DNA of 64,000 nucleotides, taken from NCBI GenBank assembly GCA_905160935.1, contig CAJHZI010000414.1, forward strand, positions 1,637,501 to 1,701,500. Reading direction: 5' to 3'. Below are positions 1-64,000 of the stretch, in pieces. Origin of the DNA: Enchytraeus crypticus (taxonomy: Eukaryota > Annelida > Clitellata > Enchytraeida > Enchytraeidae). The position numbers were made by a program, and so were the translations under genes. How positions within the stretch are numbered: the stretch's first letter is position 1; every line of letters begins with the position of its first letter. The notes under the pieces were generated by a model. That model was not told the DNA's origin and made no database searches. It saw only the letters and a list, made by a program, of their open reading frames with translations.

Positions 1-170
1 GGTTGACTATAAACGGCGAGCCTGGACGCCCTCCTGGATCCGCCACTGGCCACTGACTAACTGACTGACTGACTGACGAATTCCTCTTCGTTAACAAAGT
101 TTAAAAATTGCATAGAGATTTTGAAGGAGGGGCAAAGTCCCTTTGGCACCCCCTGAATCCGCTACTGGTT
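1..170 (-). mobile_element. Two short DNA-transposon-like ends
   Basis: Two imperfect copies of the same terminus lie in the same orientation, ending at about 51 (GGATCCGCCACTGG) and about 168 (GAATCCGCTACTGG). Read on the minus strand they begin CCAGTGGCGGATCC and CCAGTAGCGGATTC, which resemble hAT-type terminal inverted repeats. No transposase and no opposite end are visible; the window edge cuts the region. The assignment rests on this terminal motif only. Confidence 0.3.
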
Positions 171-559
171 AAAAGTGGAAACTATGATAAGCTCTAGTTT
201 GAGTCGTGTAACAGAGAGTACAAGAAAAGTTGCTATTTCTGTAGATCTACAATTTTGATTACGTTTCATGCAGATAATATAATCTATTCCTTTTATTTCC
301 ATAATCAATCTGACAAACCGCTGACTGTAACAATATGACAGATAACATAGCAATGCATCAGATACAGGCAGAAATTCAACACAAAATCAAAAATGCAAGA
401 TTGAAAATTATAAGATAACATTAAAAAATATTGACCAAGGCAAACTTATCCTACTTTAAGAGTTCTATAGTCACATATAGCTAAGCATTAGTAAACAGTA
501 GTAGAAAACAACTTCAGCAGTTTAAAACAACAGGTAGGCATTGTAAGTTAAACGTTAAT

Positions 560-1690
560 AATTTCTAGCATCTTCAAGTATAATACGGGTAATAAAGTTC
601 TTGTCACTTTAACTATTGCGTCTAGTAGGAAGTGTGAAATTTCTACCGGCAACGTTTCGTCTAGTTAGATATGGGTGATGGGCAAGCGTAGGCAAAAGCG
701 GGGCAAGTAGATGGGCGCTATCACTATGTACATTTTTTAAAAGTTTAGAATCAGGTGAAGCACACAAATCTTCAAAACTGGATTCCAAATTGCAGAAATT
801 TGCCTTTTTTAGCTCGTCTTAAAAAGGCTTCAAGTCTCTTTCTATCTTCCATAGTGGTAAAATCCCACCAAAATTGGGATGCATAGAGAAGCCTATTTAA
901 TGTAGATGCTTGAAATACTCTCTGAATGAGTTCGTTGGATAGTCCTTTAGTGCGTAGACTATACAAAGCAAAAATATTGCTGGAACTTGAGGATAAGAGA
1001 TTATTTATGTGAGTAGAAAAAGAAAAATTGGAGGAGATTGTAACACCCAAACATTTCATATCTGAGACGCGTTCTATGCCTTCAAGATGAGGTGCTGCAG
1101 AAGCCTGCCTCTTATTATTTGGGGAGTGGAATATAATTTCTTTAGATTTTATTCTATTTAATTTTAGATTGTTAATTTTGGCCCAATATAGGCAAGTTCG
1201 ACTTCTGTTAGATGAATATTGGATGCAGGCATAATTAAGTATGTGTCATCAGCATATTTAAGTAGCGAGTTTGATTTACTCAAGGTCTTGAGATCTGATG
1301 CTGTAACAACGAAAGCAGGAGGTCCAATGGAAGAGCCTTGAACTACGCTAGCATTAATTGTTGCACAAGAAGTATGATCGTCAAAAATTGTCCGATGAGA
1401 GCGATTAGTTAAAAAAACTAGCAATCCATTTCGTTACAGGGCTTGGTATGTCTAGCGAGCTAAATTTATCAAGCATGTGCGAATGTCTGACAGTGTCAAC
1501 GCTTTACTAAAATCTAGAGCAATCACTCTGACAAAAGGTTGTGGTTCTAGTAGTGAACTTATAGTATGAAATAGAAATATAAGCAGCAGTAGTAGATCCA
1601 GTAGGGCGAAAAGCAAATTGATTAGCAAAATCAAGATGAGAGGGTGGAGATGAAAATGCTAGATATGAATCATCATCTGCTTAAGAAAGA
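560..1690 (-). mobile_element. Degraded non-LTR retrotransposon (reverse transcriptase part)
   Basis: Translating the minus strand in shifting frames gives reverse-transcriptase motifs in order: ALDFSKA (about 1535-1500), QGSSIGPP (about 1350-1325), LKYADDTYLI (about 1270-1240), then MKCLGVTISSNFSFSTHI and the post-RT region (about 1060-770), then a C-terminal tail with HHPYLTRRN and FTLPTRR near 640-690. The reading frame is broken several times, so this is a dead, 5'-truncated copy. The motif style matches elements usually annotated as jockey-like; the clade is not certain. It lies in the probable intron upstream of the 3343 exon. Confidence 0.8.
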
Positions 1691-1949
1691 TTTATATATA
1701 TAGAGTTTTGACAATAATGTGACAATAGCAAAACTATTTGTCAAACAAAATAATAAGATAGAGATTATTTTGAATTTATTCTATGAAAGGTCAAAGTAAA
1801 CCTATACATAGCAATTGCACGTTAGGTTTTGCTTTAACAATTTCATGCACACATATTTGAAGGAGATGCATGTAAGTTCATCGGTATTTAGTACGATCAG
1901 CGTGAAAACGTTAAGATAAAAATAAAATATAAAAAAATCTAATGTTAAA

Positions 1950-2056
1950 TTCAATTTCCTCACTAGAAAGCGACGTCAGTGACGGGCGAGACCAGGATTT
2001 AAACCCCGCACAAACTGATCCGCGGTCGAATATCTTACCGACATCGTCACTGGCTT
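1950..2056 (-). repeat. SINE-1 copy (tRNA-derived)
   Basis: One of about ten copies of a 110-140 bp dispersed family. Read on the minus strand it starts GAAGCCAGTGACGATGTCGG, runs through a B-box-like segment (GGTTTAAATCC), and ends in the conserved tail with CTAGTGAGGAAATTGA. See 57086-57236 for the best copy. Confidence 0.7.
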
Positions 2057-2168
2057 CAGTAATTTTTTAAATAAAAATAACAACAGTATACATACAGCAT
2101 AAATAATATAACAATATTATAAACACAACATAAATAACAATAGTATAAACACAATTATATATTATAAA

Positions 2169-2177
2169 TTACAATAG

Positions 2178-2220
<43 letters not shown>

Positions 2221-2238
2221 TATATATATATTATATAT
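2169..2238. repeat. (TA)n microsatellite
   Basis: About 70 bp of nearly pure TA dinucleotide inside an AT-rich stretch with ATAAACACAACATAAATAAC-type low-complexity repeats (2060-2310). Confidence 0.9.
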
Positions 2239-2684
2239 AAGAATTGTTTTTATACTCTACACAACATAAATAAAATAACAATAATATAAACACCACATAA
2301 ACAATTTAAATAAAGCAACTGGATACTGTTGTTTCTCATATATATGAAGTTAGACGACCAAAAGAATAATACTAGCGATATATAGAATACATAGGCCTAC
2401 TGCATTCATTACAATACACGGTGATAGGCTATTGAAGCCTACAACGTCAGGTTAGCAAAGCGCACACAGCTCGCTAAAAACACGCTCATCGTTAGTGAGA
2501 AGAGTTACAACCTTTTCTACGAAGCCTCACATGCTCGCGCTTTAATTGCCTCGACGCTGACTCTGTGAAAGAGTCAATCATCGCTGCTTTGAGCGAGACC
2601 CAATGGCTTTCAACGAACCTGTGAATCGACAAGACATACAAGTTAGGCTACCGCTGATTGACTGGGAGGTCTCAGTGTCAGTGT

Positions 2685-3042
2685 GTCTCGTGGAGTCAGT
2701 GATTAGGAGATCACGTGGTGTCAGTGACTAGGAGATCACGTAGTGTCAGTGACTAGGAGATCACGTGGTATCAGTGATTAGGAGATCACGTGGTGTCAGT
2801 GATTAGATCACGTGGTGTCAGTGACTAGGAGATCACGTGGTGTCAGTGACTAGGAATCACGTGGTGTCAGTGACTAGGAGGTCACGTGGTGTCAGTGACT
2901 AGGAGGTCACGTGGTGTCAGTGGATCACGTGGTGTCAGTGACTAGGATGTCTCGTGGTGTCAGTGACTAGGTGGTCGCGTGGTGTCAGTGACTAGGTCAC
3001 GTGGTGTCAGTGACTAGGAAGTCACGTGGTGTCAGTGCGTCA
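2685..3042. repeat. E-box-bearing minisatellite, 24-25 bp unit
   Basis: About fourteen variant copies of a unit close to GTGTCAGTGACTAGGAGATC plus ACGTG. Eleven copies keep the palindromic hexamer CACGTG, in the context TCACGTGG. The array ends about 300 bp before the splice acceptor of the 3343 exon. Copies differ by small deletions at the AGGAGAT segment, while GTGTCAGTGA is nearly invariant. Confidence 0.95.
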
Positions 3043-3342
3043 GCCGACTGTTTAAAGGCAGCCCATGAATATTGACGATATTCGTTTCGATTGAATTCAG
3101 TAGTTGTCAATGAATATTAACGATATTTAATTCTTTGAATTCAGTAGTTGTCAATGAATATAGACTATATTCGATTGACAATTCTGTAGTTCGTAGGAAT
3201 CTCAGGTTTAAGAATTTATAATTCTGGATTACAAGGAATACAGAATTTGCTTAGCGTCGTATCTATTAATAGAAAATAGATGACAATTATTGTGTCACTT
3301 TTTGTGTAATGTGCGTATATTTACGTGTTATTTGATTTACAG

Positions 3343-4514
3343 GACCAGTGAACAGAATATCAAGATCCGCGGAGTATTCGGAGTCCAGACTGCAACCGTT
3401 CTTCAGCAAAAGATCCTCGGAAGACACCAGACTGGGATACTTACAGGAAGTGCCCACTTATCCTCTCGTACCTGAACCGAGAAGATGGCATGACTTTTCC
3501 AAAACTCTGTTGCCATCTAATGGAACCCAAAACTCCACGACCAACGGACAGATTTCCACAACTGAGATGAGATTGGACACTGGTGCTGGACTATTCGCTG
3601 AACCTCAATCACGATCCTTCGATGTCTTTCACGCTCCCTTATCAACACTTAGGTCATCATCAAATCTAAATATGACTAGCTGCGAGCATCTTAAAAAGGA
3701 AACTACTCGAGATATGAATGAAATAGGAGATGTGTTGGCTACAGATAAGCTGTTCGGAGAAGGACTGAACCCAGGGAGGCAGAGTGCTTTCAGCTCTCTA
3801 AGATCCAGTGCTTCTAGGCTGCACAATAATCAGGCTTTTCCGTACCCAGCCTCAGGTATATTTAGTAGACAGAAACTCGAATCTTCATTATACTTACCTT
3901 TATCGCAAACACCCACGTCATCGGAGACACTCTCTTCCCAGTCAACAACTGCTGCATCATTGACGTTGTCACAGAGTTTGATGACATCATTTGATCAAGC
4001 ATCCTCAGCATCTACAACCTTGCCTTCACCTGGCTGCACTGCATTTATTAACTCCCTGTTCGCAACCACAGATACATTCTCTGTAAAGCCATTCCCGACA
4101 TTACAGTCCAACCATGCGAAAATGAGCGATGACCCAGTAAACAAACCAGTCTTCGGTGGATATGTAGTACCGGCAAGCGGTGAAAGCTCATTTTCTCAAA
4201 GGTCAAACAACAAAGGATCAAGCACTTCAAACGGGATGATCAGTTCAAATGGTAGCATTGAAGATTTTAATTTCAATACTGTGTTTGATACGATGGGATC
4301 CTCGCTCTCACTAAGCGGCACAGCCAGAAATATGGACATGACTGCCTCTGTATATCAACCAGTTTGTACCGGATGGCTGTCTCATTTGGATGAATTAGTG
4401 GGAGAGTATTCAGGGATGGGCAGAGAGAGAAAGGAAATGCAGAACGGCGCTACAGCTTCAACAGTGTGTCATGGAGATCTTACAGAGTATGGTTCTCTAT
4501 GGAGACCATATTAA
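3343..4514 (+). CDS. Terminal coding exon ending WRPY, probable RUNX transcription factor (partial)
   Basis: The exon starts after a good acceptor (TTGATTTACAG, ending at 3342) in phase 2, so its first complete codon is CCA at 3345. It stays open for 389 codons to the TAA at 4512-4514. The product is Ser/Thr-rich and low in structure, with no catalytic domain, and its last residues are GSLWRPY. A C-terminal WRPY is the Groucho/TLE-binding tail of RUNX proteins. The exon also begins with a split codon then Pro, compatible with the Gly-Pro that follows the Runt domain (inference). The DNA-binding Runt domain is not in the window; it would lie in upstream exons left of base 1. Possible polyadenylation signals follow from 5230. 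The alternative is another Groucho-recruiting factor, since Hes/Hey proteins carry related tails. The exon itself is well supported by length and splice site; the family name is moderate. Confidence 0.6.
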
Positions 4515-4867
4515 TTAACCTACCTTTTTGTGCGACTGTGTGACTAATTTCTAAATCACGGCTTCATACACATAGATAAGCGTGTTACCATCTTAGCCAC
4601 CAGTCGATTTATGCTTGAACCGGAAGGTTAAGAAATAGTGTCCGAAAACAGTTTTGGTCATTCAGCAATTATCAAGTAACAATCAACTGCCCGAACAACT
4701 GGCACTGGAAAACTTTAAAAGCCAAAACTTGCCTATGTAAAATCATAGCGTCCAATTCAGTGTAAAAAATAACTGCTCGCTAATTAATAGCTGCTGTGCT
4801 CAAAAATAGCCTAAATTTGACGGCTGATATTATTGGCAGAATATCAGCTGACCGCTAATATTATTGG

Positions 4868-5128
4868 CTCGAATCCAACATCTATAAGATCATTTGCATG
4901 AGATCAGCTATCAAGAGATCATTAGCATGAGATCAGCTATCATGAGATCAGCTATCATGAGATCATTAGCATGAGATCAGCTATCAAGAGATCATTAGCA
5001 TGAGATCAGCTATCAAGAGATCATTAGCATGAGATCAGCTATAATGAGATCATTAGCATGAGATGAGCTATCAAGAGATCATTAGCATGAGATCAGCTAT
5101 CAAGAGATCATTAGCATAGAATCACTAG
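4868..5128. repeat. 29-bp minisatellite (ATCAGCTATCAAGAGATCATT unit)
   Basis: About eight copies of a 29-bp unit built from AGATCATTAGCATG and AGATCAGCTATCAAG, with whole-half-unit duplications at the 5' end (4930-4960). It lies in the probable 3' UTR or downstream flank of the WRPY exon. Confidence 0.95.
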
Positions 5129-5229
5129 CATGACAGACAGTACCGCACAAGCTCTTAGTCTCGGCCACATCTCGTTTACTCTCCAGCCAAAACGATTTTA
5201 AGTTATTCTGCGATTGTAGTTTTAATATA

Positions 5230-5235
5230 AATAAA
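5230..5235 (+). promoter_or_regulatory. Candidate polyadenylation signal
   Basis: AATAAA about 715 bp after the stop of the WRPY exon, just past the minisatellite. This is the first good canonical hexamer seen downstream; its use is inferred. Confidence 0.4.
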
Positions 5236-5990
5236 GCATTGGATGACAATTGTCAAGAGATCAGCTAACCTGGATAGATCATATTCAATAATATCGGCAG
5301 AAAATATGCGTCATCAGTTTTCAGACAGCTCCACTGTCGTTGATGTGGGCTCTCTAATAGTTTACCATTGATTGCATTTCATAATCATTTTGTTTTAATT
5401 ACTAAATTTGTATATATTTGTAATACAAAGACGTATTTTGAGACAAACGTTCAAATTAAACTTACAGTTTCGTCGATAAACGAGTCTACCAATTCTAAAG
5501 ACTCAACGCAATTACAGTTGAATGCTCGTGGCATTTGACTGCTATGTCACAAGCCCCATTATGATATAGTCTCAATACCTACAATTTTTTTGCAGTATAT
5601 CTACTGAAATGAGTTAAACTGAACTTTCATCAAGCAAAACTAAATTAACAGATTTAATTACCAGTGTTGTATCATCTCCAGCAGTACATAAGTCATCCCA
5701 AAATAAAATATAAAATAAAAGGTGTCACGGTTTGTCACTAACATAAGAATAATAATTAATAGGCTAATGATTTTACTTTTGTAAATATAATTAGCTGCAG
5801 GTATCCATTAATCTCTTCATACTAAAAATTAATAAAAGAAACGATGTCATATAGAGCACAATAATTAATCAGTTTCATTATCAAAACACTTATTCCCAAA
5901 ATGAAAAATGTGACAGAGATAAACAGAAGGAAACAGCACTGCTAAGGAGGCTTACAATATCTATAGAATATAAAAGGAGGCTTACAATAA
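5236..5990. other. Intergenic, no gene seen
   Basis: AT-rich sequence without a supported exon, RNA gene or long repeat. It contains many TAAT and AATAAA strings expected by composition. Confidence 0.6.
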
Positions 5991-6490
5991 ACAATGTCAA
6001 CGGTATTCAATAGTCACACGTTATTAATAGATACAAAAAGGAGACAGCTTTATTGCTCTGTACAACCAATGTTGTTATATAGTAATGAATGTTGGAAAAT
6101 CTCTGATGCAATGGAAAAAAACTGGAGGCAACAGAGATGTGGTTCTACAGAAGAATGTTACGCATATCATATACATGTCTAAATCACGCTGCAAATGATG
6201 ATGTTCTACAACGAACGGCAACTAGTTGTGATCTATAGAATAAGGTGCCAGCAGATGAAGTTTTTCAGCCATATTATGCTGAACAAAATCGTTGAAACCT
6301 CCACAGTGACAGGAAAAATAAACGGCAAACGAAGTAATGGTCGACATGAGATGGCGCTTATTCAGAGTATACGCAAATGGATGCAGATAACAGAAACAGA
6401 AATGATCAGAGCAACAATGGACAGAGACATGGAGGAATACAACCTTAACCTCTTAGGCTTGGAACAGGCACGGCACTCGAAGTAGAAGGA
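5990..6490 (+). mobile_element. LINE fragment, C-terminal part of RT protein
   Basis: Two adjacent reading frames give the post-polymerase region of an RTE/jockey-type LINE. 5994-6182 reads a YSNECWKIS...MEKNWRQQ segment and 6195-6485 reads RQLVVIYRIR, MKFFSHIM, GKINGKRSNGRHE and a final DRDMEEY block. These correspond to the usual YGCESW, FLGHI, GKR-RGR and DR-WR signatures. There is a frameshift near 6183-6195 and the polymerase core is absent. Confidence 0.75.
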
Positions 6491-7560
6491 TTTTTAAGTT
6501 TAATGATTTGATTTTACACTAAAAGTATTGTCTCCTATAGTCATTAAAATATCAACCAAAAAGTATTAAAATAAAAGATAGGTAGAATTAGTCTCATGTA
6601 TTGATGTGATTTCAGGATAATTATCATAATTATCTTATTACATTACTCAAAAATGCGTAGTTAATAATCAGAAGCATATTACATTATATATAACCAAAAA
6701 TTACATTATATTTAAAGCGCTTGTTTTAGAATTATCTTTACTGAAAGTAAACGAACAAATATAGTTAACTTCTGCCAGCATTACTTTAACAACAAATTTT
6801 AATTACAACAGTGTCATATCTATTTACTCTAATAATTAGCTTGAAATTCTAATAACTGACTAATTCTATAATAACTGACTTGATTACTTGAAAGTCTTCT
6901 TTGAAATTTGTGTTAAAAAAGGAACTACTTAAATTTTTATATTCGACGAAATAATTGAATATGTATTAAATTAAACCGATGAGAACATCTTACAAATAAC
7001 GCTATCTTGCAATCATTTAATTGAGCATAATCCAATGTAGATCGCCTACATTCTTTAATTAAGCAAGAGTACAAGATTGTCAACATAACTTCAAAGGAGC
7101 TACAGCATTCATCATTGTAGGGATCGAGATAAATTGCACCATAGGACCCCAACGGGGAAAATATTCCAAAACAAATAGGAGTAAAATAACCCAACAGTTG
7201 CGAGATTGACAACGATTATGGATTCAAACTATAGAAAAGTACTACATGAAAAGAAAGAGAATAAAAATATCTTATACAACAATTAGTACATTAAAATAAA
7301 ACTAATTCTTAACAGGTTATTACCAACCTCTGATTATGGAAAAAAAATATTAACAAGTTTTAAAAATATATCTTCATAAAGTCATGATTTCTCAGTCAAA
7401 ATTACTAGATGCTAAATATAACAGTCTTTCAAAACTTTTCATTAAATCAATGCAAACTATATAGATATTCAGAACTATCATCAATTATCTACCACTAATT
7501 ATTACACACATTCTCTCATTAATCACATTTACATAATCATTAATCAACCTTAATCATTCG
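6490..7560. other. Intergenic, no gene seen
   Basis: Very AT-rich. A 91-codon minus-strand frame (6937-7212) has no family resemblance and no splice context, and is treated as chance. Confidence 0.5.
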
Positions 7561-7612
7561 CAACCCATTACGCAATCATTCGTCAATCATGCATCTTTCG
7601 CTAATTACAAAT

Positions 7613-9052
7613 TTAATCATCAAACACGTTGTCTTCTTCAACTTCATCGTTCATTCTCTTGCTCCACAACCTCTCCTCCTCCTCTTCATTCCAAGAAAAC
7701 AAGTCAGACACCCCTCCCTGCCCCAAGAACCCATCCACCATCTCTTCTTCCCACATGACATCACCCTGATCCTCTGAGCTCCCATCCATCACTGCCTTCT
7801 TTGTACTCTGCGCTACATCTTCAGTTACCAGCTTACGTTTGGATGTTCGTTTACCTTTGCCAGTCCCTTTAAATTGAATTTCTAGCTTCTGCTGAGTTGC
7901 CTCAATATTAGGGATTGACTTAGGTTTGGTATTTACTATTGGAGGAGCTGCCCCATCACTTTGGGATGCTTCACTGTGTAGCGCTGACTCTGGATGTTCG
8001 ACTGACTGCATCTGCTGTGCAATGGGTTTCATCTTCCTATAGAAGGTTGACTGCGGAATGCCGAACAATTCGATAGCTGCTGAAGCCGTTAATTTCTTGC
8101 TCCTCACCAACGCCAAGGCTCGGTTGATCATAAGATCAGTTGCCGCATTCTTTATCGATGTTGCATTTAGACGTTGAGGTGATTTTTTTTCGCCAGAAGA
8201 GTCCTGCTTCACTGACGACACAATGAGACTTGGTGCATTTGCTTTGCCCTCAGTATTCTCTCTGATGCTTGATTTGCGTGAAGAGGTAGTCTGTTGTGGT
8301 GCTTTGGACTGAGCAGAGGCATCACTTGCGCTCGTCGTTGATGCTGTAGCAGGTGACAGCTGTGTAATGATCTGCTTTGCAAGGTCGCTAGATGTACCAC
8401 CCTTGCTCACTATGGGCGTCAGAGCAGCAATCAGCTGTGTGGTGGAAGAGCCACTAAACTCATTCAATTTAAACGTCATTTCGACAGGAAGTTTTGCGCA
8501 ACACTTTGAAATGCCAGCTTTCCTAGGTAGTCGCGATGACAAAGAAGGCTTCCTCAGTTTTGCTGGCATAGCTGAGCGAGCTGAACCAATTCTTTTATTC
8601 GACTCGGTCAGTGTTGTTTCAGTTGGACACAGAGGGGCTGACTGGTAAAACCCTGTGGAATTTTCTCTCTCCGTCAACTTGGGTGTTGTTACGGAGAAAA
8701 CAACGCGAGGTTTAGCAGTAGCAGTGGAACATCCTGAAGCAGAATTACGTAGTGTGGAAGGTTTTGAACCTTTCTTTATCAACATGGTGGATGTGGCACT
8801 GGAATGCTGTGGGAAGGGCTTCGAATTTGTCAAATTTGCTACAGCAGCTGAAGGTTTTCGCTTAGTGAGGTTGGAAGCATCAGAAGAGTTAACGTCTTCA
8901 CATAACTTGGGCGGAATGATAGATCTGCCCTCTTTCAGATGTAGCTTACTGTCAATTACTGGCTTCTCTTTGGGAATGTTGCTAGATGTGAGAACAATTC
9001 TAGACAGCTCAACATTTGGCATACCAGAGGTAACTTTTTTGATTGATTTCTC
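7613..9052 (-). CDS. psq gene, exon 3 (terminal)
   Basis: 480 codons including the TAA at 7613-7615. Holds the disordered middle, the psq helix-turn-helix (DNA about 8131-8030) and the acidic C terminus. Confidence 0.8.
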   Translation of the reverse strand, partial: EKSIKKVTSGMPNVELSRIVLTSSNIPKEKPVIDSKLHLKEGRSIIPPKLCEDVNSSDASNLTKRKPSAAVANLTNSKPFPQHSSATSTMLIKKGSKPSTLRNSASGCSTATAKPRVVFSVTTPKLTERENSTGFYQSAPLCPTETTLTESNKRIGSARSAMPAKLRKPSLSSRLPRKAGISKCCAKLPVEMTFKLNEFSGSSTTQLIAALTPIVSKGGTSSDLAKQIITQLSPATASTTSASDASAQSKAPQQTTSSRKSSIRENTEGKANAPSLIVSSVKQDSSGEKKSPQRLNATSIKNAATDLMINRALALVRSKKLTASAAIELFGIPQSTFYRKMKPIAQQMQSVEHPESALHSEASQSDGAAPPIVNTKPKSIPNIEATQQKLEIQFKGTGKGKRTSKRKLVTEDVAQSTKKAVMDGSSEDQGDVMWEEEMVDGFLGQGGVSDLFSWNEEEEERLWSKRMNDEVEEDNVFDD

Positions 9053-9831
9053 CTAAATATAAAACACACATTAATTTAAGCAATTTATTTGCAACCGTTA
9101 CCTCTTACTACACAGTCAATAAGAAGACTCACAGAATGATTTTCGTTGTAGTATAGAACCCACTACTCAAAAGTGATTGTCATGCAAATCATTTGCAATG
9201 TAACTAATATCTCGGGTTAAATATCAAGTTCAAGGAATAAATTTAAATGGATTTTTCTACATTATTATAGAAATGACCATGGACTATAAAATGTAAAATC
9301 CATCAAAACAAAAGATCACAATGAGTTTCAGCAGATGGGCCTCTGAAAATTTGTATCAAATAATCTAGTCATTTATTCTTGAAATTTAAGCTTTCTTAAA
9401 AACAAAGAATGAACAATCAACAGAATAGACTCAGAGATTAACATATATACAGAACAGCTGTCGACTGAACCCTGCAATTTTAAGCTAATTCACTTTCAAT
9501 TAGATTTTTAATAGATACTTATAACACAAACTACACTTGTGAACATGGTGCACCTTATGCTTCAAACATTACTAGTTCTTTTATTTTAAAATTAAAATAT
9601 AAAAGTATAACAGCTTCTGTTCTACAGTATACGGATCAGGCAGCTAAACTCAGGATCACTATCGTACATACTCTTAACATCTGAGCAGCAGAATAAAATT
9701 TGATGGAGTCAGATTCAAGGGTATATCATGGATATAGGTCATAGTTTTGAGAGTTCTAAAAAGAGCAGTATGAACACAGTAAGAAGAATCAAAGGAGCTA
9801 AGTACTCACTTATCAGATATTTATATATATA

Positions 9832-9876
<45 letters not shown>

Positions 9877-11482
9877 AAGTCGGCCAGCAAGAATAAGATT
9901 TTAAAGAACTCCAACCTTGACCGACTTCAATGAAGGAATATCAACGACCAGTGAACCATCAGACTGAGAGAAGGGCTTAGAAGATTCCGCTTGAACAAGG
10001 GTCAAAGATGGCATTTCTGATTTATCCGCCACATCCTTGCCACCATCTGAGGCATTTGAACTCATATTACTGCTCTCCTGTAGACTGCCCGGTGGTCCTA
10101 CAACCTTTCCAGACAGCCCTTGATCAAGATGTTTACCTTCTTCCACTGTTTGGCTGTTAGAGATATCCTGATAATTGACAGCTGGATTAGTTATCTAAAT
10201 AGAGTAGAATAAAAGAATTCTATCACGACTATATTAACTATTAAATGTATCCAGTCTTGTAGATCAGCAATATGTTGCCCGCCAACCGTACTATATGGTG
10301 GTGATATACATTTTATTAACAGTTGTATAATCTCAGCTGTTATGCAATTATTTTTGAGTAATACACGCATTAAAATTATCACTATCAATCACTGGCATAC
10401 CATTGATGACACAAGATAAATTCTTAAAATACATAGTACACTCCATACACCCCACAGTGCTCTTACGCAACCTTCTGAAAATTGCCAACAGATTGCAACT
10501 ATTACAATTTTACATTATCTCAAAATAGACCATATGTCAAGAAATGAAAATTTAGCTGTTAAAAAGTTTCCTCTAATTATAATTAACTGCAGTTTTGATA
10601 GAAAACATCAAATTTGAGATATCTCTAAATGCTTTATTTCTCTTCAAATTTCTTGTTGCAGTGTTACAATTGAAAGTAGAAGTACAAGAAATATATTAAA
10701 TATTAATCAAATTTGATGTTATCATCAAATTTGATGTTTCCTATCAAAACTGCAGTTAATTATAATTAACTGCAGTTTTGATAGAAAACATCAAATTTGA
10801 GATTTAAAAACATTTGACATATCTCTAAATATATTTCTTGTACTTCTACTTTCAATTGTAACACTGCAATATTTATTTATATATTTACCCTTTAAAAGTC
10901 CCTTGATTTGCTTTTATTTAAAGTAATATATTAATATTAAATCATCAATCAACATTTGCTTACTTTTAAAGGCATAAACTTAATAAATACAGAATCTGAT
11001 CAATTAATGTCCAATATACCCATGGCTGATATGATATCACTGTAAGTCTCGCATATTCCCAGTATGCAGGCTGCAAGGATGTAGCTTTAGAATCAAGTTA
11101 CTTTATGTATCATTTTTCAAGGCTTAAGTGCATGTCCTAACAAGTTACCCAGATCACTGAAAACAATCTAGCCTACAAAGAAAGAAAACTCCAAAATCTT
11201 GCCATTCGTTTTGATCACATTAGTTTAATCAGTTAGTTCCTTACCCCAAATAGAATAACTTTTTTGATTTGACAAATAAATACTTACCTCGTTAACGTCT
11301 ATTCCTAAGATGTCTGTATCATCAACTGCGATTACAACAAGACCCTTAATTATTAGCTCAGATGAAGGCATGATACATCTGCGGCATATTTCCAAAGCAC
11401 CTACTCTGATGGCTTTAGCAATTTTATCCTTTAAAAAATTCTTCTTAATTCCACAACAACCTAACATCTCCATTTGAAACAT
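7613..11482 (-). CDS. psq-type helix-turn-helix nuclear protein, three exons
   Basis: Coding exons are 11482-11288, 10194-9916 and 9052-7613 (minus strand), 195+279+1440 nt, all joined in phase 0, giving 637 residues. Splice sites: donor CGAG/GTAAGT at 11287, acceptor TTTAG at 10195, weaker donor AAG/GTTGGA at 9915, acceptor TTTAG at 9053. Residues 466-500 form a psq/CENP-B-like helix-turn-helix (MINRALALVRSKK...GIPQSTFYRKMK), which is known to bind DNA. The first exon encodes a compact block (CGIKKNFLKDK, GALEICRRC, GLVVIAVDDTDILGID) that looks folded but that I do not recognise. The middle is Ser/Thr/Lys-rich and disordered, with basic KGKRTSKRK before a strongly acidic tail (EEEEERLW). The start is the first in-frame ATG of the 11492-bounded exon; an upstream non-coding exon is likely, since an acceptor (TTGCAG) lies 10 bases upstream. 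Inference: chromatin-bound regulator. There is no BTB domain in the visible part, although psq domains are often paired with BTB. Confidence 0.75.
9823..9872. repeat. (TA)n microsatellite
   Basis: About 50 bp of TA with one AATATTA interruption, just downstream of the exon 2 donor of the psq gene (intron 2, which spans 9053-9915). Confidence 0.9.
9916..10194 (-). CDS. psq gene, exon 2
   Basis: 93 codons, phase 0 to phase 0, starting ITNPAVNYQDISNS and ending SLKSVK. Ser/Gly/Asp-rich, without a recognised domain. The donor (GTTGGA) is non-ideal; the phase match with exon 3 supports it. Confidence 0.7.
10572..10862. repeat. Compound inverted repeat (MITE-like) in intron 1 of the psq gene
   Basis: Arm A (TTAACTGCAGTTTTGATAGA, about 10581-10600) recurs as its reverse complement at about 10740-10760 and again in direct orientation at about 10766-10790. 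An outer arm (GTTACAATTGAAAGTAGAAG, about 10663-10682) recurs inverted at 10842-10861. The whole can fold into alternative long hairpins, as expected of a nested or duplicated foldback element. Confidence 0.85.
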
Positions 11483-11492
11483 CACTTTACTT
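11288..11492 (-). CDS. psq gene, exon 1 (first coding)
   Basis: Translation from the ATG at 11482-11480 gives 65 codons, ending DDTDILGIDVNE before the donor GTAAGT. The exon extends to an acceptor-like TTGCAG ending at 11493, so part of it is 5' UTR or, less likely, coding from a further exon. Confidence 0.65.
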
Positions 11493-12550
11493 CTGCAAAA
11501 GAGAATTCAAAGTCAAGTATTTAAAAACTAGTTGAAATCAACTTATCACCTATTCATATAAAATCATTTAAATTGTATCGTTCACAAGATACAGAACTTA
11601 AAATATCATCAATGTTAGCTGTCAGCACTCCACAAATGAGATTTGGCAAAATAATAAAGTTTGAATAGTCCAAGGGGAATTCAGGGCATAGGACACTTTT
11701 CAGGAATATTATTAAAAGCAAGCAGATTTTAAAAGTGTTTTCACGCACGGATCCATTAAAACCTACATGGTAGAGTTGACCGTTCACTGCTCCTTAGACT
11801 CATTCAGTGCTGCTTTTTGATGTGTGCTGTTCTCACCATCAGCTTTGTTATCTAAGAGTTGCTCTCACCCTGCAGCTCCAGTTCACAGTGTATTAATACA
11901 ACGTGCTCCACTGTAACTGTTACTGTATTACTATAGAAATCACAGTTACTCAAGCTATGCAGTAGGCCTACATATATGTACTAGTATATAAGCCTATTGA
12001 TATAACACATGTGTTACGTAAGGCAACCTGCCAAGAGTAGCCTCCAATAGTGTCTTAAAATTTGACCAACAAAAATAAATTCACCATGCATCTATGAATA
12101 GCATAGATATATAAATATCTATGAAAGTAGCAGTGGGGTTTGAAGTCTTGTACAATAAATCTCAAATGTTGTGAGTATTTTGAACCTTTGAAATCATATC
12201 TTTAGAAGACCGATTCTGACTTTTGCACTGTGAAAAGTTTAACCTCGATATGATCATAGTCTTACTCTGCTAGTCTAATTTGAGTCATTAAGAATTTAAA
12301 CTGAAAATGAACTTTCTCCTACGATCGGGTCCTATACAGTAGATAGAGTACAGACTGTACAGCTCTAAAAAAGTGAACTATAGGTCTACTATTGCAGCAG
12401 CTAAAGCAGCTTTGTTAACATGTTAAGATATATACTGTGAGAATTTTCCTTGGAATCTTGTGTTGTTTCTTCACACAGGCTCAAATCTTCCTAATTATTG
12501 CATCGATTTTTATATTATACTGTAGGCTTAATAATTAATTAAGGGTCTTG
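11493..12550. other. Region upstream of the psq gene
   Basis: Probable promoter side of the minus-strand gene. A 77-codon minus frame (11554-11787) is open but carries no recognisable domain and cannot be spliced in frame to the next exon with the splice sites I see. No other gene seen. Confidence 0.4.
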
Positions 12551-12670
12551 TCGGGTCCCCGTGTTGTGTTCGGGTGTGATTGGACCACTGCAGAATAGGA
12601 CAACCGCAAACAATATGTATGAGGTATGTAAGAGGCGACTAAGGTAGGAGCTGAGGATGGCTAGAGAGGA
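12550..12670 (+). repeat. Dispersed repeat D, copy 1
   Basis: The segment around GACCACTGCAGAATAGGACA and GTAAGAGGCGACTAAG is a diverged match to the reverse complement of 58690-58815. Shorter related pieces occur at about 57500-57570 and 38530-38570. It lies just before the L2-like LINE and may be part of a LINE 3' end. Confidence 0.45.
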
Positions 12671-12779
12671 CCCACCTCATCATATATTTTCTCCCAGGAT
12701 TAAATGGTAATTAATTCATCTAAGTGAGGAAGGCAACAACAAACCACCTCAGAAGCCATACATTTCCCAAGCTATAGCA

Positions 12780-14990
12780 ACCTCTGACTACCAAGAAGCT
12801 TAAGAAGTCTAACCCTTGGTACACTTCTGATTTGAGAAAGCTAAAGGCTGCATTCTGTAGAGCTGAAAGAAAGTGGTGTCATACACATTCAGATTTTTGG
12901 AAAACTGTTTCTAATTTGCAACACAAGATTTATCGTACTGCTATTGCTAATGCTAAGAAAGAGTACTACTCCGCTTTGGTTAGTAAGGCTGTGAATGTCA
13001 AGAGATTGTGAAAAACCGTTACTGATCTTTTACATAGATCTAATTCTCCTTCTCTTCCTTCTACTCCTGTTGAGTCACTGCCTCAACAATTTTCCAATTA
13101 CTTTACAGATAAGATAAACAATCTTAGAGAATCTATCACTCCACCTCCTAACTCTACTCCTCATACTCCAGTAGAGAATCATTCCAAGGAAGAGCTTTCT
13201 AATTTCACTCCAGTTACAACTGAAGAGATTACTAAATTAGTTTTAGACTCTCCAGCCAAACATTGCGACTTGGACCCTATCCCAACCTCTCTTTTAAAGA
13301 AGTATATTCACATACTTGCTCCTGTATTAACATTGATTGTTAATCTCTCTCTCTCTCTACTGGCATATTTCCTCGCGCTTTTAAGCGCGCAGTTAATACT
13401 CCATTGCTTAAAAAGCCCACACTGGATAAGGAATCATTGTCGAATTACAGGCCTATATCTAATCTGTCATACATATCTAAACTCACTGAAAGAATTGTTC
13501 TTCAGAGGCTTTCTACTCATCTCTCTTACAATGATCTATTTAACAACTATGCTTATAATAAGCATCGTTCAACTGAAACGATGCTTCTATCTGTGTGCAA
13601 TTCTATTGTTAATGCCATGTGCACGCAGCGCTTAACTGGATTATGTATGCTTGATCTTTCGGCCGCTTTTGATACCATTGATCACATATTCTTCTGGAAC
13701 GTCTTTCTTCCTGGTTTGGTATTCGTGGAATTGTTCTTGATTGGTTTTCCTCCTATCTGACGGATCGTTCTTTTAGTGTAAAAGTGATGGAGTACATCTC
13801 TTCGCCTTCTCACTTAAAGTACGGTGTGCCTCAAGGCTCCGTTCTTGGTCCTATCCTCTTTAACCTCTATACAACACCCTTAAGCTCTCTAATCTCTTCT
13901 CATTCTCTTGATCATGAACTATATGCTGATGACACTCAAATGTACACTTGTTTCTCCCCTAACTCCTATTCTGATTCTGAAACCTTCCTGCAACAAAGTT
14001 TTCAGTCTATATCCTCTTGGATGTCTGCTAATTTGTTAGTACTTAATCCATCTAAGACTGAATTCTTGTTGGTTGGGACACCTCAACAGCTTCTGAAGCT
14101 GAATGGGAAAACTCTTTCGTTATCTTCGGATATTAAAATATCACCTGTGTCTTCCATGAGAAATCTCGGTATTATCCTTGATAAACACCTAACCTTCCAC
14201 GAACACATAACTAAAACTTCACAAGCATGTTTCTTCCATATCTGTGATCTTTGTCGAATACGTCCATATTTGTCACATGAGACAGCTTCTACAATTGGTG
14301 CTGCTCTTGTGCAATCAAAGTTGGACTACTGCAATTCCCTGTTTTTAAATCTCCCTGGCTGTGAGATTGATCGGTTGCAGTTTGTACTGAATTCTCTTGC
14401 GTGAGCAATTTCTTGTAGTTCCAAGTACTCACATGTTACGCCTATTTTAAAGTCTTTACACTGGCTAAAGATTAAAGAGCGTATCATTTACAAAACAGCT
14501 TCATTAACCTACAAGTCCATCACCATCTCTGGACAAACTTGTATGTCTCACTTGATTAAAGTGATGCAGCCTGCTGTTACTCAGTCTTCTAAGTTAATTA
14601 CTCTTGTGAGACCTAGCTTACCTTTACGCTCTAAGTTTTCTAATCGTTCTTTCCAGCATGCTGCACCGCACATCTGGAATTCTCTTCCATCCAATCTTCG
14701 GAAAGCTTCATTTGAATCACATCGGCCTTTGCTTTCCTATGAGCTGTTCCATAGGCAGTTGAAGACCTATCTTTTCCATCTCTCTTTTCCATCCAGTGTC
14801 CATGAGCATCGGCCTGCGCTTAACCACCTTTTCTTTGACTCCCTTTACTTTGGACTGAATTTCCGGATTTTGGAATTTGCATCGTTTTTGGACCTTCTTT
14901 TTGCTCGCCGGCTTGATTTTTGTCTCAATAGTGCTCGATGTTGTCATTGATGACTGTAGCACTCTAATTGTTGTTGCTGTTGTAGGCTAC
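12780..14990 (+). mobile_element. L2/CR1-like LINE, 5'-truncated and frame-broken
   Basis: From about 12790 the frame gives the linker region of L2-type LINEs (NPWYTSDLRKLKAAF, KKEYYSALVSKA), broken by a TGA near 13009. The polymerase follows in shifted frames: SNYRPISNLSYISKLTERIV (13440-13500), KHRSTETML (13560), LCMLDLSAAFDTIDH (13640-13690), YGVPQGSVLGPILF (13820-13860), ELYADDTQMY (13918-13945), then SKLDYCNSLFLNLPG (14320-14360). After a stop at 14402 come LHWLKIKERIIYK (about 14457-14495) and the C-terminal AAPHIWNSLPSNLR (14660-14700). Frameshifts lie near 13365-13400 and 13700-13780. The 3' end (about 14820-14990) is repeated inverted at 15320-15475. Confidence 0.9.
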
Positions 14991-15315
14991 ATAAGGTATG
15001 GATAAGTCATAGACTTCGTGAAAAAATTTGTTGATCTAAGGAGTGCTCTTATAGAGCGAGGAAACAGACTTTGAGTATGAATATGTACCTTGAACCTGCC
15101 ACTTGCCGCAGCACTGAAGAAGGACCTACAGTTACTTTGCTGAATGAAATGCATACAATTATAAAAGGAAATATAAAGAACAATAAAAGAAATTACCAGT
15201 TTATTAGAATTTCTGTTTTGAAAACCGCAACTTGGTCAGATTAGATCATTAGACTAATCTTACATAAAGAGGAGGCTCTTTTAAATTAACTTAACCTGAC
15301 ATAATTATACTGGTT

Positions 15316-15475
15316 CGTAGAATAATAATAATAATAATAATAACAATTAGAGTGCTACAGCAATCAATGACAACATCAAGCACTATTGAGACAAAATCAA
15401 GCCGGCGAGCGAAAAGAAAGGCAAAAAACGGTGTAAATTCCAAAATACAAAACATCAGTCCAAAGAAGTAGACTT
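15316..15475 (-). mobile_element. Second copy of the L2-like LINE 3' end, inverted
   Basis: Reads on the minus strand as a diverged copy of 14840-14965, including CTCGCCGGCTTGATTTTGTC and GTAGCACTCTAATTGTT, and runs directly into (ATT)n at 15316-15340. The trinucleotide tail marks the 3' end of the element. Confidence 0.85.
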
Positions 15476-15479
15476 GTAA

Positions 15480-17550
15480 CTTGGATTGTCCACCCTCTCC
15501 CCTCCCCCTAAAGTAGCGACGCATGCACGCGTATAATTCCCCTATCTTAACGTATGATTTTCCACTCCCCCTCATTTGTTAAAATTCCGTACCCTTTCCT
15601 ACTTCCCTACTATTTTGTTAACTACAGAACTCGATCGCGTCTTATCAATATTTGTGAGGACGCCCCTGCTTGTAACACCAGTCCAGTCGTAATTTCATAC
15701 CTCATTGTATACAAATTGTAAAGGAAAACAACACAGTTTGATAATTTGATCTACATAGAAAAGTGAACAACATGAAAAGAAAGGCAATTATATAGTTTGA
15801 AAATTGTCTAAAAAAAGAGTGGCATATAAAATATTATAATTGTAATGCTTTAATTATCTGTCAGTCATCAATCATCATACACTGGCATTCAGTATACTTA
15901 CACAATATATTTAATGTTAACTTCCAGTAATCATATATTTAAAATAACTCATGATTTGTAACAAATAATATAAGTTGTAGCAAATAATATTTTACCTTTA
16001 CAGTCAAATTTAAAAAATATTTCTTCTACTCTAAAATTTCGATCTTTAATGGAACTTCTCGTAAATTAATAATACTTGCAATATAGATATTTTTGAATGC
16101 GGTAAATCTAAATGCGGTTAAAGTAAATAAGTATACAATCATGTAATACTTATACTAAATTTGAAAATGTAAAGACTCTTGTAAGTTAAAAGGGGGCACA
16201 TTAACAGACTCAAGCAACATGGCGGTGTAAACAATGAAAGTTGTTAAAAAGTTCTATAATCGTTAAACGATTTTAGAGTATTTACAATTTACGCTGTGCC
16301 TCCTTCCAAGATGACATATCTTATCATTGATGCCAATTGAGGCGTGACTTTAAACAGAGTCATATACTTTAATCTGCATTAAGCTAATATGTTGGAAGTA
16401 CCAAGTTATAGGTTACTTTTAGGAGATGGAAATTGAAGTTAAACTTTTGCAATTTAGAAATTCCGAAACAACTGCAGAGATATGATGTAATGCACTTAGC
16501 CTACACACTGAATGTTCTAATAGCACAGTGTGCAGGCCTTCTAGTAATGTCATAAAATTGCAGATGATAGTTCTGGAAATCTGTGATCACTCCCTTGTCA
16601 AACTGCTTACCGAGTGAAATCTCTGACATTCCTAGAGCTCATAACATGAACAATTGACTAAACAATCATTTTATACATGTGATATTAAGATTTTTGATAG
16701 ATATCATAATTCATCAGTACTGCATATTTTTATTCTAGTCTAAACTCGCAGGATCATTAGTAAACATGAGAGATGACAAACATTAATTGATAGTACAAAT
16801 ATAAGAGCTCAGTTAATGATCTGCGGGGAAAGTTGTAGCATCATATCAAATACAGAAAGAAAGAATTCACAAAAATATAAATTGGAACCAAGTTATTAAA
16901 TTTTTTATTGTCAAACTATTGAAAGATGGAAATCAATTTAAGGAAGGTTACTAATGAATATATGGAATAACTGTACATATAACATATACTGAGGTTGATG
17001 CAATTTCTCCATTCTGACTCCAGTATACTTCACCTTGGTTGCTATAAATTTATAATTAAATGATATAGTTAATTTATAAATGCCATAATATATGAATTTA
17101 AATTTATAGGAACTATTCATGTAAATGTCAATATAGATGAATTACTTTGCAACTGTATTTGTGGCTTAAAAATAGTCACATTTTGCAAAATTATTTTAGT
17201 TATAATATAGATTTTTATTCAGAAATGAAAATAAAATCCTTGCAACAAAATTCGTTTTAAAGTATTTGCTTTTAAAGGCTTTCCTAACTTGCATTCCCAT
17301 TGTTATAACAACAATGTAAAATGTTTTAAGAGGTTTAATTTCTAAGCCTTCGGTATGTATGAACGAACATTGTCATATATCTTTCAATTAAAGAAATAAT
17401 TTGAGTAGAAAATTAGTTTAATTAAGAAAGTTTAATTTTATCATACTTGAAGTAGTAAATATGTAGATTAAATCATTGATTATGCTGCTAATATTAAAAA
17501 TGCGCAATCTTTATGAAGTACTTTTGAATTTTAATATTCATTTTATATCT
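15480..17550. other. FOXO upstream region or 5' intron
   Basis: About 2 kb of AT-rich sequence without a coding exon. A splice acceptor (CTGTTTCAG at 17549-17557, or TTTTGCAG ending at 17568) shows that the first coding exon of FOXO is preceded by an intron, so a 5' UTR exon and the promoter lie somewhere upstream; I cannot place them. Confidence 0.45.
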
Positions 17551-17712
17551 GTTTCAGGTGTTTTGCAGTAATTTAGTCATTTGCATCACTACTATAAGAG
17601 TCAATGTTCCTTCTGATTGTCTGATTTGTATTAATCTCTGCTGAAACCTTTGCATTGAGGGTGACTTTACAAAACTAACCAATTTTAAAATTAAGAGAAT
17701 CTAATTGTGGAG

Positions 17713-18141
17713 ATGAAGTTAGGACTTGGTGAAGCCAACATTCGCTTGATTGAAGTGCAGCCGCAGCCGTTAACCTGCGCTAGAGATCAGTTTCACAAGC
17801 CTAATGTTCTCAGCTTACCAACTGCTGTTAGACCTAAGGAAGATACCTATAAAATATTCAGCTACTGCAACACTACTGGAAGCAATTGCCCAGATGGAAG
17901 TGATAGCAGTGCTTGCATAAGTGGAATTTTGGAAAAGTCATCACCCAACAATGCTGGTGCGAAAAAGACGATGTCACGTCGAAATGCCTGGGGGTGTTTA
18001 TCGTACGCAGATTTGATTGCTCAAGCCATTGAAAGCGTGCCTGAGAAACGATTAACTCTTTCACAAATCTATGACTGGATGGTCAAAAATGTTCCGTACT
18101 TTCATGATAAAGCAAAGTCTACTAATTCAGCAGGATGGAAG
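17713..18141 (+). CDS. foxo: foxo exon 1 (first coding)
   Basis: 143 codons, ending in GWK of the forkhead domain at the donor AAG/GTTTGT. The exon probably begins in 5' UTR at 17558 or 17569. Confidence 0.93.
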
Positions 18142-19984
18142 GTTTGTTATAAATTGCTATATGATTATTATTATTATAATTTGAAACCCAGCCAAGCAGA
18201 AGCAATTTAAGCGTATATATATTCATATACAAAATATTAAATTGCTTCCACTTGGCTGGGTTTCATATTATAGATTGAACCTATACTGATCAAAACCCAT
18301 TTTAAATGTGAAACGTGATTCTAACACTGTTAAATATTGCATTTTAAAGCCATCTTTTTTGGTATTTAATACCCTTCATTTAATAAATATAGTATAAAAT
18401 TGTTTCACTGAGTATTCTGTAAGTTCTCTTTTTAGTTAAAACTTTTCTAGTAACTTTTGATCTTACTATTCTTTTTGCAGTTGTTCCTGATCAGTTATGT
18501 ATTAATTTTTTAATATACCGAGGTTTGAGCTAATACTGTCTAGTCTAATCTTTCTATTTTGTGCAAACTTTATTTTCATTACCTATATGTGCAAAAACCT
18601 TTTCGTCATGCAATTCAATATAATCCAACAATAGATGTTTTCAAAATACCAAAAAAAGTAGTTGAACACTGTTTGATGTTTTGTGCAGAATTCAATTCGC
18701 CACAACCTGTCGCTGCATCGACGCTTCATGAGAGTACAGAACGAAGGATCTGGCAAGAGCTCGTGGTGGGTAATTAACGAGTCCAGCACGTCAACGAGAC
18801 GTTACCGGCACCGTGTAGCAACGAATGGACAGGAACCTTCAGAGAAGAGGCGGGCAAGAATGAGGAAGAAGAATGCTGTCGGCGACTTTGACAACGGGCA
18901 GTCAGCCAACATTAGACACTTTACAACTGATGAGACAATGGGTCCTCCTGCTTATCATTCTGTTTCGCCATATCTACTGATGGGTGGTGGTGATGCCAAT
19001 CGAGGCAATGCTGCTTGCGAGCAGACGTGTAGAACGCAGGGGATTTACTTCTCTGATAACAGAATGTCGATGAATCAGTACTGCCATGAATCTGGTTCTC
19101 TAAGTGACGGGATCGATCAACCGGCAAATAGTAGCTGTAGTTACGAAAATTCCATGTCAGTATTTAATGGATTTGATGGCTCCACAACTAGCAAGTCGTC
19201 TTGTCAGAAGACAATTCGTCTGCCGCCTGCATCTGTTCTACTTAGCCCAACTTCTTCACAGCGGCAAAGTCTTCAATTTTCGAGTGATAACACACTGCAA
19301 CGTGTCAAAACTATTCGTGTAAATTCCGCTGGAGCACTTAGCGAGACTACTTCAAGTGGCTGCACGCGAGAGGAATCAAATGAAGAAGATACTTCAAATC
19401 TTCTACTAGGAGGAATATTGTACAATGCTAGAAATCAACTGATTGAAGACAACAATTCATTTTGTTGCAGTGACTTGTTAAGGCAGTCTTTGTCGCAAGA
19501 TGGCACGAATAACACTGCGATGGCTAGTGGCGATACTAATATGTACTCATACAACACTGTCTTCTCACCCGTGCCAACTCTCGATGATCCATACTTTATT
19601 GCTCACAGTGATGCGACTGAGATATTGGAAAAAGCTAGCCAAGGAATCCTACGTAGTTTCAGCGATTGTGGATATGGTACTGGAGGAAATGGATCGGAAG
19701 TTACTAAAATGGAAATCTGTGCAAGCAACAGCTTGGTGCTTCCGACAACTGAAAGGAATTATGCGCAGAATTCATCAGCTCCTGTTTTGTTTTATAAGAA
19801 CCCCAAGCACACTAACGACCCAACGGCTGTGGCGCCCTACTGCGGCACTTCCTCTAACATTGATTCAACGTCTTACTGCCCGGATATGAATTCGTACGAG
19901 AGTGAAGTAACGGTTGCTACAAGCATTGGGGATGGGGAGGAGAATGTAATGCGTAAAGCGGCAGATGATGCTAATAGGCTGTGA
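17713..19984 (+). CDS. foxo: FOXO forkhead transcription factor, two coding exons
   Basis: Coding exons 17713-18141 and 18689-19984 join in phase 0 (429+1296 nt) to give 574 residues. The forkhead domain spans about residues 91-174: [34 protein letters not shown] and [12 protein letters not shown] are diagnostic for the FOXO class, which regulates stress, metabolism and lifespan genes downstream of insulin/PI3K/AKT. The intron falls between GWK and NSIRHN, the classical FOXO forkhead intron position. RHRVAT (residues 183-188) sits where other FOXOs carry the second AKT site and fits R-x-R-x-x-T. The usual N-terminal RxRxxT is not seen in the first 40 residues. The rest is Ser/Thr/Asn-rich with a possible activation segment (SDLLRQSL). 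The start is the first ATG after an in-frame TAA at 17692. The donor is GTTTGT; the acceptor is TTTTGTGCAG. Confidence 0.95.
18175..18271. repeat. Hairpin (MITE-like) in the foxo intron
   Basis: A near-perfect inverted repeat with arms of about 35 bp (GAAACCCAGCCAAGCAGAAG and its complement CTTGGCTGGGTTTC at 18251-18264), with a 26-bp AT-rich loop. It starts about 34 bp after the donor. Outer bases (TATAATTT / ATATTATA) extend the pairing. Confidence 0.9.
18689..19984 (+). CDS. foxo: foxo exon 2 (terminal)
   Basis: Begins [20 protein letters not shown], finishes the forkhead domain, then basic RRYRHR and [10 protein letters not shown] (likely nuclear localisation) and the long disordered C terminus. 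Stop TGA at 19982-19984. Confidence 0.95.
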   Translation, partial: NSIRHNLSLHRRFMRVQNEGSGKSSWWVINESSTSTRRYRHRVATNGQEPSEKRRARMRKKNAVGDFDNGQSANIRHFTTDETMGPPAYHSVSPYLLMGGGDANRGNAACEQTCRTQGIYFSDNRMSMNQYCHESGSLSDGIDQPANSSCSYENSMSVFNGFDGSTTSKSSCQKTIRLPPASVLLSPTSSQRQSLQFSSDNTLQRVKTIRVNSAGALSETTSSGCTREESNEEDTSNLLLGGILYNARNQLIEDNNSFCCSDLLRQSLSQDGTNNTAMASGDTNMYSYNTVFSPVPTLDDPYFIAHSDATEILEKASQGILRSFSDCGYGTGGNGSEVTKMEICASNSLVLPTTERNYAQNSSAPVLFYKNPKHTNDPTAVAPYCGTSSNIDSTSYCPDMNSYESEVTVATSIGDGEENVMRKAADDANRL

Positions 19985-20995
19985 CAAAATTTAAGCCATT
20001 AGAGCTGTTATTTGTTATATTTTAGTAGGTAATTGGGTGTAATTCTTCAGTTGATTTAGCTTGTTCATTGACGTATGCACTTTTTCAAACAATTGTAATA
20101 GAACTTTTAGTGGGCTTAGAATGGTTATCTAGAACGGAAGGATATAGTTGTTGGCAAACTTTAAGATACTTCAAAATTTTTAAACGTAGATACTGCATCA
20201 CTCTCTATGATTTTTATTGACTTTTGCATGATGTCACAGAAGTTAGAATGTATTGCTTATAATCTTAAAACAGTTGTACATAAATTTGTACCAAGATTGC
20301 TTGTCAGAGAATGTAGTGTGTAATTTCTTATTGGCAATAATTTACATATACATAGTATATGTTTGGCAGTACTACTAATATTAAAAGTCATTGAAAAAGG
20401 CTTATGTCTGATGTCGGTTTAGCTAGAAGCGTTCACAAGTTAGCGGCTACTAATTAATTAAACTTGTGAATGATGTCTTTTATTACTGTCTGAAGAGATA
20501 CTTCGAGAATATGGTGAAGAAGACGTCTGAAAGGATTACAACTCAAGTATTATAAAGAATTTAATTCATGTTATGGGTACAATTGATCCTTAGTTCTATT
20601 ATTATGAGTTGTATTCACTCATTAATGCGGGTAATATTGAAATTCTGTGACATCTTCTCTGGAAGAGTAAGACCTCAATTATTGAACCTCAATTTGGGAG
20701 ACTAATCTCAATTGGAATTTTATTTATGGAGATTCTGCAATTATTTCAGAATTTTCAGTTTGTTGTATTTATTTTGCATGCAATGATTGGGATTACATGT
20801 AATTCAACGACACACCAGTGATACACACCGTTGGCCTCATTCTTCAGTGAATAAGTAGCAAGAGGTTGTAATTAAATCGTTGATTTAGTTTATCACAATG
20901 TACAAAGCATTTTTGAGGTCTATGCAAATAATACTAATTATATAATTAATAATTAATTACTAATTTGTGTAATCTTTTTAATTATACTTTAATCC

Positions 20996-21064
<69 letters not shown>

Positions 21065-22830
21065 TACACTTAGATTTTTGAATCATACAAATGTAGGCTT
21101 TAATGGATGAGGAGGACGTCATTGCATCCATTGCATTATTTTTAGAACCTGCAGAATAATTTATTATATGTAAAAATTGTATTTATTTGTAGTGTTCATA
21201 CACAGATGTATCCCATACTAGTATTTGTGAGTTTTGTTTTGAGTGCCATTAGTTATAAGTCTGCCTTTACTGCATTTGTTGTATTTTAATATTAATATTT
21301 ATTCTGTATATGCTAATTTATCCGTAATTGATTTATTTATTTAATTAAACACTGTAATACGAATATTTATTTCTTGCTGAAATTTATCATTTTGTGATAT
21401 CAACTATTTACAGATTAATTATTTTTGCGTTGTAGGTTTAAGCATCAAAAATTGAACGAGATAAATATTGAGATATTATTAAGTTTTCTTTATATAAGTC
21501 AGGATTATTGTATGGATGTCCAATTAAACAGCAGGAATGTCTCTTTCTGGACCTATTGCTTCCCATAATTTGACTTCTGTGGTCGCCATCATATCCGTGC
21601 AGACATGTAAATTGTTTTTTCTTCGAAAAGCGACTTTTAGCAATTGCCACCTGCAAATACTGAATTTCATTTGTCTAGCAGTGAGATATATTATAATTAT
21701 TAGTATAATTTTAGTCATCTATTTGTAGAACCTATTTTGTAAATACTTTCTTTAAGGTGCAAAGGCCTAAATTGAAAATCAAGACAAAGTTTGATTGTAG
21801 TGAAATAAACTTGTTTTATTTTGTTAGAATTACAGTAAATTATAATATGACTGAAAGTTAGAAATTTATGCATGATGTCAATAATAAGAGCCATTTTTTA
21901 TATTTTGTTCTTAGTTAATTCTTCTACTGTTGAAAGGACTCTCAAACTCTCAAAGTAATATGTAATATAGTGTGGAAATTTGTTACTAAATTTTATGCCT
22001 CTTTTACAAATTAAATATACCAATTGTTTGATCATCTTTAATTATATTTATTATATATTTTGTTATTATAATATTGGTGCTGAAGTTTTTTAAAAATCTC
22101 AATTAACTGTATATCTTACATGTATACCTGTTATCTGTGCCTCGTTCAATTTTGATATATTTATCTTTTCTGATGACTTTTTGTAAATTAATGTGCTAAT
22201 TGTTTCTCGTATTGTTAATCTTAGATCCATGTAGCATATACCTATTTTGATACATGTGAGCAGTGACATTGTTATTCTATTACTCTTTCATTTCTACTGC
22301 TGGTAGTTGTACAAATAGTGCCATGTTTTATTTATTGGGCTAACCAGAATGTAGCAGTATTGTAGCAACCAAGTTTGACATGCGCTGTCGTATCACTGAT
22401 GTTATTCGATGTTAGTCATATTTTATACTGTTGTTTATTTTAGATAGTTTGTTGTTGCTATAAATTTTCGTAGTCTGTAGTTCTCTGGTTGGTTATTGTT
22501 TTGAACTGATTTGTTATTTTATTGTTGCCGTGAATTCTTGCCAGTTTGCCTTTTCGTTGATGTGATAAGCGTAGAGTTGTCAGTGTTAATACAAGCTTAG
22601 TACTAAAACTCTCATACACCTTCACTGATACAGTCTGTGATGCTTAAAGTGACGTTAAACTTTTAAACTTTTTTGCTTCTCTGATATCATCCGATGATTT
22701 GTCCAGCTTGTCCTGGACATAGTCATCATTGAATCAAAGTTCTGATTTATTGATACTTGGTAATTTGCTTCGGTGTAACATCAAGTTACTCACTGTGCTG
22801 GACTGCCACATTTATTCACTGTGTTCTGTT
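19985..22830 (+). other. foxo 3' UTR and downstream sequence
   Basis: AT-rich with no further coding exon seen. A candidate polyadenylation hexamer AATAAA is at 21804-21809. A TA microsatellite occupies 20997-21058. The extent of the 3' UTR is not determinable here. Confidence 0.5.
20997..21066. repeat. (TA)n microsatellite
   Basis: About 60 bp of uninterrupted TA, ending in TACATATATACA. Confidence 0.95.
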
Positions 22831-22837
22831 GCAATAA

Positions 22838-23562
22838 GTCATGCGGAATCCATTACGTGCCTGTGTGTAATAGGCTGTAATTACGTGCCTGTGTGTAATA
22901 TGCTGTAATTACGTGCCTGTGTGTAATAGGCTGTAATTACGTGCCTGTGTGTAATAAGCTGTAATTATGTGCCTGTGTGTTATAGGCTGTAATTACGTGC
23001 CTATGCGTTATAGGCTGTAATTACGTGCATGTTTGTAATAGGCTGTAATTACGTGCCTGTATGTAATAGGCTGTAATTACGTGCTAGTGTTTAATAGGCT
23101 GTAATTACGTGCCTATGTGTAATAGGCTGTAATTACGTGCCTATGTGTAATAGGCTGTAATTACGTGCCTGTGTGTAATAGGCTGTAATTACGTGCCTGT
23201 GTGTAATAAGCTGTAATTATGTGCCTGTGTGTTATAGGCTGTAATTACGTGCCTATGCGTTATAGGCTGTAATTACGTGCATGTTTGTAATAGGCTGTAA
23301 TTACGTGCCTGTATGTAATAGGCTGTAATTACGTGCTAGTGTTTAATAGGCTGTAATTACGTGCCTATGTGTAATAGGCTGTAATTACGTGCCTATGTGT
23401 AATAGGCTGTAATTACGTGCCTGTGTGTAATAGGCTGTAATTACGTGCCTATGCGTTATAGGCTGTAATTACGTGCCTAAGCGTTATAGGCTGTAATTAC
23501 GTGCCTGTGTGTAATAGGCTGTAATTGCGTGCCTGCATGTAATAAGCTGTAATTACGTTGCT
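22838..23562. repeat. 28-bp minisatellite with 252-bp higher-order period
   Basis: About 25 copies of a 28-bp unit (AATAGGCTGTAATTACGTGC plus CTGTGTGT). A block of nine variant units, recognisable by AATAAGCTGTAATTATG and GTGCTAGTGTTT variants, appears at about 22951 and again, in the same order, 252 bp later at about 23203, showing a block duplication. Confidence 0.97.
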
Positions 23563-23934
23563 GTAATTATTGAAGCGCTACTAAATCCTCTGAATTAATG
23601 GAACACAATGCCTGTCGAAGGCCTACCAGTCTCGATCCATGGTGTAAGGGCACTGGTGAAGAATATATTGTTTGCTAAGTAAGATTATATTGTTAGTTAA
23701 GTGTTAGTCACAATATATTATATGCATGTTAAACCTTGCACTGGAGTTCTGACTTATTTTTATTATCTAAATGGACTATCATTGATGGATCTGCAGAGTC
23801 TTTAATCTAGTTCAGACGTTAATTATTTTGCAGTATATCATTTTGTCATATTTCGTTTTAAAAGTTATGATTGGGATTTATCTGAAAGCTAAGCAGTGTG
23901 GTTGTCTTGTAGTAGACACACGACAGTTCTTGTC

Positions 23935-24135
23935 TGGACGCGTAAACGAGCGCCCATGAATGGAGCATCATACACAGCTGCTTGTAGGCTAAAACCTTAG
24001 GGCAGCAATGGAGCATCATACGCAGCTGTTTGTAGACTAAAACCTTAGGACAGCAATGGAGTAGCATTCACAGCTACTTGTAGGCTAACACTTTAGGGCA
24101 GCATACACAGTTGTTTGTAGGCTAACACCTTTGGG
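23935..24135. repeat. Tandem repeat of about 50 bp
   Basis: Four diverged copies of a unit containing ACACAGCTGCTTGTAGGCTA, AAACCTTAGGGCAGC and AATGGAGCATCATAC. The spacing falls from about 55 to 40 bp towards the right. Confidence 0.9.
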
Positions 24136-24335
24136 CAGCTACGAAGTTGATGAGGACTAAAGTTATTAGAGTTGTAGTATTAAAATTAAGAAGCTTTCCC
24201 ATACAGAGATATCTGGATGATACAGCCTTAAGTGGCTCTAGTAAACATACTAATAGTGTAGATTGGATTTAGTTGATTTGCAGAAGTCTATAGTTTGATA
24301 TAATGTTATACGGTATAGCTTATCGCTAAGCAGTA

Positions 24336-24338
24336 TAT

Positions 24339-24401
<63 letters not shown>

Positions 24402-24420
24402 TACACACACATGTATATAT
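24336..24420. repeat. (TA)n microsatellite
   Basis: About 65 bp of TA followed by ACACACACATG and ATATAT, downstream (in HUNK orientation) of the HUNK 3' end. Confidence 0.95.
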
Positions 24421-24697
24421 GCAATATATACAATATTATTATTGCAAGTATATTACTTTAAAAAATTATAAACATTTTCTTTGGACACTAATTTTTGGGC
24501 GCGTACTGCGCTAGTAAATTATTTTATTTCAAATAGAAATGAAAATTACTTAATAGGAATGTCAATAAAATTATGTAGCGTAATTCTATTGTTAGCAAGC
24601 ACATATAACAATACATTTCGGGTTTCATTATCAGTTATAAACTTATCAACCTTATCACTTATCAAGCGTTCTGTCGTTTGATCTGGGCACCTTTATA

Positions 24698-24703
24698 TTT
24701 ATT
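24698..24703 (-). promoter_or_regulatory. Candidate polyadenylation signal of HUNK
   Basis: TTTATT on the plus strand (AATAAA on the minus strand) about 345 bp past the HUNK stop codon. Its use is inferred from position only. Confidence 0.35.
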
Positions 24704-24854
24704 TGACAATCTTAACTGTAGAACTTCTAGCGTGTGACTTGTTCATAAATTACTTACACTTTTTTAGAATATACAGATTGCCTCTACTTTTTTGATTATA
24801 TTAGCATTGAAACACGCAACAGGCAGTTTATGTTCCATCTACTGGCGGCAGTTT

Positions 24855-25018
24855 AACTGACAGTGGCTTCAAAGGTAGTAAAGTTAGTGTTATAACGTCA
24901 GTTTCTTCACTCGAAAGCAACTCCTCTGGAACAGAAAATCCTATATCACAACTCAACCTCGAACCTGCAACCACTCGCTCAAGAAGCGAGTTCTCTACCA
25001 CTGCATCACAAGGCATTT
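24855..25018 (-). repeat. SINE with SINE-1 tail but a different tRNA-like head, in the HUNK 3' UTR
   Basis: On the minus strand it starts with a tRNA-like head: A-box-like TGCAGTGGTAGAGA, an anticodon-type stem-loop (CTCGC TTCTTGA GCGAG) and B-box-like GGTTCGAGG. It then ends in the same tail as the SINE-1 family (GCTTTCGAGTGA, GAAACTGACGTTA, ACTTTACTACC). The head is not the SINE-1 head. It begins about 30 bp after the HUNK stop. Confidence 0.7.
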
Positions 25019-25046
25019 CTTAAAAACTACATGTATGTACCAATAA

Positions 25047-25802
25047 TTAGTTATATGATTTTTTACCCCACAAAGAGTGTCTAATAGGAGAATTTTTTTC
25101 TTCATTTCCCGGAGACTTCTCGAATTGATTCCAGCTGGAGAAGCGTTTAAGCACCTTCACTCGACCAGAGTTGCTTACTTTCGGTTTTGACGCAACAATA
25201 TTTTCCACAAGTTTCGTTGACTGAGGCTGACGGTTGTGTTGCTGCTTGGCAGGTTGCTGCAATGCCGTATTGTCGATACTCTCAGCCCGCCTTGTGATGA
25301 ACTTAAAGGAAAGAATGGAACCTTTCTTCGACAGGATTCTGCTCTTCTTTTTATTGTTACCCGTTTCAGAACCTTCTACGCTAGTTGGGCCACTGTTCAG
25401 TAAAACTGGGCTATTGAAAACACTATTCGTTACAGCTGAGTTGACTAGAGTATGGTTCATTAGACTAGAGTAATTTAGATCATTGTTTATTGGGCTAGAA
25501 TTAATTGGATCCATAATCACTGGGCCTGATTTAATTGGTCCAATGTGACGCATTGGCGATAAGGATCCTTGACCTTCGATGCGAGACTCAAAGCCCCTTG
25601 CATCAGGTTGACCTTGAGGCGACCTGTGATTGGTTGGTTTGCTTCTGTGTGATCTTTTAACAAAAGTCGTCCCCTCCTCTGAAGAAGGAATAAGATTTTC
25701 TTCGCTGTTGCGAGTGTTTAAGATCCCGTCCACTGATTTACTTGTTTTGTAGGGTGGACGGACTTTTCTGCTTCCGGTAGTTCCTGATTTCTCGTTGACA
25801 AC
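25047..25802 (-). CDS. HUNK: HUNK terminal exon
   Basis: 251 codons plus TAA (25047-25049), phase 0 in, after acceptor CATACAG. Encodes [13 protein letters not shown], a Ser/Asn/Pro-rich stretch with a run of PIN/PVI/LMN repeats, then [18 protein letters not shown], a basic conserved-looking block, ending KKSYN. Confidence 0.9.
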   Translation of the reverse strand, partial: VVNEKSGTTGSRKVRPPYKTSKSVDGILNTRNSEENLIPSSEEGTTFVKRSHRSKPTNHRSPQGQPDARGFESRIEGQGSLSPMRHIGPIKSGPVIMDPINSSPINNDLNYSSLMNHTLVNSAVTNSVFNSPVLLNSGPTSVEGSETGNNKKKSRILSKKGSILSFKFITRRAESIDNTALQQPAKQQHNRQPQSTKLVENIVASKPKVSNSGRVKVLKRFSSWNQFEKSPGNEEKNSPIRHSLWGKKSYN

Positions 25803-27870
25803 CTGTATGGGAATAGGAAAAAGCGATGATAATGATTATCTGGTAATTAGCATCAGTAATGTAATAAATGGTATAATATTGCTAAAAATGATCGATATTG
25901 TGTCAGTTAAATCTATACAACTTAGCTGAGAAATGGAAAGCTAAATTGCGACTTTTATCTCTTGTGAAATATCATTTTCTAATCATTTTAGATAAAAATC
26001 AAACTATAATTCTTCCTGAAAATGGAAATCAATCGCAGTTACAAATCAATACACGACTCGATCAATAATGATTTAGTAGGTTGTGATAACGTTAGTATCG
26101 TTTCCATAATCATTAAATTTCTGGAGAGAATGCATTACCAAATAAGAAGAAAGGTTGGATGGGACACATTCTAAGGGTAGAAAGTAGCCTATACTAAAAG
26201 AGACCTTAGAAAGCAGAATGAAAGGAAATAGAGGCAGAGGCAGGTGAGATTAGAAATGATAGATAATTTAAAGATCCACTCCTATGTGGGCATGAAGAGG
26301 AAAGCGGAAGACAGAGAAGAGGGGAGGCGTTATATACCCTGGACCTGCCAGTAGGCAGTGCACTGAGGGAGAGAAATAATCTGCTGAAATTCTTACTGAG
26401 CATGAAAGCGGACTTTGAGAAGGATTTTTATACCTTGAACCTGCCGTTTGGCTAAACACATAGGCCTAATAGAGATATAATTCAGCTCATCGACTTAATG
26501 TTTGGCTCGACAGTGCTCAATGTTGTAGTCGACGGCACTATAGCATCTATAATCCTATTGTTTGTTATTGATATGCATTCCAATACATGTGTAGATATGA
26601 AAGTGCTGCTAGTTTAGGCTTTATCATTTAGCTCTCAGCAATAATCAAGCGAAAGAGACCCACCTCATTGGTCGGCTCTGGAGCGCCTACGCTGGGTTTA
26701 GCGAAGTGCTGGCGCGAAGATTTTCCCGGTTGTTTCTGTTGTTGATATTTCGGTTGTTTATGTTGTTGTTGTTGTCGCACTGTGTTGGGAGCGTCACACT
26801 CTCTTCCTAGGAGGGGTGAGAACCTCCTCACTCCTGTGATGGAGATGTTGGTGTCGACATTTGATAGTTCGTTGGTCTCAACAGAGTTCTGACAAATCTT
26901 AAGTTTACCTGTAACCAAACAACGATGAACTTCAATACAAATTTTTCTTAGCTAGATTTCGTCTAAGCGAGCAGTAGTTCTTGACGCAAAATCATATATT
27001 ATCTGTACTACCTCGCTTCTTTACGAACACCCAATTCAGTAAGAGAATAAATATATACCTTCTTATGAGAAAGATGAAGTACAGTTAGTCTGGGGTAGAT
27101 GCTTGGCTCTCATTAAGACAATAGGTAGTTAATCAGTACTGATTAATCTTAGAAGTAGACTTATATGTTTCGCATAGCATAACTAAATAAGGAAAGACAG
27201 CACTTTTGAGATATCTGGATGGATCATGTTTTTTTAATCCACTTTTGGAACATCTAAAGTACAAGATGATGTCCGCATACTTACAGTTTCAAAGTCAGCT
27301 ATTACATGTAGGCCTATAGTGCGATATAAACACTCTTGAATGCCCTAACCTTCATATTCGATACAGAATCTTTAGTTTAATATTTTGCAGCAAAATATCG
27401 ACATCCTACCTAAATGTAACTTAAACAACGTAATGCTTAGTATCCGTTATACTAGCTCTGTTTAGCCATCGACACCTTTATATATAGCACCATTATATGA
27501 AAAATTATATATTCATTATATAGAAGTCCATGGTTAAGCCCTCTCTAGCGAAATCCATTAACTATTAGAACATATCATTGCACAACATCTGCAACTTTGT
27601 ATATCAACAAAACGTAAGTGCTGGTAGTAAACATAGTGCTGGTAGCGCTACCCACCTGTTTTATCCTGCTGAATGTTGCTAACTCTTGACATAGTGGGTG
27701 ATCTGCAGATGCTTATAGGGGACTGAGAATCTTTCCTATCAAAGCCCTTCAAGCTCAGAGCATCTAAATTGTCTTCAGCAACCTGGCACAATAAAGTTAA
27801 TATTAAAACTTATATTCTAATGTTTTAGTAATACTTATCTTTATCACTTTCTCTCTTTCTGTCTCTCTCT

Positions 27871-27926
<56 letters not shown>

Positions 27927-29300
27927 GCTTCTAATGAAATTATAATCCCGTTCACGTTAATCCTCAATTACATTCACAATAGAGAACTCCAAAGATCAAA
28001 AGTTCTATAGCATATCAACAGTTTTATTTCATGGACACACAGTTTAATTTTCAAGAGGGTCAGTATAACTTCTCAGAGCCCCCAGTTACCTTGCTCAGTA
28101 ACTATATCAGTACCTGGGCTAGATGCCACTTACAAAATTTGCGCAGTTGTTGGTTGGTTTATTCTCAGTTGTTAAGATGATCAGATCAATATTTATGTAA
28201 GACTAACCTCCTAAATTACTTCTTTTATAGTACTGTATTGCGAGCAGCTGTGGGTAGAACAACGGCCCTATTGTGCATGGAGATATATCAAGACAAGATT
28301 TTCGTAAAAATGAGAACAGAAAGCTCTTTTGCTTCTAGGCTTTCCTTTAACAGTAAACAATATAGGCCTAGTAATGCAACGTTGCTAGTTATCTTATTAT
28401 CAAATCAATTATTAATAAAGAAAAGTATTTTAATAATAAACGTCCTTTTTAATTTCATGCGTGATATTTGCACAACTAGGTATATTCTCCTACAGCCTAT
28501 CAGGACATAGCCTAATGGTTAAATTACCTGAACGTATGACACTGGACGAGAGGGTGATAGACAATTTCCGGTGATCTTAGGGCTTCGCCTAAAGGCTAGT
28601 CTCTCGTTTGGTTTAACTGCATCGTCGCCCTTCTTCTTGGCATCGCTTTCCAGATCTAATTCTTCATTTGAAAGCTGTGACAATCTTCTAACATTGAATG
28701 GTGTCGAGAGCTTCACGGAACAAGTTTTGAGGTCTTCATCGTCTTGTTCTCTCTACAATAAACACAATCTGTAAGATGTATTGCTAATCCAGGTGAATAT
28801 TTATTGCTATTAGATGTAGTGCTACAAGATGCATTGCTATAAGATGTATTGCTATAGGATGTATTGCTATACGATGTATTCATATAAGATGTATTACTAT
28901 AGGATGTATTGCTATGCTATGTATTCCTATAAGATGTATTGCTACACGATGCATTGCTATAAGTAAAATTGTTATAAGATCTATTGCTATAAGATGCATT
29001 TCTATAAGATGCATTACTATAAGATGCATTTCTATAAGATGCATTTCTATAAGATGCATTTCTATAAGATGCATTTCTATAAGGGGTATTACTATAAGGG
29101 GTATTGCTATAAGATGTATTGCTATAAGATGTATTGCTATAAGATGTATTGCTACAAGATGTATTGCTATAAGATGTATTGCTATAAGATGTATTGCTTT
29201 AAGGTGTATTGCTTGAAGGTGTAGTGCAATACGATGTATTGCTATAAGATGCATTCCTATACGATATATATTTAGATATTATATTTAGATATTATATATA

Positions 29301-29336
<36 letters not shown>

Positions 29337-29431
29337 TATATATATGTATATATATATACATGTATATATATATATATATATATATGTATATGTATATATA
29401 TATTCTCTCTAGCTGAGGAAGGCATAGGGGA

Positions 29432-29486
<55 letters not shown>

Positions 29487-29498
29487 TATAATATATAT

Positions 29499-29538
<40 letters not shown>

Positions 29539-29570
29539 TAGCTCCCCGAAGAGAGAGAGATATATAGATG

Positions 29571-29612
<42 letters not shown>

Positions 29613-30025
29613 ACCTACCTGATTGTTGGAAGACTCTGCCTCAGAAGGACCTCTGATGATCCTGGGGGACACACTCTTATCAACCCTGCTTGTTGACGGT
29701 GATCGACTGTTCGCGGGAGAGTTACAGATCGACTTCTCTGCGACCTTCAAAGCGTCGAAGTTGATCTTAGCAGCGAACTCGTCGCTAATGCTGCGCCGAG
29801 GAGCTCTCTTTTTTATTCTCTCCGCATGTGACCCTTCTTCCACCAGCTCTGAGGCTTTGTTCCTCTTACCCACCACTCGGTTACTGCCCTGCATCAAAAT
29901 AATGATTATAATAATAATATTATTGTTATTTATAATAATAATATTATTGTTATTAATAATAATAATATTATTGTTATTAATAATAATAATATTATTGTTA
30001 TTAATAATAATAATATTATTGTTAT

Positions 30026-30062
<37 letters not shown>

Positions 30063-33000
30063 TTTTTTTTTATACCCCGGTGTAAAGAACCTGGGGTTTG
30101 ATAAAAACGATTCAAGCAATACGTGCTGAATCGCCGCCCGGCTACTCGAGGTCATCAATCGGCTTAAAAGAATTGTTGAAGCAGACTGCATGAAATCTTT
30201 GCAAAGTCATGGAAAGCCTTTGCCAAAGAAAAGATGTCTCTCGCTTATCGCCGGTTTGCTCTGTGATAAGTCTGCCTATGCCATTAATAAAGTCAACTCC
30301 TTCGGGATTCATCGGGCCCATGGTTTCAATGGCCACCGGAACAACTTCATATCCTGAGGACAGATCTCGGTATTTATCCAACTTCCTAGAGGCGGCATGA
30401 ACAGCAGCTCCATCGGCTGTGACTGAAGTCGTATTCAGGTAGGAGTTTGCCATAGTGTCAATGACCGTGACGTCCCATGCGGCACATTTACCGTTGCACC
30501 AGGGCACTAAAGTCAGGCTGTCCGGACGCTTGCCGTCTGATCTGGACAACCCACTTGGTTCCTTAGAGGAAGAGATGCCTGCTCTTGAAAGTGCTCGCCA
30601 TATTAAGTCATTTAAATTGTGATGGCGAGACATTCTACCTGTGCTTCGTTTGCAGGAGAGGCCGTGGAGACCTAAAGCGTCGACTTCAGGACCGCAGGGG
30701 CACATGTGAGGCTCGCAAGTTTTCGCCCCTAAACGGAAACTAACGGCTACTCGAATCGCCTCATTGTCTAAAAAAGCCCATAAGAAGCAACAGGGAGAGC
30801 GTGAAGCCAGTCACTGCTTCTTTTGATTGATACAGCTAGGAGTCGTGCTCTGTCTACTGCATTTTATTTTGAATCTAACAGACTGTTGTAAATCCGATCC
30901 ACTATAGGACGGTCCCATGATTTCTGGTTACTGACTGAGGTAGAAGGTGGAGCACTAGATGTGAGGCATTTGGACCAAACTGACAGCGCAACGTCAATGG
31001 ATCTATCGGCAGAAAGGGAGCACTTATGTAGGATGGCGTCTTGCAACTGCCTCGTTCCCAGCGCTGATGCCAAGAAGGCTGAAGGCGCGATATGGGAAAC
31101 AAGACGAATTCCAAGACCACCCTTGCTCACCGGTAGACTGGCTTGCTGCCACTGCAAATCAGACAAATCTGCGTTGATTACGGCGCACAAGCATAGCCTA
31201 AGAGCCTCGTCGTAGTCTAAAAGACGCGGATTAGAGAAACTCGGACTAGAGCGCAGAATGTGCATAAGTTTAGGTGCACTTAATGAAAAGCGAAGGATTG
31301 TCAAAGCATCATAAGCGGCTAGCGACTTCAAGCGCGATGCTGTACGTTTGACATCCTCCAAGCGGCTAGATAAAACGGTGGTAGTAGCTTCTTCTCCAGA
31401 GAGTGGCGCGCCGAGTAGAGTACTATGGGAGAAGCCCATTGGCACAAAGGATTATTATTATTATTATTATTATTTTTATTAATAAATAAATTTACTTTAA
31501 CTTTAATTTTTTTAATAGAAATTTACGCCTTGCGTTAAAACAATCGCCTTGACGGTGTAAACAATACAAAATAATAATAACACACATTATAGTGAAATGA
31601 TCAACTATGTTGATATCTATCACTTTTAATACCACATGTTATATCCGTTAGGCAATTTAGTCCATTTTCCGTGTAGCCAGGCCAGTGAATGTCCGAGATT
31701 ACTCTCAGATCAGCGCGGCTGGGATTCGAACCCACGAGAGTTCGATTCACCTTTAGGTCTGTCATTTAAAACTTCATGACGTTATCTACACCCTTAACCA
31801 TTGCGCTATCGAGACATTCAAAAAAGCACATCTGTATACATGTATACCGCATGTACAAAGGCATATCTGATCGGATAATACATACGTAGGGAAGTATTTG
31901 CAATTTGCTTGGCAAATGCAATATTATGTCAAGGACACAGCTATTTACATTTTCTTCAATCAAGTAAATTCTATTCATGGCTTCAATTAACCTAGACCGC
32001 AGCTATATTTAGAGTTTTATTAGTAAGAACTAGAGACATACTGCATGAGCGCCTGACACTCGGCTTATCACGTGACACATATTCCACTTCCAGCATCCTA
32101 CTCATGTTTCCTTTCTTCTTATTTCTCAATCTTTGCTCTCCTTAATTAAGCGAGCGGCACTCCTTAGCACTCATTCATAGCTGCCGCAATGTGAGTGACG
32201 CTTTAGAAGCCAATTTATTCATATACCACTTCAGCAATTCCGTCATTGTCTGTAAGTATGCAGTAAGAATGACATACCAGCTTACACTCTCGCGGCTCTC
32301 ACCCTTTTCACTTTCCTTTCCTACTCTCTTTCTTTATAAATTTGGTCCAACCCTATGAGCTTCGCTGGTTTTTACCGTCACTAACTTTCGATTTAGGAAA
32401 CTGACATTAACACTAACTTTATCATTTTTATAACTCTCTCTTTCAGTGCATTGCCTGCTGGCAAGTTCATGGTATATAACGACTCTATTCATCTCTATCT
32501 TCCGTCTTTCTCTTCATGTCCACATACGAGTGGATCTTTTAATTAATATAACGTAACTGTTGGTATACCATTATTCTTGGGGGATTCGGCTTTTGACGAG
32601 GTGAGCCCCCTATGCCTTCCTCAGCTTCGACTAACCTTTACTGGGCAGGGGCGTCATTCCCTGAGAAAAAGAATCCTGTTTACCCATTAATGACAGATGT
32701 TTTTGTAACATCTGTCATTATTAACTTATTTGCTGCATTAACTTATTTAACATGCCTACAGAGCGGGGTGACAAAAAGTTTGTCATCAATTTGTTTTTGA
32801 AACGTGTATTTCTGTAGCAGTGTCATGGTCGCTGATCGGTCTTCGAGACTTCTTAATTGAGTCACTAACCTGTTTGATATTACACGATTTAATTAATTAT
32901 TGTATAAATTACTGTTTAACGGCTCATTTGTGAGAATTAGGTCATGTCTTAATAGCGTAGAGGTAACGTCATGAAGTTTTAAATGACAGATTCTGAGGTG

Positions 33001-33331
33001 AATTGAACACTCGTGGGTTCGACTCCCAGCCGCGCTGATCTGAGAGTAAAATCTCGGACATTCACTGGACTGGTTATACGGAAAATGGTCTAAATTGCCT
33101 AATGGTTTAAGCATGTAGTTTAAAAGTGATTGATATCAACATAGTTGATCATTTCACTATAATGAGTGTTTACTTTTTTCTTTGTCTGGAATGTTATTTC
33201 AGCAGATGATCTAATTTCTTCTGCTTTTTCTTCATTAATGAATCAATTTATGTCTCTCTTTCAGTCATATCTATCGTGTTTTCTATCACCATCAAGTACT
33301 CACTCTTCTGCTTTCTTTCTTCTTTTCATTT

Positions 33332-33374
<43 letters not shown>

Positions 33375-33484
33375 GTTTCTCTGTTTCTCTTTATGTAGGC
33401 CTACATTTTAATATATGCCGTACATATATGAATATACCGCGTATACCGTATATACACGTATATATATGAACATGTGTACATATA

Positions 33485-33530
<46 letters not shown>

Positions 33531-33552
33531 TATATGTATAATGTATATATAT

Positions 33553-33584
<32 letters not shown>

Positions 33585-36500
33585 ATGTAAAGTATATCTA
33601 TGTATATATGTAATGTATATGTAACTGTTTTGTCATTATCTCTAATTAGAACTCTTCATATTGTTCTGACGTTCAAATATTTCTGAAATAGCCGCAGCAG
33701 GCACGCTGAGATCTAAGCTCTGTACGGCTCATTACTGTGATTAGCAGACCTGCTGGCGTTGCCGCTTGCAATACCTGATTGGTGCTGCGAGGTTTTCTAT
33801 TTCTGACTAATTTGTGACTAGATTCTAATTTTAGAAGCATTTATTAGGCCGACAACGCTAGAAATAATTATATTCCGTTTATGATGCATGCTATGAAAGC
33901 TGTACTATGGTATCCAGTCGCTGCTTGTCTTAGAGAGTGATGATTTGTTTTCAGAATGATCCGGGAAAATAAGAAACAAATCAATTGAAAAATGCGCAAT
34001 TTGATGCTGAATGACACAGATAGCCTAATGAGGAATTGAATAATGTCATGAGTCAAAAAATTAAACGAAAATTAGCTGGAGAACTTTCATTTAGATAAAT
34101 CCTAATGGTAGTAAAATATTCTTTAAATATTCTTAAAAATGTACTAGTACCAAAACTATACTGATTCGCAGTAGTAAAATACTAATAAGTGTCTAGTAGT
34201 AAAGTACTAGATTACTAGTAGTACAGAGTGTGCTAAAATAAATTTGTTTATTTTATTACTATAAAGTAAACACGTGATCATCCTAAAGGTTCATTAATTC
34301 TACAAATCTCCAATAAAATCCTTGAAGCTTTTGTTCAAAGTTCACACACTGTTTAGTGTTAGATAGCGCTCAGCTTTACTGAGCGAAACTGAAGATACAA
34401 GTAGAATATGTGTCTTGAACCTGTCGCATTAAACGGGGGCAAAAGAGAGAAAAGAACGAAAAATATCGAGAGAAAGTGACAAAGCCTACTGATAATAGGT
34501 CACAATCCTTTAATTTGCGAAATAAAATGTCATCAGACTTAATTCTGAATCCGGCTGGCCATGATATTTTTCACGAAGCCAACTCAATTGAAACTGTTAA
34601 TTATAATGAACAATCAACCCCTCAGAAGGCTTTGACAATCAAATGAAGTATAACTGTAATAATAATAATAATAATAATAATAAAGGTTTAACGTCCGTTT
34701 CCTCATCCAGGGATGATGTCAGGGACGTCCCCAACAGCACACATCACTACAGATCAATTAACCCAGACCAATCTGCAAAAGAAATGTGCTGAGGAGAAGT
34801 AAGGTCCTAAACGAAAGCCAGTCCGGTGATCAAAAATGGTCACGGTAGATTGATTATGTCTACGGTGGGAAAACGTAAGTCTTAAGCTTGTTAGAGAATG
34901 TTGAAAAAGAAGAACAAGAGCGAAGATTAGCAGGTAAAGAGTTCCAGATAGTGGGTGCTGCGTAAGAAAAAGAACGTCTGCCCAATGATGTGAGAATATT
35001 TGGAACAGAGAGAAGATTGGCATCGGTGGAACGAAGTGAACGTAAGGGACGATAGGGGAAGAAGAATTTCAGATAAGTAAGAAGGTTTGCCAAATCGCAG
35101 AGTTTTGAAAAGAAGAACACGATTTAATAAATAATGCATTAATTAAATATTACATTCTGTCTTATCACTGAAGGCATTCGGTATTTGAATTAAAGTGTCA
35201 TAATAAGGTCCACTTTGATCATAATATTTTAAAAACATTTATTTCCCCTTTTAATAATATTTTATAGCATTATCAGGCTTCTCTCTCCATATAGATTGTC
35301 ATACGTGAAGACAGAAGGTAGGCATGGGAAAATAATATTGAATATGTCTTCTAAATGAGATTTATCTTATAGGCCTACTGCTGGAGCCAGTGGCGATGTC
35401 GGTAAGATATTCGACCGCGGATCAGTATGTGCGGGTTTCAAATCCTGATCTCGCCCGCCATTGACATCACCTTCGAGTGAGGAAACCGACGTTAACATTA
35501 GCTTTTATCAGCTTTTGCAAAATTATCGACATTTTCAGCTACTTTTCTATTAAACACTGAATTCTAAAATCATCATTTACTATAAAAACGTTACAGTCGA
35601 TCTAATCGACGAGACTTACCCCTCTACGCAGTCTTCCAGTGTCATCCACGTCCACTTCCTCGTTTAACCCAGGAGTGTCTACTCCCAGACTGCGAGCACC
35701 AGGCGTTTCCTCCAGGCCGTGCTCCTCCTGGTACCTGTGAAGTCTCTGGGCGAGCAGGTGGTAGATGGCGGTAGCACTGCAGGGAGCGTTGGCGGTGACG
35801 AGGCGATGAACCTCTCCAGGCCTGAAGTCGAGCCTTGTGGTCATGTGCTTGACGACGCTCTGGAGGAGATCACTGGACTGAAGTCTATTGGGGTATGGAA
35901 TCCGATGAAACGGTTTGGTTTTACCTGTCAATCAATTGGTCGGTAAGGTTGTAAAGCCGATGTTAACGTCAGTTTCATCTCACGAAAGCTATATCAGTGA
36001 CAGGCGCGCCCAGAATTTGAATCTATACGTACGGATATCTAACCGACATCGCCTAGGCTCCAGCAAGTCGGTCAATAAATTGTCTCAGTTAATCAGTAGG
36101 TCAGTAAGTCAGTCAACCAATAAATTAAAATCAATTAATCAATTCGTCGTTCTTTCAATTAGCCAATAAATAAATCACTAAACAAATGAGTCAGTCAGTT
36201 AATCAATCAATACATTAATCATTTGTCAGTTAGTCAATCGGTTATTCACGTCATTTAATATAGTGATTACTGCTTTGAACTGGCTTAGTTTCTCGGTAAC
36301 TGAATTTGCATACAAAGTTCAGGAAAAGCAATAATATAGTTTTAGATACTGAGATATTAGAATAACTGATCTAGATGCAAACTCAGAAGCCATAACCAAA
36401 TGATTGGAAATGAAGCCGAATAAGTTTAACACATGGCTTACCTTCAGTGATCCACGGGTGTTGCATGGCTTCCTTCAACGTAATTCTCTCTGCCGGATTT

Positions 36501-37395
36501 ACTGTCAGAAACTTTTCCACGAGATCCTTGCACTCTGAAATGGTAATACCATGCTGAGTTATCAAAATTGTAAAATACTTCAGGCTATCTGAAATGTTTA
36601 TGTGCTTTGATGAGCATAAGTAAGTATTTCTAATTTGTTAGCCATTACAAAGAATTAGAAAGTTTCGAAGCCATAAACTTGTGAATTGCGCTAAAGGTAA
36701 AAATTGACTACGCGAGAGTTTATAAGAGCCGACAAAAAACAAATATTGAGCAGGACAATGAAAATTATCCTGAAGAGTAGTAGATATAAGCAAGCCATTG
36801 TAACTAAAATTATAATTATTTCATTACAGACGTACTTGTGAGATATTTGATGGAGTACATTTGATGTCGTACATATGATAGGGTATATTTGATGGGTACA
36901 TTTGATCGAAGTTATGCTTACTAATGAGCTTGATAAGTAGATCAATGGGAATAGGAATATCAATGATCAATAGGAATATGCAAAACTGGATAGAATTACA
37001 GAGAGAGAGAGAGAGAGAGAGAGAACGAGAGAGAGATAGAGATAGAGAAAGAGAGAGAGATATTCGAAGCTAAGCATTACTTATTATTGACTTTTACTGC
37101 CAGTTACATTTAGTTTGAAACATACACCTAAATGTCGATACGCAAAAGTTCGGCTGTTAGGCAGCTTTCTGCAAAAACTGATTTAACGTCTGTTGCTACA
37201 ACTACTTGTCAATCTATCAGCCTTTAAAGGTCAACATACCTTGCGATAGATGACTAGGAAGCGGGTTCATTTCACGATTGAGCATCTTCTTGTGTAAAGC
37301 TGCTATAGTGAACGGATCAACTGTGTAGGGCAGTGTTCCAGCCAACATCGCATACATGTTGACACCTCTTTAACAGACACAATTTGAAGTTAACG

Positions 37396-37491
<96 letters not shown>

Positions 37492-40400
37492 AGACTGGGG
37501 CAAAGAAAAATAATCCCCTAGCGCAATCTCAATAACTTTAAGACAACTCAAAATATCTTTACGAAATTTACGGAGCCTCTAGAGGAGAAATTTATGCGTA
37601 TATCCTGCAAATTTGGTTAAAATATCTGCATTAGTTACGAAATTACAGCATTTCTTCTCGAAAAGTGCTAAAATCAATTTTAACAAAGCTTTTTGAAATG
37701 TCAGTCGTTCTTTTTAAAGAAAATAACGACCCTGAAAAGGGCCGTTTACTTAAGTAGTGGAGTATATGCCTGCACTACCTTGTTAGCTACTCTAATAAAA
37801 GATGCTTACAATTCGTTCTTCTGTTTAAATTTTTCCTAAATTTTGAAAAAAACGTTGCAATTGTTTAAGTAAGCCTTGTTAAAATTGATTTTAACATTTT
37901 TTCCGAAGAAGCGCTTTATTTTTGTTACTTCTGAATATATTTTCACCAAATTTGCAGGATATATGCAGAAATTCCTCCCTTGGAAGACCCGAAAATCTTG
38001 TAAAACAATTTTGCGTTTTGTCCAAGTTATTAAGACTTTTGGTAAAAAAGCCTTGTTAAATTTGATTTTTGTACTTTTTTCCTAGAAACGCTGTAATTTT
38101 CTTACTGCTCAATAGAGTTTCATAAAATTTGCAGGTGACTTGCAGAAATTCCTCCTGTAGAAGCTCAAAAAATTTTATACAAATATTTTGAGTTTTGTTG
38201 AAATTATTGAGATTTCGCTAGGGGATTATTTTTTTGCCCCAGTCTGTATATATATATATGTACTATGATATACTATAATATACAATATAGTTAAGTGAAA
38301 ATTCAGCCGATGCTAGCGACAGTTTCGTCTTTTAATTGAAAGCGATAGTGACGATGAGCCTAGTATTTGAACCCACACATACTGATCGGCGATCGGAGGT
38401 CTTACCCATATCGTCGCTGGTCGCTTCCAGTGACGATATCGGTCATTATATTATCGATATCGGTCTTATCGATACCATATGCAGCTTAGCTTGGGAAATT
38501 ATTACTTCTGCGGTGGTTTCCCGTTATCTTCCTTAGATCTAGTTTAATCGCCTCTTACGCTATTTACAGTTAACGATTAATCTATTCCTCAATGACGCGG
38601 ACTCAATGACGGGAAACATCTAAATATCATCAAGGAAGACTAACATGCTCCAGATATCAACTTTAGGTCCATAACGTCCATTAGCCAGCAGCTCAGGGGC
38701 AGCATAGGCGGGACTGCCGCATTGCGTTGAGCACAGGTTGTCCTTAACGCCATCATTCCCATTAGCTTTAGTGCTCTCGGATTCAGTCACAGGAAGTCCA
38801 TTTTGTTGGGACTGATAAGTGGCATCCACGCTGTGATCGTAATTATCTGACGTCATTCGTATCGAATTACTTAATCCGAAATCTGTATCAATCAATTAAT
38901 AGTTAAATTATTTTACTGATGTTCAGTCAAACATCAAACTTACTGTCAATCCCTTAACTCATTCACTATCAAACAGTAAGTCTCTTATCAATCAGTATCA
39001 ATCAATCTCTTATCAATCAATCTCTTGTCAATCAGTATCAATCAATCTCTTATCAATCAGTATCAATCAATCTCTTATCAATTAGTATCAATTAATCCCT
39101 AATCAATCAGTATCAATCAATCTCTTATCAATGAGTATCAATCAATCTCTTATCAATGAGTATCAATCAATCTCTTATCAATGAGTATCAACCAATCTCT
39201 TATCAATCAGTATCAATCAATCTCTTATCAATCAGTATCAATCAATCCCTAATCAATCAGTATCAATCAATCTCTTATCAATCAGTATCAATCAATATCT
39301 TATCAATCAGTATCAATCAATCTCTTATCAATCAGTATCAATCAATCTCTTATCAATCAGTATCAATCAATCTCTTATCAATCAGTATCAATCAATCTCT
39401 TATCAATCAGTATCAATCAATCTCTTATCAATCAGTATCAATCAATCCCTAATCAATCAGTATCAATCAATCTCTTATCAATCAGTATCAATCAATCTCT
39501 TATCAATCAGTATCAATCAATCTCTTATCAATCAGTATCAATCAATCTCTTATCAATCAGTATCAATCAATCTCTTATCAATCAGTATCAATCAATCTCC
39601 TATCAATCAGACCGATTGACTCATCAATCCAGTATAACATTAGAAGCGTCTAGTAGAGGGTTGAATGTTGTCCTGTAATAAATTTAATTTCCTTTATTTA
39701 CACATGTAATTTATTTAAGAAGATGATGCTGAAACAGATTATTACTTATTTAATTAATTATTAATTTATTTATTATTTACTTAATTTTTAATTTCTTCAA
39801 CTAGTGTGAAGAAAATCTTTAATGGGGTGCCAGACAATCTGACATTGCCCATATATTTGAAAAATAGAAGACTGTCTCACATTGCGCAAATGTTAAGCGT
39901 AAATAAAATATAATGAACTGTGTTATTCAGTTTAGTTCATTCGAGAATGACATATTTTAGAAATCATTTCCTTAAGCATCACAAATCAGGCCTTAAGCTT
40001 GCAACGACATTTATATCTGAAGATAAATGTCAGTCAGAGTTTCCTCTCAAACATCATGATCTATAATTTAAAATTCCATGAACCGAGCTGAATAAGTCTG
40101 ATACAACGCACTTCCATCATCACAAGAGTCATGATTATAATTATTTAGTTATGAAAACTACCATAAAATTCAATAACAATTAAACAATAATCGTGTTTAA
40201 CATTGTTTTATGTTTCTACAGATGCCGTCAGAGATGGTCTGTACGAGATTTGAACCCCGAGGTCCTCTGCCGGTTAGTTAACAATACTGCGCTAACTATT
40301 CAACTCCGATATACAAAGGTGCGATTGCAATTATTTTACCATAGCACCGTCGTATCTTATTTACGATTCTTTTAAAAGATCGGTTGGTTTATTTGATGAT

Positions 40401-43400
40401 GATGTCAAAAAAGCCTCCAGGAAATGCATTAAATGCAACAGCATTAACCTACAGATTTTCACTAAAAGTTTACAGATATCCTTGTTGTTAAACATAATAT
40501 GTATATTAATATCATTTAATTACTAAGCATTAATTGCGTAAGTTGATTAATTCTATAGACTGCCGGTCGGAAATAAAAAATGTATAAATCTATCGATTGA
40601 CCAGAATTGTACAGGTATGTACTTAATAGTACTGAAAACTAACTAGTACAGGGGTAGGGTAAAGGGTAGTAAACTTGCACACTAGTACAATAAGCAGTAG
40701 ACTTGTACACATTTGTAATATACTGGTACACAAGTATACTAGTACAAATATGTATTACACTAGCACAAATAGATATTACACTAGTACACATACATGTAGG
40801 TAGTACACTAGTACACATAGATTGTATAGTAATGCACAAATACACATAGGTAGTACACTATTGCAAATAGGTAGTACACTAGTGCAAATAGGTAGTAAAC
40901 TAGAATACATGTACATACGTAGCATACTAGTACACATAGGTAGTACACTAGTGCAAATAGGTAGTAAACTAGAATACATGTACATACGTAGCATACTAGT
41001 ACTCATAGGTAGTACACTAGTGCACATTGGTAGTGCACTAGGACACATACTGTAAGCAACAGCCTCTGGGTTGAAACGACCGGAAAACCATTTTTGTCAC
41101 AAGCAGGATATGGATGGCGATCAGCTTAGGGCAGAAATATATACAATTAGCCAAAAGAAAATTGTGAATCTGAATTTCAGTAATTAATTATTTTGTACAA
41201 CATGCTTGACAAGACCTCAGAAAGTAAACTAAATATACATGTACATTATACAATGTGCAACAGTTTTCGAATCACAAAATTCGCCTATCGTTAATCTCTA
41301 TGAATTACTTGAAAAAAATTGAAAGTGTAATCCTACTGTTCCTTGTCAAATTCATACGCTACTTATATTTAATTGTGCATTAAAGACGAACTAAATACAG
41401 CAGGTCTAGATCATACTGTATATTTTCTTGTTGTGATCACAAGTTATTCGATAGAAAGGATTCCTCTGAAGAAATAATTGACTGATTTAATTCTGAAGTT
41501 AAATTCTATTTACGAAACTTCAGCAGTGCCTCGAAACTCTAAGTGCTGTATATGCTAAACTTCTTTAATAAAAAGAATGGTAAAGGAAATATTTCTAATT
41601 AGAGACTAAATAGAAACCATTGCAGGGAAGCATTTTAAATTAATCTCCAAGGACTGAAACACAAATGATATATGTATTTACTACACTGAACATAGAGTTG
41701 AGGTCTGCAGAAGAACATTCTACACTGTAGTATAAAAACTGCTACTTTATAGTTTCTACTGCTACTATTAATATTTCTACTGCTACTGTGCTATTCCACT
41801 GCTACTGGTACTGCTATTGCTACAGCTACAGCTACTTCAATTGCTACTCTGCTGCTACAGCTGCCGCTATTGTAATAATATACTGTACGTTCTGTTCTAT
41901 ATACTACATGTAATATGTGTTGATATACTATATATTCATACTACTTATGACTATATACCGACATATATCAATTTAATAAAAAATGTCTAGGCAACAATAA
42001 AACGGAGACAATAATGTACATGTACTTATAATTAACATGCAGGCATGTCATGCAGATAAATGTTATTAATTTTATAACAATAAATAGTTTAATACAATAA
42101 ATAGTTTGATGTACTATATTGTTTAATATAATAAATAGTTTAACGATTCCCACTGAATAGCATCAATACTGACCGATTATCTTGATATTTTTCTTGTCAT
42201 CCAGTAGAAGGTTCTCAACCTTGAGATCTCTGCGATACAAATTAAAATCAGGCATTTTTGAAATTAATCTATATGTCAAAGTAATTGATTCACTTATTAT
42301 GTATTTTTGTGCAATAAAAAAGTGGTAAAACGTGTATAAAATATTTAGCGGCTTAGCCTGCTAGTTTGATCTGTCATTTGATGATTTCGAATTAATTTAT
42401 TTAGCTATTCATTTAAGTAAGCCTACTAAAGTCAACAAAATCGCCGATGTTTAAATAAATCTGACATTAAATTATGATTAATTTACATGTAGTAATTAGT
42501 TCATTGGATAACTTCAGTTTTGAGTCAGTTGATAAGTTGTAATAATTTAGCAAAGTTTCTACTGTGCATTGCGTAGAGTTATCTTAGCTCTTTAGCTAAG
42601 CAATTGGATATGCAAATTATGATATTTTTTATTTAATGAACGATTTTTCCATCCATCTTTCTATCATTCGTTTCTTCGGAATTCTTCCTATTATTCAATT
42701 CTTACATTATTCAATGTTTCCCTATCATTTTTCTATAATATCGATGAAGCAGATATATATTAATTTTGCTTTGCGTTGTATTGTGTAGGCACTACTGTAC
42801 AGTGCAGTAAGAATGTAAGATTAGGTTTTTCACAAGAAATACCCACTTACGTATTAAAAATAATGAAATATGAAAGAATCATTGTGTTACAGATCAGGAT
42901 TTATTTGTTATATTTTTTATTTAATCTGGAGTTTTAAATACTAGCAAGGGCAGTTATTTTAAATATTATGGGGGTTTTAGCTGACATAAATATTCTTTAT
43001 CTCTACAAAAGTTTCCAAAAGTCTAGTAGCATTAGTTCTGTCTAATTTCCCTTACTGTGAATTACGGACATACTATATGTCAGATAAGAGCTGACAGACT
43101 GCGATTTATCTCAGTGTAGCAAGTAAAAATTATTTAAATTAACACTTTCGAGCAGATGCGAATATTCCCAAAATGTTGATCGAATTAAATTAAAGTACTA
43201 AGTATTTCGCATTAAGTACGCTGAAGTCAGATACGCTGTTTAAGGTTTTACCAGCAATTATAACTGCTTTAAGTAGTGCAGGTTACTATGATGGTTGTTA
43301 TAATGGTTGTTGTTGCTGTTTGGTTGTTATGTTGGTTGTTAGGTTATTATGATGGTTGTTGAGTTGATGGTTGGTAGTTAGTCAGCTATGATATCTAACA

Positions 43401-46400
43401 GGCGCAGTAATTTAGAAGCTTTCTATTGAGAAATATGGCGACAGCGCATGAATTAGCAACAAAAATTTTCTTGATCTCATGTGAAATAAGGGCGATTACT
43501 TAGATATACTTCAGATCCTATCCACTGATTTACCCCGAAATTAGTTATAATAAAAAACTTGGTAATATTCATGTGCTATGTAGGCTTATACTTGTTCTTC
43601 ATACTTCTATTTTAATTTTTTAAATTTCTACAGTATAAGTTCCATATTGCCATGAATTTGGTGAAATAAAGATTATATACTCTCTCATTCATCATCATCA
43701 TCATCATCGTCATCTTCCCTTGAATCCCAGTTTAACTAGGGTCGGGATGCGAATAGACTCAAATTCTCTCTGTCCTACATAATATCATTTATCAGTCAAT
43801 CCCTTATTTGAGATTTTTCCGTTCGTTTAAATTTAAATTGTAAACTCTCTCATTATCACATAATATTACAATACGTCTGGAATTTTGATTTCATTGACGA
43901 ATTTCCGAAATCATAGTAATCGCCTCAAAAGTCTCCCTATCTTGACAGTCTCGATGATAAATTGAGTGACATTCCAGTGGCTCTTAAATCACACAATATA
44001 CCTCTGCTTATTGGCAGGTCCGTATCCGATAGTAAACCATTGGTATTTAAAGGCTAGCCAGAGTATGGCAAAATCGCAATTTATGATCTAAATAAATTCC
44101 TATTGATAAATTAAAATAATTATTTTATTTTAATCAGCATTGGTTGCATGAAGGGGTGCACTGAAATGAGAGATCCGCTGAGTCTTTTATAAACGATCTA
44201 TCAGCTCAAATTTCTACAACAAATAACTCTGAAAACAAAAGTGGACTAATCTTTGCCAACATTTGTGCGCGTGTTCGGAATTGGTATAACATTGTTGTTC
44301 ACTCGGGGATTTGTTCATATTCATTTAAGCAGCTTTCCCATCTAGATAGATTTTATAAAGTTGGAGTTCTCTTGTCTGTCATATATAAAGTTTTTCAATC
44401 AGAACTAGCGAGGTATACAGGTAATGCCTCTCCGAAGGTTCCTATGTTATCATTGCTCAGTTTCCAATTTTTATGATAAATATTAAATATTTTAAATTCG
44501 CCTATTAAGTAAACCATATTGATGCGATTTTCATAGCACATGCGTAATTACTAACGCGCGCTATTGTTAAAATGTTTTTATATTCCGTTAATGTTTTCCT
44601 TTTATATTTTAACATAATCTTAACACTGTTACAATTTACAAGAGCAGCTGGTCGAGTTTGGCCTTAGTTGCACCTTGCGTAGTCTCTGACATAGTCAGGT
44701 AACTCAACAATCGAAGAAATAAGCATAATAACGTATCTGTAAAAAGCTTCATCCGGTCTGGACATGTTTCGGATATTATTTCTGATTGTATTAGAATCAC
44801 GAATGTGTTTGTCACGTCAGTAATTAGCCGGCTTGTTTACGAAAAACTGTCACCAGAAAGAGCTGTACAGCTGTTGCATTATAATCTGATGCTAATGCTT
44901 GCTGGATTAAATCTTTGTATCACTAATAGATCCGAGAAGAGATTACGAAAATCAGTAATTTCAGCAAGAGAAGAATAATTCAGACAATATGGAAAGCAAC
45001 TTGAAACCACCTCGAAAACTTGGAATTTTTTGCGCTAAAACTTAGACGAACTGAATAAAAATGTAAATTGAAAAATGACTCTCGCAGTACACTAGAACGA
45101 GAGAAAGAGGCACAGTAGCTAATTTTCCTAAGAAAATTAAGTAAATGAAAAACCAGTCTTAAGACACCTATTAATTTGGGTAGAATAGATATACTATTCT
45201 CGTGATTTTATTTATGAATGCGCTTAAATTAGACCAACGTTCATAAGCTTCCACTTATCATTTTAAAACAATTAATATACATGTAGATCCAAGTGGCAAA
45301 GTTAATAATGCTTTCTTTCATAGGAATACTCTCCTTCAGAGATGACCAGGTAATAATTGAAATCCTCTTCATAATGCTTGTAAATCATGTCTGCTATCAA
45401 ATCCTTTATCAATTATATCGAGTTTGGTTATTTACTTAAAGTGCTATTCACCAATGTAGTCCACCTTTACGAGGACATTACAATAATTATTAAGAACTTT
45501 AAAATAATAACAATATAATCTTCAATGTTTTTATCCTTTACACCACATTCACGCACAACCCAATTAAAAATAATTACAATTGAAGACCGTAAAATCTGAA
45601 AAAAACGTCTTGCAGAATAATATTGCAGCGAATTAGAGCCGGCAGGTGTTTACACAGTTACATTGTAACCATTGTTGAATCACATCTTCCTCATCCAATT
45701 AGAGCCGAGCTCTTTGAGATTCGACGTCAGTTGAAGTCACTGACCAGCTCTGAATCGAATAAGCTTTTGTAAGCTGCTTAGCTAAGACTATGGAATATGG
45801 AGTGGTCCAATTAGCCATGTGAACCGCTCCAGGCTTCCACGTATACACAATATATTCCGTTGTACACAGTCATCAGCTACATGTACGTCAATGGAAAGAT
45901 AGGCCTACTTGCAATTGCAAGTATTACGATATTTATTTAGTCCCATTCATAGTTACTATTACGCTCTTTAACGAGTACTTCACAGATCAAGTGTTTGAGG
46001 CCGTTAGATGAATATCATCTGTTAATGACAGATATTATTTTAGGGACAAATTTGTGTAGGTTCCTCTAGATAGCAGTAAGCTCGGTTTTGACAGTGATCC
46101 AAGTGATCGGTACAAATGAAGGGAATTGAGTCCAATCCTTCACTGCATAAATAACTTCGATTCTTTCCGGTCATATACAAGTCCAATTAGCTACTGTTGC
46201 GTACGAATCAAGCTGCATAATTTTCTAGGTTAAATTATCTAAATTACTGTAGATACTAGGATGCTAACAATATAGAAGCGAATGTAGAAGAACATTAACG
46301 TCGATGGAGTACAATTTATATAATTTAGTACACGGATGAGCAAGTCTTGTTAGGCGTGTTGGAGCACACAACAAGTGGCTTCGTGTCAGATATGAATAAG

Positions 46401-49400
46401 TCTTGCGGAATGTTTTTAGAATCACGAGAAAATAATCGACAATGGCAGTTGAAAAAATAGAACAATTTTAGAGAATATATAAAAAAAAAAAAAGATTTAA
46501 CGATAAAAAGTAAAACAAATGATTACTAAGTATTATTATTTACATATAATTTTTATTATTTTTTTTTTTTTATATTTTCTTTAATCTTTATTTCTTTAAC
46601 ATTTTTATTTCTTAAACAACCTGACAAGCGGATTATTGTTATATTTCTACTCTCCACTCAGGAATGTCATGTAGTTAAAAGTGCAAAAAGGAAACAAAAA
46701 AACACTGTAATTAGAGTTGCTAGGTGCTACGGAAAAGAGTTTTCGCTTAACTAGCTAGAAGTATTATTAATTAATTACTTTTATTAATGAATTTAAAAAC
46801 TTATTCATGAATTTACTACTTAATTATTATGTATTAATTTTATTACTATAATTTAAATTGAAGTTTATAGTAATAAGAAAATACAATTATTGTTATCTAA
46901 TTATTATTAACATATTTAACATTAATATTTTTAACATCATTGTTAACATTGTTGTTAGCATTATTAAACGTATTATTATTGCAGTTATTATTTCTTCTTC
47001 TTATTATTATTGCTATTTATTACTATTATCACTATTATTATTACTACTACTATAATTTTTATTACTTTTAGCTCTGTTAAAACCAACCGAGGTTTGAATA
47101 GAAAGGGATCGAGCAATACGTACTGGCTGAATCGCCCGCCCGGCTACTCGACGTCATCCAATTACTTATTATAATTATTTGCATTTTCATTATGATTGAT
47201 GATTATGATGATGTTGATTATTATTGTTATTATTATTACTATTATTATTATTAAAACAACTACTACTACTATTGGCATTACTATCGTTATTGCTCTGTTC
47301 CATATACCTCTTACAGTTGGTTCGTTGTTAGGAAGAATTCAAATTGATGCAAGGTCACGTATTGTTACTGATAGATAATACTACAGCGTGTTACTAGGCT
47401 GTGCTAAGGATGTCAGGTGAAAGCTAATCTGCTGCATCTTACGTCAATGCCATGCACGCCCTGGAGGCTGGAAACTGTTACCTAGCGTATCACAATTTCT
47501 CTCCTTCTTTAATGTAATTCCCGTGTAGTTGTCGAGTCAGAAAAATGGAGAATATATCTGCCGAAAACTGTTTCTAACATAATTCTTAGGAGTCATCATA
47601 TGCTGATGCTAAGGCAATATAACGATATCTCCGTTTGAAGTCTTTTTCATAGCTAAACGGTGTAATTACTAGTGCAGATAAGGCACTGCTGCTATGCTCT
47701 TTGCTACATCCTCGTCTGCCTTTCACACAATATGCCCATACCATCTCAATCTCGACTGAGCCAACCTATCCCCGATCCCCTCAACATTCAAATTCATCCC
47801 CACATATTTATTTTCCATTCTGTCCTTCCTAATTCTTCCACACATTTGACGCAGCATTCTCATTTCTGCCACATGCAAACTCTGTAAATGTTCCCTTTTT
47901 GTGTCCAACATTCCGAACCATCATCATTACTCTCCTTACCACAGAACTATAAAATTTGCCTTTCGGTCTTAGTCTTAATGTAAGGTAATAGAATAAAATC
48001 AATAAATGCAGAAAACGAAAGTTGAAAGAATGAATAGTGGTAAATTACTTCAAACCAATTTTATTTAATTCACATTCTTACTTTGCGTCAATGTTCGCAA
48101 ATGATATTAATGAATCAATGGGATGTTGTATAACGGAAATCCGACCTGGATGAGTAATTTAATAACATCCCTTCAGTGCATCCATCACCTACATTACCGT
48201 CCTCGCTGCCTCGTGGCCTTGCGAGATGGCTTCAATATTAACGATTTCTACTAAAAGTCATCATGAAGTTCTCTGCAAAAGTATCGATGTCTCGATCAAA
48301 AAACAATTCAATCTCCTCTGAACTATTTCAAATATTGTTTTAAAATGGACATTAATAGCATTAAATTATGTCCTGCTTTTTTCAGGAAAACACTATAATC
48401 ATCTCTCTCTTAGTGCACTGCCTAATGGCAGGTCCATGGTATATAACGCCTCCACTCTTCTCTTCCTTATAGAAGGATAAGTGTGGGCACATGGAATGTG
48501 AGAACTGTGGGTGACTATAATCATATAGCTTACATATTTCAAATTTGGTTACTTAGGTACGGTATCAGTTAAATGAAATAAATCTTCCAGTTTGAAGTAA
48601 TAGTAGTAGGACATCAGAGTTGTTACAGTAAATGAAAGAATAAAAATGTCACCATTGTGTTGAGTTTTTGGAAGTGTCGACCGTTGCAGAAATTTGAACT
48701 CTTAATTTTAATTTAATTTGTTTTATTTTGTTTTTCTAACACAAACTGGCGACTCTCAAGCCTCGAGCCATCGTTAGTTTATGTAGAAAATGCACAGCAG
48801 TCAGCTTTATACTGTATTTAATGGATAGTTTCTATTGAAAAGGATATACAACATACACTAAAAACATATTTATTTTAACTAACTTGAAATCTCTCAATTG
48901 TTTTGTGCATATCCACTGACGCAAATGGAATCAAATGTTCTATGAAGCGAAAATGAAGGCGGATAATTAAATTACGCTAATGTTTCTAAAGCGGGGGAGT
49001 ATTTGCAAGATGTTGTACTAATTTAAGCTTAAAGATCAAGACGTTGTACAAATTTAGGCTTAAAGATTAAAGTAGAAGCTCGTTAATGCATCGCCTAAAA
49101 TTTGGCAACGGTGACTGAACCTCATAAGTTTTAGAAAGAGTTTTCACTTAGAGTTTCAAATTTACCGAACTATACTTAAAAGCATTAATTTTTACCAAAA
49201 ATACTTTTAAATTGACTCCGCTTCCTGCTGAATTTTCATGTCCTGACTCGCTAATGGCGTAAAAGATGTGATGTCTGATAAAGTTAAGGCGAATGGTAGA
49301 GGTCACTGTACGCTCAGCCTGGCAAACATGTTTTAGACATTTCTTGCTCTGATGACAGGCTATCCCTGAATCACTCCCTGAAGCATTCGTTACGCCCAAG

Positions 49401-51754
49401 ATCTGCATAGAGACGAACTGATCTCTTTCTATCTCTTAGTGCCCTGACTACTGGCAGGTCCATAATATATAAAGCCGCCACTCTTCTCTGTCTTCCGTTG
49501 TCCTATTCATGTCCATATATGAGTGGATATTTAAATCATCTAACATATCTAATCTCGGCCTGCCTCCGTCTCTATTTATGCTGTGATATACCATTCTTTC
49601 TTGGGGGGTTATGCTTTTGACGAGGTGGGCCCCTATGCTTTCCTCAGCTTTGACTAACATTTACTGGGCAGGGGCGTCATTCCCAGGGAAAACTATCCTG
49701 TTTACCCATTGGAACTGGTCTAACAATTCTATTTACAGAATTTTTTGGAATTAGTACCATATCTCTCCTTACAGTCACAATTGCAACACATAGAGTTACA
49801 ACATCGAAGAGAAAGTCCAGATCTTAATTATATCCCAATCAAACTTTATTACACAATCTAAATTATTCTTAAGACTAATCAGCGAAGCATTTATAATTTC
49901 ATTATTCGAGATATATATAACTCTAAAATCGTTTGAGAAATAAAAAATTTATCATTTCTCTTACTCCGTGTTAAGTGTCTTACTCCGTGTCAAGTCATAT
50001 TATATCCATGAACTCTCAAAACTAATGCATGATAGATATTAAGTTCGCTCAGGTTTTAGCATCCAATATACATAACACAAAGGTCATTGATCTCATGCGA
50101 TTGAAATGATAAAATACAACAAAAATAGAAAAACAGTACAGAGGAGAAAATGGAATAAAAATGGAAATCCGCACAATGGCGAAACTAATTAAAATCAATA
50201 TAATCACAAATGATTAAGCAGATTGAAATAGTACTAACACCTGGTCACACTTTCTGATTTGAAGTTATTGATTACTGAAAGATGGATGGCTAACTATGAA
50301 TCTTAGGACTATAAATACGACATGGGATTATCCCGTTTAAGTCGCATTTCATTCGTAATATGCCTAAAACTTGTTTCTAGCCAATTTAAATACTTTGTAT
50401 GTTATATACTCATCTAAACAAGATACACACATGAGTGTTGAATTATAAAAAAAATCATTAGAAAGCCCATTATCTTGAAGTAAAATTACTGAATAAGGAA
50501 AACTATATAGAAACATTTTTGGCTTTATAGTTAAGCAAAATTCTTACGTCTTACCATGATTTGAAGTGCTATAAGGGGTAGATCGTTGCGTAGCATCGAT
50601 AGGTTAATTTGTATCAAGTATGAATTATTTTATTATACGTCTTAGACTCAGTGTTTTCAAAACGAAGAGTTAAATATTGATTTCGGTACTTTGTCGAAGT
50701 TTCCTTAAATCAAATCATTTTAGTCCATTGCCCTCTTATATAAGAACCTATCATCACTTAAAACTGCATAGATATTTTAAACTTAAAAGCTTACAGTTTA
50801 AAGCTGATGTTAACGTCAGTTACATATCTCGTAAGTGATATCAGAGACGGACGAGCCCATGATTTGAGCCCACACATACTGATCCGCAGTCGGGTACCTT
50901 ACCAACATCCACCTTGGATCCAGACAAGTTCATTATGCTATAAAATCTATAACAGTATTGCCGTTCATAGGGCTAAATTTAACGTCCGCTTTCTCACTTC
51001 AACAATGCTGTCAAAGACAGTCCTGCGCAGATAAACCTTACTATCGCACTTGCTTACAACAACTACGCATAGAATATCGCAATTATATATAAACTTGACT
51101 AACCTGTGCAGTATTCCGCCTCTGTGGAGATAATCCACCGCTGAGATGATTTGCCTTACGTATCTCCTAGCCTCTCTCTCTGGGAGACAGCCTTTGCTGC
51201 ATATCCTCGTCATGAGGTCACCCTTGCCGCAGTGCTCCATGACGAGATAGTAGCTGTTCTCAGTCTCCATCAGCTCGTACATCTGAACGATGTGTGGGTG
51301 ACGTACCAGCTGGAGTAGACGTCCCTCTCGACGCATGTTCTTACGCACGTACGGATCCTCCTTCGCCTTCTTCTTGTCCACGATCTTAATTGCCACCTAA
51401 TTTGTTGACAGAGAAGATAACAATATTAATGGGAATTTTAATGCTGCATTTTACTACTTAAGTAAGTAACAGCAACAATTAATAATAATATAATAAATTT
51501 TAATGGTACTATTTATAGCAAAATAAATATTTAATAGTAGGCCTAATCACAGTATGATATGATTAGTATGATTTACGACATCAATAATGTTCAAGTTAAC
51601 GAAATTTAAAATGATGAATATAAAAAGATCAACTTGGAATTTAAATGACTATATAGAAATAAGGCCTCTTAAAATTTATGAACTATTTATCTTGTTACTT
51701 TAACAAATTAAAATTAAAAATATAACAAACATAATTGTAAACTCTTTAATGATG

Positions 51755-51786
<32 letters not shown>

Positions 51787-54294
51787 CGAAGCAAACGAAG
51801 CTCAGGTAGAATGTCTTGCCATCACCATTTAAATGACTTAATATGGCGAGCACTTTCAAGAGCAGGCATCCCTTCCTCTAAGAAACCAAGTGGGTTGTCC
51901 AGATCAGACGGCAAGCGTCCGGACGGCCTGACTTTAGTGCCCTGGTGCAACGGTAAATGTGCCGTATGGGACGTCACGGTCATTGACACTACGGCAAACT
52001 CCTACCTGAATACGACTTCAGTCACAGCCGGTGGAGCTGCTGTTCATGCCGCCTCTAGGAAGTTGGATAAATACCGTGACCTGTCCTTAGGATATGAAGT
52101 TGTTCCTGTGGCCATTGAAACCATGGGCCCGATGAATCCCGAAGGAGTTGACTTTATTAATGGCACAGGCAGACTTATTGCAGAGCAAACCGGCGATAAG
52201 CGAGAGACATCTTTTCTTTGGCAAAGGCTTTCCATGACTTTGCAAAGATTTCATGCAGTCTGTTTCAACAATTCTTTTAAGCCGATTGATGACCTCGAGT
52301 AGCCGGGCGGCGATTCAGCACGTATTGCTTGAATCGTTTTTATCAAACCCCAGGTTCTTTACACCGGGGTAAATATAAAAAGCAAAATAATAGTAATAAT
52401 AATAATAACAGCAACAATAGTGGAACGTTCATAGTTGCAAGTTTTATACTTACTTTTTCTCCAGTTAAAGCATTCAATCCCTCCTTGACCTTGGCAAAGG
52501 AACCCTCTCCTAACGTTCGCCCAATCAGATAATTCCCCACCCGTTTGGTGTGTCCAAATTCAGCCACAACTTCTGGGGGGATGTCTACCACGGCCGATGG
52601 CAGCTGGGAAGATGGAGAGGGAGAAAAACAGGGGGGAAGTTTCGATAGACCATTTTCTACGATTCTCCATTTGGATTTTGGATTTGAATTTTCTGGATTT
52701 GTAGATGTCATTTCATATACTTTTACGTACAATTCAATTTTACGTACAATTACGTACAAATGCAATACGATTCAATTCAATTTCGTAGATATTATAGACA
52801 ATTTCCTAGCGAAACAATTCTCCAACAGACTCTAGATAAATGCAATTAAGAACTATACGCATCCGAGATAATTAGATATCGGACTCTTCATTTGCGCCAT
52901 ATAGCAAATCGAAATGTAATTACTTAACTTATGTATAAGAAGGCTACAATTAAATTATGCTAAGAACTGAAATATTTAAATTTTTCTCACTTAATTCTCC
53001 TGAATTATTATGAAATAGAAATTATAGAAAGCCTATTAGCATCTGCAGAATTACACGTACATGTAAAATAGTTACAATTTCAAGAGTGCCAAACGTTTTG
53101 TTTAAGTGCATATAAACACTGTACTTGACATTAATTAAGTAATTATTTATTTATTTCCTTTTCATCACAACAACCAACAGAGCACAAGGGGATAGATACA
53201 AATACAATATAGAAGTGAATGTATGAACGGATAAAAAAGCCATTGTGGCACTTACATATTTTAGATCTAGAGCAATAATAACTGCTATAAGTAAAAGCGA
53301 AAGGATGATAAATAGTCAAAAGGTATATAGAGAGAAAGTAATAGGTAATATAAGAATATATGAATGAGAATATAAAAATATAAGAGTTTAATATAAGAAA
53401 TAAACGTAGCATATGAATGAGAATAAAAACTTAAATTAGTACAGCGTAAAAGCAATTACAATAAAATCAAGATCTAAAATATTTACGTAAGTCATATTCG
53501 CGTAGATTATTTTAAAAGCTAAAATAGAGTTTGCATTAATAGAACTACTACATAAGAAATTCCATATATTTATGCATCTGTTTTTAAAATGAAAACGTTC
53601 AGCATTATATTTAACTGAATTAATATTAATGGGAGCGCCGTTATTTCCGGTTATAAATAGTAAACAAGTATTTTAGTGAAATGATCAACTACATGTATGT
53701 TGATATGCATCATTTTAGCACCGCATGTTTAAACCGTTAGGCAATTTAGTTCAGTTTCCATATAACCTGTCCAGTGAATGTTCGAGATTTTACTCTCAGA
53801 TCAACGCGGCTAGGATTCGGGTATAACGTTAATAAATCGAAATGTTATACCCGAATTAAACATAAATATCTTAATACTAGGAAGATTAACTAAATTATAG
53901 ATAAGCCAGCCGCAATATTGATAAGCAACCCTGTGCGTCCTAAACGATATCAGAGACATGCTTGATATCAGCATTATGCCATGAATCGTGCGTTAAATCA
54001 AAATCTTAATTTATTTTGCTTTATATCAAAACAAAGATTTACACATACATGTATGAGTGTACATTTTCAAGACTATAGTTGAAATAATTTCACTACAAGC
54101 TTTCTTAAAAGCTTCGAAATAAGGTTTTCATATTCGAAATCTTAACGCTAATGTTAACGTTTAGTAATAGAGTATAATAGACTAGAGTTGAAATTACGCC
54201 GTCTATGAAGAACAACTGAAACAGAACCTGACGTGATTGGCCTATTTAAATCTTCTTACGGATGTCAGTATAATTCACCCAGCCTCACCTGCAT
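25047..54294 (-). CDS. HUNK: HUNK-type AMPK-related Ser/Thr kinase, complete, multi-exon
   Basis: Coding exons on the minus strand: 54294-54289 (tentative start), 52603-52454, 51396-51104, 42229-42174, 38882-38645, 37367-37240, 36534-36442, 35924-35620, 29888-29619, 28752-28528, 27782-27656, 26908-26664, 25802-25047. Every junction is GT-AG and in phase, giving 963 residues. Kinase landmarks: GEGSFAKV (34-41), VAIK (K56), HRDLKVEN (149-156), DFG (169-171), AAPE (229-232). The stretches [21 protein letters not shown] and [12 protein letters not shown] are what I know from HUNK, as is the post-kinase YPNR...SVV-HMT block (about residue 330), so this is a HUNK orthologue and not SNRK, NIM1 or MARK. 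T221 is the T-loop threonine. All catalytic residues are present. About 40 extra residues sit between DFGLSN and the T-loop. The C-terminal ~540 residues are basic, Ser/Pro/Gln-rich and disordered. If the acceptor at 52604 is not used, translation could start at 52711 instead (997 residues). Confidence 0.93.
26130..26365 (+). mobile_element. RTE-like LINE 3' end (repeat A)
   Basis: In a HUNK intron, antisense to the gene. Reads WMGHILRVE (26158-26185), then a degenerate region with KDPLLCGHE and the conserved 3' end TATATACCCTGGACCTGCCA...GTGCACTGAGGGAGAG. The same 3' end is found at 32440, 48410, 49430, 56165 and 63530. Confidence 0.7.
26480..26570 (+). repeat. Possible third copy of the L2-like LINE tail
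   Basis: GGCTCGACAGTGCTCAATGT followed by GCACTATAGCATCTATAATC resembles the 3' end at 14925-14965 at roughly two bases in three. Weak but co-linear. Confidence 0.35.
26664..26908 (-). CDS. HUNK: HUNK exon (11th secure)
   Basis: 245 nt, phase 1 in and phase 0 out: [20 protein letters not shown], then a glutamine-rich run ([15 protein letters not shown]), ending PEPTNE. Donor GAG/GTGGGT, acceptor GTTACAG. Confidence 0.88.
27656..27782 (-). CDS. HUNK: HUNK exon (10th secure)
   Basis: 127 nt, phase 0 in and phase 1 out: [20 protein letters not shown]...[12 protein letters not shown]. Contains [11 protein letters not shown], a run of Ser-Pro sites. Donor CAG/GTGGGT, acceptor TGTGCCAG. Confidence 0.85.
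27840..27922. repeat. (CT)n microsatellite
   Basis: About 80 bp of CT/CTTT, just upstream (HUNK sense) of the exon at 27656-27782. On the transcribed strand it is (AG)n. Confidence 0.95.
28528..28752 (-). CDS. HUNK: HUNK exon (9th secure)
   Basis: 225 nt, phase 0 to phase 0: [20 protein letters not shown]...[14 protein letters not shown]...[10 protein letters not shown]. Donor CAG/GTAATT, acceptor TTATTGTAG. Confidence 0.88.
28780..29262. repeat. 15-bp minisatellite filling a HUNK intron
   Basis: About 32 copies of a 15-bp unit (TGCTATAAGATGTAT and variants TTTCTATAAGATGCA, AAGGGGT). Because 15 is a multiple of three, it stays open in several frames on both strands; those frames are not genes. 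Together with the (TA)n at 29270-29612 it makes up nearly all of the intron between the exons at 29619 and 28752. Confidence 0.97.
29270..29612. repeat. Compound (TA)n region next to a HUNK splice donor
   Basis: Long TA tracts with interruptions. One interruption, at about 29408-29435, is a short piece of repeat A (GCTGAGGAAGGCATAGGGG). The tract starts within a few bases of the donor GTAGGT of the exon at 29619-29888. Confidence 0.95.
29619..29888 (-). CDS. HUNK: HUNK exon (8th secure)
   Basis: 270 nt, phase 0 to phase 0: [20 protein letters not shown]...[16 protein letters not shown]...SESSNNQ-type end. Contains basic [10 protein letters not shown], a possible nuclear signal or basophilic phosphosite. 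Acceptor TTTTGATGCAG lies next to a (TAA)n tract and a LINE insertion. Confidence 0.9.
29895..30072. repeat. (TAA/TTA)n microsatellite
   Basis: About 160 bp of AATAATATTATTGTTATT units and ATT runs, ending in a T10 tract (30061-30071) that is the poly-A-like tail junction of the LINE copy to the right. Confidence 0.95.
30073..31452 (-). mobile_element. LINE with CCHC and restriction-like endonuclease C terminus, copy 1 (5'-truncated)
   Basis: On the minus strand: 31445-30864 gives an RT-thumb-like helical region ([32 protein letters not shown]). After a TAA (about 30862) and a one-base frameshift (about 30768) come [18 protein letters not shown] (C-x-C-x9-H-x3-C) and [12 protein letters not shown]...AAWDVTVID, which match the CCHC knuckle and R-PD-x(n)-D motif of the restriction-like endonuclease of R2/R4-type LINEs. 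The stop is followed by a 3' end with AACCCCAGGTTCTTTACACC and an A-rich tail. It lies in a HUNK intron in the same orientation as the gene and is flanked by TAA repeats on both sides (29895-30060 and 31450-31475). The RT palm motifs are missing. The clade (Dong/R4-like) is inferred. Confidence 0.85.
31585..31822 (-). repeat. SINE-2 copy (tRNA-derived, ~240 bp)
   Basis: Minus-strand reading: tRNA-like start GTCTCGATAGCGCAATGGTT (31817-31798), B-box-like GGGTTCGAATCCC (about 31736-31724), then a shared body TGAGAGTAATCTCGG and ...TTGATCATTTCAC. Four other copies: 32940, 53665, 55675, 59312. Confidence 0.8.
32390..32425 (+). repeat. SINE-1 tail fragment
   Basis: GATTTAGGAAACTGACATTA plus ACACTAACTTT matches the SINE-1 tail without its head. 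It abuts repeat A at 32437. Confidence 0.5.
32430..32690 (-). mobile_element. RTE-like LINE 3' end (repeat A), reverse orientation
   Basis: Reverse complement of the family end: begins CTCTCTCTTTCAGTGCATTG at the (GA)n end, and continues with TCATGTCCACATACGAGTGG and CCCCTATGCCTTCCTCAGCT. About 75% like 49420-49715 by eye. Confidence 0.7.
32940..33168 (+). repeat. SINE-2 copy
   Basis: Head GTCTTAATAGCGTAGAGGTA (A-box region) and B-box GGGTTCGACTCCC at about 33016, then the shared body to GATCATTTCACTATAATGAG. Confidence 0.8.
33335..33605. repeat. (CT)n and (TA)n microsatellites
   Basis: CT tract at 33335-33395 followed by TA tracts at 33425-33605 with TACAGTATATG interruptions. Apparent open frames here are simple repeat. 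Confidence 0.95.
34690..35135 (-). mobile_element. L2/CR1-like LINE C-terminal fragment
   Basis: Minus-strand frame 35120-34860 gives [48 protein letters not shown] and SLPANLR...NKLKTYVF, the conserved C terminus of L2/Rex-type LINEs (compare AAPHIWNSLPSNLR at 14660). The 3' end runs into (TAA)n at 34660-34685. In a HUNK intron. Confidence 0.85.
35382..35508 (+). repeat. SINE-1 copy
   Basis: GGAGCCAGTGGCGATGTCGG head, B-box-like GGGTTTCAAATCC, tail CGAGTGAGGAAACCGACGTT. Lies about 110 bp downstream (HUNK sense) of the exon at 35620. Confidence 0.8.
35620..35924 (-). CDS. HUNK: HUNK exon (7th secure), post-kinase conserved region
   Basis: 305 nt, phase 1 in and phase 0 out: [53 protein letters not shown]. 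This segment matches the conserved block after the HUNK kinase domain and separates HUNK from other AMPK-related kinases. Donor GGG/GTAAGT. Confidence 0.93.
35953..36066 (-). repeat. SINE-1 copy, diverged
   Basis: Minus-strand head GCTGGAGCCTAGGCGATGTC, tail with GATGAAACTGACGTTAACAT. Followed on the right by degenerate GTCAGT/AATCAAT simple sequence to 36240. Confidence 0.65.
36442..36534 (-). CDS. HUNK: HUNK exon (6th secure), end of kinase domain
   Basis: 93 nt, phase 1 to phase 1: [30 protein letters not shown]. This is the last helix region of the protein kinase fold, with the conserved NPAERIT and HPW. Confidence 0.93.
36995..37062. repeat. (GA)n microsatellite
   Basis: About 65 bp of GAGAGA with ATAGAGATAGA; resembles the tail that ends repeat A copies, but no LINE body is attached. 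Confidence 0.95.
37240..37367 (-). CDS. HUNK: HUNK exon (5th secure), kinase C-lobe
   Basis: 128 nt, phase 2 in and phase 1 out: [42 protein letters not shown]. The acceptor is AAAG/AGGTGTC, chosen because it completes WSIGVNMY in frame. Confidence 0.93.
37396..37490. repeat. (TA)n microsatellite
   Basis: About 95 bp of TA that borders the left end of the long-inverted-repeat element; a shorter TA tract borders its right end. Confidence 0.95.
37491..38247. mobile_element. Long-inverted-repeat element (Tc1/mariner-type MITE?) in (TA)n
   Basis: Ends are inverted: AGACTGGGGCAAAGAAAAAT at 37492 pairs with the complement of TTTTTTTGCCCCAGTCT at 38229-38245. Pairing continues inward through CCCCTAGCG and CTCAATAA. 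The left arm (to about 37690) is inverted relative to a right half that itself contains two diverged tandem units (about 37870-38050 and 38050-38220, each with TTGTTAAA, TTTGCAGG and CAGAAATTCCTCC). No coding capacity. TA on both sides fits TA target-site insertion, but the flanking (TA)n hides any duplication. Intronic in HUNK. Confidence 0.85.
38303..38432 (-). repeat. SINE-1 copy, diverged
   Basis: Minus-strand head GCGACCAGCGACGATATGGG, B-box GTTCAAATAC, tail ACGAAACTGTCGCTAGC. Confidence 0.65.
38645..38882 (-). CDS. HUNK: HUNK exon (4th secure), activation segment
   Basis: 238 nt, phase 1 in and phase 2 out: [20 protein letters not shown], then a polar insert ([16 protein letters not shown]..., NGNDGVKDN), then [20 protein letters not shown] and GPKVDIWS. 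Donor AT/GTTAGT, acceptor TTGATACAG. The insert is in frame, without a stop, and within one exon, so it is not a mis-joined intron. Confidence 0.93.
38955..39612. repeat. 25-bp minisatellite (TATCAATCAATCTCTTATCA unit)
   Basis: About 26 copies of TCTCTTATCAATCAGTATCAATCAA, highly homogeneous, with occasional CCCTAATCAAT and GAGTATCAAC variants. In the HUNK intron between 42174 and 38882. Open frames across it are repeat artefacts. Confidence 0.97.
40205..40315 (-). repeat. tRNA-like SINE or tRNA relic
   Basis: Minus strand: AGTTGAATAGTTAGCGCAGT (A-box-like), then GGCAGAGGACCTCGGGGTTC and AAATCTCG (B-box-like). Not foldable by eye into a full tRNA; treated as a tRNA-derived repeat. Confidence 0.45.
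40660..41055. repeat. Minisatellite of ACTAGTACACATAGGTAGTA units
   Basis: About twenty 17-20 bp units; a larger block (GCAAATAGGTAGTAAACTAG then AATACATGTACATACGTAGC) is duplicated at about 40880 and 40956. In the large HUNK intron. Confidence 0.95.
41060..42170. other. HUNK intron sequence, no gene seen
   Basis: AT-rich; CTACTGCTACTG triplet-like low complexity at 41750-41870. No exon, RNA gene or transposon recognised. Confidence 0.5.
42174..42229 (-). CDS. HUNK: HUNK exon (3rd secure), catalytic loop
   Basis: Only 56 nt, too short for ORF finding: (R)[18 protein letters not shown](D). Acceptor TATCGCAG, donor CG/GTCAGT, phase 2 in and phase 1 out. It joins HR of the preceding exon to FGLSN of the next, restoring HRDLKVEN and DFG exactly. 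Confidence 0.95.
42230..47050. other. Large HUNK intron, mostly unannotated
   Basis: No exon with family resemblance found. A (CAT)n patch at 43690-43712 is followed by CTTCCCTTGAATCCCAGTTT, repeated in diverged form at 57325; a GGTTGTT-rich patch lies at 43290-43380; a poly-A/poly-T pair at 46480-46570 may mark a small insertion. Confidence 0.5.
47060..47165 (-). mobile_element. Tail-only copy of the restriction-endonuclease LINE (copy 3)
   Basis: GAGCAATACGTACTGGCTGA and CCGGCTACTCGACGTCATCC match the extreme 3' end of copy 1 (30107-30155) with several substitutions. Flanked by TTATTATTACTAC-type repeat on the left and (ATT)n on the right, so this insertion also lies in TAA-type microsatellite. 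Confidence 0.75.
47715..47945 (-). mobile_element. RTE-type LINE fragment
   Basis: Minus strand 47911-47723 reads [38 protein letters not shown] and [14 protein letters not shown], the post-RT signature of RTE-like LINEs (AEMRMLRWMCG, RLRWFGHV). Confidence 0.8.
48405..48500 (-). repeat. Repeat A, short copy
   Basis: CTCTCTCTTAGTGCACTGCC, TGGCAGGTCCATGGTATATA; only the last ~80 bp of the RTE-like LINE family. Then unrelated sequence. Confidence 0.65.
49415..49715 (-). mobile_element. RTE-like LINE 3' end (repeat A), best copy
   Basis: Minus-strand frame 49660-49448 reads [50 protein letters not shown]: the GRPR...LDDL...DREEWR end of an RTE-like LINE protein, followed by the conserved 3' end and a CT-rich (GA)n edge. 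Confidence 0.8.
49720..50795. other. HUNK intron sequence, no gene seen
   Basis: AT-rich without recognisable coding or repeat structure. Confidence 0.5.
50798..50930 (-). repeat. SINE-1 copy
   Basis: Minus-strand B-box GGGCTCAAATC and tail ACTTACGAGATATGTAACTG; diverged from the consensus. Confidence 0.65.
51104..51396 (-). CDS. HUNK: HUNK exon (2nd secure), kinase N-lobe
   Basis: 293 nt, phase 0 in and phase 2 out: [82 protein letters not shown]. Acceptor CAAATTAG, donor CAG/GTTAGT. Confidence 0.95.
51765..52400 (+). mobile_element. LINE with restriction-like endonuclease C terminus, copy 2
   Basis: A plus-strand insertion in the first HUNK kinase intron, antisense to the gene. The frame 51811-52302 is intact and differs from copy 1 (30705-30142) at about 11 of 163 residues, so both are recent. 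It carries [12 protein letters not shown]...WDVTVIDT and ends PIDDLE, followed by the same 3' end and A/TAA-rich tail. The 5' end is truncated just before the endonuclease domain. A (TAA)n tract (51757-51785) precedes it and TAATAA follows it (52388-52412). Confidence 0.85.
52454..52603 (-). CDS. HUNK: HUNK exon (1st secure), glycine-rich loop
   Basis: 150 nt, phase 0 to phase 0: [50 protein letters not shown]. The 5' boundary is set by an acceptor with a long polypyrimidine tract (TTTTTCTCCCTCTCCATCTT then CCCAG). The frame stays open upstream to an ATG at 52711, so a start there without splicing is the alternative. Confidence 0.9.
52850..53660. other. Intron sequence, no gene seen
   Basis: AT-rich. 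An 89-codon minus frame (53143-53412) is Tyr/Ser/Ile-rich low complexity and not supported. Confidence 0.45.
53665..53825 (-). repeat. SINE-2 copy, head truncated
   Basis: Matches the body of SINE-2 (TTTTAGTGAAATGATCAACT, CGTTAGGCAATTTAGTTCAG, GATTTTACTCTCAGATCA) and stops inside the B-box region. The end CGGGTATAACGTTAATAA is mirrored 15-25 bp later as TGTTATACCCG, a small hairpin at the break. Confidence 0.75.
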
Positions 54295-54357
54295 TCCCTG
54301 CTGATACAGCTTGATGGTCGCTCTTCGCGCAGCTCTCCTTATGTTATAACAAATAAC
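54289..54357 (-). CDS. HUNK: Candidate 5' exon of HUNK
   Basis: A 69-nt segment bounded by an acceptor (CTATTCCAG) and a good donor (CAG/GTGAGG) on the minus strand. It is open in phase 0 ([23 protein letters not shown]) and would join in phase to the exon at 52603. Its only ATG (54294-54292) would give the start MQLPSAVV. Either the exon is mostly 5' UTR with this start, or the protein extends further upstream. Support comes from splice sites and phase only. Confidence 0.45.
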
Positions 54358-54359
54358 CT

Positions 54360-55670
54360 GGAATAGTGGTTGTCAGACATCTTTAAAGTCTCGATCCTTG
54401 TATTCAGGTTATCCTTGTAAGCATACTAGATAACCAGCAACTTTGTTAAATAGTTGCTTGCTAAAAGGATTGTAATTTAGTGCAACTCGTATTTATTTGC
54501 TGCAGGATTGAATGCATTATTTGGAATAGAGAATATAAAACTGGTACAAAGCAGCATTGCTATCCAGGTGGGTAAATATGTACTATTTTGAATATTCATT
54601 TATTAAATTTAAAACCTGCCAAAATTAGTTGATCGATATGTGTTTACATGGGATGATTGACTCAATACCGTTACTGCTTAGAGATCAAGGAATCTAGAAC
54701 ATCGTCAGGTTTAGTGACTGATTCAACGATGACACTCAATGCTATGATTCTACGGTGCCGTGAATTAACGGCTAATCTAATGGTAGCAGTTTTACACTAA
54801 GGAAAGTGCGTCAATTTTAAAGACTTGTCGGTCTTTAAACTTCTAAATTAACGAAGAAGTGCTTTAACGAAGGAAGCGTTGACTAACCTTCATGATCAAG
54901 GTCGAAGTGGAAAGGATTCTAAAATTTAAAATTTGAACGACTGATTTGGCTAATATAAAAAGGTTTTCTTAAACTGCTTATTTACTCAATGCATAATTAG
55001 TTGTAATCTCCCTCTATAGCAAACATGTGCAGTTTCGGCCTTAAACAGTAGGCCACAATGATCCAAAATCAATTCGATAATGAATAATAACCAAGTATAT
55101 ACTAACACGCTGTAACTGTTAATTAATTATAATTGAGTTAAATAGATTAAATAATTTTAAAATTGGGATTAAAAGAAAGATGCTGATGCATGCTGATGAT
55201 GACTTCGCAATCTTATGAAGGTTCTTTTAGATTTTCACATTCATCGTCCTTGTACGATGAAACCGACTTTTAACTTTAATTTATTTTTGCAATCGGAAGA
55301 GCACTTAAATCAACCTAAGCCAGAGGATGTAACTTGAGATTATTTGCCATCCAGTTTTTTATAACATCACAGTTGCTGAGCAATGGCGTTTCTGCAACAT
55401 TTGTCGTCATTTCAACAATTGTCTCTCGCGTATTTCTCTCTATACTTGCGTCAGTCGCAGAATTTAAAGAGTCGTCATTGTGCGCTATTGTTACAGAGTT
55501 CCAAAAATATATCACAATTGAATCACAAACCGTAAACACAAGATGCATGTAGATCTAAAAATAGTATGAAACTTTACATTTGTAGATAAAACTAAAAGTA
55601 GTTCGATAATTTACAAAAATGTTTTAAATCGTGCACATTTGTACAATTTTTTGATCTGAACTGAATTTGA
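54360..55670. other. HUNK 5' side, no gene seen
   Basis: A 77-codon minus frame (55548-55315) ends NCDVIKNWMANNLKLHPLA, faintly like the post-YADD helix of LINE reverse transcriptases (IKNWM-NLKL); no other motif supports it. Otherwise plain AT-rich sequence. Confidence 0.4.
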
Positions 55671-55674
55671 ATGT

Positions 55675-55902
55675 CTTAATTGCGTAGAGGTAACGTCATG
55701 AAGTTTTAAATGACAGACCCTGAGGTGAATTGAACTCTAGTGGGTTCAATTCTCGGCCGCGCTGATCTAAGAGTAAAATCTCAGATATTCACTGGCCTGG
55801 TTAGACGGAAAATAAAATAAATTGCCTAACGGTTTATACATGTATATGTGGTACTAAAGTGTTAGATAGCAACATAGCTGCTCATATCACTATAATGCGT
55901 GT
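55675..55902 (+). repeat. SINE-2 copy
   Basis: Head TCTTAATTGCGTAGAGGTAA, B-box GGGTTCAATTCTC, full body to CATATCACTATAATGCG. Confidence 0.8.
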
Positions 55903-56015
55903 TTCCTTTTTGGTTTTGAATGCTTCAATGAAATTATATGTCAATTAATGCAGTCAATTAATCGTTGAATTATTCTAGTCAAGTTCTGTATTTGACTAAT
56001 AGCTGGTCGGCGATT

Positions 56016-56096
56016 TGCTGGAGCCAGTGGCGACGTCGGTAAGATATTCGACCTCGGATCAGTCTGTGCTTGGTTCAAATCCTGGGCTGATGGTTT
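56016..56096 (+). repeat. SINE-1 copy, tail missing
   Basis: Only the tRNA-like head: GGAGCCAGTGGCGACGTCGG to GGTTCAAATCCTGGGCT. It breaks where the tail should begin. Confidence 0.75.
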
Positions 56097-56154
56097 GATA
56101 ATTATTTTCTTATGTTGATATGAGCAGAGGATAGCAGTTGATTGGCAGAGGATA

Positions 56155-56230
56155 GACATATTTGGAGGAGTTATATGCTATGGACCGGCCAATAGGCAGT
56201 GCACTAAGATAGAGAGAGAGAGAAACAGAG
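56155..56230 (+). repeat. Repeat A, short copy ending in (GA)n
   Basis: GCTATGGACCGGCCAATAGG, CAGTGCACTAAGATAGAGAG then GA repeat. Confidence 0.7.
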
Positions 56231-56234
56231 ATAC

Positions 56235-57080
56235 AAATATACCTTCCCCATAAATGTAATTACTGTCCTACATTGATCGCTTTAAGATGGCAACATTTAT
56301 CAAAGAAAAAAATTAATTGTACCTGTACAATCATTTCCGCTATTGTGCCTTAGACAAGTATTTAATTGACAATGAAACTTAATTTAATAATTAATGGCAT
56401 CCACCTTTGATTTAATTACGACTTAGTCACCTATGTGAACTACTGACAGTCAAAAGTAAAGTGATTAAAAGCGGTATTTAAAAGTGCGCATTTTCATTAA
56501 GACAAATTTGCACCTGGTGTCGAAGGGTCACCATTGATTGATCTTTACTGTTAACGTTGCTTCTAAAGAAAGGAAGCCTCACAGACTAAGCGTAATTTTC
56601 ATCGACATGTCTGAGTCTTTGATGCTCTTCTAATTACAGATCAATTTCCATGTTGAACCTTCACATTTGACTGCAAGAGCACTTGTGAAACGTTATATAT
56701 TCTACTGTTCTACTAGTGTACTACAGAGAAATAGAGGATCTACAGGAAAGACCTAATTACCTACGTGCTAATGCGCTGCAATTGTTCAGTTGTAGTGAAT
56801 ATTTACAGATTATTAACCTTTATAATAGAAAATTTGTGATAAATGTAAAACAAAATTGAAGTTCAGTTTTGGTCTGCATAGCCTACATGTAGGCCAATAT
56901 GAATGAAGTCATTAAAAAACGTTCATTTAGCTTCTCCGGCAATTGATCTGTTAAATGAACTTTCAAGCAGAGTACAAGGCAACCTTTATCATCGTCGACT
57001 GGAGAGCCTTGGATTCAGCAATGTTAGTCTGAATGTGTGATAAGCTATAACGCGTTACTGATGGCATCTATTAAATTCCT
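56235..57080. other. Intergenic, no gene seen
   Basis: AT-rich, no supported feature. Confidence 0.5.
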
Positions 57081-57085
57081 TAAAA

Positions 57086-57238
57086 AGGCTGGAGCCAGTG
57101 GCGATGTCGGTAAGATACTCGACCGCGCATCAGTGTGTGCGGGTTCTGGGCACATATCCTGGGCTCGCCCGTCACTGACATCGCTTTCGAGTGAGGAAAC
57201 TGACGTTAACATTAGCTTTACTAGCTTTACTTTTTATT
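57086..57238 (+). repeat. SINE-1 copy, most complete
   Basis: Structure, 5' to 3': tRNA-like head GGCTGGAGCCAGTGGCGATG, A-box-like TGGCGATGTCGGTAAG, a B-box region around TGTGCGGGTTCTGGG (with a small insertion), CTCGCCCGTCACTGACATCG, then the tail TTTCGAGTGAGGAAACTGAC, GTTAACATTAGCTTTACTAG. Expected to be transcribed by RNA polymerase III and mobilised by a LINE (family knowledge). Confidence 0.8.
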
Positions 57239-57319
57239 AAAGGCATATTGTCTAACACTGGCTGGTGTATTATTTAATAGGCCTACGTCATCTTCATTGT
57301 CATCAGCGTCACCATCATC

Positions 57320-57570
57320 ATCTTCCCTTGAATATCAGTTCAACTAAAGTCGGGATACATTTGTACATGTACCGTTTATTGACTTCTCATAAATAATGAA
57401 ATAGAACCAAAGTAAAAAAGGATACGAATAGTGTCCCGACTTATTTTGCATTCGTTTTAGAAAATGTAATATCTATTTCTGGAGCTTATGGATATTAGCG
57501 CTTTATCGCCTTTTACGACACGTGCAGCCCACGATTAGGCTACTCTTAATCAACCCGGACACCACTGGTA
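57320..57570. repeat. Dispersed low-copy repeat patches
   Basis: CTTCCCTTGAATATCAGTTC (57325) matches 43716-43735; CGCCTTTTACGACACGTGCA (57508) resembles part of dispersed repeat D. Both short. Confidence 0.35.
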
Positions 57571-57914
57571 ATTAAATAGGCATGCATCAGATGTATCAAA
57601 TTGTTCCGTTGTCCTTTCTTAAAGGCAATTGTATTTGCCTACGAGATTGATTTAACTTTATTAACAATAGCTTTCATTTTATAACTCAGTTATCAACGAG
57701 ACACTAAGATCTAGCCAATTATTTCAGCCTGATTAAATCAGTTACGAATTGTAGAGAAATGTTTAGATTCAAAAGACGAGTAGAGCGTGCTTATATTGCT
57801 TTAAATATTATATCCTCCATATTGAATCCCAAACAGGCCGTGCTGTTGTGGTTACAGTTTACATCTTACCTGTTATCTACTTGATAATCTTCTTCTTTTG
57901 TAAAGGTAAAAACT

Positions 57915-58058
57915 AAAACTAATGTTAACGTCAGTTTTCTCACTAGAAAGTGATGTCAGTGACGGGCGAGCCCAGAATTGAACCCCGATGACAGAATGTG
58001 AACATACTGATCCGCGGTAGAATATCTTACCGACATCGTCACTGGCTCGAGTCAGTTG
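57915..58058 (-). repeat. SINE-1 copy
   Basis: Nearly consensus, with a small insertion (GATGACAGAATGTGAA) in the middle. Minus-strand head CTCGAGCCAGTGACGATGTC. Confidence 0.8.
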
Positions 58059-58516
58059 TAAGGTTGGTTGTTAAGTCTAGTAGAAGAACTGACTGCCGCT
58101 GGTGAAGCCAAAAAGGATATGAAAGTTTATTTCTTTATTTATTTTACTTAATTAATATGAACACCAAAAAAGAGGCATACAACCCTTTACAGCTCACAAA
58201 AGATACAGTCAATCTCCTAAAAGTAATACTTAAACATAAACTAATAGTGAATCAAGATGAATTTTAAATGGAAAAATTAAGAATTGAAAGTAAAATAAGT
58301 AATAATAATAGGCATGCACAAGCAATTAAATAAGCAGATGAATATCAGAAAAAAATTGAAATTAGAATAATAAGAACAAACTCATTACATGCTCCTGTAT
58401 ACTACCGTGTGAAAAACACCAACGCTAACATATGCCAGCCTTCTCAAGAACACACGTATTTTATCTTAAAGCTTAATAGAAGCTGATACTCTACGTTAGG
58501 ATATACATGCATGTTG

Positions 58517-58524
<8 letters not shown>

Positions 58525-58552
<28 letters not shown>

Positions 58553-58575
58553 GTCTCTCTATCTCTCTCTAGTGT
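58525..58575. repeat. (CT)n microsatellite
   Basis: CT tract with TAGTCTCTC interruptions, followed by the GTGTTCTACCAAGTGGCAAG segment. Confidence 0.95.
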
Positions 58576-58689
58576 TCTACCAAGTGGCAAGTGCAAAGTA
58601 CAAATTCGTACTCACAGTGACTCCATTGATCTCCAACTTCATCCCATCACAAAGACTATGCCCTACCATTACCTTAATGTACCCTTTAA

Positions 58690-58815
58690 CTTGGGAAAAT
58701 ATACCTTCTGAGGGAGCTTCCCGTTACATTCCTCAGTTATTGCTTAGTCGCTGCTTACGACACGCACATTATATTGTTGGCCTATTCTACAGTGACCCGG
58801 ACACAATACGGCTTA
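58690..58815 (-). repeat. Dispersed repeat D, copy 2
   Basis: Minus strand: GTGTCCGGGTCACTGTAGAA, TAGGCCAACAATATAATG, TCGTAAGCAGCGACTAAG, matching 12550-12670 in order. Confidence 0.45.
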
Positions 58816-59311
58816 TGTTAATGAGATAATGTGCAATTTTAGTAATTAAAAGATAATAAAATGTACTCGTTTTTATAATCTACAAAAAGGTGGCCCACCT
58901 GCATGTGTTTGAAATAACCTTAAATATCCAATCCATCCTTGATAATACAACGGGGATACATTTTTACTAATCAGATATACAAATTACTTCGTTACTAGAA
59001 CACAAACAAACTTAACCATATCAATCTAAGCAAAACAATGCTGTAATTTGCTTTGAGATTTTTTAGCCAATTCAGAGAGCATTTTCTCTTGAGCTTCTTC
59101 TTCAGATTGACTGCAGGATAGAAATTTGCTCTCAAGTTTTGCTCCCTATTTGAAGGAGATCTTCATTTCGGATTTGTTAGATTCAAATGTCGCACGGGTA
59201 CGGTAAAGAAGTATACGATCATGTACAACAACACGGGTAAATTTGTGAAGGAAATACTTTAAAATACTTAAAAACTTAAAATACTTTAAAATACTTTAGG
59301 CGAGGTAAAAA

Positions 59312-59455
59312 GTAAAAGTAAACACGCAGTTTAGTGAAATGTTCAACCACGTTGATATCTATCACTTTTTATACCAAAGTTTAAAAAGTTAGGCAATTTA
59401 GTCTATTTTCCGTATAACCAGTACCAGCGCGGCTTGAATTCGAACCCACAAAAAG
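59312..59455 (-). repeat. SINE-2 copy, internally deleted
   Basis: Body TTTAGTGAAATGTTCAACCA ... AGTTAGGCAATTTAGTCTAT joined to CAGCGCGGCTTGAATTCGAA; about 50 bp of the middle is missing. Confidence 0.75.
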
Positions 59456-59878
59456 AAAAAAACGAAAAGCATCTTCTATTTATCTAAGTAGAAGACGCTA
59501 CAATTATTTGAATTCATTTCTAAGAAACATAACGGCCTTCCGGAGGCAAATACAGGTTGCGCCAGTTATATGGAAAACACTAGGATAGCGAGAGGTGTAT
59601 ATTAATAGCAAATTTGCTATACCTCATCCAAGAAAGAGATCCGGAAGATCAAAAATAATGAGCTTAGAAATTTACTTACTGTTAGCGAATGGAAGTCTAC
59701 AGTATATCATAGCTTTGGATATTGCTATTTCATAAATTCAGGCAGATCTTATCTAAGCAGCCTAGCTGATAATCAGTTATAGGGTATTCGTCAAATTAGG
59801 AACACGAGGTCGCAAGAAACACTCATAGGCAAATAGATCTCTCTCAAACAGTGTCACTGAAGATCTCGACCAGTAAAC

Positions 59879-63180
<3,302 letters not shown>

Positions 63181-63299
63181 GTTTGTAGCATGGTTGAACC
63201 CATAGTAGTATGGTTCAAACCACAGTAACATTATTCAACCCACAGTGAGTTCAACCTGTATTTTGTATGAGCAGATACTTCATATTAATTATACTATTA

Positions 63300-63612
63300 T
63301 AGAAAGGTCAATGACGGTTGATGGGCAAACAGGATTGTTTTCTCAGGGAATTACGAACACTGCCCAGTAAATGTTAGTCGAAGCTGAGGTAGATATAGGG
63401 GGCCCACTTCGTCATAAGCAGAATCCCCCAAGTATAATGGTGTATCAAAAGGAATGTTACAGATGATTTAAAGATCCACTCGTATATGGACATGAAGAGA
63501 AAGGCGGAAGATAGAGATGAGTAGAGGCGCTATATACCATGGAACTGCTAGTAGGCAGTTCACTGAGATAGAGAGAGTGAGAGAGAGAGAGAGGGAGAGA
63601 GAGAGAGAAGTC
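63300..63612 (+). mobile_element. RTE-like LINE 3' end (repeat A), with (GA)n tail
   Basis: Covers the longest nucleotide copy of the family end: GGGCAAACAGGATTGTTTTC, TGTTAGTCGAAGCTGAGG, AAAGATCCACTCGTATATGG, TATATACCATGGAACTGC, then CACTGAGATAGAGAGAG and GA microsatellite. Coding frame is lost. In the carboxypeptidase intron after exon 4. Confidence 0.75.
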
Positions 63613-63614
63613 AT

Positions 63615-64000
63615 TGAAGGCCCTTTATGTAGTACTTATTTTTGCCATCTAGAAAAGTTCGTAGTATACAACATTGTTGAAATAAAGTTCATACATGCAC
63701 ATCAATTTCTTTCAATAACTTATGACTGATTCATCAATTAGACGATACAAAGGAACTTTTATTGTTGTCGTCGAATAATGAATTGCAAAGTTTCATTGGA
63801 TTGCGTAATCCACCATAATATACTATAATAGAATACACGTATAATACGATACAGATATAGGACCATAATGCTATCTCGTAACAAGTTTAAGACATGAGAA
63901 GAGACGGATCATTATATTTAATATCTTTGTTAATCTGTTACGAAGTATCCGAACAAACTCAAATAAATATTAAAGGGATCCCTTTGGTCCCACTTGTTTT
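63615..64000. other. Window end, no gene seen
   Basis: AT-rich intron sequence of the carboxypeptidase gene; no exon recognised. Confidence 0.5.

Follow-up and report, generated by a model that had tools for sequence, protein, structure and literature searches.

We conclude, with a probability of roughly nine in ten, that a LINE family of Enchytraeus crypticus, about 3.35 kb long, with one reading frame of about 990 codons and a restriction-like endonuclease, is targeted to (TAA)n microsatellites. Three members lie in the window (the whole 64,000-nt stretch of DNA that was analysed), and TAA/TTA-type repeats flank each of them on both sides, as the earlier note had claimed, those around the third being rather degenerate. 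Copy 1 (30073–31452, minus strand) and copy 2 (51791–52371, plus strand) are 5'-truncated members of the family, corresponding to positions 1974–3354 and 2773–3354, respectively, of a 3354-bp long copy at locus L026. They share 96.6% identity over 591 bp, and their products differ at exactly the 11 of 163 residues counted previously. Copy 3 (47091–47158, minus strand) is a short, diverged 3' fragment with 82% identity over 68 bp, set amid degenerate TAA repeats.

Copy 1 is preceded by (TAA)n on the sense strand of the element (31453–31481, minus strand) and followed by an A-rich tail and TAA/TTA repeat (29898–30072, minus strand). Copy 2 is preceded by 13 TAA units with 94% matches (51747–51785, plus strand) and followed by an A-rich tail and TAA repeat (52372–52410, plus strand). 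Adjoining the 3' end of copy 1, a 24-bp tandem repeat at 29908–30051 mixes TAA and TTA units, and the target array there seems to have been rearranged. Copy 2 has protein kinase gene pieces on either side of it (50965–52765, minus strand), with a Pkinase match at 3.3e-25 on one side and a glycine-loop-like stretch on the other; it is thus probably within an intron, antisense to the gene.

The genome searched comprises 524 Mb in 802 contigs, from which 20 loci of up to 8.5 kb each were read. Four long copies (L009, L016, L018 and L026) begin at a common 5' end, some 2.0 kb before the start of copy 1. L016 and L018 agree at 99.6% over 4.3 kb, probably because a single locus was assembled twice, and L018 was left out of later counts. 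The single frame, running by arithmetic from about position 313 to about position 3285, was read from pieces, none of the four long copies having an unbroken ORF (stops or frameshifts in all). The deduced protein consists, in order, of an N-terminal zinc-finger-like Cys/His cluster, a reverse transcriptase (RT) with the motifs FVVKLDFCNAF, GVQQGDPLGPMLF and GYLDD, a knuckle and an endonuclease region. The RT matched Pfam RVT_1 at 3.8e-15 and five PDB entries at E values up to 1 (best 7.1e-6). Three of these are named R2, and the remaining two, 8gh6 and 8ibw, carry the title "Reverse transcriptase-like protein" and are presumably R2Bm. No APE domain was detected by Pfam in a 786-aa piece, so that RT is followed by an endonuclease region with no APE domain in that piece, as in restriction-like endonuclease LINEs. 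The PDB matches and the Pfam result are an indirect test of a further outcome envisaged in the earlier note, a grouping of the RT with an APE-type clade.

In copy 1, one ORF piece (30864–31445, minus strand) covers the end of the RT (thumb) and a linker, near-identical residues following the RT core in the long copies. A second piece of 187 aa (30142–30705, minus strand) holds the knuckle and the putative restriction-like endonuclease. Within it are found i) the knuckle C-x-C-x9-H-x3-C (30652–30702, coordinates by arithmetic), ii) the endonuclease motif RPD-x15-D (30472–30528) and iii) KLDKY (30370–30384), all on the minus strand. The first two had been described in the earlier note, and the third, not listed there, corresponds to KxxKY, a motif described for restriction-like endonucleases of LINEs (PMC5678591). 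Both catalytic motifs of this class, PD...D and KxxKY, are therefore present. The CCHC knuckle is correctly placed before the endonuclease, with the spacing CX1CX9HX3C as against the CX2-3CX7-8HX4C described for such LINEs (PMC5678591). The endonuclease stretch gave no R2 match in PDB by sequence, its best local alignment with R2Bm left the motifs unpaired at a score equalled or exceeded by 166 of 1000 shuffles, and the motifs were misaligned in a global alignment. Assignment of this region as an endonuclease is thus a prediction from its motifs and position.

At the 5' end of the element, bases 4–10 can pair with bases 53–59 (7 bp). A search of one copy against Rfam, in which a fitting model may be absent, returned no ribozyme family up to E 10, and hence no HDV-like one. 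At the 3' end, all 24 distinct strings of the last 30 bases, representing 60 copies, fold into a hairpin at -3.9 to -14.7 kcal/mol (computed without a shuffle control), and the diverged copy L019 retains a longer 3' stem in which the bases have changed. By analogy with other LINEs, this terminal hairpin may be the recognition site of the RT.

Four clades of restriction-like endonuclease LINEs are mostly target-specific (PMC4640811). For the present family the earlier note had proposed the R4 clade, with Dong. We regard this placement, which concerns classification only and not mechanism, as possible but tentative. It agrees with the TAA repeats at the 5' junction of Bombyx Dong, likewise a restriction-like endonuclease LINE (PMC3774820), with the insertion of DongAg and DongBg into microsatellites (PMC3636483), and with a single frame in which the RT precedes a C-terminal endonuclease region. 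Non-LTR RTs share the motif AF/YADD (PMC3774820), in place of which the present element has YLDD. The 5' ribozyme possessed by Dong (PMC3774820) was undetected here by Rfam in the one copy searched. In addition, the first Cys pair of the knuckle is CPC, without Arg, in copy 1, L009, L016, L018 and L026. An Arg between these two Cys residues is conserved in many clades, such as R2, Dong, NeSL and Utopia, for which it is typical although not defining (PMC5678591).

A comparable candidate is HERO, whose members are also restriction-like endonuclease LINEs. Many of its families are non-specific, but some target microsatellites, including a leech family that is cited for such targeting (PMC4640811); the lack of site specificity in several HERO families is also recorded in PMC3636483. 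Both Dong and HERO were compared with the element by description. The claim that a LINE family equipped with an endonuclease has moved recently and uses TAA repeats as insertion sites is upheld by the results given below. Its assignment to R4/Dong stays tentative, the Arg of the knuckle being absent and HERO being comparable. The element may well work like Dong, the choice between R4/Dong and HERO having been weighed on descriptions of motifs and targets.

Among other known systems, R2 (R2Bm, R2Tg) shares the RT match and the PD-D and KxxKY motifs (KRNKY in R2Bm and KLDKY here), but its target is 28S rDNA, and R2Bm has KPD-x12-D where RPD-x15-D is found here. Togen, a NeSL/HERO-related LINE of fish, also targets microsatellites (PMC4640811), although these are (TG)n, Togen too being compared by description only. 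The available parts of PMC5035012, PMC7650587 and PMC10294476 held nothing that alters the clade placement. Our literature search, outside which most subscription papers fell, found among its hits neither a description of the present element nor a LINE with YLDD. By tblastn, no relatives were confirmed in 6 + 98 pattern-matching stretches of viral contigs and 27 of genome contigs. It is rather unlikely that the family constitutes a separate lineage of restriction-like endonuclease LINEs, with a YLDD RT and a CXC knuckle, outside the named clades and living on self-renewing TAA landing pads. If it does, arrays derived from the (ATT)n tails of other LINEs would be kept intact on both sides at each insertion, and young copies would accumulate next to older ones, all facing the same way. 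With its choice of site, the TAA-targeted LINE adds to a type of mobile element already described.

In the flank census, 69 copies were scored. They came from 47 sequences, namely the window, 19 read loci and 27 of the 30 loci obtained with the last 183 bp as query, the three omissions being L037 and L057 (the window's own copies) and L043 (overlapping L013). Copy 3, too diverged and short, was not included, and a few of the copies counted may have been fused or divided by chaining. A flank was scored as (TAA)n when at least three perfect TAA units occurred within 80 bp of the copy end. This was the case for 62 of 67 5' flanks (the 5' side of L036 and L058 being cut by the locus end), 57 of 66 3' flanks and both sides of 54 of 64 copies, compared with 0.84% of random points in the window and 3.3% in the other loci (5000 draws each). 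The remaining flanks (5/67 at the 5' side and 9/66 at the 3' side) failed the test and count against TAA as the target. Copies with at least 95% identity to the long copy had TAA in 54/56 5' and 54/58 3' flanks, those with 90–95% identity in 3/4 and 1/3, and those with less than 90% identity, which are few and fit less well, in 5/7 and 2/5, respectively. Contrary to one outcome envisaged in the earlier note, most of the sampled copies therefore do not lie outside TAA repeats.

The 5' ends of the copies are spread over positions 1 to 3255, with TAA directly at the junction in 36 of 67. Among 20 further full-length copies, taken from at least 40 matches to the first 240 bp, 19 had TAA at the 5' end, whereas the remaining one, L066, abuts an antisense piece of the element itself in a head-to-head junction. 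As TAA adjoins varied truncation points as well as these 19 full-length 5' ends, it is the target rather than a part of the element, which also disposes of the possibility, raised previously, that the 5' TAA belongs to the element itself. In several of the 20 full-length copies (L059–L078), TAA and the first base of the element are separated by a short stretch other than TAA, such as TGAAAA or TCAA, resembling untemplated additions at 5' junctions.

The 3' tail of the Drosophila I factor is templated or grown by slippage, and the TAA of the present family could in principle be made by the element in either way, the 5' TAA then arising from nesting beside older copies. Thirteen close tandem pairs do exist, and the TAA that follows the A-rich 3' tail could partly be element-made. 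However, beyond the 5' TAA the flanking sequence varies from copy to copy and is mostly not an older copy. Directly 3' of the element the sequence is A-rich rather than TAA: in the 56 readable cases, the tail between the element and TAA had a median length of 18.5 bases, and 869 of the 1141 tail bases are A and 219 are T. Moreover, unoccupied (TAA)n arrays are found at the ends of other LINEs (see below). We thus consider an origin of the repeats from the element very improbable.

Slightly less probable still is an unspecific or AT-biased insertion with survival or assembly of copies mainly in TAA repeats, for although only surviving copies are visible and the site of copy 3 is degenerate, survival would not pick a strand (TAA in 62 and TTA in 3 of 67 5' flanks), and 54 of the 56 copies with at least 95% identity have TAA at the 5' side.

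Targeting of (TAA)n by the element is also in line with orientation. The sense strand of the element carries TAA rather than TTA, with TTA likewise scored in only 3 of 66 3' flanks, and neighbouring copies within 200 bp had the same orientation in 13 of 13 pairs (p = 0.0002), as against 5 of 9 beyond that distance. Both the strand and the shared orientation are as predicted by target-primed reverse transcription at a strand-specific nick. In several close pairs a copy with 94–97% identity to the long copy lies beside one with 80–85%, and it is therefore probable that one array has been used at different times.

In 21 of 66 cases the 3' flank meets the end of another repeat, namely another LINE (20 cases) or a SINE-like repeat (1 case). 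In these cases a sequence resembling one or the other of two repeat ends occurs within 130 bp, always in one orientation and never reversed, compared with 56 of 2000 random segments for either strand. The commoner end accounts for 17 cases, of which 16 resemble the end of one LINE, and the other, at L016, is a tRNA-SINE-like repeat with a similar end. The LINE with the commoner end is related in its C-terminus to the LINE at 13270–14950 (score 115, with a maximum of 53 in 200 shuffles). The RT of the LINE at 13270–14950 matches RVT_1, and its 3' end is the second of the two repeat ends. Unoccupied targets were found at both kinds of site: (TAA)9 at 34657–34683 (plus strand) adjoins the (ATT)n tail, a landing site, of a LINE with its 3' end at 34684–35110 (minus strand, far end approximate), and (TAA)7 at 15323–15343 (plus strand) adjoins an inverted 3' end of the LINE at 13270–14950. 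The former LINE we take to be CR1/L2-like. LINE tails need not be preferred to other TAA arrays, since the commoner tail also borders 4 of the 28 arrays that lie apart from copies. GTTAACGTCAGTTTCCTCACT, or a close variant of it, occurs both in repeats resembling tRNA-derived SINEs (at 57920, 61915, 62510, 35476 and 57190) and at the 3' end of the LINE with the (ATT)n tail, and the two may form a SINE/LINE pair whose 3' ends correspond.

Insertion may proceed as follows. The protein would bind its own RNA at the 3' end, perhaps via the terminal hairpin. In a TAA array the endonuclease would then nick the strand that reads (TTA)n, and the 3' OH of this strand would prime reverse transcription from the A-rich RNA tail. 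Synthesis of cDNA would often halt early, yielding 5' truncation, and the 5' end would be linked to what remains of the array, a small number of bases often being added at the junction. With TAA left on both sides, the array would be usable again, and the (ATT)n tails of other LINEs could supply further arrays.

A 1-kb query gave at least 41 matches (1922 first-look candidates), the last 183 bp at least 40 (406 candidates; 12 identical to the query, its own locus included) and the first 240 bp at least 40 (146 candidates). When the three queries were pooled and matches within 4 kb merged, at least 116 distinct places were obtained. The searches went by similarity to one or two copies and so favour young members of the family. 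The 28 of 69 copies that covered the last approximately 930 bp well enough differ by 0.45–4.2% from the column majority, with a pairwise median of 2.9%. This low divergence reflects recent movement, in agreement with the earlier note. Variants private to one copy comprised 145 nonsynonymous and 40 synonymous changes, whereas those common to two or more copies comprised 24 and 23, respectively (Fisher p = 0.0004). The private ratio of 3.6 is above the no-selection expectation of 2.5 to 1, calculated with a 4:1 transition weight. The contrast between private and shared variants is the pattern of functional masters with decaying offspring, and reveals past selection on the protein.

Elsewhere in the window, a Forkhead domain is split over two ORFs (17707–18210 and 18683–19984, plus strand), and the domain is therefore probably interrupted by an intron, a position typical of FoxO. 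Tandem arrays occur at 22852–23558 (28-bp units), 39011–39610 (25-bp units) and 2689–3037 (25-bp units). In the genome, a 15.2-kb contig carries COX1 with 12 internal TGA codons, an 885-base piece of which is open under codes 4, 5, 9, 13 and 14. Under code 5, Met, Lys and Ser fall at several places where a solved COX1 has the same residues. The host is therefore an animal, with a possible resemblance to annelids, and its mitochondrial code is most likely the invertebrate one. COX1 pieces with stops on four contigs other than the mitochondrial one (C361, C424, C796 and C373) are probably nuclear copies of mitochondrial DNA.

With at least 116 copies at a simple, countable target, target choice by a restriction-like endonuclease LINE becomes measurable within one genome with respect to strand, register, array length and the use of other elements' tails. 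The family also indicates that the tail of one LINE can serve as the landing site of another.
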